Below, one piece after another: positions 1 through 54,478 of a DNA stretch of 54,478 bases (the stretch's first letter is position 1; each line of letters begins with the position of its first letter). Source of the stretch: Alistipes sp. (GTDB lineage: Bacteria > Bacillota > Clostridia > Oscillospirales > Ruminococcaceae); NCBI GenBank assembly GCA_023667265.1, contig JAMPAJ010000001.1, forward strand, positions 403,421 to 457,898, written 5' to 3'. Position numbers and translations under genes: made by a program. The notes beneath the pieces are model-generated. The model had not been told where the DNA came from. It saw only the letters and a program-made list of their open reading frames with translations, and did not search any database.

Positions 1-54
1 ACCTGTGACCCTCTGCTTGTAAGGCAGATGCTCTCCCAGCTGAGCTAAACCCCC
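1..54 (-). tRNA. tRNA-Val (anticodon TAC), 3' part cut off by window edge
   Basis: Read on the minus strand, this starts GGGGGTTTAGCTCAG, with a D arm, an anticodon stem GCTT/AAGC-type around the loop CTTACAA (anticodon TAC, valine), and the start of the variable region and T arm (GGGTCACAGGT). The T loop, acceptor 3' strand and CCA end lie beyond base 1. A consensus promoter lies about 65 bases upstream. Confidence 0.93.
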
Positions 55-117
55 ATGCAGCCATTTATTGTCGTCTGTGCTTTAGTGCTTTTCGTCACGC
101 CCCTGACGACGATATTT

Positions 118-146
118 ATTATATCACATATTTTTCGTTTTGTCAA
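118..146 (-). promoter_or_regulatory. Consensus sigma-A promoter for tRNA-Val
   Basis: On the minus strand, TTGACA (141-146), a 17-base spacer and TATAAT (118-123), with TG at the extended -10 position. Both boxes match the consensus perfectly. It reads toward the tRNA. The 147-280 stretch behind it is AT-rich; I see only a small CCCG/CGGG hairpin at 190-209 there and no gene. Confidence 0.88.
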
Positions 147-280
147 GGGTTTTCTGAAAATTTTTCAAAAAATTTTTTAAGAGTCGATTTTTCCCGGATA
201 ATCGGGAAATTCCAGTACTTTTGAAGTCGGATTTTTTATTCGCCAGAAATATTTTTTATATTTAACTTTTAAATCGATCA

Positions 281-314
281 AAAAGATTCCGGAGCCGCAC
301 AGTTCTCCGGAATC
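281..314 (-). terminator. Rho-independent terminator of the CAP-dockerin gene
   Basis: Inverted repeat GATTCCGGAG (285-294) / CTCCGGAATC (305-314), followed on the minus strand by a run of five T. It lies 20 bases past the stop codon at 335. Confidence 0.85.
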
Positions 315-334
315 CTTATACCCGCCGCGCATTA

Positions 335-1129
335 TCAGAAAATAAACGGCAAAGCCTTATATTCGCCTAAAATATAGCGCATAATAACCTTAGCGTCCGC
401 CTCAGTTATAAGACCGTCGCGGAAACAGTCCGCAGCGGCGATCTGAGCGTCGTTGAAATAAACAGGAATATTATTTGTCTTCTTATATAAATAATCAATC
501 AAAGCTGCGTAATCATAGGCGTCGATGACGCCGTCGCCTGTGATGTCGCCGTCCGCCTGCGGATCAATAACGTAGCGCGACGGAATGTACTGATCCGGCA
601 GCTCCTCGTCGCAGATAACAAAGGTCTGCTCCCAGTACCAGCCGTAAGCGCTGTTCTGCTCGTAGGCGCAACCCATTCCCATATGGGTGATCTCAGGATT
701 GAGCATTACCTCAAAATGCTTTTCAGAATCCTTCCACTGCTCCATAGTCGCCTCCGGAGTACTGCTTCCGGCGGCGATATTCTCGAAAATAACGCCGTAT
801 GGCACGAGATTATCATCAACGATCGTGGAGAATTTTGAGCCGTCAGGACGCTTATGGTTGAAATTCTGGGTTATCTCCCTCGCTCTCGTCATTGCGGTAT
901 CGTTCAGATACGGCACGACATATACCGGGTCAAGCCCATATTCCGCCCGCAGCTCATTCACCATATAGCACAGCTCGTTCGCCATGTCCTTCAGCTCGCT
1001 TTGAGTGACCTGCGCCGCATTCGCCCTGCCTACAGGCGTCGCCGCGGCAGCCGTAAACATAATAAGCGCGGTCACAGCTCCTAAAATTTTTCTTAAAACA
1101 GTTGTAAAAAAGCTTTTATTTTCCGTCAT
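335..1129 (-). CDS. Secreted CAP (SCP-like) domain protein with C-terminal dockerin
   Basis: 264 aa from the ATG at 1129, chosen because GGAGGT lies 8 bases upstream; an in-frame ATG 33 bases earlier has no such site. Residues 1-39 form a signal peptide (basic start, hydrophobic 15-30, alanine-rich cleavage zone). Residues about 48-172 are a CAP/SCP domain (LNDTAMTRAREI, NFNHKRPDGS, FENIAAG, HMGMGC). Residues 193-258 are a type I-like dockerin: DITGDGVIDAYDYA is a good first calcium loop, while the second (DCFRDGLITEADAK) is less regular. Family knowledge: bacterial CAP proteins are secreted and mostly of unknown activity; dockerins bind cohesins on scaffoldins. I infer docking to a cellulosome or surface scaffold. 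It is transcribed alone between its own promoter and terminator. Confidence 0.88.
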   Translation of the reverse strand: MTENKSFFTTVLRKILGAVTALIMFTAAAATPVGRANAAQVTQSELKDMANELCYMVNELRAEYGLDPVYVVPYLNDTAMTRAREITQNFNHKRPDGSKFSTIVDDNLVPYGVIFENIAAGSSTPEATMEQWKDSEKHFEVMLNPEITHMGMGCAYEQNSAYGWYWEQTFVICDEELPDQYIPSRYVIDPQADGDITGDGVIDAYDYAALIDYLYKKTNNIPVYFNDAQIAAADCFRDGLITEADAKVIMRYILGEYKALPFIF

Positions 1130-1204
1130 AACGCCGCACCTCCGGATCAACAATATACACACGGTTAAACCTGTCCCAAAAGTAGGTTTCTTGAAGTTGT
1201 CTTG

Positions 1205-1233
1205 ATTATACCATATTATCGCGGAATTTTAAA
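1205..1233 (-). promoter_or_regulatory. Likely promoter of the CAP-dockerin gene
   Basis: Minus strand TTTAAA (1228-1233), 17-base spacer, TATAAT (1205-1210) with TGG just before the -10, which suits an extended -10 promoter with a weak -35. The leader to the ATG is about 70 bases. Confidence 0.65.
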
Positions 1234-1408
1234 GGGTTTTCAGGAATTTTCGTCACCTTGCACAAACACATTCTGCGTTTTGCACAAAGAAAAATATACT
1301 TTGAGTAATAATGATTATTAACTATCTGTTATGTAATTGTATCATATTTTTAAATTTTTCCATTGATTTTTTATATGCCCGTCACAAATGGAAAATCACT
1401 GACAATGC

Positions 1409-1437
1409 TTGACAAAAACAATGCAATATGATATAAT
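1409..1437 (+). promoter_or_regulatory. Consensus sigma-A promoter of the HTH-cupin-ligase gene
   Basis: TTGACA (1409-1414), 17-base spacer, TATAAT (1432-1437), with TG one base before the -10. It predicts a leader of about 100 bases before the ATG at 1542. Confidence 0.9.
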
Positions 1438-1541
1438 ATGTATCTATGTAAGCACAAACAGGAGCAAGTGCCGTGGGCACGAATTTCACTTCTGTTTTGA
1501 AGCCCTCAGGGCGATACTTTCAGGAAAGGAGTAGGCTTGCA

Positions 1542-3845
1542 ATGAAGAATATCAACACCGAATCTAAGATAAGAGAGGTAGCCGAGCGAATTAGACTCAC
1601 TCGCGAATCCGTGGGCTTTACTCCGGAGGAAATAGCTGAAAAGTGCGATATTTCCACATACGAGTATCTGGCATACGAGGGCGGAGCAAAGGATCTCAGC
1701 TTCAGCTTTATCTATAAATTCGCAAACGCAACAGGCGTGGACATCACCGACCTTATGGAGGGCGAATCCCCCCATATCAACAGCTTCGACATCACAAGAG
1801 CCGGCGAGGGTCTGCCCATCGCAAGAAGAAACGGTCTGGTGTACCAGCGCCTTGCGCCTAATTTCAAGAACAAGATCGGCGAGCCGTTCCTCGTAACGAT
1901 CCCCTACGTTGACGAGAAATTCCGCGTTCCCCACACTCACACCCACGAGGGTCAGGAGATGGACATCGTCGTAAGCGGTCAGCTTAAGGTTCAGGTCGGC
2001 GACAATGTGGAGATACTCAACGAGGGCGATTCTATCTACTACGACAGCTCCGAGCCTCACGCAGAATGGGCTGTAGGCGGCAAGGAGTGCAAATTCTACG
2101 CCGTTGTTTTCGGCAGCAGATCGGCTCAGCAGGCTATGCAGCATCTCGAGCCTGCCGTCCTCCCCGGCGTTACAAATTTCGACCTGGCAAAGGTCGAGAA
2201 TCCCGTGGCAGAGCGCTTTGTCGAGGTGGATACCGACGAAAGCGGCGCGATGAAGGCTATCCGCTTCAAGAACGTGGAGACGTTCAATTTCGGCTTCGAC
2301 GTCGTGGACTTCCTTGCGGAAAAGAATCCGGACAAGACCGCTCTCATATATGTCGCCGACGACCTCAGCGACAGAAAATTCACATTTGCGGAGATCAGGA
2401 AGTACTCCAATATGACGGCAAATTACTTCCGTTCCATGGGTATAAAGAAGGGCGACAAGGTAATGCTCGTTCTCAAGAGACACTACCAGTTCTGGTTCTC
2501 GATAATTGCCCTGCACAAGATCGGCGCAGTCGTTATTCCGGCTACAAATCAGCTTGTTCAGCACGACTTCACCTACCGTTTCAAAGCAGCCGACGTTAAA
2601 GCTATTGTATGCACGGCTGACGGCGATGTTGCACACCAGGTAGACCTGGCTGTCGAGGAGTCCGGCATGAACATCACGAAGATGATAGTCAAGGGCGAGC
2701 GCGAGGGCTGGTTCAGCTTCGACGAGGGCATCAAGGGCTGCAGCGACGTTTTCGAGCGTCCCACAGATCCAAAGGAGCTCTCCTGCGGTCACGAGACGAA
2801 TCTGATGTACTTCACATCCGGTACGACAGGCTACCCGAAGATCGCGGCACACAGCCATTTGTATGCACTGGGACATTTTGTTACGGCGCGCTACTGGCAC
2901 AACGTTGATCCAAACGGCATCCACCTTACCATCTCCGATACCGGCTGGGGCAAGGCGCTCTGGGGAAAGCTGTACGGACAGTGGCTCAGCGAGACCTGTA
3001 TTTTCGTTTACGATTTCGAGCGTTTCCACGCGGACAAGATACTGCCTATGTTCAAGAAATACGGCATCACGACATTCTGCGCTCCGCCGACTATGTTCAG
3101 ATTCTTTATCAAGGAGGATCTGTCCAAGTACGACCTCAGCAGCATAAAATACGCTACCGTTGCAGGCGAGGCTCTTAATCCGGAGGTTTACAACCAGTTC
3201 CTTAAGGCTACCGGCGTAAAGCTTATGGAGGGCTTCGGACAGACTGAAACAACTCTGGTTATCGGCAACTTCGTAGGCATGACCGCGCGTCCCGGCTCGA
3301 TGGGTAAGCCCAATGTGCAGTACGACGTTGATATCGTTGACGCTGACGGCAATCCCGTAAAGCCCGGCGAAACAGGAGAAATCGTCATCCGCACGGACAA
3401 GAATACGCCTCCCGGACTCTTCCTGGGCTATTATAAGGACGAGGAAAAGACGAGAGAAGCGTGGAGCGACGGCATCTATCACACGGGCGACACGGCATGG
3501 AAGGACGAGGACGGCTATTACTGGTATGTCGGACGAGTTGACGATGTTATCAAGTCCTCCGGCTATCGTATCGGGCCTTTCGAGATAGAAAGCGTTATCA
3601 TGGAGCTGCCCTATGTTCTGGAATGCGGCGTATCCGCTGCGCCCGACCCCATAAGAGGACAGGTCGTAAAGGCGTCTATCGTGCTTGTAAAGGGCACTGA
3701 GGGCACTGAGGAGCTTAAAAAGGAGATCCAGCAATACGTAAAGGAGCACACTGCGCCTTATAAGTACCCCAGGATCGTAGAGTTCCGCGACGAGCTTCCT
3801 AAGACGATCTCAGGAAAGATCCGCAGAGTTGAGCTGAAGGGCTAA
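1542..3845 (+). CDS. HTH(XRE)-cupin-acyl-CoA synthetase fusion protein (AMP-forming)
   Basis: 767 aa from the ATG at 1542, preceded by AGGAAAGGAG; an in-frame ATG at 1473 would add 23 residues and lacks a Shine-Dalgarno. Three parts are visible. Residues 7-75 are an XRE-type helix-turn-helix. Residues about 110-195 are a cupin barrel with a metal-ligand-like HTHTHEGQE (131-139) and a late PHAEW. Residues about 245-765 are an ANL-superfamily adenylating enzyme: YFTSGTTGYPK (423-433), GFGQTET (564-570), YHTGD (646-650) and the catalytic lysine in KTISGKIRR (K759). The adenylation part most resembles medium-chain/acetyl-type acyl-CoA synthetases. XRE-cupin proteins are usually ligand-sensing repressors, so the fusion suggests a synthetase that also binds DNA, or a regulatory module recruited to sense an acid. 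Substrate unknown. No neighbouring pathway genes. Confidence 0.86.
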   Translation: MKNINTESKIREVAERIRLTRESVGFTPEEIAEKCDISTYEYLAYEGGAKDLSFSFIYKFANATGVDITDLMEGESPHINSFDITRAGEGLPIARRNGLVYQRLAPNFKNKIGEPFLVTIPYVDEKFRVPHTHTHEGQEMDIVVSGQLKVQVGDNVEILNEGDSIYYDSSEPHAEWAVGGKECKFYAVVFGSRSAQQAMQHLEPAVLPGVTNFDLAKVENPVAERFVEVDTDESGAMKAIRFKNVETFNFGFDVVDFLAEKNPDKTALIYVADDLSDRKFTFAEIRKYSNMTANYFRSMGIKKGDKVMLVLKRHYQFWFSIIALHKIGAVVIPATNQLVQHDFTYRFKAADVKAIVCTADGDVAHQVDLAVEESGMNITKMIVKGEREGWFSFDEGIKGCSDVFERPTDPKELSCGHETNLMYFTSGTTGYPKIAAHSHLYALGHFVTARYWHNVDPNGIHLTISDTGWGKALWGKLYGQWLSETCIFVYDFERFHADKILPMFKKYGITTFCAPPTMFRFFIKEDLSKYDLSSIKYATVAGEALNPEVYNQFLKATGVKLMEGFGQTETTLVIGNFVGMTARPGSMGKPNVQYDVDIVDADGNPVKPGETGEIVIRTDKNTPPGLFLGYYKDEEKTREAWSDGIYHTGDTAWKDEDGYYWYVGRVDDVIKSSGYRIGPFEIESVIMELPYVLECGVSAAPDPIRGQVVKASIVLVKGTEGTEELKKEIQQYVKEHTAPYKYPRIVEFRDELPKTISGKIRRVELKG

Positions 3846-3847
3846 GG

Positions 3848-3982
3848 CGAGGCAGCCCCCGCGGGCAATTTCACGTAGCCGCGCGCTACGGGCGCTAATT
3901 TGTTTTGCTGACGCAGATATGCCGCGTGCGATGGGACTGTATCTTAAAATTAAAATATGTAGGGACACGGCGCGCCGTGTCC
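3848..3982 (-). repeat. Family R1 structured repeat, full length, reverse orientation
   Basis: Starts two bases after the ligase stop codon with the GC hairpin end (GGCAGCCCCCGC), then GCAATTTCACGTAGCC, a GCGC/GCGC stem region, CAGATATGCCGCG, and ends in the GGACACGG/CCGTGTCC palindrome. Its reverse complement aligns along its length with the copies at 4076, 9051 and 10054. Non-coding. Confidence 0.8.
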
Positions 3983-3989
3983 TTTTTTT
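3963..3989 (+). terminator. Terminator of the HTH-cupin-ligase gene, built from the repeat end
   Basis: Perfect palindrome GGACACGGCG/CGCCGTGTCC (3963-3982) followed by seven T. The same palindrome without a T run occurs at 9986-10005 and 10054-10073, so the terminator here is formed from the end of the R1 repeat. Confidence 0.85.
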
Positions 3990-4075
3990 GTCATCAAAAA
4001 ATTAAAATCTATGTCCGTTATATTATCCATGTCTACCAGAAAATCAGTATCTTTCAGAATATTCATGCAACCCAA

Positions 4076-4200
4076 GGCGGACACGGCACGCTACGTGTTT
4101 TTTAAGAATTTTCTTCGCTCGCGGCAATATCTACGCCACTCGATAAATCAGCGAGTTTGCTCGCGGTCACGTGAATCGCCCGTGGTGGCTGCCCCACCGC
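4076..4200 (+). repeat. Family R1 structured repeat, forward orientation
   Basis: Contains GGACACGGCACGC, then CGCTCGCGGCAATATCT, ATCAGCGAG-tttg-CTCGC, GGTCACGTGAATCGCCC and the terminal hairpin GTGG-CTGC-CCCAC. Together with the R1 copy at 3848 and the R2 copy at 4203 it fills most of the 610-base gap before the lyase gene; I see no coding region in that gap. Confidence 0.78.
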
Positions 4201-4202
4201 CG

Positions 4203-4252
4203 CCTCTGGACTCTGCAAAAGGGACAACCGTCCCTTTTGAAACCCGGTGTTT
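4203..4252 (+). repeat. Family R2 structured repeat, short form
   Basis: CCTCTGGACTCTGC, then a CAAAAGGGAC...GTCCCTTTTG hairpin and AAACCCGGTGTTTT. The same segment ends the long copies at 15853 and 26900 and appears at 10186; palindromic forms occur at 45413 and 48043. Confidence 0.78.
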
Positions 4253-4274
4253 TATATTAATTACACATAAAATA

Positions 4275-4317
4275 ATACTATTCTGCACAGCATTTTTCAT
4301 AATGTGCAAAATAGTAT
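4275..4317. repeat. 15-bp inverted repeat upstream of the lyase promoter
   Basis: ATACTATTCTGCACA (4275-4289) and TGTGCAAAATAGTAT (4303-4317) pair over 15 bases with one G-T-type mismatch and a 13-base AT-rich loop. It ends 45 bases before the -35 box. It could be a regulator site or a hairpin; no T run follows. A partly similar AATAGTA/TACTATT repeat lies just after the pssA promoter. Confidence 0.6.
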
Positions 4318-4361
4318 CGCATTTTAGATATTATTATGCACTATTATATTTTTCATTTCGG

Positions 4362-4390
4362 TTGACAAAAAAAACTTTGTTTGGTATAAT
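4362..4390 (+). promoter_or_regulatory. Consensus promoter of the PL11 lyase gene
   Basis: TTGACA (4362-4367), 17-base spacer, TATAAT (4385-4390), with TG one base before the -10. Confidence 0.9.
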
Positions 4391-4405
4391 ATTCTTATAG
4401 AAAAT

Positions 4406-4424
4406 AATTACTAAAGTAGTAATT
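4406..4424. promoter_or_regulatory. Candidate operator, 19-bp palindrome after the lyase promoter
   Basis: AATTACT-aaagt-AGTAATT, perfect 7-base arms with a 5-base centre, beginning about 10 bases downstream of the expected transcription start. Such a site just after a start point is typical of a repressor operator; the regulator is unknown. Confidence 0.5.
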
Positions 4425-4456
4425 GGTTGTTATAATTAACTTTAAGGAGGATTTCA

Positions 4457-7036
4457 ATGAAAAAGCATAAACAGCTCCGGGCTGCCGCAGGCGTTCTCTG
4501 CGCCGCCCTGGCAATAGGCTCAATTCCGCTTATCCCCTCGGCGGATAATACAAGCGGCGCTGAGATCGTTATGGGCGACGTTAACGGCGACGGACGCGTC
4601 GACAGCTACGACGTTGCTCTCATCAGACAGATCACCCAGAATATCGGCTCCTTTACCGACGCTCAGAAAATTGCGGCAGATGTGGACGGAAGCGGAAGCA
4701 TCGGCGCTATGGATCTGAAAATGGTTTCAGATTATGTGCTCGGTCAGGACGTCAGATTCGCAACTCCCACCGAGCCGACTACCGTTCCGACTACGGAAGC
4801 TCCTACTCAGCCGCCTACAGAACCTCCCGTTGAGGCTGTTCGCTATTACGCAGTAGACGCCGAAATGTACGACGGCGTGACGGAAACATCAAATGCCGGC
4901 TATGCAGGCGACGCTTACTTCAACTACGATAACGAGATCGGCGGATACGTCGAGTGGACTGTCGAAGCTCCGGCAGACGGCAATTACACGGTCGATTTCC
5001 GCTACGCAAACGGTACGGACGTCAACAGACCGGTCAAGCTTATCATAAACGGCGACCGCGAGTACGGTCAGTACGTTGACTTCAACGGCACTGGCGCATG
5101 GACAACATGGGCTGACCAGACTGCTACAGTCGAGCTGCGCGCCGGTACGAATACTATCAAGGCTTACGCTACGACCCAGAACGGCGGCCCTAACGTGGAC
5201 TATATCGAGATCAGCTCCACAACAGATGCCGCGCCTCACGAAAAGGCTGTCCGGGGCAAGCATATGGAGAACCTCGACCGCGGCGTTGCCTCCGCTCATG
5301 CCAAGAACGGAAACCTTGTAAGCTGGAGACTCCTTGCAACAGACAACAGCGAAACGGTGTTCAAGCTCTGGAAAAACGGTCAGACCATGCTCGGCGAATT
5401 TACCGTGGACGACGTACAGAATTACTTCGACCAGGGCGGCTCGGCTACGGACTGGTACACCATTGACGTATATGTGAACGGCGAATGTACGGAGTTCGCT
5501 CAGGCTTCTACCAATTTCACCAATACAAACAGCGGTCAGAGCGGCGCTTACTTTGATATCAAGCTCCAGCAGCCCGCTGATATGACTATGCCCGACGGCA
5601 CGACCTGTTCCTATGAGGCGAACGACTGCTCCGTAGGCGACGTTGACGGCGACGGACAGTACGAGCTTTTCGTTAAATGGTATCCCTCAAACGCTAAGGA
5701 TAACGCTCAGAACGGCTATACTGGAAATATTTATATCGACTGCTACAAGTTCGACGGCACTCGTCTCTGGCGTGTAGACCTGGGTAAAAATATACGTGCA
5801 GGCGCGCACTATAACCAGTTCCTGGTATATGACTTCGACGGTGACGGAAAGTGCGAAATGATGGTAAAAACCGCCGACGGCACAGTCGACGCGGCAGGAA
5901 ACGTCATCGGCGATAAGTCGAAGGATTACCGTTCCGCAGCAGGAAGAATACTCGAAGGTCCTGAATATCTTACTCTCTTCGACGGCGCAACAGGAAAGGC
6001 TCTCGATACCGTTGACTATAAGCCCGGCAGAGGCGACGTTTCCGCCTGGGGCGACAACTACGGAAACAGAGTTGACAGATTTACCGCCTGCGTGGCTTAT
6101 CTCGACGGCGTTAACGCTTACGCCTGCTTCGGACGCGGATATTACACACGCTCCGCAATGACTGCATATTCCGTTCAGAACGGCAAGATCAAGGAATACT
6201 GGGCATTCGACACGGGACATAACGCTTCTGTTGCCGGATACGGAGACGGAAACCACCACTCCATGGCTGCCGACGTTGACGGCGACGGCAAGCAGGAGGT
6301 CGTTATCGGTTCTCTCGTTCTGGACGACAACGGCAAGGTGCTTCACACCTCCGGACTCGGTCACGGCGACGCTATCCACATCGGAGACTTCGACCCCAAT
6401 AACCAGGGTCTTGAGATATTCCAGTGTCACGAAGAGGGAGAAGCGGGCTACGGCGTATCTCTCCGTGACGGTAAAACCGGAAAAATGCTGTTCAGAGAAG
6501 AGGGCAATTCAGATACCGGAAGATGTATCGCCGATAACCTCGTCGCAGGCAACGGCGGAGCTGAAATGGTCGGCTCTCACAACGCCAATGTCTACCTGGC
6601 AGCAGGCGACCACCAGCAGGTTCTCTCCTGGTCTGATATTACAAAGTGGGGACAGAACTCGCTTGTTTACTGGACTGACGTTGCCGAGCGTGCGGTTCTC
6701 GACAGAACAATGGCTGATCAATACGGCAAGGGTCGTGTATTCACCGGAGACGGCGCAGGATACAACAACGGTTCAAAGTCCAACGCCTGCCTTACTGCCG
6801 ATATTTACGGCGACTGGCGCGAGGAAATGCTGTTCCGCGTCGGCACTGACACGATACGCGTATTCACCACCACCTACACCAGCCCGTACAACATCTACTG
6901 TCTCATGCAGAATCCCCAGTACCGCGTGCAGGTAGCCTCTCAGAACAACGGCTATAACCAGCCGCCTCACACTGATTTCTACCTGGATTCCGTTGATTAT
7001 ACACGTCCGGAGGAACAGGATATCTGGACAAACTAA
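4457..7036 (+). CDS. Secreted rhamnogalacturonan lyase, dockerin-CBM35-PL11
   Basis: 859 aa, AAGGAGG 7 bases before the ATG. Residues 1-30 are a signal peptide. Residues 38-97 are an N-terminal dockerin with two calcium loops (DVNGDGRVDSYD, DVDGSGSIGAMD). Residues 102-126 are a Thr/Pro linker. Residues 129-255 are a CBM35-type carbohydrate-binding module. Residues 262-855 are a polysaccharide lyase family 11 catalytic domain, related to YesW/YesX of Bacillus, starting RGKHMENLDRG and rich in propeller calcium motifs (DVDGDGQYE, DFDGDGKCE, DVDGDGKQE). Known PL11 enzymes cleave the rhamnogalacturonan I backbone of pectin by beta-elimination. The dockerin suggests cellulosome attachment. Single gene with its own promoter, possible operator and terminator. 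Dockerins are more often C-terminal; the N-terminal position is notable but not unique. Confidence 0.93.
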   Translation: MKKHKQLRAAAGVLCAALAIGSIPLIPSADNTSGAEIVMGDVNGDGRVDSYDVALIRQITQNIGSFTDAQKIAADVDGSGSIGAMDLKMVSDYVLGQDVRFATPTEPTTVPTTEAPTQPPTEPPVEAVRYYAVDAEMYDGVTETSNAGYAGDAYFNYDNEIGGYVEWTVEAPADGNYTVDFRYANGTDVNRPVKLIINGDREYGQYVDFNGTGAWTTWADQTATVELRAGTNTIKAYATTQNGGPNVDYIEISSTTDAAPHEKAVRGKHMENLDRGVASAHAKNGNLVSWRLLATDNSETVFKLWKNGQTMLGEFTVDDVQNYFDQGGSATDWYTIDVYVNGECTEFAQASTNFTNTNSGQSGAYFDIKLQQPADMTMPDGTTCSYEANDCSVGDVDGDGQYELFVKWYPSNAKDNAQNGYTGNIYIDCYKFDGTRLWRVDLGKNIRAGAHYNQFLVYDFDGDGKCEMMVKTADGTVDAAGNVIGDKSKDYRSAAGRILEGPEYLTLFDGATGKALDTVDYKPGRGDVSAWGDNYGNRVDRFTACVAYLDGVNAYACFGRGYYTRSAMTAYSVQNGKIKEYWAFDTGHNASVAGYGDGNHHSMAADVDGDGKQEVVIGSLVLDDNGKVLHTSGLGHGDAIHIGDFDPNNQGLEIFQCHEEGEAGYGVSLRDGKTGKMLFREEGNSDTGRCIADNLVAGNGGAEMVGSHNANVYLAAGDHQQVLSWSDITKWGQNSLVYWTDVAERAVLDRTMADQYGKGRVFTGDGAGYNNGSKSNACLTADIYGDWREEMLFRVGTDTIRVFTTTYTSPYNIYCLMQNPQYRVQVASQNNGYNQPPHTDFYLDSVDYTRPEEQDIWTN

Positions 7037-7062
7037 AATAAGAACAGATCCTGAATCAAAAA

Positions 7063-7101
7063 GCTGCTGCAATGTATAAAACATTGCAGCAGCATTTTTT
7101 T
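7063..7101 (+). terminator. Terminator of the lyase gene
   Basis: Perfect stem GCTGCTGCAATG (7063-7074) / CATTGCAGCAGC (7082-7093) followed by ATTTTTTTT, 27 bases after the stop codon. Confidence 0.92.
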
Positions 7102-7106
7102 GCAAT

Positions 7107-7140
7107 ACCGCACAAATTTATCAGACGAGCTTTGTGCGGT
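7107..7140. repeat. Family R4 hairpin repeat (ACCGCACAAA / TTTGTGCGGT)
   Basis: 10-base perfect stem with CAGAC in the loop, located between the convergent lyase and kinase genes. Related copies are at 15063, 25421, 35250 and 39400. Confidence 0.72.
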
Positions 7141-7146
7141 GTCGTA

Positions 7147-8373
7147 TTATGTCACTTTGGCAAACACCGCCGTCACGGAAAATTCGCTTCCGTGCAGCTC
7201 CGCGTAGACGTCGCCGTCCATTTTCTGCATCAGCTTTCGGCAGATGTACAGTCCAAGTCCGCTTCCGCTGATATTCGCAGCATTTTTTCCGCGGCAGAAG
7301 CTGTCGAAAATTCCGGGAAGCTCCTCCGCAGAAAGGGTGCAGCCTCCATTAGCGACTGTCACAAGCCGGCAATCCTCCTCTTCCGAAAAGGAAATACGTA
7401 TCTCGCGTCCGTCGCCGTACTTGACAGCGTTTTCTACGAAATTCTGCATTACCTCCTCCGCGCGGTCGATATCTCCGGAGAGGATAACGTCGTCAAATTC
7501 GCCGATACACAGCCTGGTCTTTGTCAGCTCCAGCTTATCCCTATAATATCCGCGAAGCCTTTTTATCAGCTCTGACAGGTAAAACTCGCCCTCTCTCACC
7601 TCGAAGGAAAGGAAATCATCCCGTGCCGCGGTAACTATCCGGGTCAGGTATTCTTCGATCTCGTCAGCCTTTGCATTTATATTTTCAGCCACCTGACGCT
7701 TTTTCTCCTCCTCGGTATACAAGCCCCTTGACAACGCCTTTGCGGAAAGCTTTATGGCGGAAAGCGGCGTTTTTATGTCGTGGGAAAGGGACAGAAGAAG
7801 CAGCTTTTTTTCACGCTGCAGGTCAAGCTCATGCTGCTTACGGGATTCAAGATTTTCACGGAGAAGATCGAGTCCCCAGACGAATTTCCCGAAATACCGG
7901 CTTTTTTCCTGTTTCAGAGGAGCTGTAAGATTTCCCTTTGCAAGCTCCTCCGGCACGCTGCGAAGCCTCTCGAAGGGCGCGACGAGCCTGCTCCGAATAT
8001 AGAACAATATTCCCAGCAAAGCCGCCGACATTACCACGATGATAACGTTTACCGTCAGCCGCAGCCTGCCGTTATTTCCGGGGACATCATAGTCGAAGCG
8101 GTACAGCCTGCCGCCTATTTCCCGAACGGCATAGCCGCTTTCGCCCTCCTCAAAGCCGCTTTCAAAAGCCTCCGCGCCTGTAACGTACTGACAGCCGGAA
8201 AAATCCGTATCGTCAAGCCCTTTCTCCTCGATTTCGCGGCAAAGGCGGCTTATCTCCACAAGGTAGGGGCGGTTTCTGCTGTCCTCTCCTCTGCCGGTGA
8301 TCAAGTTAGCCGCAATAAATATCAATACTATAAAAGCCGCAGCAGCAGCTATAAGTCTGTTAAAGCTCTTCAT
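7147..8373 (-). CDS. Membrane sensor histidine kinase
   Basis: 408 aa. Hydrophobic helices at about 8-27 and 108-126 flank an extracytoplasmic sensor of about 80 residues. A HAMP-like segment (about 127-180) leads to the H box SLSHDIKTPLS with phospho-acceptor H198, the N box NFVENAVKYG (N315) and the G box SGSGLGLY (369-376). It would autophosphorylate on H198 and pass phosphate to the regulator gene directly upstream. Its ATG overlaps the regulator's stop by four bases, so the two are translationally coupled. The signal is unknown; the adjacent FtsX/ATPase pair is the obvious candidate partner or target. The 3' end converges on the lyase gene. Confidence 0.93.
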   Translation of the reverse strand: MKSFNRLIAAAAAFIVLIFIAANLITGRGEDSRNRPYLVEISRLCREIEEKGLDDTDFSGCQYVTGAEAFESGFEEGESGYAVREIGGRLYRFDYDVPGNNGRLRLTVNVIIVVMSAALLGILFYIRSRLVAPFERLRSVPEELAKGNLTAPLKQEKSRYFGKFVWGLDLLRENLESRKQHELDLQREKKLLLLSLSHDIKTPLSAIKLSAKALSRGLYTEEEKKRQVAENINAKADEIEEYLTRIVTAARDDFLSFEVREGEFYLSELIKRLRGYYRDKLELTKTRLCIGEFDDVILSGDIDRAEEVMQNFVENAVKYGDGREIRISFSEEEDCRLVTVANGGCTLSAEELPGIFDSFCRGKNAANISGSGLGLYICRKLMQKMDGDVYAELHGSEFSVTAVFAKVT

Positions 8374-9032
8374 ACAAATTTATACCCCACGCCCCAGACG
8401 GTCTGGATATGCTCCGGCTTTTTCGGGTCGTTCTCTATCTTCTGCCGAAGCCATTTTATATGAACGGTCAGGGTCTGCTGCTCCGAAAAGCTGTCGCTTC
8501 CCCATATTCTGTTGAATATATATTCCTTTTTCAGGGTCTTACCCTTGTTTTCCATGAGCAGGAGGAGCAGCTCGAACTCCTTTGCGGTCATGTCGATCTT
8601 CACATCGCCTTTGTACGCCGTTTTCTCCGACCTGTTAAGCCTCAGCTCGCCGTCGGAGATCTCGTCGAGGGCGTATCTGCGCTTGAAAATGCCCTTTATC
8701 TTGGCTGTCAGGATGTCGATGTCATAGGGCTTTTCAATATAGTCGTCCGCGCCGGAGATGAGTCCGTTAAGCTTGTCCTCCTTTTCCGTTCTTGCGCTGA
8801 CGATAATGATAGGCGTATTGTCCTTTTCACGTATTTTCCGCAGCACGCCGAAGCCGTCGATCCCCGGCAGCATTATATCAAGCACAACAAGCCTTGCGCC
8901 GTATTTTTCGTACAGCGACAAGGCTTTCTCACCGTTATCCGCAATGGAAACGGTATAATTCTCAGATCGGAGGAAATCGCAGAGAAGCTCCGCGATCTCC
9001 TTGTTATCTTCTACTATCAATATATCAATCAT
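8370..9032 (-). CDS. OmpR/PhoB-family response regulator
   Basis: 220 aa. Receiver domain (1-115) with acidic pocket VEDN (residues 7-10), phospho-acceptor D52 in VVLDIMLPGIDG and lysine in EKPYD. C-terminal winged helix (about 125-218) with the family's usual pattern (MTAKEFELLLLLMENKG, VHIKWLRQKIE, VWGVGYKF). AGGAG lies 11 bases before the ATG. It is the first gene of the two-gene sensor operon with the kinase, and follows the ABC ATPase gene on the same strand after a 137-base gap filled by an R1 repeat. No clear promoter of its own could be picked out, so it may depend on read-through from the transporter genes. Confidence 0.93.
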   Translation of the reverse strand: MIDILIVEDNKEIAELLCDFLRSENYTVSIADNGEKALSLYEKYGARLVVLDIMLPGIDGFGVLRKIREKDNTPIIIVSARTEKEDKLNGLISGADDYIEKPYDIDILTAKIKGIFKRRYALDEISDGELRLNRSEKTAYKGDVKIDMTAKEFELLLLLMENKGKTLKKEYIFNRIWGSDSFSEQQTLTVHIKWLRQKIENDPKKPEHIQTVWGVGYKFV

Positions 9033-9050
9033 TCGGTTAAAATCTCCTGG

Positions 9051-9170
9051 TTGTGCCGTGTCCCTACGAATTAATAATCTAATATTTTCGCTCGCGGAAA
9101 CAATTACATCCGCAAAACAAATTAGTGAGGTACGAACGGCTATGTGAAACTGCCCGCGGGGGCTCCCCGC
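9051..9170 (+). repeat. Family R1 structured repeat, forward orientation, abutting a stop codon
   Basis: GCCGTGTCCCTACGAATTAA, CGCTCGCGGAA, ATCCGCAAAACAAATTAGTG, GTGAAACTGCCCGCGGG and hairpin GGGGGCTCCCC. It aligns with 10054-10183 as a direct repeat. Its hairpin end touches the stop codon of the minus-strand ATPase gene (9170-9172). Confidence 0.78.
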
Positions 9171-9928
9171 TACCAGCCCATTTCCATGAGCCAGGTGTTC
9201 AGGCTGCGGTCTCTGTCGCGCTGGGATCGGGTCTTATCTATATTATACTCCCCTTTTATGTTTCCGTCAACTATATATAAAACTCTTGTGCATCTTGCGG
9301 CTACCTTTGCGTCATGAGTAACAAGCATGATCGTCGTGCCCTCCTCGTTAAGCTTCGTCAGCTCATCCATTACCTCAACGGAGGAATTTCTGTTAAGCGC
9401 GCCTGTGGGCTCGTCGGCAAATATCATGCCGGGCTTGTTTATCAGGCTTCGGCAGATGCAGGCACGCTGGAGCTGTCCGCCGGAGACCTCGTTTATGTCG
9501 TTGTCAGCCGTGTCGATTATTCCAAGCTTTCTCATGAGAGCCTGACCGCGCTCAACTGTTTCCCTGCGGCTCTCCTTAATTTTTCCGGACTGCACCGCCG
9601 GGAGAATGATATTGTCCAGGACTGTGAGATTTTTCAGCATATACATCTGCTGGAATATAAAGCCCATTTCCTCAAGACGAAGCTGCGCAAGCTCCTTTTC
9701 GCTCATCTTAGCGATATCCCTGCCGCAGAATCTCACCTCTCCGGCTGTGGGCTTATCCATTCCGGAAACGCTGTAGAGCAGCGTGGATTTTCCCGAACCG
9801 GAGGGACCCATAACTGCCACCATCTCGCCCTCGGAAACTGTGAAGCTTACGTTTTTCAACACGTTGTTCTGCCTCTTGTTGATAACATATGTTTTGCAGA
9901 GTTCCTTGACCTCTAATACTTTGTTCAT
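9170..9928 (-). CDS. ABC transporter ATP-binding protein (MacB/LolD type)
   Basis: 252 aa from the ATG at 9928, preceded by AAGGAG at 7 bases; the open frame continues upstream through repeat DNA but without a start signal. Walker A GPSGSGKST (41-49), a Q loop with FIFQQMY, signature SGGQLQR, Walker B MIFADEPTG and the switch histidine in MLVTHD are all present. This subfamily partners FtsX-type permeases, and the permease gene lies immediately upstream on the same strand. Such pairs export or extract peptides, lipoproteins or antibiotics, or act as sensors for a two-component system. The sensor genes downstream fit that pattern. Substrate unknown. Confidence 0.92.
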   Translation of the reverse strand: MNKVLEVKELCKTYVINKRQNNVLKNVSFTVSEGEMVAVMGPSGSGKSTLLYSVSGMDKPTAGEVRFCGRDIAKMSEKELAQLRLEEMGFIFQQMYMLKNLTVLDNIILPAVQSGKIKESRRETVERGQALMRKLGIIDTADNDINEVSGGQLQRACICRSLINKPGMIFADEPTGALNRNSSVEVMDELTKLNEEGTTIMLVTHDAKVAARCTRVLYIVDGNIKGEYNIDKTRSQRDRDRSLNTWLMEMGW

Positions 9929-9982
9929 AGTTTTTCTCCTTTCTGTCGGGGCAACGCCCACGGGCAATGAAAATTGTTTCTG

Positions 9983-10076
9983 TAGGGACACGGCGTGCCG
10001 TGTCCGTGTGTGAATATTCCGAATGTTTGTATTATCCCGATATGTTCGGGAGCGGACACGGCACGCCGTGTCCCTA
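9983..10076. repeat. 24-bp perfect inverted repeat in the ATPase-permease gap
   Basis: TAGGGACACGGCGTGCCGTG (9983-10002, continuing to 10006) and its exact reverse complement at 10053-10076, separated by 46 bases. Each arm is itself a palindrome around GGACACGGC/GCCGTGTCC. The right arm is the end of the R1 copy at 10054. The 316-base gap 9929-10244 is wholly made of such repeats and holds no gene. Confidence 0.78.
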
Positions 10077-10183
10077 CGCATTAATAATTTAATATTTTCC
10101 GCTCGCGGCATATCTGCGTCTGCACAAAATATCAGCGAGGAACTCGCGGCTACGTGAATTGCCCGCGGGGGCTGCCCCGCCGT
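10054..10183 (+). repeat. Family R1 structured repeat, forward orientation
   Basis: Full-length copy: GGACACGGCACGCCGTGTCC, CTACGCATTAATAATT, CGCTCGCGGCATATCTGCG, ATCAGCGAG-gaa-CTCGC, GGCTACGTGAATTGCCC and hairpin GGGGGCTGCCCC. It is followed directly by an R2 repeat. Confidence 0.8.
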
Positions 10184-10185
10184 CG

Positions 10186-10228
10186 CCTCTGAACTCTGCA
10201 AAAGGGACATTGTCCCTTTTGAAACCCA
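10186..10228 (+). repeat. Family R2 structured repeat, short form
   Basis: CCTCTGAACTCTGC and the hairpin CAAAAGGGACA-T-TGTCCCTTTTG, then AAACCC. It ends 17 bases before the stop codon of the FtsX permease gene, so it lies in the 3' region of that gene's transcript. Confidence 0.77.
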
Positions 10229-10244
10229 ATTTTATTTTGATTTA

Positions 10245-12533
10245 CTACTCTATACCTCTAATTTCCCCAGTAGTGATCTTCCTCGTGTACCGTGCGGAGA
10301 TGAGTGTGAAGAGCGCAACTGCTGCCAGTATCACTGCCGGGTATATCAGGAATATCTCCAGCGGCTTATAGGTGAATTTTATGCTGTCCGCGCCGAGCAT
10401 ACCCAGTATCGGTGCAACTGTAACATTCGTGAGCGGTATCGACAGCGCCGCCGCAAGGAGCACACCCAGAACTCCTGCTATGCACATTCTGTATACGTGA
10501 TGTGCAATGACCGTGCTGCTCTTGAAGCCCAACGCCTTTCTCAGAGATATCTCTCCGCGCTCCTTTTCAATAAACGAACGCTCCATAAGCACCGCCACCA
10601 GAGCTGCAACTATTATCGCCAGAACAAGCACCAGCAGGCTCACGCTCTGGATAGTGTCGCCGACTCCTGTGACCTCGCCGACAAAGTCGCCTGCGTTCTG
10701 AACCTTGCAGCCGAAAATATCATCCATGCGCTCTATACGCTCCTCGATCTCCTTTCTGCCGGGAGAATCCGTGAAATCTGCCATCATGCCCATATTGCCG
10801 ACAACGTCGTTTTTGTCATACTCAAAGGACTCATGAAGCCGCACTCCCTCGCCCATATTCGACATGGTCTGGAATATGGCAGTGACGATAAATTCCTTTT
10901 CTCCGCCGCTGAACTGCGCCGTGATCGTATCGCCAATGTGTGCGTCAAGGCTTTCGGAAACAAGAGTCGTTATCGCGACTTCGTTTGCATTTGCAGGAGC
11001 TGTACCCTCCAGATAGCTGTAATCCGTAGTTTTATTTCTGTAGCCGTAGAATGTATTAGATCTGAACGTCTTATCGCCCTTTACAAAATTAGGTTTCAGT
11101 ATGAGTTCAGCCGAGATGTGCGCCGGCATACCCTCGTCAGCCATTGTCTTTTCATATTCAGGAATTTTATCAACATCAACTTCGGTGATATAGGCATCGC
11201 ATTCCTTTACACCAAGGGCATTTGCAATGCTTCCGCTGTTCAGGGTATTGGAGCTGTTTACCATTATCAGTACCGGAGAGAGCACGAGGGTGATTATGAT
11301 AACGATGCTTATATATCTCTTAGGGCTGCTGAAAATGTCGTTGAGTGCAAGGAAGCCTGTTGTGCCAAGCCTGCTCCTGCCAAGGCGGATGACGCTCTTT
11401 TTGCGGTAGCGTTCCCCGGTCTGACCGCTTCTGATAGCGTCAAGAGGAGTAGCCTTGCTGACCTTTCTGGTGCAGCTGTAGCAGAAGAGAACAATAATAG
11501 CAACAACAGCCGCAGAGCATATGATGTTGACCAGGAATCCGCCGCTGCTCTCCATGACCATGACCTTTGTAACGCTGCTGAGCATCATCTTTCCGAAGGG
11601 TAAGCTTGCCGCAAAGCCGACGATCGCTCCGATAACGGCAAGACCGAAATATTTGACGATGTACAGCGTCCTTATCTTGTAATTCCGGATTCCGATAGCC
11701 TTCATTACGCCGATCTCACGGAACTCGCCGGAAAGGGTGAAGTTTATTGTAAATCTCAGCACGATAAATGCAGTTACTATAAGGAGTACGCTTACGATGA
11801 GCATTGCCGCGGCGATGAACATATCGAGGATGTATGTCATTTTTATCATGGAGCGTCCTGCGGAAAATGCTACCTTTATATCGCTCAGCTGCTCGTCAAC
11901 AGTATTTCCGTCGGCTGTCATGATGCCGTAAAGCATACCTTTATTTTCATTCTCGATTCCGCTCTGAATTATTTCATCGTAGTCCTCACGGGAGAGCATT
12001 ATCCTTTCATTGCCCATCATAGCCGAGCCGAAAACAGCGTCCTTAAAAGTTCCGGCTATCTCGAACTCTTTTTCAAAGCCGTCGATTTTCAGTGTGACCT
12101 TGTCGCCGGGGTCGCCGTCGGTTTTGGTCGAGATGTAGATTTTTCCGCTTTCAACTCCGTCGATCACATCGTTATTCTTGCCGAAATATTTCATGGAGCT
12201 GCTGCCATAGGGAAAGACAAAGCCTGTGCTGGTGTCTTTGAGAATAGACAGGTTGCTGCTGTCTATACCTATCAGAGGCTCTGCGCTGTAGCTTTTGATA
12301 TCGTCGATGCCGTCCAGTATCTCCTTTTCGGCGTCGGCATCGCAGCCCAGGACTGCCACGATCTGGTCGGGCATATTGGCTTTATCAAAGTAGCCGTCAA
12401 TACCTCCGAAGACGGCGATGATATTATTCATGCTGCTGGACACGAACATAGACGCCAGTACAATGAACAGCAGGACTATGCAGTTCAGCGTTTTCTTTCG
12501 TTTAAGGTCTTTTTTGAGGATGTTCAAATACAT
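10245..12533 (-). CDS. FtsX-type ABC transporter permease, two FtsX modules
   Basis: 762 aa from the ATG at 12533, with AAGGAG 8 bases upstream; an ATG ten codons earlier lacks one. One helix at about 20-40 is followed by an outer-face domain (about 45-235), four helices to about 410, a second outer-face domain (about 430-620) and three C-terminal helices, so about eight membrane segments. Both FtsX cores show the typical loop (EFREIGVMKAIGIRNYK and KERGEISLRKALGFKSS). It forms a mechanotransmission-type complex with the ATPase encoded next. The roughly 300 bases between the two genes are repeats, unusual for such tightly linked partners, which often overlap or nearly touch. The cargo cannot be told from sequence. 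Confidence 0.9.
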   Translation of the reverse strand: MYLNILKKDLKRKKTLNCIVLLFIVLASMFVSSSMNNIIAVFGGIDGYFDKANMPDQIVAVLGCDADAEKEILDGIDDIKSYSAEPLIGIDSSNLSILKDTSTGFVFPYGSSSMKYFGKNNDVIDGVESGKIYISTKTDGDPGDKVTLKIDGFEKEFEIAGTFKDAVFGSAMMGNERIMLSREDYDEIIQSGIENENKGMLYGIMTADGNTVDEQLSDIKVAFSAGRSMIKMTYILDMFIAAAMLIVSVLLIVTAFIVLRFTINFTLSGEFREIGVMKAIGIRNYKIRTLYIVKYFGLAVIGAIVGFAASLPFGKMMLSSVTKVMVMESSGGFLVNIICSAAVVAIIVLFCYSCTRKVSKATPLDAIRSGQTGERYRKKSVIRLGRSRLGTTGFLALNDIFSSPKRYISIVIIITLVLSPVLIMVNSSNTLNSGSIANALGVKECDAYITEVDVDKIPEYEKTMADEGMPAHISAELILKPNFVKGDKTFRSNTFYGYRNKTTDYSYLEGTAPANANEVAITTLVSESLDAHIGDTITAQFSGGEKEFIVTAIFQTMSNMGEGVRLHESFEYDKNDVVGNMGMMADFTDSPGRKEIEERIERMDDIFGCKVQNAGDFVGEVTGVGDTIQSVSLLVLVLAIIVAALVAVLMERSFIEKERGEISLRKALGFKSSTVIAHHVYRMCIAGVLGVLLAAALSIPLTNVTVAPILGMLGADSIKFTYKPLEIFLIYPAVILAAVALFTLISARYTRKITTGEIRGIE

Positions 12534-12600
12534 TTTCAGTGCTCCTTTTCTTGGTGTAATCATATTCTATCATGGAAATTATTAAATAATCCTTAAATGC

Positions 12601-12714
12601 GGCGGTGGGGCAGCCCCCACAGGCAATTCGCGGAGAAAATTTCGTCTGATGATATATCAGCGACCGCAGGGCGCGGTTACGTGAAACTGCCAGCGGGGAC
12701 TCCCCGCTGAAAAT
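12601..12714. repeat. Family R1 repeat ends, two copies tail to tail
   Basis: Left part (GGTGGGGCAGCCCCCAC, GGCAATTCGCGG) is the R1 end in reverse orientation. The right part (ATATCAGCGACCGC-aggGCGCGGT, TACGTGAAACTGCC, GCGGGGACTCCCCGC) is the R1 end in forward orientation. The central stem here is CCGC/GCGG where other copies have GCGAG/CTCGC, so the pairing is kept although the bases changed. The block fills the gap between the divergent FtsX and ppk genes. Confidence 0.72.
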
Positions 12715-12726
12715 TTTCCGCATGGG

Positions 12727-12755
12727 TTGCTTTTTTGCGGAGCATATGGTATAAT
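12727..12755 (+). promoter_or_regulatory. Promoter of ppk
   Basis: TTGCTT (12727-12732), 17-base spacer, TATAAT (12750-12755) with TGG before the -10. It directly follows the R1 repeat pair and a CCGCATGGG motif seen in similar form before the potA and proS promoters. Confidence 0.78.
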
Positions 12756-12797
12756 TAGAGTGAGAAAAAATGCCGTAAGGCAGTTAGGAGATATATT

Positions 12798-14975
12798 ATG
12801 GAATTTCTCGAAAATCGAGAGCTTTCATGGCTTAAATTCAACAAACGCGTGCTGGAGGAGGCTTCTGCGCCGGAAAATCCGCTTCTGGAGCGAATTTCCT
12901 TCTCAGCGATCTATCAGAGTAATCTGGACGAATTTTTTATGGTGCGCGTAGGCTCGCTTACAGACGACGCCAAAGCCGATGACAAGAAAAAGGACGGAAA
13001 ATCAGGAATGACGCCGTCCCAGCAGCTCGACGCAGTATTTACCGCCGTTCGCCGTATGCAGCCTATGGTGGAGGAGACCTACCGGAAAAATATGGAGGAG
13101 ATGAAAAAGCACGGCTTCGAGCACGTCGCCTTCGACACGGCGACTCCCGAGGAAAAGGCTTTTCTGGAGCTTTATTTCAAGCGCGAGATAAAGCCGTTTA
13201 TCACAGGTATCGTCATAAACGACGCACTGCCCTTTCCGTTTCTGAAAAATAAGGAGCTGTACGCCGTGGTACACCTTAACTCCAAAAAGGGCGTTGCCGT
13301 AGGAGTCGTTCCGGTAAGCCGCGAGCACAGCGACAGGATGATCCCTCTGGCGAACAACGGCAAGCGGTTTATCCTTGAGGAGGAGGTAGTGCTGCAATTC
13401 GCCCACCTCATGTTCAAGGGCAGCAAGGTCAGCGACCGCGCCCTTGTGCGCGTCACCAGAAACGCCGATATTATGGTAAATAACAAGGGTGCGGATTTCC
13501 GCGACCGTATGGAGGAGCTTGTTGCAAAAAGAAACAAGCTCGCGGCGGTGCGCCTTGAAATTTCCGACGAGTTCAGCCGCGAAGCCCTGGACTATATCTG
13601 CAAAAAGCTGAAGATCAAAAATGTCCGCGTTTTCAACTCGCATATTCCTCTCGATCTGTCATTCCTATTCAGATTGCAGGAGCTTGACGATGCTCCGGAG
13701 CTGCACTTCACGCCGAGAACGCCGCGAAAATCCGCCGCTCTTGCGGATAATCGTTCTGTTTTCGCCCAGGTCAAGGCAAAGGACATTCTCCTCAGCTATC
13801 CCTTTGAGTCCATGACCACAGGCTTCATCCGTCTGCTGGAGGAATCTGCCTCCGACCCCAAGGTCACATCTATCAAAATAACCCTGTACCGCCTTGCACG
13901 GAACAGCAAGGTCATAAGCGCACTCTGCACAGCTGCGGAAAACGGCAAGGACGTACTTGTTATGATCGAGCTGCGCGCGCGGTTCGACGAGGCAAATAAT
14001 ATAGAATGGTCGAAAATTCTCCAGAAAGCAGGCGTAAAGGTAATTTACGGCCCGAAGGAGTTCAAGGCTCATTCCAAGCTCCTGCTCATCAAGAGGCGGA
14101 GCACCGGGGACAAGTTCGACTACGTTACACAGGTGGGCACAGGCAACTATAACGAAAAGACCTCGGCAATTTATACAGACCTGATGCTCCTCACCGCCGA
14201 CAGAGATATTGCCGCCGACGCCGAGGCTGTTTTCGACGCTCTGAACCGCGGCTGCTTTGTGGAGGAGACACGGAAGCTCCTGGTCTCTCCCCATGCCCTC
14301 AGACCTCAGATACTCGCCATGATGGACGAGCAGATAGCTATTGCGGAAAACGGCGGAAAAGGCTATATAGCCGCAAAGATAAACTCTCTCAACGACTCAG
14401 CCATAATCAGGAAGCTTGTTCAGGCTTCTCAGGCTGGAGTCAGGATCGAGCTTATAGTCCGCGGTATCTGCTGCATTATTCCGGGAGTTCCGGGATATAC
14501 GGAAAATATCACCGTCCGCAGCATTGTAGGCAGGTTTCTTGAACACAGCCGGATATTTATTTTCGGCAGGGACGGCGTGGAGCAGAAAATATACATCGGC
14601 TCGGCGGACTACATGAGCAGAAATACTATCCGGCGCGTGGAGGTCGCTGCGCCTGTTGAGGACGAGAGACTGAAACGGCGTATCCGGGAGATGTTCCATG
14701 TGCTGCTCAGCGACAATGTCAAGGCGAGAAATATGCTCTCCGACGGCACATATGTCCACGTACAGCCCGGCGACGGAGAAGAGCCTGTCAACTCACAGGA
14801 ATATTTCTACGAAGAGGCTTACCGTCGGCTTGAAGCAAAATCGGCGCGTCAGGAGCGCATGAAAACCGTCCGGGAGAAAAAGACCGGAAAAAAACGCGCT
14901 CCGGCGAAAAAGGCTGCGGAAAAAAAGCCTGCAAAACGCCGCGGCAGACCCAGGAAAAGCTCTGACGAAGCCTGA
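12798..14975 (+). CDS. ppk: Polyphosphate kinase 1 with basic AT-hook tail
   Basis: 725 aa, TTAGGAG before the ATG. Begins with the family signature FLENRELSWLKFNKRVLEEA. The N-terminal, head and two phospholipase-D-like C domains are intact: autophosphorylated histidine H425 in FKAHSKLLLI, and the second catalytic histidine in RFLEHSRIFIFG. It makes long-chain polyphosphate from ATP reversibly at the membrane or cytosol. Residues about 691-725 are an added tail with 16 Lys/Arg in 35 residues, AKK/PAK repeats as in histone H1 and one AT-hook core (RRGRPRK). Ordinary Ppk1 proteins stop near 690-700 residues. The tail could bind DNA, or bind or be modified by polyphosphate itself; both are inference. 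No exopolyphosphatase gene is adjacent. Confidence 0.94.
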   Translation: MEFLENRELSWLKFNKRVLEEASAPENPLLERISFSAIYQSNLDEFFMVRVGSLTDDAKADDKKKDGKSGMTPSQQLDAVFTAVRRMQPMVEETYRKNMEEMKKHGFEHVAFDTATPEEKAFLELYFKREIKPFITGIVINDALPFPFLKNKELYAVVHLNSKKGVAVGVVPVSREHSDRMIPLANNGKRFILEEEVVLQFAHLMFKGSKVSDRALVRVTRNADIMVNNKGADFRDRMEELVAKRNKLAAVRLEISDEFSREALDYICKKLKIKNVRVFNSHIPLDLSFLFRLQELDDAPELHFTPRTPRKSAALADNRSVFAQVKAKDILLSYPFESMTTGFIRLLEESASDPKVTSIKITLYRLARNSKVISALCTAAENGKDVLVMIELRARFDEANNIEWSKILQKAGVKVIYGPKEFKAHSKLLLIKRRSTGDKFDYVTQVGTGNYNEKTSAIYTDLMLLTADRDIAADAEAVFDALNRGCFVEETRKLLVSPHALRPQILAMMDEQIAIAENGGKGYIAAKINSLNDSAIIRKLVQASQAGVRIELIVRGICCIIPGVPGYTENITVRSIVGRFLEHSRIFIFGRDGVEQKIYIGSADYMSRNTIRRVEVAAPVEDERLKRRIREMFHVLLSDNVKARNMLSDGTYVHVQPGDGEEPVNSQEYFYEEAYRRLEAKSARQERMKTVREKKTGKKRAPAKKAAEKKPAKRRGRPRKSSDEA

Positions 14976-15004
14976 TGTGATAGCGTCTCAAAACAAAAAA
15001 AGAC

Positions 15005-15033
15005 TTGAAAAATGATTTTTTGTGTGGTATAAT
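15005..15033 (+). promoter_or_regulatory. Promoter of pssA
   Basis: TTGAAA (15005-15010), 17-base spacer, TATAAT (15028-15033) with TGG before the -10. The expected start is around 15040, inside the inverted repeat that follows. Confidence 0.82.
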
Positions 15034-15035
15034 AG

Positions 15036-15058
15036 TAGTATTGCACGAATCAATACTA
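15036..15058. promoter_or_regulatory. Inverted repeat at the pssA transcription start
   Basis: TAGTATTG (15036-15043) / CAATACTA (15051-15058), 8-base perfect arms, 7-base centre, at +1 of the pssA promoter. The position suits an operator. The motif partly matches the inverted repeat at 4275-4317. Confidence 0.45.
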
Positions 15059-15062
15059 TTCA

Positions 15063-15120
15063 GGCAATACCGCAAGCAGACAGCGTGCAAGCCGTAAGAC
15101 GTGCTTTGTGCGGTGTTGCC
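15063..15120. repeat. Family R4 hairpin repeat in the pssA leader
   Basis: GGCAATACCGCA ... TTTGTGCGGTGTTGCC with an internal GCAGAC and a second small stem. It ends 18 bases before the pssA ATG, just upstream of the Shine-Dalgarno, so it would fold in the 5' leader of the mRNA. Confidence 0.68.
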
Positions 15121-15138
15121 TTAAATTAGGGGATTAAA

Positions 15139-15780
15139 ATGATTGGTTTTTATAACTATACGGTTATTCTTACATATATGAGCCTCATTTCCTCCGTTGT
15201 GGGAATTTTCCTGGCAATGGGAGTATGCGGAGGCGAACCTCATCCTACGGCGGCTATAATCTGCCTTATGGTGTCGGGACTCTGCGATATGTTCGACGGC
15301 AAGGTCGCCCGGACTAAGAAAAACAGGACTGAAGACGAGAAAAAATTCGGCATACAGATAGATTCGCTCTGCGACGCTGTCTGCTTTGGTATACTTCCGG
15401 CGGTTATCGGATATGCCGTGGGTCTTGACAGCTGGGTGGACGTGCCTGTACTGGCTCTGTTTCCCCTGTGCGCCGTGATAAGACTTGCATATTTCAACGT
15501 TGCGGAGGAATCCCGGCAGAAAAAGACGGAAGAGGTGCGGAAGGTATACGAAGGACTTCCCGTCACAAGCGTTGCGCTGATACTGCCGCTGCTGTACAGC
15601 TTCCACAAGGACATCGGCAGCTGTTTTCCGCAGGTCTACGGCGTCGCCATGCTGGTTATCGCAATCGCGTTCATCACAAGATTCAAGGTGAAAAAGCCGG
15701 GAATGAAAACTATGCTTGCATTTATCGGCGTAGGTTTTGTGGAATTTGTCTGGCTGCTTTATAAGACTAAGCACAGATGA
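15139..15780 (+). CDS. pssA: CDP-alcohol phosphatidyltransferase, probably phosphatidylserine synthase
   Basis: 213 aa, AGGGGA before the ATG. The CDP-alcohol phosphotransferase motif is complete: D50..D53 G54..A57 R58, then G71, D75 and D79 (DMFDGKVAR ... FGIQIDSLCD). About six membrane helices are predicted. The size and the FGIQIDSLCD form match Gram-positive PssA, which joins serine to CDP-diacylglycerol in the inner membrane. A phosphatidylserine decarboxylase gene is in the same window (27111), which supports the serine assignment over other CDP-alcohol enzymes. Transcribed alone from its own promoter with a structured leader, and ended by a strong terminator. Confidence 0.88.
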   Translation: MIGFYNYTVILTYMSLISSVVGIFLAMGVCGGEPHPTAAIICLMVSGLCDMFDGKVARTKKNRTEDEKKFGIQIDSLCDAVCFGILPAVIGYAVGLDSWVDVPVLALFPLCAVIRLAYFNVAEESRQKKTEEVRKVYEGLPVTSVALILPLLYSFHKDIGSCFPQVYGVAMLVIAIAFITRFKVKKPGMKTMLAFIGVGFVEFVWLLYKTKHR

Positions 15781-15797
15781 TAATAAAATGGTGATAA

Positions 15798-15832
15798 TAA
15801 AAAAGAGGCAGGGTTTTTCCTGCCTCTTTTTT
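15798..15832 (+). terminator. Terminator of pssA
   Basis: AAAAAGAGGCAGG / CCTGCCTCTTTTTT with a GTTTTT loop, 20 bases after the stop. The A-rich 5' flank makes it work in either direction. Confidence 0.92.
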
Positions 15833-15852
15833 AAATTTGCAGACGAGGTTAC

Positions 15853-15991
15853 AGGGGACGCTCTCTCTTGCAGAGCGCCTAAAGGCATCATTGACCTGCG
15901 GTCAATATGGGACTCTGTCCCATACCCTGCCAAAGGCTCTGCCTCTGGACTCTGCAAAAGGGTCATTGACCCTTTTGAAACCCGGTGTTTA
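15853..15991 (+). repeat. Family R2 structured repeat, long form, copy 1
   Basis: GGGGACGCTCTCTCTTGC, then three hairpins: ATTGACC-tgc-GGTCAAT (15890-15906), ATGGGAC-tct-GTCCCAT (15907-15923), CAAAAGGGTCA-T-TGACCCTTTTG (15955-15977), then AAACCCGGTGTTTATGC. The copy at 26900-27092 shares the linear motifs and has all three hairpins with compensating changes. It lies between convergent pssA and the flavin reductase gene. The 410-base gap 15781-16190 contains only this, the terminator and the MITE-like palindrome. Confidence 0.85.
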
Positions 15992-16025
15992 TGCCTGCGC
16001 CGGAAATTTATTTTGCTGACTGCAA

Positions 16026-16189
16026 TAGACCTGTTCGAAAACTGTAGAAGTGCCGAATGACTCAGGATTTTTTTCGTCAGGCAAAGTCAAATTTTTGCAG
16101 GAATACTGTATGTATTTCAAGAAAATTTGACAAAGCATGACGAAAAAAGACGAGGCAGGCGGTACTTCGGAGGTTTTCGAACAGGTCTA
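16026..16189. mobile_element. MITE-like 164-bp long imperfect palindrome
   Basis: Perfect 17-base terminal inverted repeats TAGACCTGTTCGAAAAC (16026-16042) and its complement (16173-16189). The inside is also self-complementary with mismatches (TTTTTTCGTCA / TGACGAAAAAA, AAAGTCAAATTTT / AAAATTTGACAAA), so the whole element can fold into one long hairpin centred near 16107. It has no open reading frame and ends one base before the flavin reductase stop codon. The ends are T-A, compatible with a TA target duplication. Not a known IS as far as I can tell. Confidence 0.72.
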
Positions 16190-16190
16190 A

Positions 16191-16706
16191 TTATTCTTTC
16201 ACATAAACGCCCACAATTTCCGCAATATATGCCCTGTGATAGGGATTTGCGTCATTGCCGAAGAACCTCTCCGGAATACCGTCGTCGGTGAGAAAGCCCT
16301 TCTCCTCCAGGTCATAGCTGTACAGCTTACGGCATACCAGCACCATATCCGCCTGTTCAAAGCCGACACAGCCCTCAAGCTCCGCCGGAACAAGCCCGGT
16401 CTCCGCCATTTTGTCACAGTCTCTTCCGGAATGTCCGCCGCAGAAAGACAATGCGCTTCTGTACTCCTCGCCGAAAAACGATGCGGTAAAGCAGTCGGAC
16501 TCTTCAATAAATCCGTATGTATAGCGGTTCGGACGGATATAGCAGGTGAGCACGTTCTTGTTCCAGAGCACGCCTGCCTGTCCCCAGGACGCGGTCATGG
16601 TGTTGAAGCTGTCCGGCGTTCCGGCTGTAACGAGCATCCACTCCTTGCCTATTTTGGTGAAAGGCTGGAAATTCAGCTCCGAAATCTCGATTTTCTTGAA
16701 TGACAT
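16191..16706 (-). CDS. Flavin reductase-like (FMN-binding split barrel) protein
   Basis: 171 aa, AAGGAGG 8 bases before the ATG. It shows the flavin reductase-like fold signatures: WMLVTAGTPDSFNTMTASWG near the N terminus (residues about 23-42), YIRPNRYTYGFIEESDCFTASFF (about 56-78) and a late DPYHRAY-like NPYHRAYIAEI. Proteins of this family bind FMN non-covalently and reduce flavins or act as small oxidoreductases, often of unknown substrate in clostridia. The gene stands alone; the 3' end abuts the MITE-like palindrome, which could act as its terminator. A GACCTG-aag-CAGGTC hairpin lies in the leader just before the ribosome site (16725-16739). Confidence 0.83.
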   Translation of the reverse strand: MSFKKIEISELNFQPFTKIGKEWMLVTAGTPDSFNTMTASWGQAGVLWNKNVLTCYIRPNRYTYGFIEESDCFTASFFGEEYRSALSFCGGHSGRDCDKMAETGLVPAELEGCVGFEQADMVLVCRKLYSYDLEEKGFLTDDGIPERFFGNDANPYHRAYIAEIVGVYVKE

Positions 16707-16740
16707 AAAGATCCTCCTTGCGACCTGAAGCAGGTCAGAA

Positions 16741-16763
16741 TTTATTAAAGGCGATGCCGCCTA
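16741..16763 (-). terminator. Possible weak terminator of spo0A
   Basis: On the minus strand AGGCG-gcat-CGCCT followed by TTAATAAATT. The stem is short and the T tract is interrupted; it lies just after the spo0A stop. Read-through into the flavin reductase gene is plausible. Confidence 0.45.
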
Positions 16764-16775
16764 AAAAAACTTATA

Positions 16776-17540
16776 TCAGACATATTGATTATATTTTCCA
16801 AGCTCGGATTTATACCGCAGCCTGAGCTTGTCTGTGATAAGGGCGATAAACTCGGAATTTGTGGGCTTTCCCTTTCCCGTGTCCACTGTGTAGCCGAAGA
16901 AGGAGTTTAAAGTGTCCACATTTCCCCTGTCCCAGGCGATCTCAATGGCGTGGCGTATCGCACGCTCGACCCGGGAGGACGTCGTATCATAAATTCCGGC
17001 GACCGTGGGATACAGCACCTTTGTGATGCTGTCCAGCATTGATTTATCCTCAACGGAACGAAGTATCGCCGTTCTGATGTAGTGGTAGCCCTTGATATGA
17101 GCCGGCACGCCAAGCTGGTGTATAATATCGGTCACGACGATCTCCATATCGTCGCTGAAGCTGTCCGCCTTGCTTCCTATAGCCTCATTCAGCGCCCTGC
17201 AAAGCTCCTGAACGGTATATGGCTTCTTCAGATAGCACGAACAGCCGCTTTCCTCAGCCTGACGGCGGACATCGCCGCTGTCGCAGCTTGAAACGACAAC
17301 AAACGGAACCTTGCTGCTGCGTTCGCGCGCTCTTCTCATTATAGTAACGGCATCGCTGTTATCCGAAGAAATATCGAGGATCACAGCGTCCGGTCTGTCC
17401 TTGTCTATTGATTCCAGTATCGTTTCGCAGTCCTTCTTTCTCGTGTAAGCGAACATACCCTTTTCCCGGAGCATATTCGCCATGCTCACACCTGTCCAGG
17501 CTGTATCGTCGCCGATAAGCACCTTGATTTTCTTGTCCAT
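16776..17540 (-). CDS. spo0A: Stage 0 sporulation / stage-control response regulator Spo0A
   Basis: 254 aa, AGGAGG 6 bases before the ATG. Receiver domain 1-120 with acidic pair D11/D12 region (GDDTAW), phospho-acceptor D56 in AVILDISS, switch serine in VVVSS and lysine in LKKPY. The C-terminal Spo0A effector domain (about 140-254) is well kept: [34 protein letters not shown] and the recognition-end signature KPTNSEFIA. It binds 0A boxes (TGTCGAA core) when phosphorylated. The usual neighbour spoIVB is not present. Many ruminococci retain Spo0A but do not visibly sporulate, so the role here may be broader stage or stress control. A perfect 0A-box match lies in this window at 32216-32226. Confidence 0.94.
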
Positions 17541-17645
17541 TTTTTCCTCCTGTTTCTACTGCCCTCCGTCAATTGCGGCGGACTGTTCCGGCAGATATTA
17601 TACCTGCCGTCTTTATGTTTTATTTGGGATTTCTTCCCATATTCT

Positions 17646-17674
17646 ATATTATCATATAAAATACGCTCGTGCAA
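17646..17674 (-). promoter_or_regulatory. Candidate promoter of spo0A
   Basis: Minus strand TTGCAC (17669-17674), 17-base spacer, TAATAT (17646-17651) with TG one base before. A second TATAAT at about 17595-17602 sits inside a CGGCAG/CTGCCG inverted repeat but has no good -35; it could be a second promoter or a regulated leader. Confidence 0.55.
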
Positions 17675-17732
17675 GAGAAAACGCAGTCACAGTGTGTGGA
17701 AAATCCCATTATCTTATCGAAAAAAGGTGTGC

Positions 17733-17756
17733 GGCGGCGGGAAGCCCCCGCGAGCG
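17733..17756 (-). repeat. Family R1 hairpin end, partial copy
   Basis: GCGGCGGGAAGCCCCCGC followed by GAGCGAT, matching the hairpin end of R1 in reverse orientation. The rest of the element is not recognisable. It lies about 45 bases upstream of the Nudix promoter. Confidence 0.6.
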
Positions 17757-17801
17757 ATATTAACAGGAGATATTAATATTGGGAAAATTTTTTCGCGACT
17801 G

Positions 17802-17830
17802 TTGCAATTTTGCTATTTATATGATATAAT
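17802..17830 (+). promoter_or_regulatory. Promoter of the Nudix gene
   Basis: TTGCAA (17802-17807), 17-base spacer, TATAAT (17825-17830) with TG one base before; CGCG lies just upstream of the -35, as in several other promoters of this window. A perfect CTCACTG-cat-CAGTGAG hairpin (17851-17867) lies in the leader. Confidence 0.82.
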
Positions 17831-17893
17831 ATAAAATGAACATTCATACTCTCACTGCATCAGTGAGCACACTACGAACAGAAAGGATCAGAA

Positions 17894-18307
17894 ATGCTTC
17901 ACGAGAAATCATGCGGAGCTATTGTTTATCGTAAGTACCACGGAAATACCGAGATACTCCTTATAAAACATATCAACAGCGGCCATTGGTCTTTCCCGAA
18001 GGGTCATGTTGAGCCGGGAGAATCCGAAGCCGAAACGGCTGCCCGTGAGATAAAAGAGGAAACCGATATTGACGTTATGATCGACCCCACATTTCGTGAG
18101 ACCGTTACCTATTCCCCGAAAAAAGACACCATGAAGGTAGTCGTCTATTTTCTGGCAAAGGCGAAAAACGTGGAGTTTCATCCCCAGGAGAACGAGATCG
18201 CTGAGATACGCTGGGTAGACATATCCCACGCCGGTCACATCCTCTCCTATGAAAACGATAAAACAATAGTCATGAAAGCCAAATCCGCGATCAAGGAAAT
18301 CCACTGA
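17894..18307 (+). CDS. Nudix hydrolase, Ap4A-hydrolase-like
   Basis: 137 aa, AAAGGA before the ATG. The Nudix box is GHVEPGESEAETAAREIKEE followed by TDID (residues about 37-60): the metal-binding REIKEE core is intact, while the usual glycine after EE is replaced by threonine. The N-terminal SCGAIVYR and the WSFPKGHVE form match the bis(5'-nucleosyl)-tetraphosphatase (asymmetrical) group, which clears Ap4A and related dinucleotides. The substrate call rests on that resemblance only. It has its own promoter and a bidirectional terminator shared with the convergent LysR gene. Confidence 0.86.
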   Translation: MLHEKSCGAIVYRKYHGNTEILLIKHINSGHWSFPKGHVEPGESEAETAAREIKEETDIDVMIDPTFRETVTYSPKKDTMKVVVYFLAKAKNVEFHPQENEIAEIRWVDISHAGHILSYENDKTIVMKAKSAIKEIH

Positions 18308-18313
18308 ACGAAA

Positions 18314-18335
18314 AACCGCACTTTTACGTGCGGTT
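18314..18335. terminator. Terminator between convergent Nudix and LysR genes
   Basis: AACCGCAC (18314-18321) / GTGCGGTT (18328-18335), followed by CTTTT on the plus strand and by TTTTTCG on the minus strand, so it can serve both genes. Confidence 0.85.
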
Positions 18336-18339
18336 CTTT

Positions 18340-19272
18340 TCATTTTTCAGCGCTGATATTCTCAACAAATTCAGTGATATGATCCATACACGATTTCAGC
18401 ACGCGGTTGTTTTCGCTGGACTTCTTGCATATCATTATATCGCAGGTTTTCAGTATCGCCTGCGAACATTTCTTCGCAATCATCGGCGTAGTCACAGGGA
18501 TCATCGGCAGCCCGGGAGAGCTCCACATATACGCGTTTTTCACAGTCGCCAGCATTATCATCTTGCTTCCGTTGTCATACACGTATATACGCTTCGGGGC
18601 GCTGGCGTTCTCATAATCCGGATTGATGTAGCTTCTGTCAAAGACGCTCATCTCGTCGTCGGCATGAACTATTTCCGGATACTTTTTCAGTTCCTCGAGC
18701 GGAATATCGTCAAGCTGTGCAAGAGGGTGATCCTGCGACATTATCGGAGCCATACTGAACTCCGCCAGCTTCCGGGCATTTATCTTTCTTGCAGCCATCT
18801 GCTCCATAAACACGTCAAGCTGATTTCCGGGAACGCGGAAAACGCCTATATCCGCCTTTCCGGTGTTCACGTCCTCAATGACCTTGCTGGAAATATTCTC
18901 TATAAATTGCAGAGAGATCTTGTCCTCTCCGGAAATAGAGTTTACCCACTTGCCAAGGGCAACAGACATATATGCCGAGCGAACGGAGGATATGCGCACC
19001 GATACGCCGTCCTCTCCGCGGTTTGTATAGTCGTTTTCAAGGCTGTGCATACTTTCAACGATATCCTTTGCCCGGAGGAGGAAGCTCTCGCCCTCGGGCG
19101 TTATGACCATTCCGTTTGGCGTCCGCCAGAAGATCTGCATACCTATTTCAGATTCCAGCTCCTTCAGGGCGATGCTTATATTCGGCTGCGCCTGATACAA
19201 ATTTTTCGCCGCAGCCGTTATGCTTCCTGCATGAGCTATAGCTATGACGTATTCCAGTTGCTGCATTTTCAT
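18340..19272 (-). CDS. LysR-family transcriptional regulator
   Basis: 310 aa from the ATG at 19272, with GAGGGA about 9 bases upstream; a frame extension of ten codons lacks a ribosome site. Residues 1-60 are the LysR winged helix (MQQLEYVIAIAHAGSITAAAKNLYQAQPNISIALKELESEIG), and 90-300 the periplasmic-binding-like effector domain. No obvious target gene is divergent from it; the next plus-strand gene is ylxM, whose promoter is 160 bases away. The ligand is unknown. Confidence 0.92.
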   Translation of the reverse strand: MKMQQLEYVIAIAHAGSITAAAKNLYQAQPNISIALKELESEIGMQIFWRTPNGMVITPEGESFLLRAKDIVESMHSLENDYTNRGEDGVSVRISSVRSAYMSVALGKWVNSISGEDKISLQFIENISSKVIEDVNTGKADIGVFRVPGNQLDVFMEQMAARKINARKLAEFSMAPIMSQDHPLAQLDDIPLEELKKYPEIVHADDEMSVFDRSYINPDYENASAPKRIYVYDNGSKMIMLATVKNAYMWSSPGLPMIPVTTPMIAKKCSQAILKTCDIMICKKSSENNRVLKSCMDHITEFVENISAEK

Positions 19273-19325
19273 GTTTATATCCCTCACATTGCTTGCGCAC
19301 AAATTTTCGTTATCAATCAGAAAAT

Positions 19326-19354
19326 ATTATACCATATATTTTTTAAGTATTCAA
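19326..19354 (-). promoter_or_regulatory. Promoter of the LysR gene
   Basis: Minus strand TTGAAT (19349-19354), 17-base spacer, TATAAT (19326-19331) with TGG before the -10. Confidence 0.78.
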
Positions 19355-19511
19355 TAGATATTAAAAATTTATATTGTATAATTTTGTGAGATAACACATA
19401 GAAATCCCGGGATAATATATACAAATCGTAATAAAGAGCAGCTATTTTCCCTTTTGGAGACCAACGCTTGCAAATTGGTGATTGTTAAATATACTAAATT
19501 TATATTTTCCC

Positions 19512-19540
19512 TTGACAAGGGGCTGAATATGGTGTATAAT
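19512..19540 (+). promoter_or_regulatory. Promoter of the ylxM-ffh operon
   Basis: TTGACA (19512-19517), 17-base spacer, TATAAT (19535-19540), a full consensus match. The leader contains an inverted repeat GGTGTAA (19551-19557) / TTACACC (19570-19576) of unknown role. Confidence 0.88.
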
Positions 19541-19595
19541 AAATCTCGTTGGTGTAAACCTTTTTTGTATTACACCAGGCGTTTAGGAGACGGCT

Positions 19596-19931
19596 ATGGC
19601 AAAAAAACTTGAATTTGTAATGCTTCTTGACTGCTACGGCGAGCTTCTCACCGAGTATCAGAAAAATATCATGGAGCTGTATTACTGCGAGGATCTGTCC
19701 CTTGCGGAGATCAGCGAGCCTCTCGGCATCACAAGACAGGCTGTGCAGAATATGCTCCGCCGCGCCGAAAAGCTCCTTCTGAACTACGAGGAAAAGCTGG
19801 GCTTCGCAGAACGTCTTGAAAAAATGCGGCGCTGCTTCGGAAGCATCCGCAGTGCGGCAGATGGTCTGGACGACGATTCGCTGAAGCTGCGCATAGAAAA
19901 CGAGATCGCAAAGGGACTTGAGCTTCTTTAA
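19596..19931 (+). CDS. ylxM: YlxM-type helper of the signal recognition particle
   Basis: 111 aa, TTAGGAG before the ATG. The protein is a sigma-70 region 4-like helix-turn-helix (YYCEDLSLAEISEPLGITRQAVQNMLRRAEK, residues about 28-58) with a helical C terminus. YlxM proteins lie beside ffh in Firmicutes and Mollicutes and modulate SRP assembly or GTP hydrolysis. The gene is 14 bases upstream of ffh, in the same transcript. Confident by motif plus neighbour. Confidence 0.92.
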   Translation: MAKKLEFVMLLDCYGELLTEYQKNIMELYYCEDLSLAEISEPLGITRQAVQNMLRRAEKLLLNYEEKLGFAERLEKMRRCFGSIRSAADGLDDDSLKLRIENEIAKGLELL

Positions 19932-19945
19932 AAGGGAGGGAACGT

Positions 19946-21328
19946 ATGGCATTTGAAGGATTATCCGAAAAACTGAACAGCGTCTTCAAAAAGCTGAAAT
20001 CACGCGGAAAGCTGACGGAAAAGGACGTAAAGGAGGCTATGCGCGAGGTAAAGCTCGCTCTCCTTGAAGCCGACGTAAGCTATAAGGTCGTAAAGGACTT
20101 CGTAAGCAAGGTTTCCGAGCGTGCCGTCGGAGAAGAGGTTCTCAACAGCCTTACGCCTGCCCAGCAGGTCATAAAAATCGTTAACGAGGAGCTGTGCTCG
20201 CTTATGGGCAGCAGCAACTCCAGAATAAATTTCGCCTCAAAGCCGCCTACAGTCATCATGATGTGCGGTCTGCAGGGCTCGGGTAAGACGACCCATGCCG
20301 CAAAGCTGGCAAAAATGCTGAAAAAGGAAGGACACCGTCCCCTCCTCGCCGCCTGTGATATTTACCGTCCGGCAGCTATAAATCAGCTCCAGGTAGTCGG
20401 CGGAAAGGCTGACGTAAAGGTCTTTGAAATGGGGCAGACCGACCCGGTCATCATCGCTAAAAAGGCTCTCGCCCACGCTAAGGACTACGGTCACGACGTT
20501 CTTATCATCGACACCGCAGGACGTCTGCACGTTGACGAGGCTCTCATGGACGAGCTGAAAAAAATCAAGGAGTTTACTTCTCCCGACGAGATAATGCTGG
20601 TCGTGGACGCCATGACCGGTCAGGACGCCGTCAACGTTGCCAAGGCTTTCGACGAGGCTGTGGGAATTACCAGCGTGCTCATGTCAAAGCTCGATTCCGA
20701 TACGAGAGGCGGTGCGGCGCTTTCAGTTCTGTCCGTTACCGGCAAGCCTATCAAATATGTGGGAATGGGCGAAAAGCTGGACGATTTCGAGCAGTTCCAC
20801 CCGGAGCGTATGGCTTCGAGAATACTTGGAATGGGCGACGTGCTCACCCTTATCGAGAAAGCAGAAAACGTCATGAGCCAGAAGGAAGCCGAAAAGCTTA
20901 CCAAAAAGTTCAAGGAAAATAAGTTCGACATGAACGATCTGCTCGACCAGATGCGGCAGATACGCAAAATGGGCAATATGAAGTCCATTTTAGGTATGTT
21001 CCCCGGAGTCGGAAGCAAGATCAAGGACATGGATATAGACGACAAGCAGTTTGTGAGAATAGAAGCGATCATCACATCTATGACGACGGCTGAACGCGAA
21101 AAGCCCTCTATCATAAATCCGTCACGGAAGAGACGTATCGCGGCTGGAAGCGGCACTAAGGTCGAGGAGATCAACCGCCTGCTGAAACAGTTCGAGCAGA
21201 TGCAGAAGGTCATGAAGCAGTTCACCGGCAAGAACAACAAAATGAACCTGAGAAAGGCAAGAAAACAGCTTGCAGGAATGAATTTCGACAAAATGACGGG
21301 AAAGGGCGGAGGAAATCTGCCGTTCTGA
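19946..21328 (+). CDS. ffh: Signal recognition particle GTPase Ffh
   Basis: 460 aa, AGGGAGG before the ATG. N domain 1-85, GTPase domain about 86-295 with GLQGSGKTT (108-116), DTAGRLHVDE, and SKLDSDTRGG, and a methionine-rich M domain with the RNA-binding RRKR-type helix (SRKRRIAAGSG) to the end (MNLRKARKQLAGMNFDKM). It binds 4.5S/6S-type RNA and signal sequences and delivers ribosomes to FtsY. Usual length. It is followed at 71 bases by rpsP, the standard Firmicutes order. Confidence 0.97.
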   Translation: MAFEGLSEKLNSVFKKLKSRGKLTEKDVKEAMREVKLALLEADVSYKVVKDFVSKVSERAVGEEVLNSLTPAQQVIKIVNEELCSLMGSSNSRINFASKPPTVIMMCGLQGSGKTTHAAKLAKMLKKEGHRPLLAACDIYRPAAINQLQVVGGKADVKVFEMGQTDPVIIAKKALAHAKDYGHDVLIIDTAGRLHVDEALMDELKKIKEFTSPDEIMLVVDAMTGQDAVNVAKAFDEAVGITSVLMSKLDSDTRGGAALSVLSVTGKPIKYVGMGEKLDDFEQFHPERMASRILGMGDVLTLIEKAENVMSQKEAEKLTKKFKENKFDMNDLLDQMRQIRKMGNMKSILGMFPGVGSKIKDMDIDDKQFVRIEAIITSMTTAEREKPSIINPSRKRRIAAGSGTKVEEINRLLKQFEQMQKVMKQFTGKNNKMNLRKARKQLAGMNFDKMTGKGGGNLPF

Positions 21329-21399
21329 GGAGTTCTATAGATTTCACGCGTTAAAACGCTTGAATATACACAATAAAAATATTTCGGAGGTGAATACAA

Positions 21400-21642
21400 A
21401 TGGCAGTAAAGATCAGACTGAGAAGAATGGGCGCTAAGAAAGCTCCTTTCTACCGTGTAGTCGTTGCAGATTCCAGATACCCCAGAGACGGAAGATTCGT
21501 TGAGGAGATCGGTTACTACGACCCCACAAAGGAGCCCTCTGTTGTAAAGATCGACGCTGATAAGGCAAAGGATTGGATCGCAAAGGGTGCACAGCCTACA
21601 GACACAGTAAAGGTTATCCTGAAGAAGGAAGGTATCCTTTAA
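21400..21642 (+). CDS. rpsP: 30S ribosomal protein S16
   Basis: 80 aa, GGAGGTG 8 bases before the ATG. Starts [20 protein letters not shown], the family signature, and has the normal length. A small GCGTT/AACGC hairpin lies in the ffh-rpsP gap, and a GAGGTGAGAC/GTCTCAGCCTC hairpin follows the gene (21659-21683) before khpA; either could tune expression across the operon. Confidence 0.97.
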
Positions 21643-21709
21643 TCGCTTAGCTAAGGAAGAGGTGAGACTTTGTCTCAGCCTCTGTTCCGAAAGCTTACCG
21701 GAGGTTAAA

Positions 21710-21943
21710 ATGAAAGATTTACTTTATGCAATTGCAGCAGGTCTCGTTGAGGACAAGACTGCTATCAAAATTGTTGAGGACGAACCGGACGAGGAGGGCG
21801 TTATAAACTTCCACCTTTCCGTTGCTCCCGACGACATGGGCCGCGTTATCGGCAAGCAGGGCAGAATTGCCAAGGCGCTCAGAACTATTATGAGAGCCGG
21901 AGCTGCCAAGAAGGATCTCAAGGTTGCCGTGACAATTGAATAA
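21710..21943 (+). CDS. khpA: KH-domain RNA-binding protein KhpA
   Basis: 77 aa from the ATG at 21710, with GGAGG 5 bases upstream; the frame stays open 16 codons earlier but without a ribosome site. A single KH domain with the GKQGR loop (VIGKQGRIAKALRTI, residues about 45-59). It pairs with KhpB/Jag in other Firmicutes to bind many RNAs and affect division. In the common Firmicutes order it sits between rpsP and rimM-trmD-rplS; here a terminator follows it at once and those genes are absent. Confidence 0.95.
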   Translation: MKDLLYAIAAGLVEDKTAIKIVEDEPDEEGVINFHLSVAPDDMGRVIGKQGRIAKALRTIMRAGAAKKDLKVAVTIE

Positions 21944-21949
21944 TTTATC

Positions 21950-21976
21950 GGGGCTGATCTCTCAGCCCCTTATTTT
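21950..21976 (+). terminator. Terminator of the ylxM-ffh-rpsP-khpA operon
   Basis: GGGGCTGA (21950-21957) - tctc - TCAGCCCC (21962-21969) followed by TTATTTTAT. Confidence 0.88.
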
Positions 21977-21989
21977 ATAGAGGTAAAAA

Positions 21990-22796
21990 ATGAACATTAC
22001 AGAAAGCGAAAAATCAATACGTCAGGCGTTCGGGAAGAGCATCTGGACGAAATTCCGCCGGGGAATACGGGATTATCGGCTTATCTCTCCAGGCGACAAA
22101 ATCGCCGTCTGCATCTCCGGCGGCAAGGATTCAATGCTAATGGCGCAATGCCTGAAGCACCTGCACAGAAACGGCGAGATCCCCTTCGAGCTCGAATTTA
22201 TCGTCATGGACCCGGGCTACAGCGCGGAAAATATGGCGAAGATACGGGGAAACTGCGAGATTCTCGGCATCTCCCCGAAATTTTACAGGACGGAGATATT
22301 CAGCTCCGCCGAAAAGTCCCCGAAAAATCCATGCTTTCTCTGCGCAAGACTCCGGCGTGGATTTCTTTATAAAACGGCGCAGGAGCTGGGCTGCGGAAAG
22401 ATCGCACTGGGACACCATTTCGACGACGTTGTGGAAACAATTCTCATGGCGATGCTCTACGGCTCGCAGATGCAGACAATGATGCCCAGACTTGCGGCTG
22501 AAAATTATCCCGTCGAGGTCATAAGACCGCTCTATCTCGTCCGTGAGGCGGATATAATCGGCTGGGCAGAGCATAACGGGCTGGAATTTATCCGATGCGC
22601 CTGCAAAATGTCGGAAAACAGCGATAAAAGCTCCAAAAGGGCTGAGGTGAAGGAGCTTCTCCGTCAGCTCCGGCAGACAAACCCCGGAGTTGATATGAGC
22701 ATTTTCAGAAGCGCGGAAAATGTGGATCTGCGGCGGATAATCTCCTACCGCGACGGCAGTGAGCGGCATTGTTTTCTTGATAAATTCAGTGATTGA
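21990..22796 (+). CDS. TtcA-like PP-loop tRNA thiolation family protein
   Basis: 268 aa, GAGGTA before the ATG. The PP-loop SGGKDS is at 43-48 (adenylation of the substrate). Cysteines C115 and C118 (NPCFLCARLRRG) and C203 and C205 (RCACK) match the iron-sulphur-binding pattern of TtcA, which makes 2-thiocytidine at tRNA position 32. GHHFDD (141-146) is a further family motif. Firmicutes homologues of this size are usually named TtcA family without experimental proof, so the tRNA target is inference. It lies between the khpA terminator and the next promoter with no promoter I can identify, so read-through may drive it. Confidence 0.85.
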   Translation: MNITESEKSIRQAFGKSIWTKFRRGIRDYRLISPGDKIAVCISGGKDSMLMAQCLKHLHRNGEIPFELEFIVMDPGYSAENMAKIRGNCEILGISPKFYRTEIFSSAEKSPKNPCFLCARLRRGFLYKTAQELGCGKIALGHHFDDVVETILMAMLYGSQMQTMMPRLAAENYPVEVIRPLYLVREADIIGWAEHNGLEFIRCACKMSENSDKSSKRAEVKELLRQLRQTNPGVDMSIFRSAENVDLRRIISYRDGSERHCFLDKFSD

Positions 22797-22821
22797 CTTT
22801 TTTGGCGAAAAATGGTATAAT
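22793..22821 (+). promoter_or_regulatory. Promoter of the first cyclophilin-like gene
   Basis: TTGACT (22793-22798), 17-base spacer, TATAAT (22816-22821) with TGG before the -10. The -35 overlaps the stop codon end of the TtcA-like gene. Confidence 0.83.
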
Positions 22822-22874
22822 GAAAGAATAACAACGTGGAAGAATAGAATTATCAATCAACTCCGAGGTGCAGA

Positions 22875-23696
22875 ATGAAAAAGAAAATGTCAATGGGCAA
22901 ATTTATTATAATAGTCGCGCTCGTCATGGGCGTTCTTACCGTGGCTCTTCTCTATATTCAAGGAAAACAGGCAAAAAATAACACGTATATCAACATAGAC
23001 CCGGAAACGATGCAGCTTATCCAGCTTGAAGAGCCAAAAGCAGGCGCCCCTATAGCTATCGTTGACACGACTCTCGGCGAGTTCCGCTTCGTTCTCTATC
23101 CGGAGCAGTCTCCTAATGCCGTTAAAAATTTCGTCGAGCTGGCGGAAAGCGGCTACTATACCAACACCTACGTTTTCAATTCCGACAGCGGCGCATACTC
23201 GGCTGCCGGAAGCAAGCTGAAAAACGGCGAAATGCCCGAGGGCTACGACGTTTCCCGTGAGCTCGTGGAAAGAGAGCTGCACCAGGATCTCTGGCCCTTC
23301 AGAGGCGCGATATGCAGCATGACCACGACCATCGACCGAAGCTTCGGCGAAAGGATATTCGGCGGCGGAACATACTACAACGGCAGCCGTTTTGCAATAG
23401 TAAATTCTATCGAGTTCACCGACGAAATAAAGAAAGAGCTTATGGACAGCTCCCAGGATAAAGACCTCGGACAGGCTTTTATCGACAAGGGCGGAATACC
23501 AAATTTCTCCCAGCAGCTTACCGTTATCGGTCAGACCTATCAGGGGCTTGACGTGGTGGAGACTCTTGCAAATCTTGAATCGGAGAACAACGGAACTTAT
23601 ATGCTCCCGAAAGAGGATATCATGATAAATTCCGTGACCATTTCCACATACGAGCCGGAGGAGGATACGGCTGAAAATGAAAAAACTGCCGAATAA
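22875..23696 (+). CDS. Membrane-anchored divergent cyclophilin-like protein
   Basis: 273 aa, GAGGTG before the ATG. Residues 10-28 form one uncleaved-looking membrane helix; the rest (about 58-258) is outside and has a cyclophilin-type peptidyl-prolyl isomerase fold (IAIVDTTLGEFRFVLYPEQSPNAVKNFVELAESGYY, then FGERIFGGG and a closing VIGQTYQGLDVVETL). The strand that normally carries the catalytic FHR...FMIQGGD reads YVFNSDSGAYSAAGSK, so the catalytic arginine and glutamine are missing. It is probably not an active isomerase but a binding or chaperone paralogue of the next gene. Separate promoters serve the two genes. Confidence 0.8.
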   Translation: MKKKMSMGKFIIIVALVMGVLTVALLYIQGKQAKNNTYINIDPETMQLIQLEEPKAGAPIAIVDTTLGEFRFVLYPEQSPNAVKNFVELAESGYYTNTYVFNSDSGAYSAAGSKLKNGEMPEGYDVSRELVERELHQDLWPFRGAICSMTTTIDRSFGERIFGGGTYYNGSRFAIVNSIEFTDEIKKELMDSSQDKDLGQAFIDKGGIPNFSQQLTVIGQTYQGLDVVETLANLESENNGTYMLPKEDIMINSVTISTYEPEEDTAENEKTAE

Positions 23697-23762
23697 TTAA
23701 CGTTTTTCTACCGCTTTATCCTGCGGCAATCATTAATTATTACCAAAATTTTAAGGAAACTA

Positions 23763-23791
23763 TTTACAAACTGGCTTTTATGTTGTATAAT
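23763..23791 (+). promoter_or_regulatory. Promoter of the tandem cyclophilin lipoprotein
   Basis: TTTACA (23763-23768), 17-base spacer, TATAAT (23786-23791). The leader contains an ACGGCA/TGCCGT hairpin (about 23828-23856). An AATAATTAA / TTAATTATT inverted repeat enclosing a CCGC/GCGG stem (23692-23741) lies between the two cyclophilin genes. Confidence 0.75.
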
Positions 23792-23875
23792 TAATAGTTG
23801 GAGTATCAGAATAATATTGCAGACAGCACGGCATGATAAAAAAGCTGTGCCGTCCTTAAAAAGAGGTTTGATAAA

Positions 23876-25402
23876 ATGAATATAAAAAAGAAAATTCTGG
23901 CTGTTCTCCTGTGCGCGCTGACAGCCGGCTCGGTTCTGACTATGACCGCCTGCGGCAAAGATAAGGACGAGGAATCCGTCGGCTTCTCTGCAGAAGAAAA
24001 CGCGGAGATAATGAATTACACAGCTCCTAAAAACGGCGACAAGGTCGTCGAGATAACCTTCAAAGACTACGGAACAGTGAAATTCCGCCTGTTTCCGGAA
24101 TATGCCTCAAAGGGCGCGGAGAATTTCACTAAGCTGGCAGAAAGCGGCTACTATGACGGTCTTACCTTCCACCGCATTATCCAGGACTTTATGATCCAGG
24201 GCGGCGATCCCCTCGGCAACGGTATGGGCGGCGAATCGACCTGGGGCGGCAAGTTCGAGGGCGGTGTAAACGGTCACCTGATACACGTTCCCGGAGCCGT
24301 CGCATATGCAAACTCCGGCAGCACCTCCACGAACGGCAGCCAGTTCTACATCGTTACAGGCTCTTCCGTAACCGACGCCGATATGGACTCCATTGCTTCC
24401 TATACCGGAGCTGAGTTTTCCGAGAATCAGCGTAATCTCTACAAGGAGGTCGGCGGTACGCCAAGCCTCGACGGCGGCTATACCGTTTTCGGTCAGGTGT
24501 ACGAGGGTCTGGACATAATTTTCAATATCCAGTCCACCGCCACAGACGCGAACGACAAGCCTCTCAATAATGTCGTTATGGAAAGCGTAAGGATCACAGA
24601 GTATAACGGCGAGGAGCTGAAATGGCGTATCAGCGACTATGACTGGCAGCCGACAGCCCCTGTGAACTATACAGAGCCGCAGATCGGCGAGAAGATAGTC
24701 TCCATGAAAATCAAGGACTACGGCACTGTGAAATTCAAGCTTTTCCCGGAATATCTTCCGGATGCAGCCGAGAATTTCTTCCAGCTTGCTGAAAGCGGCT
24801 ACTATGACGGTCTCACCTTCCACAGAGTTATCAGCGACTTTATGATACAGGGAGGCGATCCCCTTGGTACGGGCATGGGCGGCGAATCAGCCTGGGGCGG
24901 CTCGTTTGACGGCGGAACATACGGCTCTTTGCTCCATGTTGCCGGCGCGCTGTGTTACGCAAACTCCGGCGCGACCTCCACTAACGGCAGCCAGTTCTAT
25001 ATCGTGACCGGAATGGAAATGAACGATACTATTTTCGCCAACGCTGCCGGATATTCCGAAAGCAAAATGGAAACATATTTAAAGGCAGGCTACGGCTATC
25101 CCTATCTCGACGGCAACTACACCGTTTTCGGACAGGTCATCGACGGTCTCGACGTTGTATTCAGAGTTCAGCAGACAGAGACTGACGACAGCGATAAGCC
25201 CCTGAACGACGTTATCATCGAGTCCGTGACAGTTGAGGAATACGACGGAAGCCCGGTAAAGTGGTATATAAGCGAATATGACATGACAGAGCCTGCAGCA
25301 GAAGCTCCCGAAGAGGACGAGGCAGGCGGCGAAGCTTCAGATGCGGAAACGACAGAGGGAGAAACAGAAGATACAGATACAGCTCCCGACTCTGCTGAAT
25401 AA
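23876..25402 (+). CDS. Lipoprotein with two cyclophilin-type PPIase domains
   Basis: 508 aa. Signal peptide with lipobox ending TMTAC (C26). Two homologous cyclophilin domains follow, about residues 55-240 and 268-468, each with the active-site segment FHR(I/V)I.DFMIQGGDP and the substrate-site NSG.TSTNGSQFYIVTG. An acidic Ser/Glu/Asp tail (about 475-508) ends the protein. It should catalyse proline isomerisation in proteins folding outside the membrane, like PrsA-type foldases but of the cyclophilin class. Tandem cyclophilin domains are uncommon; the two halves are alike at DNA level too, pointing to internal duplication. Confidence 0.9.
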   Translation: MNIKKKILAVLLCALTAGSVLTMTACGKDKDEESVGFSAEENAEIMNYTAPKNGDKVVEITFKDYGTVKFRLFPEYASKGAENFTKLAESGYYDGLTFHRIIQDFMIQGGDPLGNGMGGESTWGGKFEGGVNGHLIHVPGAVAYANSGSTSTNGSQFYIVTGSSVTDADMDSIASYTGAEFSENQRNLYKEVGGTPSLDGGYTVFGQVYEGLDIIFNIQSTATDANDKPLNNVVMESVRITEYNGEELKWRISDYDWQPTAPVNYTEPQIGEKIVSMKIKDYGTVKFKLFPEYLPDAAENFFQLAESGYYDGLTFHRVISDFMIQGGDPLGTGMGGESAWGGSFDGGTYGSLLHVAGALCYANSGATSTNGSQFYIVTGMEMNDTIFANAAGYSESKMETYLKAGYGYPYLDGNYTVFGQVIDGLDVVFRVQQTETDDSDKPLNDVIIESVTVEEYDGSPVKWYISEYDMTEPAAEAPEEDEAGGEASDAETTEGETEDTDTAPDSAE

Positions 25403-25420
25403 ACAGAACACGAGATAAAG

Positions 25421-25472
25421 GCAGCATCGCACGAGGATCGTGCATCAGACGCGCTTCATGCGGTGTTTCCTA
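25421..25472. repeat. Family R4 hairpin repeat, diverged copy, upstream of murA
   Basis: GCAGCATCGCACGA ... GCTTCATGCGGTGTTTCC with GCACGA-gga-TCGTGC inside and the conserved CAGAC in the loop region. It ends 45 bases before the murA GTG. Confidence 0.55.
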
Positions 25473-25516
25473 AAAACCGGGAAAAATTAGAGTTCCCGAA
25501 CTAAGGAGAGAATTAA

Positions 25517-26809
25517 GTGGATAAGTTTATTATCAAGGGCGGCCGCCGGCTGACCGGCGAGGTGACCATAAGCGGAGCGAAAAATGCCGCTGTAGCCATT
25601 CTTCCGGCTGTTATTCTGTCGGACGAGCCTTGCGTTATCGAAAACGTCCCGAATATAAGCGACGTAAATATCTGTCTGCACATACTTACTGAAATGGGTG
25701 CAGAGATAACAAAGCTTGACGCCAATATTTACAGGATAGACCCTACAAAGATCGACAAACACTGCGTGCCCTACGAGACCGCAAGAAAAATGCGCGCTTC
25801 TTACTATTTTCTCGGCGCGCTTCTGGGCAAATTCGGCAGGGCAAGAGTGTCTATGCCCGGAGGCTGTCCTCTCGGCGACAGACCTATCGACCAGCATCTG
25901 AAAGCGTTTTCCTCTATCGGAGCGGAATATACCCTTAGCCAGGGCATGATCGACCTCCGGGCGGAAAAGCTCCGGGGAAGCCAGATATTCTTCGACGTGG
26001 TAACGGTAGGCGCGACCATGAACGCCATGCTTGCAGCCGTAAAGGCTGAGGGACTGACAGTCATCGAAAACGCCGCTAAAGAGCCCCATATCGTTGACCT
26101 TGCAAACTTCCTCAACTCAATGGGCGCGAATATCATGGGCGCAGGTACCGACGTTATAAAGATACGCGGTGTGGAGCGGCTCAGAGGTACGACCTACGCC
26201 GTTATCCCCGACCAGATAGAAGCAGGTACGTTTATGGCTGCCATTGCGGCTACAAAGGGCGATGTTCTCATAAAAAACGTCATTCCTAAGCATCTTGAAT
26301 CCATAACGAAGAAAATGGAGAAAATAGGTGTGAATATAGAGCAGTTCGACGACAGCATCCGTGTCTGGGTGGATGGACCTCTTGTAAAGGCAAATATCAA
26401 AACTGCGCCGCATCCGGGATTTCCCACGGATATGCAGTCACAGATCGCCACGCTGCTGACTCTTGCAAAGGGGACGAGCATCATCACGGAAAATATCTGG
26501 GATCAGCGTTTCGGCTATGTTGACGAGCTGCGGCGTATGGGCGCGGATATAACGGTAAACGGCAAGGTCGCCCTGGTCGAGGGCACTGGAAAGCTCATGG
26601 GCGCACCTGTAAAGGCGTGTGACCTCAGAGCCGGAGCCGCCCTGATAATCGCAGGTCTTGCGGCAAGCGGCGTTACGGAGATCGAGGATATTTTCCACAT
26701 TGAACGCGGCTACGACTGCATGGAGGGAAAGCTTCGCGCACTTGGCGCGGATATTGAAAAGGTGAGTATTCCGGATACAAAGGTGAATACTAAGAAATCT
26801 GCGGTATAA
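25517..26809 (+). CDS. murA: UDP-N-acetylglucosamine 1-carboxyvinyltransferase MurA
   Basis: 430 aa, GTG start at 25517 chosen because AAGGAG lies 8 bases upstream and the protein then begins at the family's normal point (MDKFIIKGGRRLTGEVTISGAKN). K22 and the fosfomycin-target cysteine C117 in MPGGCPLGDRPID are present, as are the inside-out alpha/beta barrel repeats. It adds enolpyruvate to UDP-GlcNAc, the first committed step of peptidoglycan synthesis. Having the cysteine, it is expected to be fosfomycin-sensitive. Followed by a strong terminator. Confidence 0.96.
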   Translation: MDKFIIKGGRRLTGEVTISGAKNAAVAILPAVILSDEPCVIENVPNISDVNICLHILTEMGAEITKLDANIYRIDPTKIDKHCVPYETARKMRASYYFLGALLGKFGRARVSMPGGCPLGDRPIDQHLKAFSSIGAEYTLSQGMIDLRAEKLRGSQIFFDVVTVGATMNAMLAAVKAEGLTVIENAAKEPHIVDLANFLNSMGANIMGAGTDVIKIRGVERLRGTTYAVIPDQIEAGTFMAAIAATKGDVLIKNVIPKHLESITKKMEKIGVNIEQFDDSIRVWVDGPLVKANIKTAPHPGFPTDMQSQIATLLTLAKGTSIITENIWDQRFGYVDELRRMGADITVNGKVALVEGTGKLMGAPVKACDLRAGAALIIAGLAASGVTEIEDIFHIERGYDCMEGKLRALGADIEKVSIPDTKVNTKKSAV

Positions 26810-26818
26810 TAAAAAATC

Positions 26819-26848
26819 GGCTGTTGCATGAATTGCAGCAGCCTTTTT
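26819..26848 (+). terminator. Terminator of murA
   Basis: GGCTGTTGCA (26819-26828) / TGCAGCAGCC (26834-26843) then TTTTT, 10 bases after the stop. Confidence 0.9.
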
Positions 26849-26899
26849 GTATCAGTTCTTCTTTTTGCAAAATTGAATTGAATTTGCCAGGGTTGTTTT

Positions 26900-27092
26900 A
26901 GGGGACGCTCTCTCTTGCAGAGCGTCCCCTCTTTCAAAACAGTCCCCCGGACTGTTTTGAAATTCACCCCTTGCAGAGCGCCTGAAGGCATCATCGACGT
27001 TCCGTCGATATGGAGCTCTGCTCCATACCTCGCCAAAGGCTTCGCCTCTGGACACTACCAAAGGGACATTGTCCCTTTGGAAACCCGGTTTT
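26900..27092 (+). repeat. Family R2 structured repeat, long form, copy 2
   Basis: Five hairpins in series: AGGGGACGCTCT/AGAGCGTCCCCT (26900-26930), TTTCAAAACAGTCC/GGACTGTTTTGAAA (26932-26962), ATCGACG-ttc-CGTCGAT (26993-27009), ATGGAGC-tct-GCTCCAT (27010-27026) and CCAAAGGGACA-T-TGTCCCTTTGG (27058-27080), then AAACCCGG. It lies between convergent murA and psd, and matches the copy at 15853-15991 with paired changes in the stems. The 300-base gap holds nothing else except the murA terminator. Confidence 0.85.
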
Positions 27093-27110
27093 TACGCTTG
27101 CAAGAGTGGT

Positions 27111-27974
27111 TTATTGTGCTGAAATAGCTATACTTTCCCCGTATCTCACTACTGTCTCGGTTCCCTGAGCTGAATTTGCCAGTATATCGCTGTCCGGAAC
27201 AACTTTATCCTTCTCAAAAAGAAGAACTATCGTCGAGCCGCCGAACTCGAATCTGCCCTTTTCCTCGCCCCGGCGTATTTTTCCGGAGCTGTGAAGATTG
27301 CATATCCTGCCCACCATCATCGCGCCGACCTCGACCTGCATAACGTCGCCGAAATTTTCCGTGCAAAGCAGCGTACACTCCCGGCTGTTGCGCTTGTAGA
27401 TGTTGTATCGCTCCAGAGCTATCGGATTTACCGTGTGCAGCTCGCCTGGAATAAACCTGTTCACCGTTTTGGTGCCGTCGTCAATGTAGCAGTAACGGTG
27501 ATAGTCGTCCACGTCAAGGCGGAAGATCATGCACAGTCCGCCCTTATATCGCTCCGACGCTTTTCTGCTTCCCGTCAGCTCAGCCACGCTGTAGCTGGAA
27601 GCCTTGATATTAAAACGGCTGTTTTCCGTTATTTCATAAACTGTAAGCTTTGAATCGCAGGGGCTTATCAGATGCGTATTTTCCATGTCTACAGGACGCA
27701 CGTCCGGCTTGATCCTCCGGGTAAAAAACGCGTTGTAGGAGCTGTACCTCTCCGGCTGGAAATCGTCCATATTTATATTATTGTTCCTGATAAACGAGCC
27801 TATCATAAACACGGACAGCGGTGAATCCATGAATTTTCCGACAATTTTCGACACTATAGGCGCAGTCAGCCCTTTCAGGATAATGCGCCCGGGAACAGTC
27901 CTGTACAGCAGCTTCAGCGCCCTGCCCTGGCGCCTGTTCTCCGGAATGATATTTCCGCTTCTGTCCTTTATCAT
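27111..27974 (-). CDS. psd: Phosphatidylserine decarboxylase proenzyme
   Basis: 287 aa. The self-cleaving GGST motif is at 245-248 (RFEFGGSTIVLLF), where serine 247 becomes the pyruvoyl group; the DYHRYCY histidine segment (157-163) is also typical. It converts phosphatidylserine to phosphatidylethanolamine, downstream of the PssA encoded at 15139. The ATG follows the stop codon of the HgdB-like gene by three bases and its ribosome site (GAGG) is inside that gene's end, so translation is coupled. It is thus the third gene of an operon with a dehydratase-activase system, a pairing with no obvious metabolic logic. Confidence 0.93.
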   Translation of the reverse strand: MIKDRSGNIIPENRRQGRALKLLYRTVPGRIILKGLTAPIVSKIVGKFMDSPLSVFMIGSFIRNNNINMDDFQPERYSSYNAFFTRRIKPDVRPVDMENTHLISPCDSKLTVYEITENSRFNIKASSYSVAELTGSRKASERYKGGLCMIFRLDVDDYHRYCYIDDGTKTVNRFIPGELHTVNPIALERYNIYKRNSRECTLLCTENFGDVMQVEVGAMMVGRICNLHSSGKIRRGEEKGRFEFGGSTIVLLFEKDKVVPDSDILANSAQGTETVVRYGESIAISAQ

Positions 27975-27977
27975 AGC

Positions 27978-29207
27978 CTACCTCTTCGCGTTAACAAGCA
28001 TGAGCTTGATCCTGTTTTCCTGATTTACCCGCGTCGCGCCGGGATCGTAGTCAATGGCGACTATATTTGCGTTGGGATTTTTGTCCTTGATGACCCGGGA
28101 CATTCCCTTTGCCACGATATGATTCGGCAGGCAGCCGAAGGGCTGGGTGCAGATTATGTTCTCCACGCCGGACTGCGCCAGAGCTGCCATTTCCGCCGGG
28201 ATAAGCCAGCCCTCGCCCATGACCACGCCCTGATCGATATACTCGTCGGCAAGATGGCGAAGATGCTCGAAATCATGGAGCGGATCGAACGAGCCCTGCT
28301 CCTTCATGATCTTTATAAGCTCCTTCTGCTTCGAGTAGATGAGCTTGTAGCCAAGCTTGAAAGCCTCGGTATTAAGGCTTTTGCTGTCATATTTTTTCGC
28401 ATCGTTGAAAGTTCCTGCGGCGCAGTACATAACGAACTCCAGCAGCGACGGAACGACCGGCTCGCAGCCCTCAGAGATGAGGAAGTCCTCAAGGTGATTG
28501 TTTGCCAGCGGCGAATACTTGACGTAGATCTCGCCTACGATGCCTACCCGGATCTTCTTTTCTCCGGTCTGCTTTATGGCGGCGAAGTCGTCGAGGATAG
28601 CGCGGTAGAACTTTTTCGTTTTCATGAACTTAGTTCCGCCGGACTTGAACATATCGCCAAGGAGCTTCTGCCACTTGTCGAGAACAGCCTTTGACTCGCC
28701 GGGCGTCACCTCATAGGAGCGGCACTTGTTGTAGCAGGTCATGAGCAGATCGCCGTAGAGCACCGCATACAGCATTTTCAGGAACATGGGCGCGGTTATC
28801 TTAAACGCGCTGTCCTTTTCAAGTCCGCTGAAATTCAGCGAAACAACGGGGACTTGCGGAAAATTCTTTGCAACAGCCTTTCGCAGCAGATGTATGTAGT
28901 TGGACGCACGGCAGCCGCCCCCTGTCTGAGTGATAAGAAGGGCGGTCTTATCCGGGTCGTATCTGCCGCTTTTAAGAGCGTCCATAAACTGACCTATGAC
29001 CAGCAGCGCAGGATAGCAGGCGTCGTTGTGGACATTTTTCAGACCCTCGTCAACAACGGCATGGGAATCATTGGTAAGCAGCTCCATTTTATAGCCCTTG
29101 CTCTCGAAAATGGCTATAAGCAGCTTAAAATGGACCGGCAGCATATCCGGCACAAGGATAGTGTGGGTCTTTATCATATCCTCGGTAAATTTTACGTATT
29201 CTGACAT
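27978..29207 (-). CDS. 2-hydroxyacyl-CoA dehydratase (HgdB)-like iron-sulphur protein
   Basis: 409 aa, GGAGG about 10 bases before the ATG. Cysteine motifs NDACYPALLVIGQFMDAL, TGGGCRASNY and the late CTQPFGCLPNHIVAKGM fit the HgdB/BcrC-like family that holds a [4Fe-4S] or double-cubane cluster. Homologues in many Firmicutes are the C-terminal third of a roughly 1,400-residue protein whose front part is the tandem activase; here the parts are two genes 44 bases apart. The reaction is unknown for this subgroup: candidates are a radical dehydratase or an ATP-driven reductase. No CoA-transferase or other hydroxyacid fermentation gene is nearby, which argues against a classic hydroxyglutarate pathway. 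Confidence 0.86.
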   Translation of the reverse strand: MSEYVKFTEDMIKTHTILVPDMLPVHFKLLIAIFESKGYKMELLTNDSHAVVDEGLKNVHNDACYPALLVIGQFMDALKSGRYDPDKTALLITQTGGGCRASNYIHLLRKAVAKNFPQVPVVSLNFSGLEKDSAFKITAPMFLKMLYAVLYGDLLMTCYNKCRSYEVTPGESKAVLDKWQKLLGDMFKSGGTKFMKTKKFYRAILDDFAAIKQTGEKKIRVGIVGEIYVKYSPLANNHLEDFLISEGCEPVVPSLLEFVMYCAAGTFNDAKKYDSKSLNTEAFKLGYKLIYSKQKELIKIMKEQGSFDPLHDFEHLRHLADEYIDQGVVMGEGWLIPAEMAALAQSGVENIICTQPFGCLPNHIVAKGMSRVIKDKNPNANIVAIDYDPGATRVNQENRIKLMLVNAKR

Positions 29208-29251
29208 TTCTCTCCTCCGGATCCAGAACCTGTTATCATAGAAGCAGCATC

Positions 29252-32191
29252 CTATGATAACGAGTTTTTATTGTCAATAGCCGCAACAAGGCTTCGCAGT
29301 CTTATCCTTGCAGCTCCAAGGTTGTTTATTTCGTCGATCTTAAGCTGTGTATACAGCTTTCCGCCACCCTCGAGAATACTCCGCACCTCGTCTCCGGTAA
29401 CGGCGTCTATTCCGCAGCCGAAGGACACAAGCTGTATCAGCTGCATATCCGGCTGGGTGGTGACATACTGCGCCGCACGGTAGAGACGTGAGTGATATGT
29501 CCACTGGTTCAGAACTCCAAGCTCCGGAACATGACCCAGATGAGCCACGCTGTCCTCTGTGACGACTGCCATGCCGAGGCTCGTAACAAGCTTGTGTATG
29601 CCGTGGTTTATCTCCCGGTCGATGTGGTAGGGTCTTCCGGCAAGGACGATTATCTTGCGGCCCTCGGCGCGCGCCTGGGCGATTATCTCCTGCGCCTTTG
29701 CGGAAATATCAGCCTGATACTTATGATAAGCCTCAAACGCCTTATCTGCGGCATTTTTTATCTTTCCGCCGATATTGAAGTCCTTCAGCGTCTCTTTCAT
29801 AACGCGGATAATATTTTTCCGGTTGTTCATGTCCATGTAGGGATGACGGAAATTCTTATCGTTGAGCCGCAGGTTGTTGGCCTTCAGCAGCTCGGGATAG
29901 TAGGCGACTACCGGGCAGTTGAAGTGGTTGTCGCTTTCACCCTCATCTAAATTATAGCTCATGCAGGGGTAGAATATGAAGTCCACGCCCTTGTTCAGCA
30001 GATCCTCAACATGACCGTGAGCAAGCTTTGCCGGGTAGCAGACCGTGTCCGAGGGAATAGTATGCTGACCCAGATAATACATATCCCGGGAGCTTTCCTC
30101 GCTTATGACGGTCTCAAAGCCCAGCTCCTTGAAAAATGTGTCCCAGAATGGAAGCTGCTCATAGAAGCTGAGGCAGAGAGGAAGTCCCACCTTTCCTACA
30201 GGTCTCGCAGGCTGATGTTCCCCGGCTGCCGCAAGGATACTGTTGTACTTGTACTCGTAGAGGTTGGGGATACTGTTCTTTTTGCCCTTGCCTGCGCCTC
30301 TTTCGCAGCGGTTTCCGGAAATGAAGCTTCTGCCCTTGCCGAAGCTGATTATATTCAGCTGGCAGTTTGCGGTACAGCCGCCGCATTTCGCCGATTTTGA
30401 CGTATATGTAAAGCCTGCCAGCTCTTCTCCGGAAATGAGGGTGGACTCGCCGGTGGAATTTTCTTTTGCATAGAGTGCGCAGCCCAGCGCTCCCATAAGT
30501 CCGGAAACAGCCGGACGGATAACGTTTCTGCCCAGCTCCTTTTCAAACGAGCGGAGCACTGCGTCGTTGAGGAAGGTTCCGCCCTGGACGACGATATTTT
30601 TTCCCAGCTCATCGGGAGAATTGGCGCGTATTACTTTGTAGACAGCGTTCTTGATGATAGAGGAGGAAAGTCCGGCGGAGATGTCCTCAACAGTCGCGCC
30701 GTCCTTCTGAGCCTGCTTTACGGAGCTGTTCATGAATACCGTGCAGCGTGAGCCGAGGTCTACCGGGTTCTTGGCGAAAAGTCCGAGCCTTGAAAACTCT
30801 GCGATGTCATAGCCGAGAGCCATGGCAAAGGTCTGGATAAACGAGCCGCATCCGGAGGAGCAAGCCTCGTTGAGCATGATGCTGTCTATGGTGTGATTTT
30901 TTATGCGGAAGCACTTGATGTCCTGTCCGCCGATGTCGATGATGAAATCCACCTCCGGACAGAAATACGCCGCAGCCTTGAAGTGAGCGACGGTCTCTAC
31001 GATGCCGAAATCTACGGCAAGACCGGCTTTTATCAGATCCTCGCCGTAGCCTGTGACGGCAGAGCCTTTTATGGTAATATTGGGGTTCATGGATTCGCGG
31101 ATCGTTTTCACCTGCGCTGCGATCTTATCCAGCGGCTGACCGAGATTCGAGGAATAATGGTGATAGAGGATGCGTCCGTCTCCGGTGATGAGCACCAGCT
31201 TTGTGGTAGTCGAGCCTGCGTCGATTCCGAGATAGGCGTCGCCCTCGTAGGTGCGTATGTCCGCATAGCCAAGGTCATATTTTTTATGACGCGCGATAAA
31301 CTCGTTATATTCCTCCTGAGAGGCGAAAAGCGGCTCGCCTGTAACGATGCTGTCGGAAGCCTTTGAATCAACGATCTTCCCGGTTATCTCATCTATAGTC
31401 AGCGCCTCTTCACTCTGTGCGCCGTAAAGAGCGCAGCCGTAGGCTACAAATACAGGACCGTCCTCCGGGAACACAGCGTGCTCCTCGTCGAGACCGAGAG
31501 TTTTGACGAACGCCTTTTTCAGACCGCTGAGGAAGTGGAGAGGGCCTCCGAGGAAGAGCACCTTTCCCTCGATAGAGCGACCCTGCGCCAGACCGGAAAC
31601 AGTCTGGTCGACAACAGCCTGAAAGATACTTGCGGAAATATCCTCCCGGCGCGCGCCCTGATTAAGAAGCGGCTGGATGTCGGATTTCGCGAAAACTCCG
31701 CACCGCGACGCGATAGGGTAGACCTTTTCCGCTTTCAGGGACAGCTCGTCAAGCTCGTCGGCGGTAATTCCGAGCAGGGTAGCCATCTGGTCGATGAAAG
31801 CTCCCGTACCGCCTGCGCAGGTACCGTTCATACGCTGCTCCACACCTCCGGTGAGGAAGATTATCTTAGCGTCCTCGCCGCCAAGCTCGATAACCGCGTC
31901 GGCGTCCGGCGCTTTTTCCTTTACAGCCAGAAATGCGCAGTGGACCTCCTGAACAAAGGGGATATCCGCGGCATTTGCAAGTCCGAGTCCGGCAGAACCG
32001 GTAATGCAGACGGTAAAGCGCGCCTCCGGATAGCTTTCGGCAATAATGCCCAGCTGTTCAACGACAGTTTCCTTTACCCGGGAGAAGTGCCGCTGATATT
32101 TTGAATAGACGATCTTATTTTCCTTGTCGGTTATGACGGTCTTGACAGTGGTAGAGCCTACGTCAATGCCCAGTGAAAAATTATTCCCCAT
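29252..32191 (-). CDS. Tandem acyl-CoA dehydratase activase (BadF/BcrA ATPase) with HgdB-like C terminus
   Basis: 979 aa, GAGGT before the ATG. Two activase ATPase domains of the ASKHA fold: residues 1-260 (LGIDVGSTT 7-15, C125 in NGTCAGGTG, C164 in ASRCGVF) and 315-590 (LGIDAGSTT 321-329, C444 in NEACSSGCG, C483 in GSRCTVF). In HgdC the [4Fe-4S] is held between two subunits by two cysteines each; here four aligned cysteines in one chain could hold it within a pseudo-dimer (inference). Residues about 640-979 are a DUF2229-type region with CGGCTANC and CYPAKLAHGHVEDLL, itself resembling HgdB. It would inject electrons at low potential using ATP into the HgdB-like partner encoded next. First gene of the operon ending in psd. 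Confidence 0.88.
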   Translation of the reverse strand: MGNNFSLGIDVGSTTVKTVITDKENKIVYSKYQRHFSRVKETVVEQLGIIAESYPEARFTVCITGSAGLGLANAADIPFVQEVHCAFLAVKEKAPDADAVIELGGEDAKIIFLTGGVEQRMNGTCAGGTGAFIDQMATLLGITADELDELSLKAEKVYPIASRCGVFAKSDIQPLLNQGARREDISASIFQAVVDQTVSGLAQGRSIEGKVLFLGGPLHFLSGLKKAFVKTLGLDEEHAVFPEDGPVFVAYGCALYGAQSEEALTIDEITGKIVDSKASDSIVTGEPLFASQEEYNEFIARHKKYDLGYADIRTYEGDAYLGIDAGSTTTKLVLITGDGRILYHHYSSNLGQPLDKIAAQVKTIRESMNPNITIKGSAVTGYGEDLIKAGLAVDFGIVETVAHFKAAAYFCPEVDFIIDIGGQDIKCFRIKNHTIDSIMLNEACSSGCGSFIQTFAMALGYDIAEFSRLGLFAKNPVDLGSRCTVFMNSSVKQAQKDGATVEDISAGLSSSIIKNAVYKVIRANSPDELGKNIVVQGGTFLNDAVLRSFEKELGRNVIRPAVSGLMGALGCALYAKENSTGESTLISGEELAGFTYTSKSAKCGGCTANCQLNIISFGKGRSFISGNRCERGAGKGKKNSIPNLYEYKYNSILAAAGEHQPARPVGKVGLPLCLSFYEQLPFWDTFFKELGFETVISEESSRDMYYLGQHTIPSDTVCYPAKLAHGHVEDLLNKGVDFIFYPCMSYNLDEGESDNHFNCPVVAYYPELLKANNLRLNDKNFRHPYMDMNNRKNIIRVMKETLKDFNIGGKIKNAADKAFEAYHKYQADISAKAQEIIAQARAEGRKIIVLAGRPYHIDREINHGIHKLVTSLGMAVVTEDSVAHLGHVPELGVLNQWTYHSRLYRAAQYVTTQPDMQLIQLVSFGCGIDAVTGDEVRSILEGGGKLYTQLKIDEINNLGAARIRLRSLVAAIDNKNSLS

Positions 32192-32215
32192 ACTTTACCT
32201 CGTAATACATCGAAA

Positions 32216-32226
32216 TTTGTCGAAAA
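32216..32226 (+). promoter_or_regulatory. Perfect Spo0A box (0A box) in the activase leader
   Basis: TTTGTCGAAAA, identical to the 0A-box consensus with TGTCGAA core. It lies about 10-18 bases downstream of the expected start of the activase promoter, a position where Spo0A represses in the classic abrB example. Spo0A is encoded at 16776. One site may occur by chance, so this is a candidate only. Confidence 0.5.
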
Positions 32227-32240
32227 ATGATACATATATT

Positions 32241-32269
32241 ATTATAGCATAATAAACGAGAAATTGCAA
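32241..32269 (-). promoter_or_regulatory. Promoter of the activase-HgdB-psd operon
   Basis: Minus strand TTGCAA (32264-32269), 17-base spacer, TATAAT (32241-32246) with TG one base before. GCGCGG lies just upstream of the -35, as in the proS and pot promoters. Confidence 0.83.
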
Positions 32270-32385
32270 GCCGCGCGAAAGTGAATTTAAAGTGAAAAAT
32301 TTTGCCGAAAACTGTTGAAAATTCTGGTATCAAGCTTGATCTTATTTTATTTTTCGCCGAATTTGAATTTTTTATAAAAATCCTC

Positions 32386-32414
32386 TTGATTATTGGAAAA
32401 AAATATGGTATAAT
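32386..32414 (+). promoter_or_regulatory. Promoter of the 74-residue protein gene (and tRNA-Ala)
   Basis: TTGATT (32386-32391), 17-base spacer, TATAAT (32409-32414) with TGG before the -10. Confidence 0.8.
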
Positions 32415-32445
32415 AATTCTATCAGAACGCAAGGAGCTGTTTTTC

Positions 32446-32670
32446 ATGGATATTAAAGCTAAGATCGACGAGCTTGTCGATAAGGTGAAGAACGATAAGG
32501 ATTTCGGAAAAAAATTCAAGGACAGTCCCATAAAGGCTGTTGAGGGCGTTATCGGGATCGACCTCCCTGACGACCAGATCGAAAAGGTAGTGGACGGCGT
32601 CAAGGCTAAAGTAAAGCTGGACGACATCGGCGATAAGGTCGGCGGTCTGCTCGGTAAGCTAAAAAAATAA
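32446..32670 (+). CDS. Small helical conserved-looking protein, function unknown
   Basis: 74 aa from the ATG at 32446, AAGGAG 9 bases upstream; the longer frame starting at 32302 has no ribosome site and would run through the promoter. About 40 percent Lys/Asp/Glu, no signal peptide. It begins MDIKAKIDELVDKVKNDKDF, has KFKDSPIKAVEGVIGIDLPD (residues 24-43) and a glycine-lysine end (GGLLGKLKK). The 24-43 segment resembles, by eye, the DP-K-A-ideal helix followed by LPDD of Nif11/nitrile-hydratase-type leader domains, but no peptide-modifying gene is near. It was recognised only as a type of small protein seen in clostridia. No terminator separates it from the tRNA-Ala, so they are probably co-transcribed. 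Confidence 0.75.
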   Translation: MDIKAKIDELVDKVKNDKDFGKKFKDSPIKAVEGVIGIDLPDDQIEKVVDGVKAKVKLDDIGDKVGGLLGKLKK

Positions 32671-32712
32671 TTCGGACAGCGCTGCGTGAAGCTCATGCGG
32701 CGCTGCGTTAAC

Positions 32713-32788
32713 GGGCCTGTAGCTCAGTTGGGAGAGTGCTGCATTCGCATTGCAGAGGTCGGGAGTTCGAACCTCCTCAGGTCCACCA
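32713..32788 (+). tRNA. tRNA-Ala (anticodon CGC), CCA encoded
   Basis: Acceptor GGGCCTG / CAGGTCC (one G-T pair), D arm TAGCTCAGTTGGGAGAG, anticodon arm CTGCA-TTCGCAT-TGCAG (anticodon CGC), T arm GGGAG-TTCGAAC-CTCCT-like, discriminator A at 32785 and CCA at 32786-32788. 76 bases. It lies 42 bases after the small protein gene without its own promoter. Confidence 0.95.
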
Positions 32789-32790
32789 GC

Positions 32791-32831
32791 AGCGAGTCTT
32801 GCAGACGTTTTGCTTGACTCGCTTATTTTTT
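32791..32831 (+). terminator. Terminator after tRNA-Ala
   Basis: AGCGAGTC (32791-32798) / GACTCGCT (32816-32823) with GCAGAC in the loop, followed by TATTTTTT. The loop motif recalls the R4 repeats. Confidence 0.85.
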
Positions 32832-32852
32832 ATTAGGATATAGATATATATA

Positions 32853-33803
32853 ATGGAAAATACAACTAAAAGCATCGTTTTAAAAAAGCTTCTGGAAGCC
32901 GGGGAAAATTATATTTCCGGAGGCGAGCTTTCAAGAAGCCTCAATATCAGCCGCAACGCGGTCTGGAAAGCCGTAAAGGCTCTCGAAGCCGAGGGCTTCG
33001 TCATCGAATCGGCGACCGCAAAGGGCTATCGTCTCGGGAACGGAGATATTCTCCTGCCGGAGCTTATCTCCGGCAGAAACGCCGTTATCCTGAGCGAGAC
33101 CGATTCAACCAATAATTACGCGAAAAAGCTTGCCGCAAAGGGTGAAGCGGCAGGAACTGTCGTTCTTGCGGAGACCCAGATCGGAGGCAAGGGCAGACTC
33201 GGCAGAAAATTCGAGTCTCCGAAGGGCAGCGGTTTGTATATGAGTATGATCCTGCGCCCGAGATTCGATATTTCCCTCAGTCCGCTTATCACATCGTCGG
33301 CGGCTGTCGCTGCTGCGGAGGCTGTGGAGGAGCTTTGCGGATGTAGGGTCGATATAAAATGGGTAAACGACCTGTACGTCAACGGCAAAAAAATATGCGG
33401 CATACTTACGGAAGCCTCGCTGAGCATGGAAATGAACTCTCTTGAATACGCTGTAGTAGGCATCGGCATCAACACCGCCTCCCACGATTTCGGAGAGCTT
33501 GCCAGCCGGGTTACCGACCTGGAAAGCGAAACCGGAGTCCGGGTAAACCGCTGCGAGCTGTGCGGAAGGATCGCAAATCGGCTGGAATACTGGCTGGACA
33601 ATATGGAAAGCCGCCTTCACCTCGGCGAATACCGCCGCCGCGAAATGCTTACCGGTCATATGATAACCGCCAGCTTCGGCGGAAAAACAATAACCGGAAA
33701 AGCCGTTGGGATCGACGAAAACGCCAATCTTACGGTCGAAACAGAAAACAACGGAACGCTGACGCTCACCTCCGGTGAAGCCAGCCTGATAAGAAAAATT
33801 TAA
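32853..33803 (+). CDS. birA: Bifunctional biotin-protein ligase / biotin repressor BirA
   Basis: 316 aa. The N-terminal winged helix (1-65: ISGGELSRSLNISRNAVWKAVKALEAEGF) marks the repressor type. The ligase domain carries the biotinyl-AMP loop GGKGRLGRKFESP (111-123), KWVNDLYVNGKKICGILTE and a C-terminal SH3-like part. It attaches biotin to carboxylase carriers and represses biotin genes when loaded; no biotin operon is in the window. The ribosome site is weak (AGGA, about 15 bases before the ATG), and I see no promoter between it and the tRNA terminator, so read-through may supply it. Confidence 0.93.
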   Translation: MENTTKSIVLKKLLEAGENYISGGELSRSLNISRNAVWKAVKALEAEGFVIESATAKGYRLGNGDILLPELISGRNAVILSETDSTNNYAKKLAAKGEAAGTVVLAETQIGGKGRLGRKFESPKGSGLYMSMILRPRFDISLSPLITSSAAVAAAEAVEELCGCRVDIKWVNDLYVNGKKICGILTEASLSMEMNSLEYAVVGIGINTASHDFGELASRVTDLESETGVRVNRCELCGRIANRLEYWLDNMESRLHLGEYRRREMLTGHMITASFGGKTITGKAVGIDENANLTVETENNGTLTLTSGEASLIRKI

Positions 33804-33815
33804 AAGAGAAACAAA

Positions 33816-35243
33816 ATGAATAAATATAAAAAGCTTGCATTCAACACCGTGATATTCGCGATCGGTACATTCGGCTCGAAGATACTGGTCATACTGCTTA
33901 CACGGCTATACACGAAATATATCGACCCGTCCGGCATGGGTCAGAAGGATCTGCTCGAAACGGCAGCCCTGTTTTTACAGCCCATTTTCACCTTTGCTCT
34001 CCAGGAGTATCTCATACGCTTCGGGCTGGACAAAAATTACGATAAAAAGGCGGTTTTCACCACCTCGGCAGTTATCACCTTCGCCGGAATGCTGGTGATG
34101 GCGCTCATTGTGCCGGGACTGCGGTTCGTCTCCGCCCTCAACTTCATAAAGGGCTACTCCATGCTGCTGACGCTGTACGTCTGTATCTCGTCCCTGCGTA
34201 TGCTGTGCGCGCAATTCGTCCGGGCGCGGGATATGGTGCAGCTTTTCGCCCTCGACGGCATACTCGCAACACTTTCCCTGCTCGTCTTTAACCTCGTCTT
34301 CATCGCAGGCTTTAAAATGGGCGTAAAGGGCTTTATGCTGTCGGTCATCCTCTCCGACCTCTGCTCGTCGGTTTTCCTCATCGTTTTCGGCGATCTGCGG
34401 TCGTTTTTCAAGCTGAAAAATTTCAGCAGCCCTCTTGCAAAGGAAATGATGACCTATTCCCTGCCTCTTATCCCGACTATTGTCATGTGGACGATAACCG
34501 GGCTTTCCGACAGAATTTTCATCAAAAATATGCACAGCAGCCGTGTTGAGCTCGGTATGGATCAGGTGGGACTTTACGGCGTGGCGAACAGGATACCAAA
34601 TCTTATCTCCATGGTCTCCACTATTTTCTTCCAGGCTTGGAATATGTCCGCCATAACCGAAAACGACTCCGCCGACAGAAACCGCTTCTACCAGCGCGTT
34701 TACAGCGCATATGAGGCTATACTGTTTATCGCCTCCGCAGGACTTCTGCTGCTTATCAAGCCTGTGACGGCTATAATCACCAACACAAGCACGTACCCTG
34801 AATACAAGACAGTCTATCTGTTCACGCCTATACTCGTGGCGTCTGTAGTATTCATGTCCCTTAACCAGTTCCTCGGCGGTATCTACACCGCCACGCGCCA
34901 CACGAAAAACAGCTTCTGGACGAGCCTTGCCGCCTGCTCCATAAACCTGGTAATGAACTTCTTCCTCATTCCTGCCTGGGGAATCCAGGGCGCTGCCGTG
35001 GCGACGTTCCTCAGCTATTTCTTCTGCTTCTGGGCAAGGATCATCGACGCAAGATATTACGTTCCCTTCAAATACAAGGGCAGTCGTACCCTTGCGAATA
35101 CGGCGCTTATTTTTATGATGACCTGGGTCATTATCGGCAAATTCAGCCTGCCATATCTCTGGCTGTTTATCCTGTTTATCATGGTGATGATGCTGAATTT
35201 CCGCCCTATGATGACTACCGTTCAGAAAATGCTGAAAAAATAA
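33816..35243 (+). CDS. MOP-superfamily polysaccharide flippase
   Basis: 475 aa with 12-14 hydrophobic segments throughout, beginning NTVIFAIGTFGSKILVILLTRLYTKYIDPSGMG, the typical start of Wzx/RfbX-like oligosaccharide flippases. It moves lipid-linked sugars outward across the membrane. No glycosyltransferase or polymerase genes are nearby, so the cargo is unknown. It starts 12 bases after the birA stop with a weak AAAGAG site and is probably co-transcribed. An R4 hairpin follows its stop codon. Confidence 0.88.
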   Translation: MNKYKKLAFNTVIFAIGTFGSKILVILLTRLYTKYIDPSGMGQKDLLETAALFLQPIFTFALQEYLIRFGLDKNYDKKAVFTTSAVITFAGMLVMALIVPGLRFVSALNFIKGYSMLLTLYVCISSLRMLCAQFVRARDMVQLFALDGILATLSLLVFNLVFIAGFKMGVKGFMLSVILSDLCSSVFLIVFGDLRSFFKLKNFSSPLAKEMMTYSLPLIPTIVMWTITGLSDRIFIKNMHSSRVELGMDQVGLYGVANRIPNLISMVSTIFFQAWNMSAITENDSADRNRFYQRVYSAYEAILFIASAGLLLLIKPVTAIITNTSTYPEYKTVYLFTPILVASVVFMSLNQFLGGIYTATRHTKNSFWTSLAACSINLVMNFFLIPAWGIQGAAVATFLSYFFCFWARIIDARYYVPFKYKGSRTLANTALIFMMTWVIIGKFSLPYLWLFILFIMVMMLNFRPMMTTVQKMLKK

Positions 35244-35249
35244 ATGCAG

Positions 35250-35290
35250 CACCGCACAAAGACTACGCGTCAGACATTCTTTGTGCGGTG
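35250..35290. repeat. Family R4 hairpin repeat, best copy
   Basis: CACCGCACAAAGA (35250-35262) / TCTTTGTGCGGTG (35278-35290), 13-base perfect stem with CAGAC in the loop, between the flippase stop and the deoD ribosome site. Confidence 0.78.
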
Positions 35291-35320
35291 TTGACCTTAT
35301 AGCCGAAAGGAGTTACCTCT

Positions 35321-36043
35321 ATGCCTACACCTCACAACAATGCTAAAAAAGGCGATATCGCCAAAACAGTCCTCATGCCCGGCGATCCGCTTAGAGCTAA
35401 ATTCATCGCCGAAAATTACCTGGATGACCCGGTCTGCTACAACGAGGTCCGGGGAATGCTGGGCTTCACCGGAACATATAAGGGCGTTCCCGTATCAGTT
35501 CAGGGCAGCGGAATGGGCATGCCCTCTATCGGCATCTACTCCCACGAGCTTTTCAATGAATACGGCGTGGAGAATATCATCCGGGTCGGCACAGCCGGGG
35601 CTATTGCCGATACTGTGGAACTTCGGGACATTATCATAGGGATAGGCGCAAGCACCAACTCCAACTACGCCGCACAGTACAGACTGCCGGGGACATACGC
35701 TCCTGCAGCGTCATGGAGGCTGATTTCTGCGGCTGCGGAGGCTGCGGAAAAATCCGGCTGCACGTATCACGTTGGAAATATTCTTTCCAGCGACGCCTTC
35801 TACGACGACGCTGACAGCCTTTCGGACTGGGGTAAAATGGGAGTTCTTGCCATTGAAATGGAGGCGGCGGCTCTCTACATGAACGCAGCGCGCTCAGGAA
35901 AAAACGCCCTCTGCATACTGACGGTGTCCGATTGTCCGCTCAAAGGCTTATCGACTACGGCGGAGGAGCGTCAGACGACGTTCCGGGAAATGATGGAAAT
36001 TGCACTGGAAACAGCTGTGGGAGCTGCCCCGCTTTTTTCGTAA
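35321..36043 (+). CDS. deoD: Purine nucleoside phosphorylase, DeoD type
   Basis: 240 aa, GAAAGGAG before the ATG. Hexameric-type signature residues are present: TPHN (H5-type), [10 protein letters not shown] in [30 protein letters not shown] and the catalytic aspartate in TVSDCPLKG. It splits purine (deoxy)nucleosides with phosphate in the cytosol. The start MPTPHN is the family's usual one. It follows the flippase after an R4 hairpin, probably in the birA-flippase-deoD transcript. The residue after SD is C where many have H; no known consequence. Confidence 0.95.
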
Positions 36044-36059
36044 AAAAACAAATAAACTC

Positions 36060-36088
36060 TTGCATTTTTTTGAATTTTGTGTTATCAT
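36060..36088 (+). promoter_or_regulatory. Promoter of carB
   Basis: TTGCAT (36060-36065), 17-base spacer, TATCAT (36083-36088) with TG one base before. The 60-base leader holds no clear riboswitch or attenuator. Confidence 0.7.
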
Positions 36089-36149
36089 ATATATTGGATA
36101 ATAAGGGCAACGGTATTTACGCTGCCTAAAATAAGGGAGATTTTATATT

Positions 36150-39100
36150 ATGCCTAAAAAAACAGACATTAATAAGATCCTGATAATCGGTTCAGGACCT
36201 ATCATTATCGGTCAGGCGTGCGAGTTTGACTACTCGGGAACTCAGGCCTGCAAAGCCCTCAGGAGTCTCGGATACGAGATCGTCCTCGTAAATTCAAATC
36301 CTGCAACTATCATGACAGACCCCGATGTTGCGGATATCACTTACATTGAGCCCCTTAACCTGGAGCGCCTCACCCAGATAATCGACAAGGAGCGTCCGGA
36401 TGCTCTTCTCCCCAATCTGGGCGGACAGTCCGGTCTTAATCTCTGCTCCGAGCTGGACAAGGCAGGCGTGCTCGAAAAGTACGGAGTAAAGGTCATCGGC
36501 GTTCAGGTAGACGCTATCGAGCGCGGCGAGGACCGTATCGAGTTCAAGAACGCTATGTCAGAGCTGGGTATCGGTATGCCCAGAAGCGAGGTAGCCTATA
36601 CCGTTGACGAGGCTGTGAAAATTGCCGAAGCTCTGAAATACCCCGTTGTTCTCCGTCCTGCCTACACCATGGGCGGCGCAGGCGGCGGAATGGTGTACAA
36701 CGTCGACGAGCTGAAGGTAGTCTGCGCACGCGGACTCCAGGCTTCTCTGGTAGGACAGGTCCTCGTTGAGGAGTGTATTTTCGGCTGGGAGGAGCTTGAG
36801 CTCGAGGTTGTCCGTGACGCGGCAAACAACAAGATAACTGTCTGCTTCATCGAAAATATCGACCCTATCGGCGTTCATACAGGCGATTCCTTCTGTTCTG
36901 CTCCTATGCTGACTATCCCCGAGGACGTTCAGCTGGAGCTCCAGGAAATGTCCTATAAGATAATCGAGTCTATCCAGGTCATCGGCGGCTGCAACTGCCA
37001 GTTCGCCCGCGACCCCGAGACGGGACGCATCGTAGTTATCGAGATCAACCCAAGAACCTCGCGTTCCTCCGCTCTCGCCTCAAAGGCCACGGGCTTCCCC
37101 ATCGCTCTCGTTTCCGCTATGCTCGCCTGCGGTCTGACTCTTGACGAGATACCCTGCGGAAAGTACGGCACTCTCGATAAGTATGTTCCCGACGGTGAAT
37201 ATGTCGTTATCAAGTTCGCTCGCTGGGCATTTGAGAAGTTCAAGGGCGCAGAGGACAAGCTGGGCACGCAGATGCGCGCAGTAGGCGAGGTAATGAGCAT
37301 AGGCAAGACATATAAGGAGGCTTTCCAGAAGTCTATCAGAAGCCTTGAAACCGGAAGATACGGTCTTGGCTTTGCAAAGAATTTCAATGAGATGACAAAG
37401 GACGAGCTCCTTGCCCAGCTCAGATTCCCCACAAGCGAAAGACAGTTCGTTATCTATGAGGCTCTCCGCAAGGGCGCGTCTATAGATGAAATTCACGAGC
37501 TTACAAAGATAAAGCACTACTTCCTTGAGCAGATGCTGGAGCTTGTCCAGGAGGAGGAAAAGCTCCTGACGATGAAGGGCAGCGTTCCGGAAAAGGACGT
37601 TCTGAAACAGGCGAAGCTGGACGGCTTCTCCGACAGATACCTCAGCTCTCTGCTTGAGGTTACAGAAGAGGAGATCAGAAACGCGCGCATCGGCTTCGGT
37701 ATCAAGGAGGCATGGGAGGGCGTTCACGTAAGCGGCACACAGAATGCAGCTTACTACTACAGCACATATCACCTTGACGAGGACAACAGCCCTGTAAGCA
37801 CAGACAAGCCGAAAATTATGATCCTCGGCGGCGGCCCTAACAGAATCGGTCAGGGTATCGAGTTCGACTACTGCTGCGTTCACGCCGCTCTTGCACTGAA
37901 AAAGCTGGGCTTCGAGTCGATCATCGTAAACTGCAACCCCGAGACTGTTTCCACAGACTATGATACCTCCGACAAGCTCTATTTCGAGCCCCTGACTCTG
38001 GAGGACGTTCTCGCTATCCACGATAAGGAAAAGCCCGTCGGCGTTATCGCACAGTTCGGTGGACAGACTCCTCTTAATCTTGCAAACGACCTGAAAAAAT
38101 ACGGCGTAAATATCCTGGGTACAACTCCGGAGACTATAGACCTCGCCGAGGACAGAGACCACTTCCGCGCTATGATGGATAAGCTGAATATCCCCATGCC
38201 CGAGGCTGGAATGGCTGTCAATGCGGAAGAGGCTATCGAAATAGCAAACCGCATCGGCTATCCTGTAATGGTTCGTCCCTCCTACGTTCTTGGCGGACGC
38301 GGAATGGAGATCGTTCACGACGACGAGATGATGTCTGTATACATGAACGCTGCTGTCGGCGTAACTCCCGACAGACCTATCCTCATCGACCGTTTCCTCA
38401 ACCACGCTACAGAGTGCGAGGCCGACGCTATTTCCGACGGCGAGCACTGCTTTGTTCCGGCTGTTATGGAGCATATCGAGCTTGCAGGCGTTCACTCCGG
38501 CGACTCCGCCTGCATACTGCCCTCAAAGAATCTGACGGCTGAGCAGGTCGCAACTATCAAGGACTACACCAAGAGAATTGCCGTTGAAATGAACGTATGC
38601 GGTCTTATGAATATGCAGTACGCTATCGAGGGCGACACGGTTTACGTGCTGGAGGCTAATCCACGTGCTTCAAGAACAGTTCCGCTGGTTTCCAAGGTCT
38701 GCGATATAAACATGGTAAAGATAGCGACTGAGATAATCACCTCTTCTATCACAGGCAAGCCCTCCCCCGTTCCGGAGCTCAAGGACAGAAGGATCAACCA
38801 CTACGGCGTCAAGGAAGCTGTTTTCCCCTTCAATATGTTCCAGGAGGTCGATCCCGTTCTCGGCCCTGAGATGCGCTCTACCGGCGAGGTTCTGGGTATT
38901 TCCAAGTCCTTCGGCGAGGCTTACTACAAGGCGCAGGAGGCTACAAAGACAGCTCTCCCCTGCGAGGGTACTGTTCTCCTGAGCATCTGCGACAGAGACA
39001 AGCCGGAGCTTATCGACATCGCTAAGGGCTTCTGCGAGGTCGGATTTAAGATACTGGCTACTCACAAGTGCTACAAGCTTCTTGTTGAGGCTGGCGTTCC

Positions 39101-39371
39101 CTGCGAGCGTATCTTCAAGATCTACGAGGGCAGACCGAATATTGCCGACGAAATAGCAAACGGCGAGATACAGCTGATAATCAACACTCCTGCCGGAAAG
39201 TCCTCTATCCACGACGACAGCTACATCAGAAAGGCTGCTATCAAGCACCGCATCCCCTATATCACAACAATGGCGGCTGCTAAGGCCTCCGTTGAGGGAA
39301 TCAAGGCTATCAAGCTGAACAACAACATCGAAGTGAAGTCTCTCCAGGCTCATCACGGAGATATTGAATAA
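36150..39371 (+). CDS. carB: Carbamoyl-phosphate synthase large subunit
   Basis: 1073 aa, AAGGGAG before the ATG. Two homologous ATP-grasp halves (about 1-400 and 550-935) begin with the family signatures ILIIGSGPIIIGQACEFDYSG and IMILGGGPNRIGQGIEFDYC, joined by an oligomerisation region. The C-terminal methylglyoxal-synthase-like allosteric domain (about 940-1073) ends the protein. It makes carbamoyl phosphate for arginine and pyrimidines together with CarA. carA is not next to it, unlike the usual carAB order; it must lie outside this window. Full normal length. Confidence 0.97.
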   Translation: MPKKTDINKILIIGSGPIIIGQACEFDYSGTQACKALRSLGYEIVLVNSNPATIMTDPDVADITYIEPLNLERLTQIIDKERPDALLPNLGGQSGLNLCSELDKAGVLEKYGVKVIGVQVDAIERGEDRIEFKNAMSELGIGMPRSEVAYTVDEAVKIAEALKYPVVLRPAYTMGGAGGGMVYNVDELKVVCARGLQASLVGQVLVEECIFGWEELELEVVRDAANNKITVCFIENIDPIGVHTGDSFCSAPMLTIPEDVQLELQEMSYKIIESIQVIGGCNCQFARDPETGRIVVIEINPRTSRSSALASKATGFPIALVSAMLACGLTLDEIPCGKYGTLDKYVPDGEYVVIKFARWAFEKFKGAEDKLGTQMRAVGEVMSIGKTYKEAFQKSIRSLETGRYGLGFAKNFNEMTKDELLAQLRFPTSERQFVIYEALRKGASIDEIHELTKIKHYFLEQMLELVQEEEKLLTMKGSVPEKDVLKQAKLDGFSDRYLSSLLEVTEEEIRNARIGFGIKEAWEGVHVSGTQNAAYYYSTYHLDEDNSPVSTDKPKIMILGGGPNRIGQGIEFDYCCVHAALALKKLGFESIIVNCNPETVSTDYDTSDKLYFEPLTLEDVLAIHDKEKPVGVIAQFGGQTPLNLANDLKKYGVNILGTTPETIDLAEDRDHFRAMMDKLNIPMPEAGMAVNAEEAIEIANRIGYPVMVRPSYVLGGRGMEIVHDDEMMSVYMNAAVGVTPDRPILIDRFLNHATECEADAISDGEHCFVPAVMEHIELAGVHSGDSACILPSKNLTAEQVATIKDYTKRIAVEMNVCGLMNMQYAIEGDTVYVLEANPRASRTVPLVSKVCDINMVKIATEIITSSITGKPSPVPELKDRRINHYGVKEAVFPFNMFQEVDPVLGPEMRSTGEVLGISKSFGEAYYKAQEATKTALPCEGTVLLSICDRDKPELIDIAKGFCEVGFKILATHKCYKLLVEAGVPCERIFKIYEGRPNIADEIANGEIQLIINTPAGKSSIHDDSYIRKAAIKHRIPYITTMAAAKASVEGIKAIKLNNNIEVKSLQAHHGDIE

Positions 39372-39399
39372 ACTGAAATGTAAGAACAAGTTCTAAAAT

Positions 39400-39436
39400 A
39401 ATACCGCACAATGTATATTCAGCATTGTGCGGTATT
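39400..39436. repeat. Hairpin downstream of carB, R4-like arms
   Basis: AATACCGCACAATG (39400-39413) / CATTGTGCGGTATT (39423-39436), 14-base perfect stem, 9-base loop. The arms match R4 but the CAGAC loop is absent. No T run, so probably not a simple terminator. Confidence 0.68.
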
Positions 39437-39452
39437 GCATATGGTGATAATT

Positions 39453-39935
39453 ATGATAAAAGAAATTTTAAACCAGAGCTCCTGCGCAAATTGCCGGATG
39501 TGCTGTATCTTCGACAGGTACGATATCTGGGAAACACCTGTTTTTGACGCTGAAACAATGAAAAAGACTCTGGAGATTAATCCGGAGTCGAAGTTTGCCG
39601 CTGTTAGCGGCGGTTATGTTATAAATGCCGGAGAAATTGCCGACGGCGAGCTGTTCCGCTGTCCTGCACTTACAGATAAGGGCTGCGCCTTGGGAGACGA
39701 TAAGCCCTTCGACTGCCGTATCTGGCCTTTCAGGGTAATGAACCATCAGGGCAGTCGGGTGATTGCCGTTTCCTCCCTTTGTGAAGAAGTCCACAGTCAG
39801 GATCACCAGGCGCTGAAAAGCTTTCTGGAAAAGGGTCTGGCAGATACGATCTTCCGCTATGCCGACCAGAATCCACAGATAATCAAGCCGTTTTATGGGA
39901 ATTATACGGTTTTGATGACGGATAAGAGCCGTTAG
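39453..39935 (+). CDS. YkgJ-family cysteine-cluster protein
   Basis: 160 aa from the ATG at 39453 (GGTGA nearby); an earlier ATG at 39411 lies inside the hairpin and lacks a ribosome site. Cysteines C11, C14, C17 and C18 (CANCRMCC) plus C70, C78 and C88 (RCPAL, GCALGDDKPFDCRIWPF) form the metal-chelating cluster of the YkgJ/UPF0153 family, thought to bind zinc or iron. Function unknown. It may be read from the carB transcript. Confidence 0.85.
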   Translation: MIKEILNQSSCANCRMCCIFDRYDIWETPVFDAETMKKTLEINPESKFAAVSGGYVINAGEIADGELFRCPALTDKGCALGDDKPFDCRIWPFRVMNHQGSRVIAVSSLCEEVHSQDHQALKSFLEKGLADTIFRYADQNPQIIKPFYGNYTVLMTDKSR

Positions 39936-39971
39936 ATGTTAGCAATCGTCTTTTTAAACGCTAAAGGCTAT

Positions 39972-40003
39972 AAAAAAAGTCCCTATTTTTAGGGACTTTT
40001 TTT
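39972..40003. terminator. Bidirectional terminator between the cysteine-cluster gene and tRNA-Thr
   Basis: AAAAAAAGTCCCT (39972-39984) / AGGGACTTTTTTT (39991-40003). It ends at the last base of the tRNA-Thr gene on the other strand, and so can stop both. Confidence 0.92.
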
Positions 40004-40078
40004 GGAGCTTGTGACGGGACTCGAACCTGCGACCTGCTCATTACGAATGAGCTGCACTACCAACTGTGCTACACAAGC
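40003..40078 (-). tRNA. tRNA-Thr (anticodon CGT), CCA encoded
   Basis: Minus strand: GCTTGTG acceptor with CACAAGC, D arm TAGCACAGTTGGTAGTG, anticodon arm GCTCA-TTCGTAA-TGAGC (anticodon CGT), T arm GCAGG-TTCGAGT-CCCGT, discriminator T at 40006 and CCA at 40003-40005. 76 bases. Confidence 0.95.
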
Positions 40079-40110
40079 ATATTAACACTTTTTGCAAATT
40101 CAACATATAT

Positions 40111-40139
40111 ATTATACACTATTTCTTTTATAATGTCAA
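40111..40139 (-). promoter_or_regulatory. Consensus promoter of tRNA-Thr
   Basis: Minus strand TTGACA (40134-40139), 17-base spacer, TATAAT (40111-40116); both boxes are perfect, about 30 bases before the tRNA 5' end. Confidence 0.9.
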
Positions 40140-40171
40140 GTACCGGGATAAAATAAAATTATATAACTATT

Positions 40172-40262
40172 GCGGCGGGTAGCACCCGCTGGCGATTCAC
40201 GTGACCGCGAGTACCTCGCTGATTTGTTAGTTAGCGAAGATATTCCGCGATTGAAAAATTTA
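40172..40262 (-). repeat. Family R1 structured repeat, reverse orientation
   Basis: GCGGCGGGTAGCACCCGC hairpin, GGCGATTCACGTGACCGC, GCGAG-tac-CTCGC stem, TGATTTGTTAGTTAGCG, AAGATATTCCGCGA. It follows the same order as the R1 copy at 3848. The terminal palindrome GGACACGG is missing. Confidence 0.75.
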
Positions 40263-40286
40263 ATCCTGAAATTCTATCCGCAAATA

Positions 40287-40408
40287 TTGCATTTTTGCAG
40301 TTTATATGTTATAAGCGGAGTGCCTCCGCCGGCAATTTCGCGTTGAAAAATTTTTTATCGTAATTTATTTCCGCGTGGGTTGCATTTCTTGATGATATAT
40401 GTTATAAT
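40287..40408 (+). promoter_or_regulatory. Duplicated promoter upstream of potABCD with GC hairpin between copies
   Basis: Distal copy TTGCAT (40287-40292), 17 bases, TATAAG (40310-40315); proximal copy TTGCAT (40380-40385), 17 bases, TATAAT (40403-40408), each with TG one base before the -10. Offset 93 bases. Between them, starting at the end of the distal -10, are GCGGAGTGCCTCCGCC (hairpin), GGCAATTTCGCG and an A/T-rich run ending CCGCGTGGG. The same layout with the same 93-base offset lies before proS (50875-50973). Confidence 0.8.
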
Positions 40409-40444
40409 TAGTCGATAATGTTTTACGAAAGGCAGGCTCGGTCA

Positions 40445-41488
40445 ATGGAAAATATCGTAAGCTTGAAAAATATAATCGTCGAATTTGAGGACGGCGAACA
40501 GATTCTTAAAAATATATCGCTCGATATAAAGGACAAGGAATTTGTCACGTTCCTCGGCCCGTCGGGATGCGGAAAAACCACAACTCTCCGCATTATCGCC
40601 GGATTTCTCGAACCAAACAGCGGCGACGTTTTCTTCGACGGACAGCGTATAAACGGTGTGCCGCCGCATAAGAGAAACGTCAACACCGTATTTCAGAAAT
40701 ACGCGCTGTTTCCGCATCTTAACGTTTACGAAAATATCGCCTTTGGTCTGCGAGTGAAAAAAATACCGGAAAAGGAAATTGTCCGCAGAGTAGGGGAGAT
40801 GCTTGAGCTTGTAAACCTCATGGGCTATGAGAAACGCTCCATAAACAGGCTCTCCGGCGGTCAGCAGCAGCGTGTTGCAATCGCACGAGCTCTTGTAAAT
40901 CACCCTAAGGTGCTGCTTCTCGACGAGCCCCTCGGCGCACTTGACCTGAAGCTGCGAAAGGAAATGCAGATAGAGCTGCGCAATATCCAGCAAGAGCTTG
41001 AGCTCACCTTCATCTACGTCACCCACGACCAGGAGGAAGCCCTCACCATGAGCGACAGCATCGTTGTCATGAACAACGGCTCTATCCAGCAGATCGGCTC
41101 GCCTACGGACATATACAACGAGCCGGTAAACGCCTTTGTCGCCGACTTTATCGGAGAAAGCAACATCATAAGCGGAACTATGCCCGGGGACTGCCTTGTG
41201 GAGTTCAACGGCAGACAGTTTGAATGCGTTGACAAGGGCTTTGCTGCCAACGAAGAGGTCGACATTGTTATCCGCCCCGAGGACGTGAAGATAACAGCTC
41301 CCGGCAAGGCAAAGCTTACGGGTATCGTTGAATCCGTTGTATTCAAGGGCGTTCACTATGAAATGGTTATCGACGGCGTAGATCTGAAATGGACTGTACA
41401 CTCCACCAAGGCTGAGCCTGTAGGAGCTATGGTTGGCATGGACATCGCGCCCTTCGACATACATATCATGAAAAAGACGGAGGAATGA
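40445..41488 (+). CDS. potA: Spermidine/putrescine ABC importer ATPase PotA
   Basis: 347 aa from the ATG at 40445, which follows AAAGGCAGG; an ATG nine codons earlier has no ribosome site. Walker [10 protein letters not shown] (38-46), signature LSGGQQQR, Walker [12 protein letters not shown] and the switch histidine in YVTHDQEEA. The C-terminal TOBE region (about 250-345) marks the CUT/PotA subfamily. It drives polyamine uptake. First gene of the potABCD operon with the standard order and short gaps. Confidence 0.95.
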
Positions 41489-41494
41489 TGTAAC

Positions 41495-42307
41495 ATGAAA
41501 ATGAAGCTGAAATTTTTCTCCGCACCCTATCTGGTATGGATGATAGTTTTTATCCTCGTGCCGCTGCTGATGATAGCGTTCTTTGCTTTCACCACTGAGG
41601 ACGGCGGATTTACGCTGAAATATATTTCCGACGTGGGACAATACGCGAACATCTTCGTCCGCTCAATATGGCTTTCCCTCATCGCAACAGCCATATGCCT
41701 TGTTATCGCCTATCCCGTGGCATTTATCCTGTCGAGGATGGAGAAGCATAAGCAGGGGACTATGCTGATGATCGTAATGCTGCCCATGTGGATGAACTTC
41801 CTGCTGAGGACTTACGCCTGGATGACGCTGCTGGGCAACAACGGCATTATCAATAATCTGCTGGGGATGATAGGTCTCGGACCGTATAAGCTCATAAACA
41901 CCTCTGCGGCGGTCGTGCTCGGAATGGTGTATAACTATCTGCCCTTTATGATACTGCCCCTGTACTCGGTCATGGAAAAGATCGACAAGAGTCTTTTTGA
42001 GGCTGCGGAGGATCTGGGATGCAGCGGCGTACAGACGCTTTTCCGCGTTGTCGTACCGCTTAGTATGCCGGGAATAACCTCGGGCGTCACTATGGTTTTC
42101 GTACCGGCTATTTCCACGTTCATTATTTCCCGTATGCTGGGCGGCGGCTCGAACCTGCTCATCGGCGACCTTATCGAGATGCAGTTCCTCGGAAATGCCT
42201 ATAATCCGCATCTTGGAGCGGCTATCTCCTTTGTGCTCATGGTAATTATCCTTGTTATCATGACTGTCATGAACCAGTTTGACCCTGACGACCAGGTGCT
42301 CATGTAA
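41495..42307 (+). CDS. potB: Spermidine/putrescine ABC importer permease PotB
   Basis: 270 aa, GGAGG about 10 bases before the ATG, inside the end of potA. Six membrane helices, and the EAA coupling loop EAAEDLGCSGVQTLFRVVVPLSMPG (residues about 168-192) that docks on PotA. It forms the membrane channel with PotC. Starts six bases after the potA stop. Confidence 0.95.
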   Translation: MKMKLKFFSAPYLVWMIVFILVPLLMIAFFAFTTEDGGFTLKYISDVGQYANIFVRSIWLSLIATAICLVIAYPVAFILSRMEKHKQGTMLMIVMLPMWMNFLLRTYAWMTLLGNNGIINNLLGMIGLGPYKLINTSAAVVLGMVYNYLPFMILPLYSVMEKIDKSLFEAAEDLGCSGVQTLFRVVVPLSMPGITSGVTMVFVPAISTFIISRMLGGGSNLLIGDLIEMQFLGNAYNPHLGAAISFVLMVIILVIMTVMNQFDPDDQVLM

Positions 42308-42326
42308 TGAAAGGCGGTGTGCAAAA

Positions 42327-43121
42327 TTGAAAAAACTTGGCAAGCTCTATCTTATTCTCGTACTGCTGTTTCTGTATGTTCCTATTTTTGTGCTGATCGT
42401 CTTTTCCTTTAACGAGACGAAGAGCCGGAGCGTTTTCAGCGGCTTTACGCTTGAATGGTACAAGCGGCTTTTCCACAACAGGATCATTATATCCTCGCTT
42501 ATCAACACGATACTCATTGCAGTTGCCGCAAGTATCGTCTCCACAGTTCTCGGAACTCTTGCGGCTATCGGAATAAACAGCATGAAAAAGGTGCCGAAGG
42601 CCGTCGTGATGAATGTGACGAATATGCCTATCATCAATCCGGAGATCGTAACGGGCGTTTCCCTTATGCTGCTTTTCGTTTTCTTCGCGGCGCGTATGAA
42701 CCTGGAATTTGGCTTCGTTACGCTGCTTATTGCTCATATCACCTTTGACGTGCCCTATGTCATACTGAACGTCATGCCCAAGTTCAAGCAGATGAATCCG
42801 CATATTTACGAGGCGGCGCAGGATCTCGGCTGCGGACCTTTCAAGGCTTTCCGCAAGGTCGTTCTTCCGGAGATAATGCCCGGCGTTATAAGTGGATTTC
42901 TCATGTCCTTCACCTACTCTCTTGACGATTTCGTTATAAGCTATTTCACAAGCGGCTCGACCTCACAGACGCTTCCTATCACCATATACTCCATGACCCG
43001 CCGCAAGGTCTCACCGGAGATAAATGCCCTTTCGACTCTGATATTCATTGCCGTTGTCATTGTGCTTATCGTGAAAAACGCCATTGAGTCAAGGGCTGCA
43101 AAGAAAAGCGGCATTGTATGA
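42327..43121 (+). CDS. potC: Spermidine/putrescine ABC importer permease PotC
   Basis: 264 aa with a TTG start at 42327, chosen because AAAGGCGG lies about 8 bases upstream and the protein then begins KKLGKLYLILVLLFLYVP, a normal first helix. The frame can be extended to an ATG at 42279, but that would overlap potB by 29 bases without a site. Six helices and the EAA loop EAAQDLGCGPFKAFRKVVLPEIMPG (about 165-189). Partner of PotB. Confidence 0.93.
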   Translation: MKKLGKLYLILVLLFLYVPIFVLIVFSFNETKSRSVFSGFTLEWYKRLFHNRIIISSLINTILIAVAASIVSTVLGTLAAIGINSMKKVPKAVVMNVTNMPIINPEIVTGVSLMLLFVFFAARMNLEFGFVTLLIAHITFDVPYVILNVMPKFKQMNPHIYEAAQDLGCGPFKAFRKVVLPEIMPGVISGFLMSFTYSLDDFVISYFTSGSTSQTLPITIYSMTRRKVSPEINALSTLIFIAVVIVLIVKNAIESRAAKKSGIV

Positions 43122-43161
43122 GGCAAGACAGTCTGAATTTTTTCTAAAAGGAATTACTTAC

Positions 43162-44427
43162 ATGAAAAAAACTTTATTATTATTTTTAGCCGCCGCAATG
43201 AGCTGTACAATGCTTGCCGGATGCGGCGGAGAAGCTGCCGTGGAAACAGATGAAGAGGAGGATTACACACAGACTCTCACTGTTTCCGATCCGGAATACT
43301 ATTCAAGGTTCAAGGGCAAGGGCATCTCAATAAACGTCTATAACTGGGGAGAATATATCTCCACAGGCGCGGAGGAGGGCACTCTTGACGTTAACGGCGA
43401 GTTTGAAAAGCTCACCGGTATAAAGGTCAACTACACCAACTTCGCCACAAACGAGGAGCTGTACGCGAAGCTGAAGGGCGGCGCGGCGTCATACGATGTT
43501 ATCATCCCATCCGACTACATGATAAGCAAAATGATAAAGGAGGATATGATACAGCCCCTGGATTTCGGGAATATCCCCAATTTCGAGTATATAATGGAGA
43601 ACTTTCGGAATCAGGACTACGACCCGGAAAACGCCTACTCCGTGCCCTATACCTGGGGAACTGTCGGAATCATTTACGATACCACCATGATCGATATCCC
43701 GGAGGAGGAGATAGACTGGGATCTGCTCTGGAACGAGGATTACGCCGACCAGATACTGATGTTCGACAACCCTCGCGACGCCTTCGCCATCGCGGAGATC
43801 ATGCTCGGCTATTCCCTTAATACCGAAGATCCCGAGGAGCTCCAGCAGACGGCATATAAGCTGCTCAGCCAGAAAAAAATCGTCCAGGGCTATGTCATGG
43901 ACGAAATTTTCGATAAAATGGGCGCAGGCGACGCTCTTATCGCGCCGTATTACGCCGGAGACGCGCTGACTATCATGGACGAAAACGAGGATCTGAACTT
44001 CGTTGTGCCCAAAAGCGGCACTAACCTCTTCGTGGACGCTATGTGCATCCCGACTGCGGCACGTCAGAAGGAGGCTGCGGAGATGTACATAAACTTTATG
44101 TGCGAGCCGGATATCGCCTACTCAAATATCGACTATATCTGCTATTCTACGCCGCATCAGGGCGCATATGATATGCTTGACGAGGAAGTACGGGAAAGTC
44201 ATATTTCCTATCCGAGCCAGGAATTTATCGGCGCAAATACGGAGGTTTTCGTCAATCTCTCCGACGAGGCGAACCTGAAAATGCAGGAGCTCTGGACTGA
44301 TATGAAGTCCGCTGAGGACGAAAACACCAACAAGTGGATAGCGCCTATCTTCCTGATCTTCTCATTCCTGCTCATGGCATTTGTGCTCATACGGCGTCAT
44401 ATTAAAAATAAAAAGGACTTGTTTTAA
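43162..44427 (+). CDS. potD: Spermidine/putrescine-binding lipoprotein PotD with C-terminal membrane helix
   Basis: 421 aa from the ATG at 43162 (AAAGGA upstream). Lipobox MLAGC gives lipid attachment at C20. The body (about 55-385) is a PotD-type polyamine receptor (INVYNWGEYIS, DVIIPSDYMISKM, VPYTWGTVGI, AGDAL, NLFVDAMCIPT). The last 32 residues are unusual: a hydrophobic helix (about 392-410, IAPIFLIFSFLLMAFVLI) and a basic end (RRHIKNKKDLF). PotD proteins normally end after the receptor domain, so this one seems anchored at both ends. The stop codon touches the TTG start of the next gene. Confidence 0.93.
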   Translation: MKKTLLLFLAAAMSCTMLAGCGGEAAVETDEEEDYTQTLTVSDPEYYSRFKGKGISINVYNWGEYISTGAEEGTLDVNGEFEKLTGIKVNYTNFATNEELYAKLKGGAASYDVIIPSDYMISKMIKEDMIQPLDFGNIPNFEYIMENFRNQDYDPENAYSVPYTWGTVGIIYDTTMIDIPEEEIDWDLLWNEDYADQILMFDNPRDAFAIAEIMLGYSLNTEDPEELQQTAYKLLSQKKIVQGYVMDEIFDKMGAGDALIAPYYAGDALTIMDENEDLNFVVPKSGTNLFVDAMCIPTAARQKEAAEMYINFMCEPDIAYSNIDYICYSTPHQGAYDMLDEEVRESHISYPSQEFIGANTEVFVNLSDEANLKMQELWTDMKSAEDENTNKWIAPIFLIFSFLLMAFVLIRRHIKNKKDLF

Positions 44428-45378
44428 TTGTTTCTGGAAAATTTAAGATTCAGCTTCAACGCCACAGTTCCGGTCTTTCTGATGATGGTTTTCGGCTGGT
44501 TCTGCGACAAGATAGGACTTTTAGACGACCATACGACCTCGAAGCTGAACAAATTCACATTCAAGACCACTCTTCCTGCGCTTCTCTTCGCCGACCTTTC
44601 TTCTGCGGATTTCCGGAAGGTCTGGGACACCGGATTTGTGCTGTTCTGCATTGCCGCAACTCTCGTCAGCGTGGCTCTGGCGCTGGTCTATTCCCTGCTT
44701 CACAAGGACAAGGCTGAGCGCGGAGAGATAATCCAGGCGGCGTACAGAAGCAGCGCGGCTGTACTTGGTATCGCCTTTGTCAAAAACATCTACGGCGAGG
44801 CGACTATGGCTGCGCTTATGATAGTCGGAACTGTTCCGCTGTACAACATCATAGCCGTGACCGCGCTCTCCCTGACCTCACCGGAAAAAAACAGGAGCAA
44901 GAAAGCTCTGCTCCTGGACACATTAAAGGGTATCGTTACGAATCCCATTATTATCGCCATTGCCCTTGGTATTCTCTGGTCGCTTTCTGGGCTCAGTCAG
45001 CCTGTTATCATGGAAAAATCCATTGGCTATCTCGGAAATATGGCGACTCCGCTGTCGCTTATTGCTCTTGGCGCGTCATTCAAGACGAGAGAGGCTAAGG
45101 GAAAAGTCGGCGTGACGGTGGGAATAGCGTTCATGAAGCTGATCCTCTTCTGCGGAATTTTTCTGCCCCTGGCGGTACTGGCTGGATTCCGCGGCGAAAA
45201 GCTTATTGCGATACTTGTCATGCTTGGAAGCGCGACCACTGGAAGCTGTTTTGTCATGGCGAAAAATTTCGGGCATCAGGGCACAATAACGGCATTTGCG
45301 GTCATGCTGACTACGCTGTGCAGCGCGTTTACCCTGACGACATGGCTGTTTGTGCTGAGGACGTTGAATTATATATAA
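44428..45378 (+). CDS. AEC (auxin efflux carrier)-family transporter
   Basis: 316 aa with a TTG start at 44428 immediately after the potD stop; AAGGA lies about 11 bases upstream within potD. About ten helices, with the family's repeated start NATVPVFLMMVFGWFCDKIGLLDD and FTFKTTLPALLFADLSSADF. Bacterial AEC proteins move malate, malonate or other small carboxylates; nothing points to one here. It appears to be the fifth gene of the pot operon. A polyamine role is possible but unproven. Confidence 0.86.
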   Translation: MFLENLRFSFNATVPVFLMMVFGWFCDKIGLLDDHTTSKLNKFTFKTTLPALLFADLSSADFRKVWDTGFVLFCIAATLVSVALALVYSLLHKDKAERGEIIQAAYRSSAAVLGIAFVKNIYGEATMAALMIVGTVPLYNIIAVTALSLTSPEKNRSKKALLLDTLKGIVTNPIIIAIALGILWSLSGLSQPVIMEKSIGYLGNMATPLSLIALGASFKTREAKGKVGVTVGIAFMKLILFCGIFLPLAVLAGFRGEKLIAILVMLGSATTGSCFVMAKNFGHQGTITAFAVMLTTLCSAFTLTTWLFVLRTLNYI

Positions 45379-45412
45379 AACCAAAGCACAACAAACCTCC
45401 CTCGCAAGCATA

Positions 45413-45459
45413 AACACCGGGTTTCAAAAGGGTCAATGACCCTTTTGAAACCCGGTGTT
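45413..45459. terminator. 47-bp perfect palindrome (family R2) between convergent genes
   Basis: Arms of 23 bases (AACACCGGGTTTCAAAAGGG... and complement) around one central A. It lies between the AEC gene and glgB, which converge. It shares TTTCAAAAGGG...CCCTTTTGAAACCCGGTGTT with the other R2 copies. Probable bidirectional terminator despite the lack of a long T run. Confidence 0.75.
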
Positions 45460-45485
45460 GTCAGCTGCGCCGACTTGAGACTCGG

Positions 45486-47312
45486 TCACTTGCAATTGTC
45501 CGCGTCTGGAATCCGCCTTAAAAAGAATATCCTTCCGCTGAACGGCGGTATATCCATTGTCAGCATATGCCTGCCGCCTTTGTCCTCCGCCTTGTATTTC
45601 GTTTCGCCAACAGGCGTTCTGCCGCTGAAAATTTCCCAGTCGGAATCAAGCAGCAGCGACTCCCGATAATCCCCGATCTCTACCTCATATCCGCTCTGAT
45701 ACCAGTCGGAAAGATTGAAAACTCCAAGTATATCCCCTGCCGCACTCTTTCGGCGTATAGCATAAATGCACCGATCTGCCGAATCGCAGTCCGACCACTC
45801 AAAATTAGTCGGATCATAGTCATAATGAAGCGCGCTGTATTTCAGATATATCTTGTTGACCGCCTTCGTAAACTCCCGGAATGAGTCGTGTGCCGGATAT
45901 TTCAGCATATCCCAGTCCTGCTCACGCTTCTCGTCCCACTCGCGAAGCTGCCCGAACTCGTTGCCCATAAAATTAAGCAGCTTTCCCGGATGGACTGCCA
46001 TGTACATATAAAGCGTCCGTGCCTGCGGAAATTTCTCCTCATAGCCGCCGTTCATCTTCTGCAGGACCGTCGCCTTGCCGTGAACAGTCTCGTCATGAGA
46101 AAGGGGCAGAATGAACCGCTCACTGTAGAAATAGACCATGGAAAATGTAAGCTTGTGGTAGTCGCGGCTGCGGTACATCGGAGCGCTCTGGAAATATTCA
46201 AGCGTATCGTGCATCCAGCCTAAGTCCCATTTATAGTCAAATCCCAGTCCGCCCTCAGAAACCGGAGCTGTTACCTTTGGATAGGACGAGGAATCCTCCG
46301 CTGCAAGAATACACGAGGGAAAACGCTCTTTAAGACCGCTGTTCATGTCCCGGAGGAACTGCATTGCAAAACGGTTTTCGCCCTTGTATTCCATGCCGTT
46401 CCAGTATATCATATTTTTTATCGCGTCCATTCGCAGTCCGTCGAAATGATACTCATCAAGCCAATATGCTGCCGCCGACTGCAAAAACGAGCGGACTTCG
46501 CCCTTTGAGTGCATAAAATTCCGGCTTCCCCATTCGTTATAGGCGGCTTCGTCGTCGGGAAACTCGTAAAGCCGCGTTCCGTCGTACTCGGTCAGTCCAT
46601 AGTGGTCAACGGCAAAATGAACCGGAACAAAATCCATTATCACGCCTATCCCACGCTTGTGACACTTGTCAACCAGCTCCATAAGCTGCACAGGCGTTCC
46701 GTAACGGGAGGTCGGTGCAAAAAATCCGGTTATCTGATAGCCCCAGGATTCGTCGCAGGGATGCTCGGAAAGAGGCATAAACTCGATGAAATTGAAGCTG
46801 TTTTCGGTGACGTAATCTATCAGGCTGTCGGCGATCTCGCTGCAATTATACCACTCGCAGCCCTTTTTCTCCGGATCCTCGGGCTTTTTCCACGAACCAA
46901 GATGCACCTCGTAAATATTCATTGGCTTATCCTTGCAGTCAGTTCTGCTTCTCATCCATCGGCTGTCTCCGAAACGATAGCTGAGACTGCGGATGACCGA
47001 GCAAGTGCCCGGACGCAGCTCGCTTCCATAGCCGTAAGGGTCGCAATGGTCGATAAAATCGCCGTTTTTGTCGTATATGCGGTACTTATAACGCATACCC
47101 TCCCGCGCGGCAGCGAGTTCAAGCTCATAGAAATTTCCGTCAGCCACGGATTCCATAGGAATATCCTTCCATTCGCTGAAATCGCCGATAACCGAAACCT
47201 TTGAGGCATTCGGAGCATAGGTGCGGAAAACAAATCCTCTTTTCATCGGGTGAACGCCAAGGTAATTGTAGGCATCAAAGCATTTGCCGCGGTAAAAATC
47301 AAAAATATCCAT
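45486..47312 (-). CDS. glgB: 1,4-alpha-glucan branching enzyme
   Basis: 608 aa, AAGGTGG before the ATG. N-terminal CBM48 (about 20-105), then a GH13 barrel with the nucleophile aspartate in DGLRMDAIKNMIY, acid glutamate in ILAAEDSSSYP and the transition-state aspartate in LSHDETVHGK. It transfers alpha-1,4 chains to alpha-1,6 branches in glycogen. No other glg gene is adjacent, which is unusual as glgB commonly clusters with glgC, glgD and glgA. It diverges from a TetR gene with overlapping -10 regions. Confidence 0.95.
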   Translation of the reverse strand: MDIFDFYRGKCFDAYNYLGVHPMKRGFVFRTYAPNASKVSVIGDFSEWKDIPMESVADGNFYELELAAAREGMRYKYRIYDKNGDFIDHCDPYGYGSELRPGTCSVIRSLSYRFGDSRWMRSRTDCKDKPMNIYEVHLGSWKKPEDPEKKGCEWYNCSEIADSLIDYVTENSFNFIEFMPLSEHPCDESWGYQITGFFAPTSRYGTPVQLMELVDKCHKRGIGVIMDFVPVHFAVDHYGLTEYDGTRLYEFPDDEAAYNEWGSRNFMHSKGEVRSFLQSAAAYWLDEYHFDGLRMDAIKNMIYWNGMEYKGENRFAMQFLRDMNSGLKERFPSCILAAEDSSSYPKVTAPVSEGGLGFDYKWDLGWMHDTLEYFQSAPMYRSRDYHKLTFSMVYFYSERFILPLSHDETVHGKATVLQKMNGGYEEKFPQARTLYMYMAVHPGKLLNFMGNEFGQLREWDEKREQDWDMLKYPAHDSFREFTKAVNKIYLKYSALHYDYDPTNFEWSDCDSADRCIYAIRRKSAAGDILGVFNLSDWYQSGYEVEIGDYRESLLLDSDWEIFSGRTPVGETKYKAEDKGGRHMLTMDIPPFSGRIFFLRRIPDADNCK

Positions 47313-47372
47313 AAAACCACCTTATTGTTAATAAAATTTAGGATAAATTTTGCCGAATATAGAAAAATCCTC

Positions 47373-47432
47373 TTGACAAAAGTATTATAATATACTATAA
47401 TATATTATAAGGCGATTTACTGAAAATTTCAA
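47373..47432. promoter_or_regulatory. Divergent glgB / tetR promoters sharing an AT palindrome
   Basis: Plus: TTGACA (47373-47378), 17 bases, TATAAT (47396-47401) for the TetR gene. Minus: TTGAAA (47427-47432), 17 bases, TATAAT (47404-47409) for glgB. A perfect 24-bp palindrome TATAATATA-CTATAA-TATATTATA (47386-47409) covers both -10 boxes. If the TetR protein binds it, both genes would be shut together. Part of the symmetry comes from the -10 boxes themselves. Confidence 0.7.
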
Positions 47433-47501
47433 TAATCAATTTTAAACTATCATCGTTTATGCGACTATAGTTGTAAAAAATCAAAAAAGGACGTATATCT
47501 T

Positions 47502-48038
47502 ATGGATCTTAGAATTGAGAAAACAAGAAATTCTATCAAAAATTCATTTTTGCAGCTTCGTTCCAAGAAGCCACTGGAAAAAATTACTATAAAAGAGCTG
47601 GCAGAAATGGCGAAAATCAATAAAGCGACATTCTATCTTCACTACAGAGACATCTACGACCTTTCGGAGACTCTCGAACGGCGGGTGGTCTGCGACTGCC
47701 TGAAAAACGTGGAAAATCCAAAGGATATTCTCGGAAATGTGGGCAAATTCATCCGCGATCTCGAGGATTCCTTCAATGAAAACGAACATCTTATAAAAAT
47801 TCTCTTTGAAGGCACGAGAAGCAGCAGCTTTACCTCACTTTTTGAAGAGGAACTGTACAAGATAATTTCGGAAGCCTATCCGGATTACGTGCCTACGCTG
47901 GAAAGCCGCATGAAGACGACTTTTTTGATACACGGCGCATATTATACTTATTTTAATTATATCGACCAGGGCATAAAGCCTGTTCTGAAGCTGCTGGAAT
48001 CTCTTTCCAGCGGAATCGTTAATTTTGAAAAACAATAA
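47502..48038 (+). CDS. TetR-family transcriptional regulator
   Basis: 178 aa. Helix-turn-helix at about 12-58 (IKNSFLQLRSKKPLEKITIKELAEMAKINKATFYLHYRDIYDL), with the TetR signature KATFY.HY. The C-terminal region is all-helical and of the DhaS/YfiR-like group that binds varied ligands. It lies divergent from glgB, 190 bases apart, and a shared palindrome suggests control of itself and of glgB. The ligand is unknown. The ribosome site is weak (AAAAAGGACG about 13 bases upstream). Confidence 0.9.
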   Translation: MDLRIEKTRNSIKNSFLQLRSKKPLEKITIKELAEMAKINKATFYLHYRDIYDLSETLERRVVCDCLKNVENPKDILGNVGKFIRDLEDSFNENEHLIKILFEGTRSSSFTSLFEEELYKIISEAYPDYVPTLESRMKTTFLIHGAYYTYFNYIDQGIKPVLKLLESLSSGIVNFEKQ

Positions 48039-48042
48039 CAAC

Positions 48043-48084
48043 ACCGGGTTTCAAAAGGGACAACCGTTCCTTTTGAAACCCGGT
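48043..48084. terminator. Family R2 palindrome between TetR and M23 genes
   Basis: ACCGGGTTTCAAAAGG (48043-48058) / CCTTTTGAAACCCGGT (48069-48084), 16 perfect pairs, then ATTTT. It lies between convergent genes like the copy at 45413. Confidence 0.78.
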
Positions 48085-48101
48085 ATTTTCGGCTTCCACG
48101 C

Positions 48102-49370
48102 TTAACCAATCAGAGCTTTTCGCATTGCTACCATATCATAAGCATCCGTTCTGCCGTCTCCGTTCATATCCGCACCAGCCATCTGCTCGGCAGTCAGCTT
48201 TACATCCCCAAGAAGATAGCCCTGGAGAACGACCGCATCTGCAATTGACAGCCTTCCGTCACCGTTAAGATCGCCGTTTCCGGGGCTCTGCGCTGTTCCC
48301 ACCTGAAACGTACCACTGACAAGCTTATAGGTATTGCCGCCGCTGTCTGTCGCCTCGACCAGGTACGCATAGCTGCCCTCGGTCAGCTTGTTAAACAATA
48401 TATCATCGTCAAATTCCGCCAGATCAAACGTTATTCCGTTTGGCTCAGCCGTGGACTCATAATACGCCTTTGAGCTGTCGGAGCTGTAAACTCCGGCTTT
48501 GACCAGCGTAAGCGGAAGTGCGGAGCTGATTTTTCCCTTGACCGAAAATGACGCGCCGACATCCATATTTCCCGTAGGACAGGTCTCGCCGCTTATTGTT
48601 ACGGATGACTGGATATCCCCGGTACGCTTGATAAATTCCATTGAACAAAAGCCGGAAACTCCGTTGCAGACAACGTGCGCCCACTGCGCGCTCGCTCTGG
48701 TAACGGTAAATTCCTCTCCAGGCTGTATCTGCCCCACAACGCCGTATTCCGAGCCGTGTCCGCTTCTGATGTTCAGATATGACGTAACTCCGGTCGTGGT
48801 ATAAATCCCTGCGTACTCCGCTGAGCAGTCACAATCCGCGCCGCCGGGGTCGCCGCCAGCCGTGCCGTTGAAGGTAAAATAGCTCAGCGGATCGTAATAG
48901 GTCACGTCAGGATAGCCGCCGAGAAGACTGTCGCACACGCCGAAATGCAGATGATCTCCGTATGCCACGCCTGTCTGACCTACGCCGCCTATGACCTCTC
49001 CGGCGCTTACGACCTGTCCAGCCGAAACGTTCATGCTGCTGCAATGCGCATAAAACGTATAGACTCCCAGTCCGTCATGCCGCAGGATTATAAGATTGCC
49101 ATAGTCGCCCATCCAGCTGGCAGACACGCAGACTCCGCCGTAAACCGCATAAATATTTGCACCTGCATCAGCCTCTATATCAATTGCATTATGTCCTGTT
49201 CCGCCGTTGTTGCGGTTAGCGTCGAAATAGCAGGTCACACGCTGATAGCTGCTGTCAAGAGGCCAGACGCAGGAGACCGCTGCCCTTGCGTCTATACCGG
49301 AAAAGAAGGTCATTCCCGCCATAAAAATACACGTGAGAAGAGCTGCGGCAGACTTGAAAAGCCGTTTCAT
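48102..49370 (-). CDS. Secreted M23 peptidase with SH3b domain and dockerin
   Basis: 422 aa; the ATG at 49370 overlaps the proS stop (TGATG) and uses a GAAAGG site inside proS. Signal peptide 1-30. LytM/M23 domain about 38-165 with zinc residues H60, D64 (GHNAIDIEAD) and H140, H142 (HLHFGV). Bacterial SH3 domain about 187-248 (YLNIRSGHGSEYGVVGQI). A third domain of unclear type about 255-350, then a type I dockerin 364-422 with two good calcium loops (DLNGDGRLSIAD, DMNGDGRTDAYD). M23 enzymes cut peptidoglycan cross-links. A dockerin on one would hold it on a scaffoldin, so it may trim the wall around an anchored cellulosome or attack other bacteria. Confidence 0.9.
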   Translation of the reverse strand: MKRLFKSAAALLTCIFMAGMTFFSGIDARAAVSCVWPLDSSYQRVTCYFDANRNNGGTGHNAIDIEADAGANIYAVYGGVCVSASWMGDYGNLIILRHDGLGVYTFYAHCSSMNVSAGQVVSAGEVIGGVGQTGVAYGDHLHFGVCDSLLGGYPDVTYYDPLSYFTFNGTAGGDPGGADCDCSAEYAGIYTTTGVTSYLNIRSGHGSEYGVVGQIQPGEEFTVTRASAQWAHVVCNGVSGFCSMEFIKRTGDIQSSVTISGETCPTGNMDVGASFSVKGKISSALPLTLVKAGVYSSDSSKAYYESTAEPNGITFDLAEFDDDILFNKLTEGSYAYLVEATDSGGNTYKLVSGTFQVGTAQSPGNGDLNGDGRLSIADAVVLQGYLLGDVKLTAEQMAGADMNGDGRTDAYDMVAMRKALIG

Positions 49371-50812
49371 CAATATGCCTTTCCCCAGTATACCATGTGC
49401 TTTGCAGGCTTTCCGCAGCAGACGCATTTACCTGCGATCTTCTCCTGCATAAGGGGAATACAGCGTGAGCCGACGCCGGTCTTTTCCTTTACCTCGTCCT
49501 CACAGGCTTCCTCGCCGCACCACATTGCCTTGATGAAGCCGTCTCCCTTTTCTTCGAGAGTGCTGACGATCTCGTCCATATTCTCGCAGGCGTAGGTTCT
49601 GTTGTTCATATTGTCGAGAGCCTTTGCAAACATTCCGTCCCGTGCCTCCTCAAGCTTTGCAGCAACTGTTTCCTCCAGCTTTTCAAGGGGAACGATAACC
49701 TTTTCGCCGTTCCAGCGTGAAGCGATAACACACTGTCCGTTCTCGATGTCCTTAGGACCTATCTCAACACGGACCGGAACTCCCTTCATCTCATACTCCG
49801 AGAACTTCCAGCCGGGAGAATTTTCGCTGTCGTCCAGCTTAACGCGGCATCCGGTCTTCGCGAGACGCTCTTTGAGCTCGTTAGCCTTGTCGAGAACGCC
49901 CTCCTTATGCTGTGCGATCGGAATGATAACAGCCTGGACAGGAGCGACAGCAGGCGGCAGAACGAGTCCCTCGTTGTCGCCGTGAGTCATGATAACCGCG
50001 CCGATAAGACGTGTTGTAACGCCCCAGCTTGTCTGATGAGGGAAAACTCTCCTGTTTTCCTTGTCCGTATACTGAATATCAAAAGCCTTTGCGAAGCCGT
50101 CGCCGAAATAGTGAGACGTACCAGCCTGGAGAGCCTTTCCGTCGTGCATGAGAGCCTCGATAGCGTATGTAGAAACGGCTCCGGCGAACTTGTCGGATTC
50201 CGTCTTTCTGCCCTTTACAACAGGCATAGCCAGCGCCTTTTCGCAAAACTCTGCATATACGTTGAGCATTCTCTCCGTCTCCTCAACAGCCTCCTCAGCA
50301 GTTGCATGGATCGTGTGCCCCTCCTGCCAGAGGAACTCACGTGAACGGAGGAAAGGACGCGTAGTCTTTTCCCAGCGAACGACGCTTACCCACTGGTTAT
50401 AGAGCTTGGGCAGGTCGCGGTAGGAGTGAACGATATTAGCGTAGTGCTCGCAGAAAAGCGTCTCTGAAGTCGGACGAACGCAGAGACGCTCCTCCAGCTT
50501 ATCGTTGCCGCCGTGAGTTACCCATGCGACCTCCGGAGCAAAGCCCTCGACGTGATCCTTTTCCTTCTGGAGCAGACCCTCGGGAATGAACATAGGCATA
50601 CAAACGTTCTCATGACCTGTCGCCTTGAACATACCGTCGAGGATATGCTGGATATTCTCCCAGATAGCGTAGCCATAGGGACGAATTACCATACAGCCCT
50701 TTACGCTTGTGTACTCGACAAGCTCTGCCTTTTTGCATATATCAGTATACCACTGCGCGAAATCCTCGTCCATCGAGGTTATCGCAGTAACCATTTTTTT
50801 ATCCTTTGCCAT
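49370..50812 (-). CDS. proS: Prolyl-tRNA synthetase, short (archaeal/eukaryotic) type
   Basis: 480 aa, GGAGG 9 bases before the ATG. Class II motifs: motif 2 [23 protein letters not shown] and motif 3 at the end of the core (LVLPPAVAP). The editing insertion of the bacterial long form is absent, and the C-terminal zinc-binding part has paired cysteines ([11 protein letters not shown]) and ends GKAY, which marks the ProS type 3. It charges tRNA-Pro. Its stop overlaps the start of the M23 peptidase, so a housekeeping synthetase and a secreted wall enzyme are made from one coupled message. Confidence 0.96.
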
Positions 50813-50851
50813 ATTAAAAATCCTCCGTTAAGAATATTTTCCAATGCTTCT

Positions 50852-50973
50852 ATTATAACATATAATCTGTAAAATTGCAAGACGCGCGGAGAAAATATTG
50901 TTTGTAAATATTTATAGCGTGAAATTGCCGGCGGAGGCTCTCCGCTTATAACATATAATCCGGAAAATTGCAA
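50852..50973 (-). promoter_or_regulatory. Duplicated promoter upstream of proS with GC hairpin between copies
   Basis: Minus strand. Distal: TTGCAA (50968-50973), 17 bases, TATAAG (50945-50950). Proximal: TTGCAA (50875-50880), 17 bases, TATAAT (50852-50857). Both have TG one base before the -10; offset 93 bases. The segment between begins GCGGAGAGCCTCCGCCGGC at the distal -10. The 29-base promoter copies differ at only 3 positions. Same layout as at 40287-40408. Confidence 0.82.
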
Positions 50974-51021
50974 CCCACGCGGAAAAAATTTTGATTGTAA
51001 ATATTGATGATCTGATAATTA

Positions 51022-51130
51022 TGGCTCGCGGCATATTAACGTCTGCACAAAATATCAGCGAGGTACTCGCGGTCACGTGAATCGCCAGCGGAGGCTCTCC
51101 GCCGTGAATTGTCAGCGGGTGCTACTCGCA
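51022..51130 (+). repeat. Family R1 structured repeat plus a second partial end
   Basis: GGCTCGCGGCATATTAACG, TGCACAAAATATCAGCGAG-gta-CTCGC, GGTCACGTGAATCGCC, hairpin GCGGAGGCTCTCCGC, then a second partial end GTGAATTGTCAGCGGGTGC. The 355-base gap 50813-51168 is made of promoter copies and repeats; I see no gene. Confidence 0.75.
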
Positions 51131-51133
51131 AAA

Positions 51134-51158
51134 GGGACATCTTTTTTCAAGATGTCCC
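51134..51158 (-). terminator. Terminator of the Ser/Asp-rich lipoprotein gene
   Basis: GGGACATCTT (51134-51143) / AAGATGTCCC (51149-51158), followed on the minus strand by TTTT. The flanking GCAAAAGGGACA recalls the R2 repeat. Confidence 0.82.
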
Positions 51159-51168
51159 TCTTGTATTA

Positions 51169-51543
51169 TTAATCTCCGCTGAAACCGTCAACAATGTCGC
51201 TTACCGCGTCGCCTGCACCGCTGATAATATCTTCGCCTGCGCTTTCAACGCCGTCCACAGCGTCGTCTACTCCGTCACGGACGTCGCTTTCGCCGTCGCG
51301 GACACTGCTGTCGTCGCTGCGGCTGCTGTCGTCATGACGGCTGCTATCGTCGCCGCGGCTGCTGCTGTCGTCACGGCTGCTATCGTCATGACGGCTGCTT
51401 TCTTCGGTAGAGGCATCGCTGTTCCCATAGTCAAAGTCGCTGAAATGGGATTTTCCGTCGGAATCAACATTGCTGTCGTCGCCGCAGCCCACCGACATAA
51501 ACGCCAGGGAACAAAGAGCCGCTGTAATCAAAAGCTTTTTCAT
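51169..51543 (-). CDS. Small Ser/Asp/Arg-repeat lipoprotein, function unknown
   Basis: 124 aa, AAAGGAAG before the ATG. Signal peptide with lipobox SVGC (C20). The rest is low-complexity: residues about 47-84 are an imperfect repeat of DDSSR-like units (SSRHDDSSRDD, SSSRGDDSSRHDDSSRSDD), then an Asp/Gly helix-like end (VDDAVDGVESAGEDIISGAGDAVSDIV). No recognised family. The codons repeat at DNA level too, so length may vary between strains. Likely an extended surface spacer. Confidence 0.75.
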   Translation of the reverse strand: MKKLLITAALCSLAFMSVGCGDDSNVDSDGKSHFSDFDYGNSDASTEESSRHDDSSRDDSSSRGDDSSRHDDSSRSDDSSVRDGESDVRDGVDDAVDGVESAGEDIISGAGDAVSDIVDGFSGD

Positions 51544-51588
51544 AAACTCTTCCTTTACAAATATTTTTCAAAATTTATTGCAGAATGG

Positions 51589-51781
51589 TTTTCCACAATG
51601 CTTTTTTATTATTCTCTCTTTTTCCCTTTTTATCCACATCATTTTCAACTTTTCGATACTGTAAAAATCTGTATATTTCGTACCTCTTTCCACACTTTCA
51701 ACCAAGTTTTCAACAATTACCAAGATTCTCAACGGTCGTTTCAACACACTGTTGAAAAACTATTGACACCATTGTGGAGAA
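51589..51781. other. AT-rich stretch with DnaA-box matches
   Basis: Between the lipoprotein and peptidase genes. Exact DnaA boxes TTTTCCACA (51589-51597) and TTATCCACA (51630-51638), one-mismatch boxes at 51686-51694 and 51773-51781, and several TTTTCAAC/GTTGAAAA motifs. Two more exact boxes follow inside the peptidase gene (52208-52216, 52291-52299). It resembles origin-like DNA but dnaA and dnaN are not here, and the genes on the right face toward it. Confidence 0.5.
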
Positions 51782-51824
51782 TATTTTGAACTATTTTGCT
51801 GTGCGATCAGCTCAAAACGCTCTG

Positions 51825-53069
51825 TTATGAGCACAATTCTACTATCGCTTCCGCCATTATCTCAGCGTTTTTCAGCAGATTTTCCTCGGTTATGAACTCA
51901 TCAGGACTGTGCATATTTCCGTCCTCGCCGGGAAATTCAGCTCCGAAAGCAACTCCGCCGGGAATCTCGTGTACATAGGTTCCGCCGCCGATAGTCAGAC
52001 ACTCGCCTTTTTCCCCCGTCACTTTCTCGTAGACCCGGAGAAGCGACTGGACAAAATCGCTGTTTTCCTCGGTATAATGGGGCTCTACGCCCTCGCAGCA
52101 GTCTATCGTCAGTCCTGCTGCGGAAAATTTTTTCTCCAACATCCCAAAAATCTCACGCTTAGTCCTATCCATGGGAAATCTTATATCCACAGCTCCGGCA
52201 AGCCTGTTTTCCACAGTATTCAACATTGATATTACACAGGTCAGATTTTCTGGTATATCGCCGAAAATCGCTGTTCCGCCAACATCGCAGTGTGGAAAAA
52301 TCTGTTGAAAACCTTTCAAAACTTTGCTTTCTCCACAATAGTCCTCCAGGAATTTTGTAATCGCATTCTCACCCTTTTCCGGAGTTGACGCATGAGCCGA
52401 TTTTCCCTGATATATCCGGGTTTTTCCGCCCTCGGTCACTTTGCAGCTTCCCGGAACGGCGTTTATCACCTCGCCTGCCGAGATTTCAACATCCGCGTCC
52501 ATAGCTGTTGAAAAGTAAACTCTCAGCATTCCCTTTTCTCCGTTTATAAGCGGATATTCGCCGTCGGGCGTGAAAACCATTGGCGGCAGCTCGCGCTTTT
52601 TCCGATAATATGCAATATCCGCCGAGCCGTTTTCCTCGTTAGTGCCAAAAATCAGGCGGACTCCCTTTTTCAGCGGTATTCCCAGCTCCTTTACAGCCCT
52701 CAGCGCGAACACAGACGCCACGGCAGGACCTTTGTCGTCTATCGCTCCGCGCGCTATCAGTCTGCCGCCGGCGCGCTTCAGTGTGAAGCAGTCCGCTCCC
52801 CAGCCGGGAACAACGTCAAGGTGAGTCAAAATTCCAAGCTCCGGCTTTTCGCCATGATCCGCATAACCGACGTAATTATCAACGTTTTCCACCTTAAAAC
52901 CATATTCGCCGCAGCGGCGCAGCATTAGCTTCAATGCACGTGCCGGCTCAGCTCCGAAGGGACATCCCTCCTCCGGCTCGCCCTGGACGCTGGGTATCGC
53001 CGTAAGCTCCGCCAGAAGCGATATCATCTCCTCCCGGCTCTCTTCAAGATATTTACGAATTTCAGTCAT
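51825..53069 (-). CDS. PepV-type M20 dipeptidase
   Basis: 414 aa from the ATG at 53069, with GGAGAGAGGAG upstream; a start 11 codons earlier would sit inside that site. M20 metallopeptidase core: LTHLDVVPGW, AIDDKGP, NEENGSAD and a late HSPDE give the metal and catalytic residues, with a lid domain (about 170-300) inserted. This Sapep/PepV group cuts dipeptides, often with beta-alanine or D-residues, in the cytosol. The N-terminal SVQGEPEEGCPFG is typical. No peptide transporter lies nearby. Confidence 0.91.
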   Translation of the reverse strand: MTEIRKYLEESREEMISLLAELTAIPSVQGEPEEGCPFGAEPARALKLMLRRCGEYGFKVENVDNYVGYADHGEKPELGILTHLDVVPGWGADCFTLKRAGGRLIARGAIDDKGPAVASVFALRAVKELGIPLKKGVRLIFGTNEENGSADIAYYRKKRELPPMVFTPDGEYPLINGEKGMLRVYFSTAMDADVEISAGEVINAVPGSCKVTEGGKTRIYQGKSAHASTPEKGENAITKFLEDYCGESKVLKGFQQIFPHCDVGGTAIFGDIPENLTCVISMLNTVENRLAGAVDIRFPMDRTKREIFGMLEKKFSAAGLTIDCCEGVEPHYTEENSDFVQSLLRVYEKVTGEKGECLTIGGGTYVHEIPGGVAFGAEFPGEDGNMHSPDEFITEENLLKNAEIMAEAIVELCS

Positions 53070-53100
53070 TTCTAACTCCTCTCTCCTTTCCCGAAAAAGC

Positions 53101-53124
53101 AAAAGACCGCAGAAAACTGCGGTC
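53101..53124 (-). terminator. Terminator of msmX
   Basis: GACCGCAG (53105-53112) / CTGCGGTC (53117-53124), followed on the minus strand by TTTTGCTTTTTC. It lies between the msmX stop and the peptidase start. Confidence 0.87.
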
Positions 53125-53194
53125 AGATGCTCCGTAGGTGTTAACTACGAAATTGAAAGAAAGGATAAATATGAAAAGTGGTAATTTCAATAAA

Positions 53195-54334
53195 TCAGTT
53201 AACAATAGACTTTTCAGTCTCCTTGTCGAAGAGGTGGATTCTGTTAGGATCAATAGCAACCTGAATCTCATCTCCGGGTCTTGCTGTAGTTCTGGGACTA
53301 ACTCTTGCTGTGAGGTTGTTGCCCTCGCAGGTCAGGTACAGATAAGTCTCAGCGCCCATCATTTCTGTCAGCTCAACATAAGCTGTGATAACGCCTGTTG
53401 TAGCGTTGGACAGGTACATCTCCTCGTCGTGGATAGACTCAGGACGTATACCGAGAGTGATCTCCTTGCCAACGTAGTTAGTAAGCTCGTCGTTTACCTT
53501 TGACTCAGGAACGATGATCTGGTACTTCTGACCTCTCTGGTTCTTGTAGTCATCTGAGCCGAACTCAACGATAAACTGACCGTACTCTTCCTTAAGTACA
53601 GCGTCGATGAAGTTCATCTGAGGTGAACCAAGGAATCCGGCAACGAACTTGTTTACAGGGTTCTCGTAGAGGTTCTGAGGTGTATCTACCTGCTGAACGA
53701 AACCGTCCTTCATACAAACGATTCTGTCGCCCATTGTCATAGCCTCAGTCTGGTCATGAGTTACGTAGATGAAAGTTGTACCCAGCTTCTTGTGGATCTT
53801 AGAGATCTCGGTTCTCATCTGCGCACGGAGCTTAGCATCCAGGTTGGAGAGCGGCTCGTCGAGGAGGAATACCTTAGGCGAACGAACGATACAACGACCG
53901 AGAGCAACTCTCTGACGCTGACCACCGGACATAGCCTTAGGCTTTCTGTCGAGGAGGTGAGTAAGGTCGAGGATCTTAGCAGCCTCGTTTACCTTTCTCT
54001 CGATCTCATCCTTAGGAACCTTACGGAGCTTGAGTCCGAAAGCCATGTTATCGAAAACTGTCATGTGAGGATAAAGAGCGTAGTTCTGGAAAACCATCGC
54101 AATATCTCTGTCCTTGGGCGCGATGTCGTTTACGAGACGATCGCCGATGTAAAGCTCACCCTCGGAAATTTCCTCAAGACCTGCGATCATACGCAGAGTA
54201 GTTGACTTACCGCATCCGGAAGGTCCAACGAGAACGATGAACTCCTTGTCTCTGATCTCCAAATTTACATCTGTTACAGCAACCACACCGCCGGGGTACT
54301 TTTTATAAATATTTTTAAGTTGTAAACCTGCCAT
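53195..54334 (-). CDS. msmX: Multi-sugar ABC importer ATPase, MsmX/UgpC type
   Basis: 379 aa, GGAGG 10 bases before the ATG. Walker A GPSGCGKST (37-45), signature MSGGQRQR, Walker B FLLDEPLSNLDA, switch histidine in YVTHDQTEA, and the C-terminal regulatory OB/TOBE domain (about 240-370) ending RIHLFDKET. It has no permease or binding-protein genes beside it, which fits the known role of MsmX-type proteins as one ATPase serving many oligosaccharide importers. That suits an organism that takes up sugars from cellulose and pectin breakdown. Codon choice looks strongly biased, as in a highly expressed gene. Confidence 0.94.
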   Translation of the reverse strand: MAGLQLKNIYKKYPGGVVAVTDVNLEIRDKEFIVLVGPSGCGKSTTLRMIAGLEEISEGELYIGDRLVNDIAPKDRDIAMVFQNYALYPHMTVFDNMAFGLKLRKVPKDEIERKVNEAAKILDLTHLLDRKPKAMSGGQRQRVALGRCIVRSPKVFLLDEPLSNLDAKLRAQMRTEISKIHKKLGTTFIYVTHDQTEAMTMGDRIVCMKDGFVQQVDTPQNLYENPVNKFVAGFLGSPQMNFIDAVLKEEYGQFIVEFGSDDYKNQRGQKYQIIVPESKVNDELTNYVGKEITLGIRPESIHDEEMYLSNATTGVITAYVELTEMMGAETYLYLTCEGNNLTARVSPRTTARPGDEIQVAIDPNRIHLFDKETEKSIVN

Positions 54335-54398
54335 TTAATTTTGTCCTCCAGTTCATTTTTCTTGCCAATACCCTCAACACAGTATCAGCTATAATAAT

Positions 54399-54427
54399 AT
54401 AATACCACTTTTTGAAAAAAATTTCAA
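54399..54427 (-). promoter_or_regulatory. Promoter of msmX
   Basis: Minus strand TTGAAA (54422-54427), 17-base spacer, TATTAT (54399-54404) with TGG before the -10. I see no CRE-like palindrome near it. The remaining 50 bases to the window end are AT-rich without a visible feature. Confidence 0.72.
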
Positions 54428-54478
54428 GATACTAAATTGCCAAACTTACAATTGCTTGTTTAGGGGAAATGCCGAAAA

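Follow-up and report, generated by a model that had tools for sequence, protein, structure and literature searches.

Two copies of a structured repeat in the window

The window, a stretch of 54,478 nucleotides, contains two copies of a structured repeat, here called element E, both on the minus strand and both located between convergent genes. The short form (copy 1, 15853-15990 according to the alignment, and four bases longer according to the covariance model) lies between the genes at 15139-15780 (+) and 16191-16706 (-), an interval that also holds a terminator-like hairpin at 15799-15832. The long form (copy 2, 26900-27093; G000:C11:430320-430513:-, 227.9 bits), delimited by alignment and covariance model, is found between the genes at 25517-26809 (+) and 27111-27974 (-), again together with a terminator-like hairpin (26811-26848), both hairpins being recognised by eye. 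The preliminary description of this DNA had pointed to linear motifs shared by the copies, and the 24-mer GGGGACGCTCTCTCTTGCAGAGCG, common to both, indeed occurs twice in the window, where shuffled sequences give an expectation of 0.00 occurrences (at most three mismatches).

The folded strand of copy 2 has its 5′ end at 27093 and its 3′ end at 26900, and its parts follow in the order H6-H5-H4-H3-linker-H2-H1. H6 (27058-27080) has 10 bp and a 3-nt loop, and H5 (27033-27051) has 8 bp, including one G·U on the minus strand. H4 (27010-27026) and H3 (26993-27009) have 7 bp each, and H4 is preceded by a short linker (27027-27032, CGAGGT on the minus strand) whose bases 1-5 mirror the final five bases of the H4 5′ arm, GGAGC. 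A short weak stem of 3 bp (26980-26989, 93.5% of cells paired) is followed by the conserved linker (26963-26981), which reads GCGCTCTGCAAGGGGTGAA on the minus strand, mirrors the 5′ arm of H1 and has no other constant partner. H2 (26932-26962) is formed by 14 bp, the outer pairs being the most variable, and H1 (26900-26930) by 12 bp, with the loop GCAAGAG on the minus strand. Copy 1 holds H6 (15955-15977), H5 (15930-15948), H4 (15907-15923) and H3 (15890-15906), lacks H2 and most of H1, and ends in a reduced H1 (15859-15877, CGCTCT/AGAGCG) with the loop of the full H1, the linker being fused to the H1 3′ half, as if by a deletion between the direct repeats TTGCAGAGCG. Palindromes consisting of H6 only were also seen at about 45411-45460 and 48040-48090 of the window.

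The three stems and six paired changes first described were all recovered in place, stems 1, 2 and 3 corresponding to H3, H4 and H6, respectively. None of these six changes breaks pairing. In H5 (CCAAAGGC/GCCTCTGG), which had not been listed, the strand read has an A·C mismatch in each copy, equivalent to G·U on the opposite strand. The additional hairpin noted at 26932-26962 is real, being H2 of copy 2, but it has no counterpart in copy 1, and its comparison between the copies was not homologous.

A family of intergenic repeats

The original observation is right but understated. The copies are mosaic, mobile-element-like units of a family of short non-coding interspersed repeats, each a row of hairpins, present between genes in dozens of copies in a Ruminococcus gut bacterium and its relatives. 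The covariance model (195 positions, 61 modelled pairs) gave 61 matches above 55 bits in the 2.57 Mb genome to which the window belongs. The element, of about 195 nt and seven helices, was present in 88 of 125 genomes of the genus and in 76 of 347 genomes of the family; another family of the order has it in a weaker form. Across genera the 82-nt 3′ core composed of linker, H2 and H1 is kept, and the 5′ hairpins vary. G+C content is about 0.5-0.6 in most matches, so that E is not AT-rich.

In agreement with the earlier statement that no known family matches, a scan of the window with Rfam release 15 returned nothing at the gathering cut-off except three tRNAs, and all six hits of a permissive Rfam search of five loci were below the cut-off of their family. 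Carriage by plasmids or phages was rejected, as a search with one E copy as query gave no match at E 1e-5. One viral contig carries a 24-nt pattern and a partial E. In a literature search with short result lists and few subscription journals, none of the papers listed had E as its topic, judging by the title.

Covariation and the constrained strand

Covariation was assessed on an alignment (A1) of 41 long-form rows; the two omitted from the full set of 43 were a truncated row and one with a different H1. Pairing is retained in 99.4% of 2498 pair cells, and the changes are dominated by compensated ones, with 193 double changes (57 in shuffles) next to 39 one-sided changes that still pair and 15 unpaired cells. 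The outcome that would have overturned the description, uncompensated changes as frequent as compensated ones, thus did not occur. On four of five measures the covariation exceeds that of all 500 shuffles, and the evidence for it, both genome-wide and family-wide, is overwhelming. That the copies could be pieces of an ordinary transposon gene, which had been named as an outcome that would overturn the description, or could be similar by chance, is hardly conceivable, since this covariation, the expectation of 0.00 for the 24-mer and the absence of a Pfam match at E 0.001 for the two open reading frames overlapping the copies all speak against it, and no support for it was found.

Because one arm of a palindrome can be rewritten from the other by template switching, double changes by themselves are no proof of selection on an RNA. 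The asymmetry between G·U and A·C is more informative. On the strand complementary to that read, G·U and A·C in the main helices stand at 39:1 (A1, MAFFT), and at 106:25 and 13:5 in model-fitted alignments, in each case with the weak 3-bp stem excluded; with this stem included, the ratios are 45:7, 116:31 and 18:13. As G·U far outnumbers A·C there, the fold of the strand opposite to that read is the constrained one. RNA folding energies are extreme for copy 2 on the minus (z = -7.8) and plus (z = -8.5) strands and for copy 1 on the minus strand (z = -5.1), with none of 200 shuffles folding as well in any of the three; folding energy alone thus does not identify the strand. The original proposal of selection on a folded RNA or hairpin DNA is thus upheld in part, as regards covariation, which extends through genome and family, with the constraint placed on the complement of the strand read and without proof from double changes alone.

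It is unlikely that E acts as DNA, in the form of cruciforms bound by a nucleoid or topology protein in a BIME-like manner, the double changes then being products of template switching instead of selection on RNA. Such an origin would agree with the scarcity of intermediates (15 unpaired among 2498 cells), with the inversion of the entire H1, which looks like a DNA event, in two rows among the 43 of the long form (CTCTTGC instead of GCAAGAG in the loop), with the predominance of 3-nt loops, judged by eye, and with the H6-only palindromes. However, symmetrical constraint on both strands or template switching predicts equal numbers of G·U and A·C, and not the 39:1 observed in the main helices, and neither of them produces the mirror image described below. 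Better evidence that the fold is selected comes from the G·U asymmetry and from the mirror covariation, which copying of arms cannot generate.

Genomic position, inverted pairs and turnover

The genes flanking 59 copies are convergent in 24, tandem in 30 and divergent in five cases. The gene located 5′ of the folded strand is codirectional with it in 41 of 60 copies, 31 of which begin within 60 nt of its stop. This distribution could be explained if E were a resident 3′-UTR RNA element, transcribed past stop codons, whose tandem hairpins shield the mRNA end, regulate it or aid termination, with spread being secondary, and we regard this as possible though doubtful. Both window copies come after the stop of a minus-strand gene and before a terminator-like hairpin, the G·U excess is strand-specific, and the same gene precedes E in all four genomes read at the site of copy 1. 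On the other hand, within tandem gene pairs 17 copies are in sense and 13 in antisense orientation (members of inverted pairs counted singly), which rules out an obligate sense element; for some copies a terminator scan located the terminator-like site on the opposite side; and presence and orientation of E differ among relatives.

These differences, anticipated by the suggestion to compare matching junctions, were followed in 20 stretches of relatives, seven of which were inspected directly and the remainder scored by the model alone; the latter gave weak matches and a single truncated one where a contig ends (L245, 54.5 bits). At the junction of copy 2, G079 has a different string of hairpin modules (59.9 bits with the model, flanks 84-85% identical), G073 has modules and G123 the terminator alone. 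The gene preceding copy 1 is followed by an inverted pair in G079, where the genes flanking copy 1 are on different contigs, by one E in G123 and by a truncated E of opposite orientation in G073. A further comparison concerned three E copies within 20 kb of G009. G010 has none of them at the corresponding place, and one belongs to a 2.3-kb segment matched by neither G010 nor G021; G021 has one E in opposite orientation, with flanks 95-99% identical to G010. E thus appears to come and go among relatives, and since the remaining intergenic DNA differs between them as well, gain and loss are not separable at single junctions.

Nine inverted pairs of E, of 416-556 bp, are present in the same genome as the window, with their H1 ends facing a terminator-like spacer of 86-151 nt (spacer hairpins, like module exchange, were assessed visually), and two more were found in another genus (L216, L217). 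Terminal inverted repeats are a property of the nine pairs and not of single copies, and no clear target-site duplication was seen by eye in the outer flanks of pairs or at junctions without E. Hairpin states reassort, with all four combinations observed for 26 of 28 state pairs. A search for an autonomous partner of E, covering the Y1 transposase family (PF01797), found none; Y1 had no match in this genome, which is 96.3% complete, and had matches in five of 14 control genomes, and it was rejected as the mover of E.

On balance we favour the explanation that E is a modular, non-autonomous, BOX/MITE-like mobile repeat of intergenic regions, whose folded strand would be recognised via the core and which would be moved as an inverted pair. 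The recognised form would be a folded single strand, either RNA or single-stranded DNA, and a trans-acting mobility protein would bind the linker-H2-H1 core. The inverted pair would be the mobile unit, single or short copies would be its deletion products, and the survival of copies chiefly between convergent or tandem genes would reflect their harmlessness at such sites. Against mobility stand the lack of a readable target-site duplication and of an autonomous partner in the Y1 search, the parallel change of the other intergenic DNA, and the position of E behind one and the same gene in all four genomes read at copy 1, which could reflect retention for a function.

The linker as a mirror of H1

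The conserved linker of E, otherwise unpaired, is the mirror image of the H1 5′ arm. This relation was tested on a pool of 205 names, comprising all 41 rows of A1, the first 105 of 150 of A2 (drawn from 97 sources, namely 96 of the 105 stretches of one set and one further stretch), the first 22 of 24 of A3 and the first 37 of 38 of A4. The pool yielded 126 copies with linker and H1, the other 79 being truncated, having H1 replaced by another hairpin, or falling outside the pattern. Among the 74 linker cells where the two predictions differ, 67 follow the mirror, four a direct repeat and three neither; on this ground a direct repeat, or an exchange of strands involving linker and H1, was rejected as the main relation. 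None of 2000 anchored permutations reached the mirror relation, and the second family gave p 0.001. A cruder, unanchored test of the longest common substring disagreed, yielding p = 0.36 for the mirror and p < 0.001 for the direct repeat with the same haplotypes. The weak signal that the direct repeat retains (anchored p = 0.005) is put down mostly to equal lengths of G-runs. The mirror blocks are short (3 + 4 nt), and at the first base of the 3-mer the mirror rule is broken in 28 of 126 copies, a position where mirror and direct repeat often predict the same base. In a tree built from the core, the four mirror pairs show only two joint changes each, and after correction for 2100 non-helix pairs none remains significant.

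Two other pairings of the linker were rejected. Pairing with an upstream CCCCUU/AAGGGG, hinted at by other genera, fails as 48 of 157 copies have no Watson-Crick partner of at least 4 nt and no constant partner is seen among the remaining copies listed (60). In the mini-hairpin given by RNAalifold, one of three pairs is C·A in four of 46 rows.

Mirror symmetry, with the G·GC/A·AT and C·GC/T·AT rules, is characteristic of H-DNA and other triplex-forming mirror repeats. Copying cannot make mirrors, and the mirror covariation fits a covarying third strand. The linker would lie along H1, running antiparallel to the 5′ arm (G·GC, A·AT) and in parallel with the 3′-arm purines (C·GC, T·AT). We tentatively propose that linker, H1 5′ arm and H1 3′ arm covary by triplet rules, forming a short alternate-strand triplex beside H2, and that this core may serve as the signal for recognising the folded single strand and moving it in the form of an inverted pair. 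The mirror of E shares symmetry and triplet rules with H-DNA repeats, but it is short, interrupted and adjoins a hairpin, and the argument rests on covariation and not on tract length. The mirror of the H1 5′ arm in the linker, new here, makes for an unusual three-way match, which hints at a triple-stranded structure; we know of no other bacterial mobile repeat where covariation reveals a third strand. If this reading is true, it would be a rare case of a triple helix exposed by comparative sequence data alone.

Comparison with known repeats

The BOX elements of Streptococcus pneumoniae are modular, intergenic and MITE-like, with 125 copies in one genome, a variable boxB tandem array between boxA and boxC, reported target-site duplications, and a predicted fold if transcribed, whose base pairs are coloured by conservation in a figure; some are expressed (PMC3049150). 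E, compared by description, is likewise modular, intergenic, multicopy, MITE-like and foldable, yet it differs in its conserved 3′ core with differing 5′ hairpins, its inverted pairs around a terminator-like spacer and its mirror covariation. Bacterial MITEs are short, non-coding, intergenic and able to form stem-loops (PMC10969869); E shares these features, being also multicopy, and its pairs have inverted ends, whereas no target-site duplication was read by eye, the Y1 search gave no parental transposon and AT-richness is lacking. REP/BIME sequences with RAYT consist of palindromic units that alternate in orientation and form mosaics between genes (PMC3733652, PMC2817692), as do those of E. 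Unlike the single palindrome unit of 20-40 nt, E has about 195 nt, seven helices and 61 modelled pairs, and its genome has no match to the Y1 transposase family (PF01797), to which RAYT and the TnpA of IS200/IS605-type palindrome-associated elements belong.

Small structured repeats are common between bacterial genes, and their movement and the role of their folds are mostly open questions. E occurs dozens of times in a genome and in many genera, its covariation is very strong, its strand is defined and it has a core of 82 nt, so that both become testable in cultured Ruminococcus. Assemblies of rumen genomes, too, may be interrupted by these repeats: G079 has several copies no more than 250 nt from the beginning of a contig (C118:1, C9:30, C69:43, C16:111 and C25:230).

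Organization of the repeat

In the 41 long own-genome copies aligned as A1, the interspersed repeat family E has a full unit length of 192-196 nt, and its order along the window's minus strand is AAACACCGGGTTTC, the hairpins H6 and H5, a 6-nt linker, H4, H3, a short weak stem, a long linker GCGCTCTGCAAGGGGTGAA, H2 and H1. Two copies lie in the window, a long one (26900-27093, minus strand; copy 2) and a short one (15853-15990, minus strand; copy 1), and inspection of both found the three stems of the preliminary description (H3, H4 and H6) to exist where it had placed them. In the short form, all of H2 and most of H1 are absent while one hairpin still carries the H1 loop, a loss that would be as expected for a deletion between TTGCAGAGCG repeats. 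By our own rule for long-form status, 43 of 52 aligned copies are long, and the other nine comprise six of the common short form (including copy 1), two cut elsewhere and one with masked letters.

We lean towards reading E as an undescribed family of small modular mobile repeats, a known kind to which BOX belongs (PMC3049150). Judged from sequence comparison, two features appear unusual, namely a strand-specific predicted fold, indicated by a G·U bias, and mirror covariation. In regard to modularity, other genera keep the core of linker, H2 and H1 with different 5′ hairpins, and a few copies carry another hairpin in place of H1. In two own-genome copies (L029, G000:C11:838027-838220; L013, C11:1338816-1339008), H1 is inverted whole with its arms nearly intact, so that the loop reads CTCTTGC instead of GCAAGAG. 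Hairpin states reassort, with all four combinations present in 26 of 28 state pairs.

Covariation and the folded strand

The paired changes first proposed from two copies held when the genome copies were collected and aligned, since double changes in A1 (MAFFT, 41 copies) lie far above shuffles. Standard pairs occupy 99.4% of 2498 cells, and changes on both sides affect 20 pairs and 193 cells, against 12.1 and 57.0 in shuffles. The covariation score is 0.231 vs 0.093 in shuffles and 0.015-0.065 with partners slid; A1 has no excess of further pair types over shuffles, of which 162 of 500 reach the observed number. Double-change cells number 237 vs 55.7 in congeneric genomes (A4, 38 rows), 242 vs 57.7 in other genera (A3, 24 rows from 20 loci and 13 genera) and 138 vs 31.3 in a cross-genus alignment of the core (A5, 46 rows, MAFFT), where A3 and A4 lean towards the model because they were fitted to it, and A1 and A5 were not fitted.

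On the minus strand, the non-Watson-Crick cells of the six main helices favour G·U over A·C, at 39 vs 1 in A1 (10 vs 1 pair positions), many of the 39 being one inherited G·U in H5, 106 vs 25 in the first 78 of the 150 rows of the model-fitted set A2 (24 vs 14 positions) and 13 vs 5 in 22 of the 24 rows of A3 (11 vs 4 positions). On the plus strand, read in the preliminary description, the same cells are A·C mismatches. The weak 3-bp stem lacks the bias, with G·U:A·C of 6:6, 10:6 and 5:8 in A1, A2 and A3, respectively. Such a bias is predicted neither by a symmetrical DNA constraint nor by template switching; a strand-biased mutation process could be its source, and the evidence on the strand is therefore strong, not final.

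Mirror relation between linkers and hairpins

When all column pairs of A1 were scanned, the top non-helix covariation was that of the H4 linker with H4 and of the long linker with H1. The long linker follows the pattern GC-NNN-GCAA-RRRR-TGAA and H1 starts A-RRRR-..GC-NNN, and each linker block is its H1 counterpart reversed without complementation. Linker TCC/AGGG occurs with H1 AGGGAACGCCCT in 40 copies and TTC/GGGG with AGGGGACGCCTT in five, while TCC/AAGG, TCC/GAGG and TCT/GAGG occur with AGGAAACGCCCT, AGGAGACGCCCT and AGGAGAGGCTCT at the loci L195, L202 and L216, respectively. Among cells where the mirror and the direct (same-order) predictions differ, in 32 distinct haplotypes from 126 copies, the mirror holds in 67 of 74, the direct relation in 4 and neither in 3; counted over copies, the figures are 275 of 288, 10 and 3. 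Mirror matches amount to 195, against a mean of 158 and a maximum of 174 with shuffled H1 arms, and direct matches to 132 vs 123.4 shuffled (p 0.005). In f24, a second family of the order that played no part in forming the mirror idea, the mirror ranks first among four relations over 20 copies (p 0.001, vs 0.011 for the direct relation), but the copies are related. The H4 linker mirrors H4 in full in 72 of 135 copies, in 4/5 bases in 56 and in 3/5 in 7. G-run lengths also change together: in L257:17520-17695, L258:14271-14455 and seven copies whose linker run is GGG, linker and H1 arm are each one G shorter. The rule is broken in 17 copies by CCT with TCT arms, in 9 by CTC with CTT arms, and in isolated further cases.

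In an unanchored comparison of these 32 haplotypes, the mirror signal was absent (p 0.36) and the direct signal present, which we attribute to the constant GCAA centre and the equal G-runs. On a tree of 43 of the 46 rows, built from the 82 nt under test, four mirror pairs show two joint changes apiece (p 0.0003-0.008); none is significant once corrected over 2100 non-helix pairs, and one concerns the middle base, for which both relations predict the same. Since copying cannot yield mirrors, selection on a structure would be implied. The linker-H1 base rules match those of a triplex in which the purine tract switches strands, a structure that may form here.

Distribution

A covariance model built from the 41 long copies gave 85 matches in the own genome at an E-value of 0.01 (61 above 55 bits). 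At 1e-4 it matched 88 of 125 genomes in the genus and, in the family, 76 of 347 (32 of 126 genera). The model of the 82-nt core matched 25 of 394 genomes in the order (9 of the own family, 11 of f24 and 5 from four additional families, each by a single weak hit) and 6 of 391 in a class sample, all of the own family or f24; filters in these large searches were stricter and weak matches were lost. In a pattern scan of named genomes, 78 of the 80 matches listed are titled Ruminococcus, many of them R. flavefaciens. Plasmids and phages gave no match at 1e-5 with one E copy as query. The examined stretch of a 23.8 kb contig from a viral collection has a partial E at its end (L170:1-174, 116.8 bits), which could be host DNA or the margin of a provirus.

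Inverted pairs and turnover

Comparison of orthologous junctions in relatives, as the preliminary description had suggested, found that both presence and orientation of E differ. At the copy 2 junction, E is present in the own genome, other hairpin modules stand in G079 (flanks 84-85% identical; 59.9 bits by the E model) and in G073, and a terminator alone in G123. The gene before copy 1 is followed downstream by an inverted E pair in G079, where the second gene is on another contig, by one E in own-genome orientation in G123 and by a truncated E of opposite orientation in G073, a pattern that loss of one or the other arm from an ancestral pair would give. None of three E in a 20-kb stretch of G009 is found at the matching place in G010. 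At place A, G021, whose flanks are 95-99% identical to G010, has an E in opposite orientation; at place C, the matching flanks enclose other sequence in both G010 and G021; the comparison at place B is less clean, 2.3 kb of G009 having no match there. Confidence in the mobile-repeat reading is slightly reduced because two junction comparisons are less clean.

The own genome holds nine inverted E pairs in which both H1 ends face a spacer of 86-151 nt, usually with a terminator-like hairpin inside (by eye), and a tenth pair separated by 870 nt that include a gene-like stretch. The H1-facing layout also occurs in another genus (L216, L217). By raw counts from a simple gene caller, E lies between convergent genes in 24/59 cases, tandem genes in 30/59 (17 sense, 13 antisense) and divergent genes in 5/59, one further copy having no gene call on one side.

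Neighbouring repeats

Near 45411-45460 and 48040-48090 are near-perfect palindromes of H6, the outermost E hairpin, alone, each with both GAAACCCGG tails, possibly scars of a lost inverted pair. A separate palindromic repeat with 47-nt arms (TAGACCTGTTCGAAAAC...) adjoins copy 1 at 16026-16189. It was not found in the inspected stretches of G123 and G073; in G079 it adjoins a match to the same neighbouring gene (C54:18827-18990), and further copies lie at G079:C44 and G119:C8. The intergenic regions 3846-4456, 9033-9169, 9968-10244, 12564-12797, 40079-40444 and 50813-51168 are filled by another modular repeat family (CTCGCGG..CACGTGAATCGCC.., with hairpins of the GGGGCAGCCCC type), the second besides E, which also makes up part of the spacer of several E pairs.
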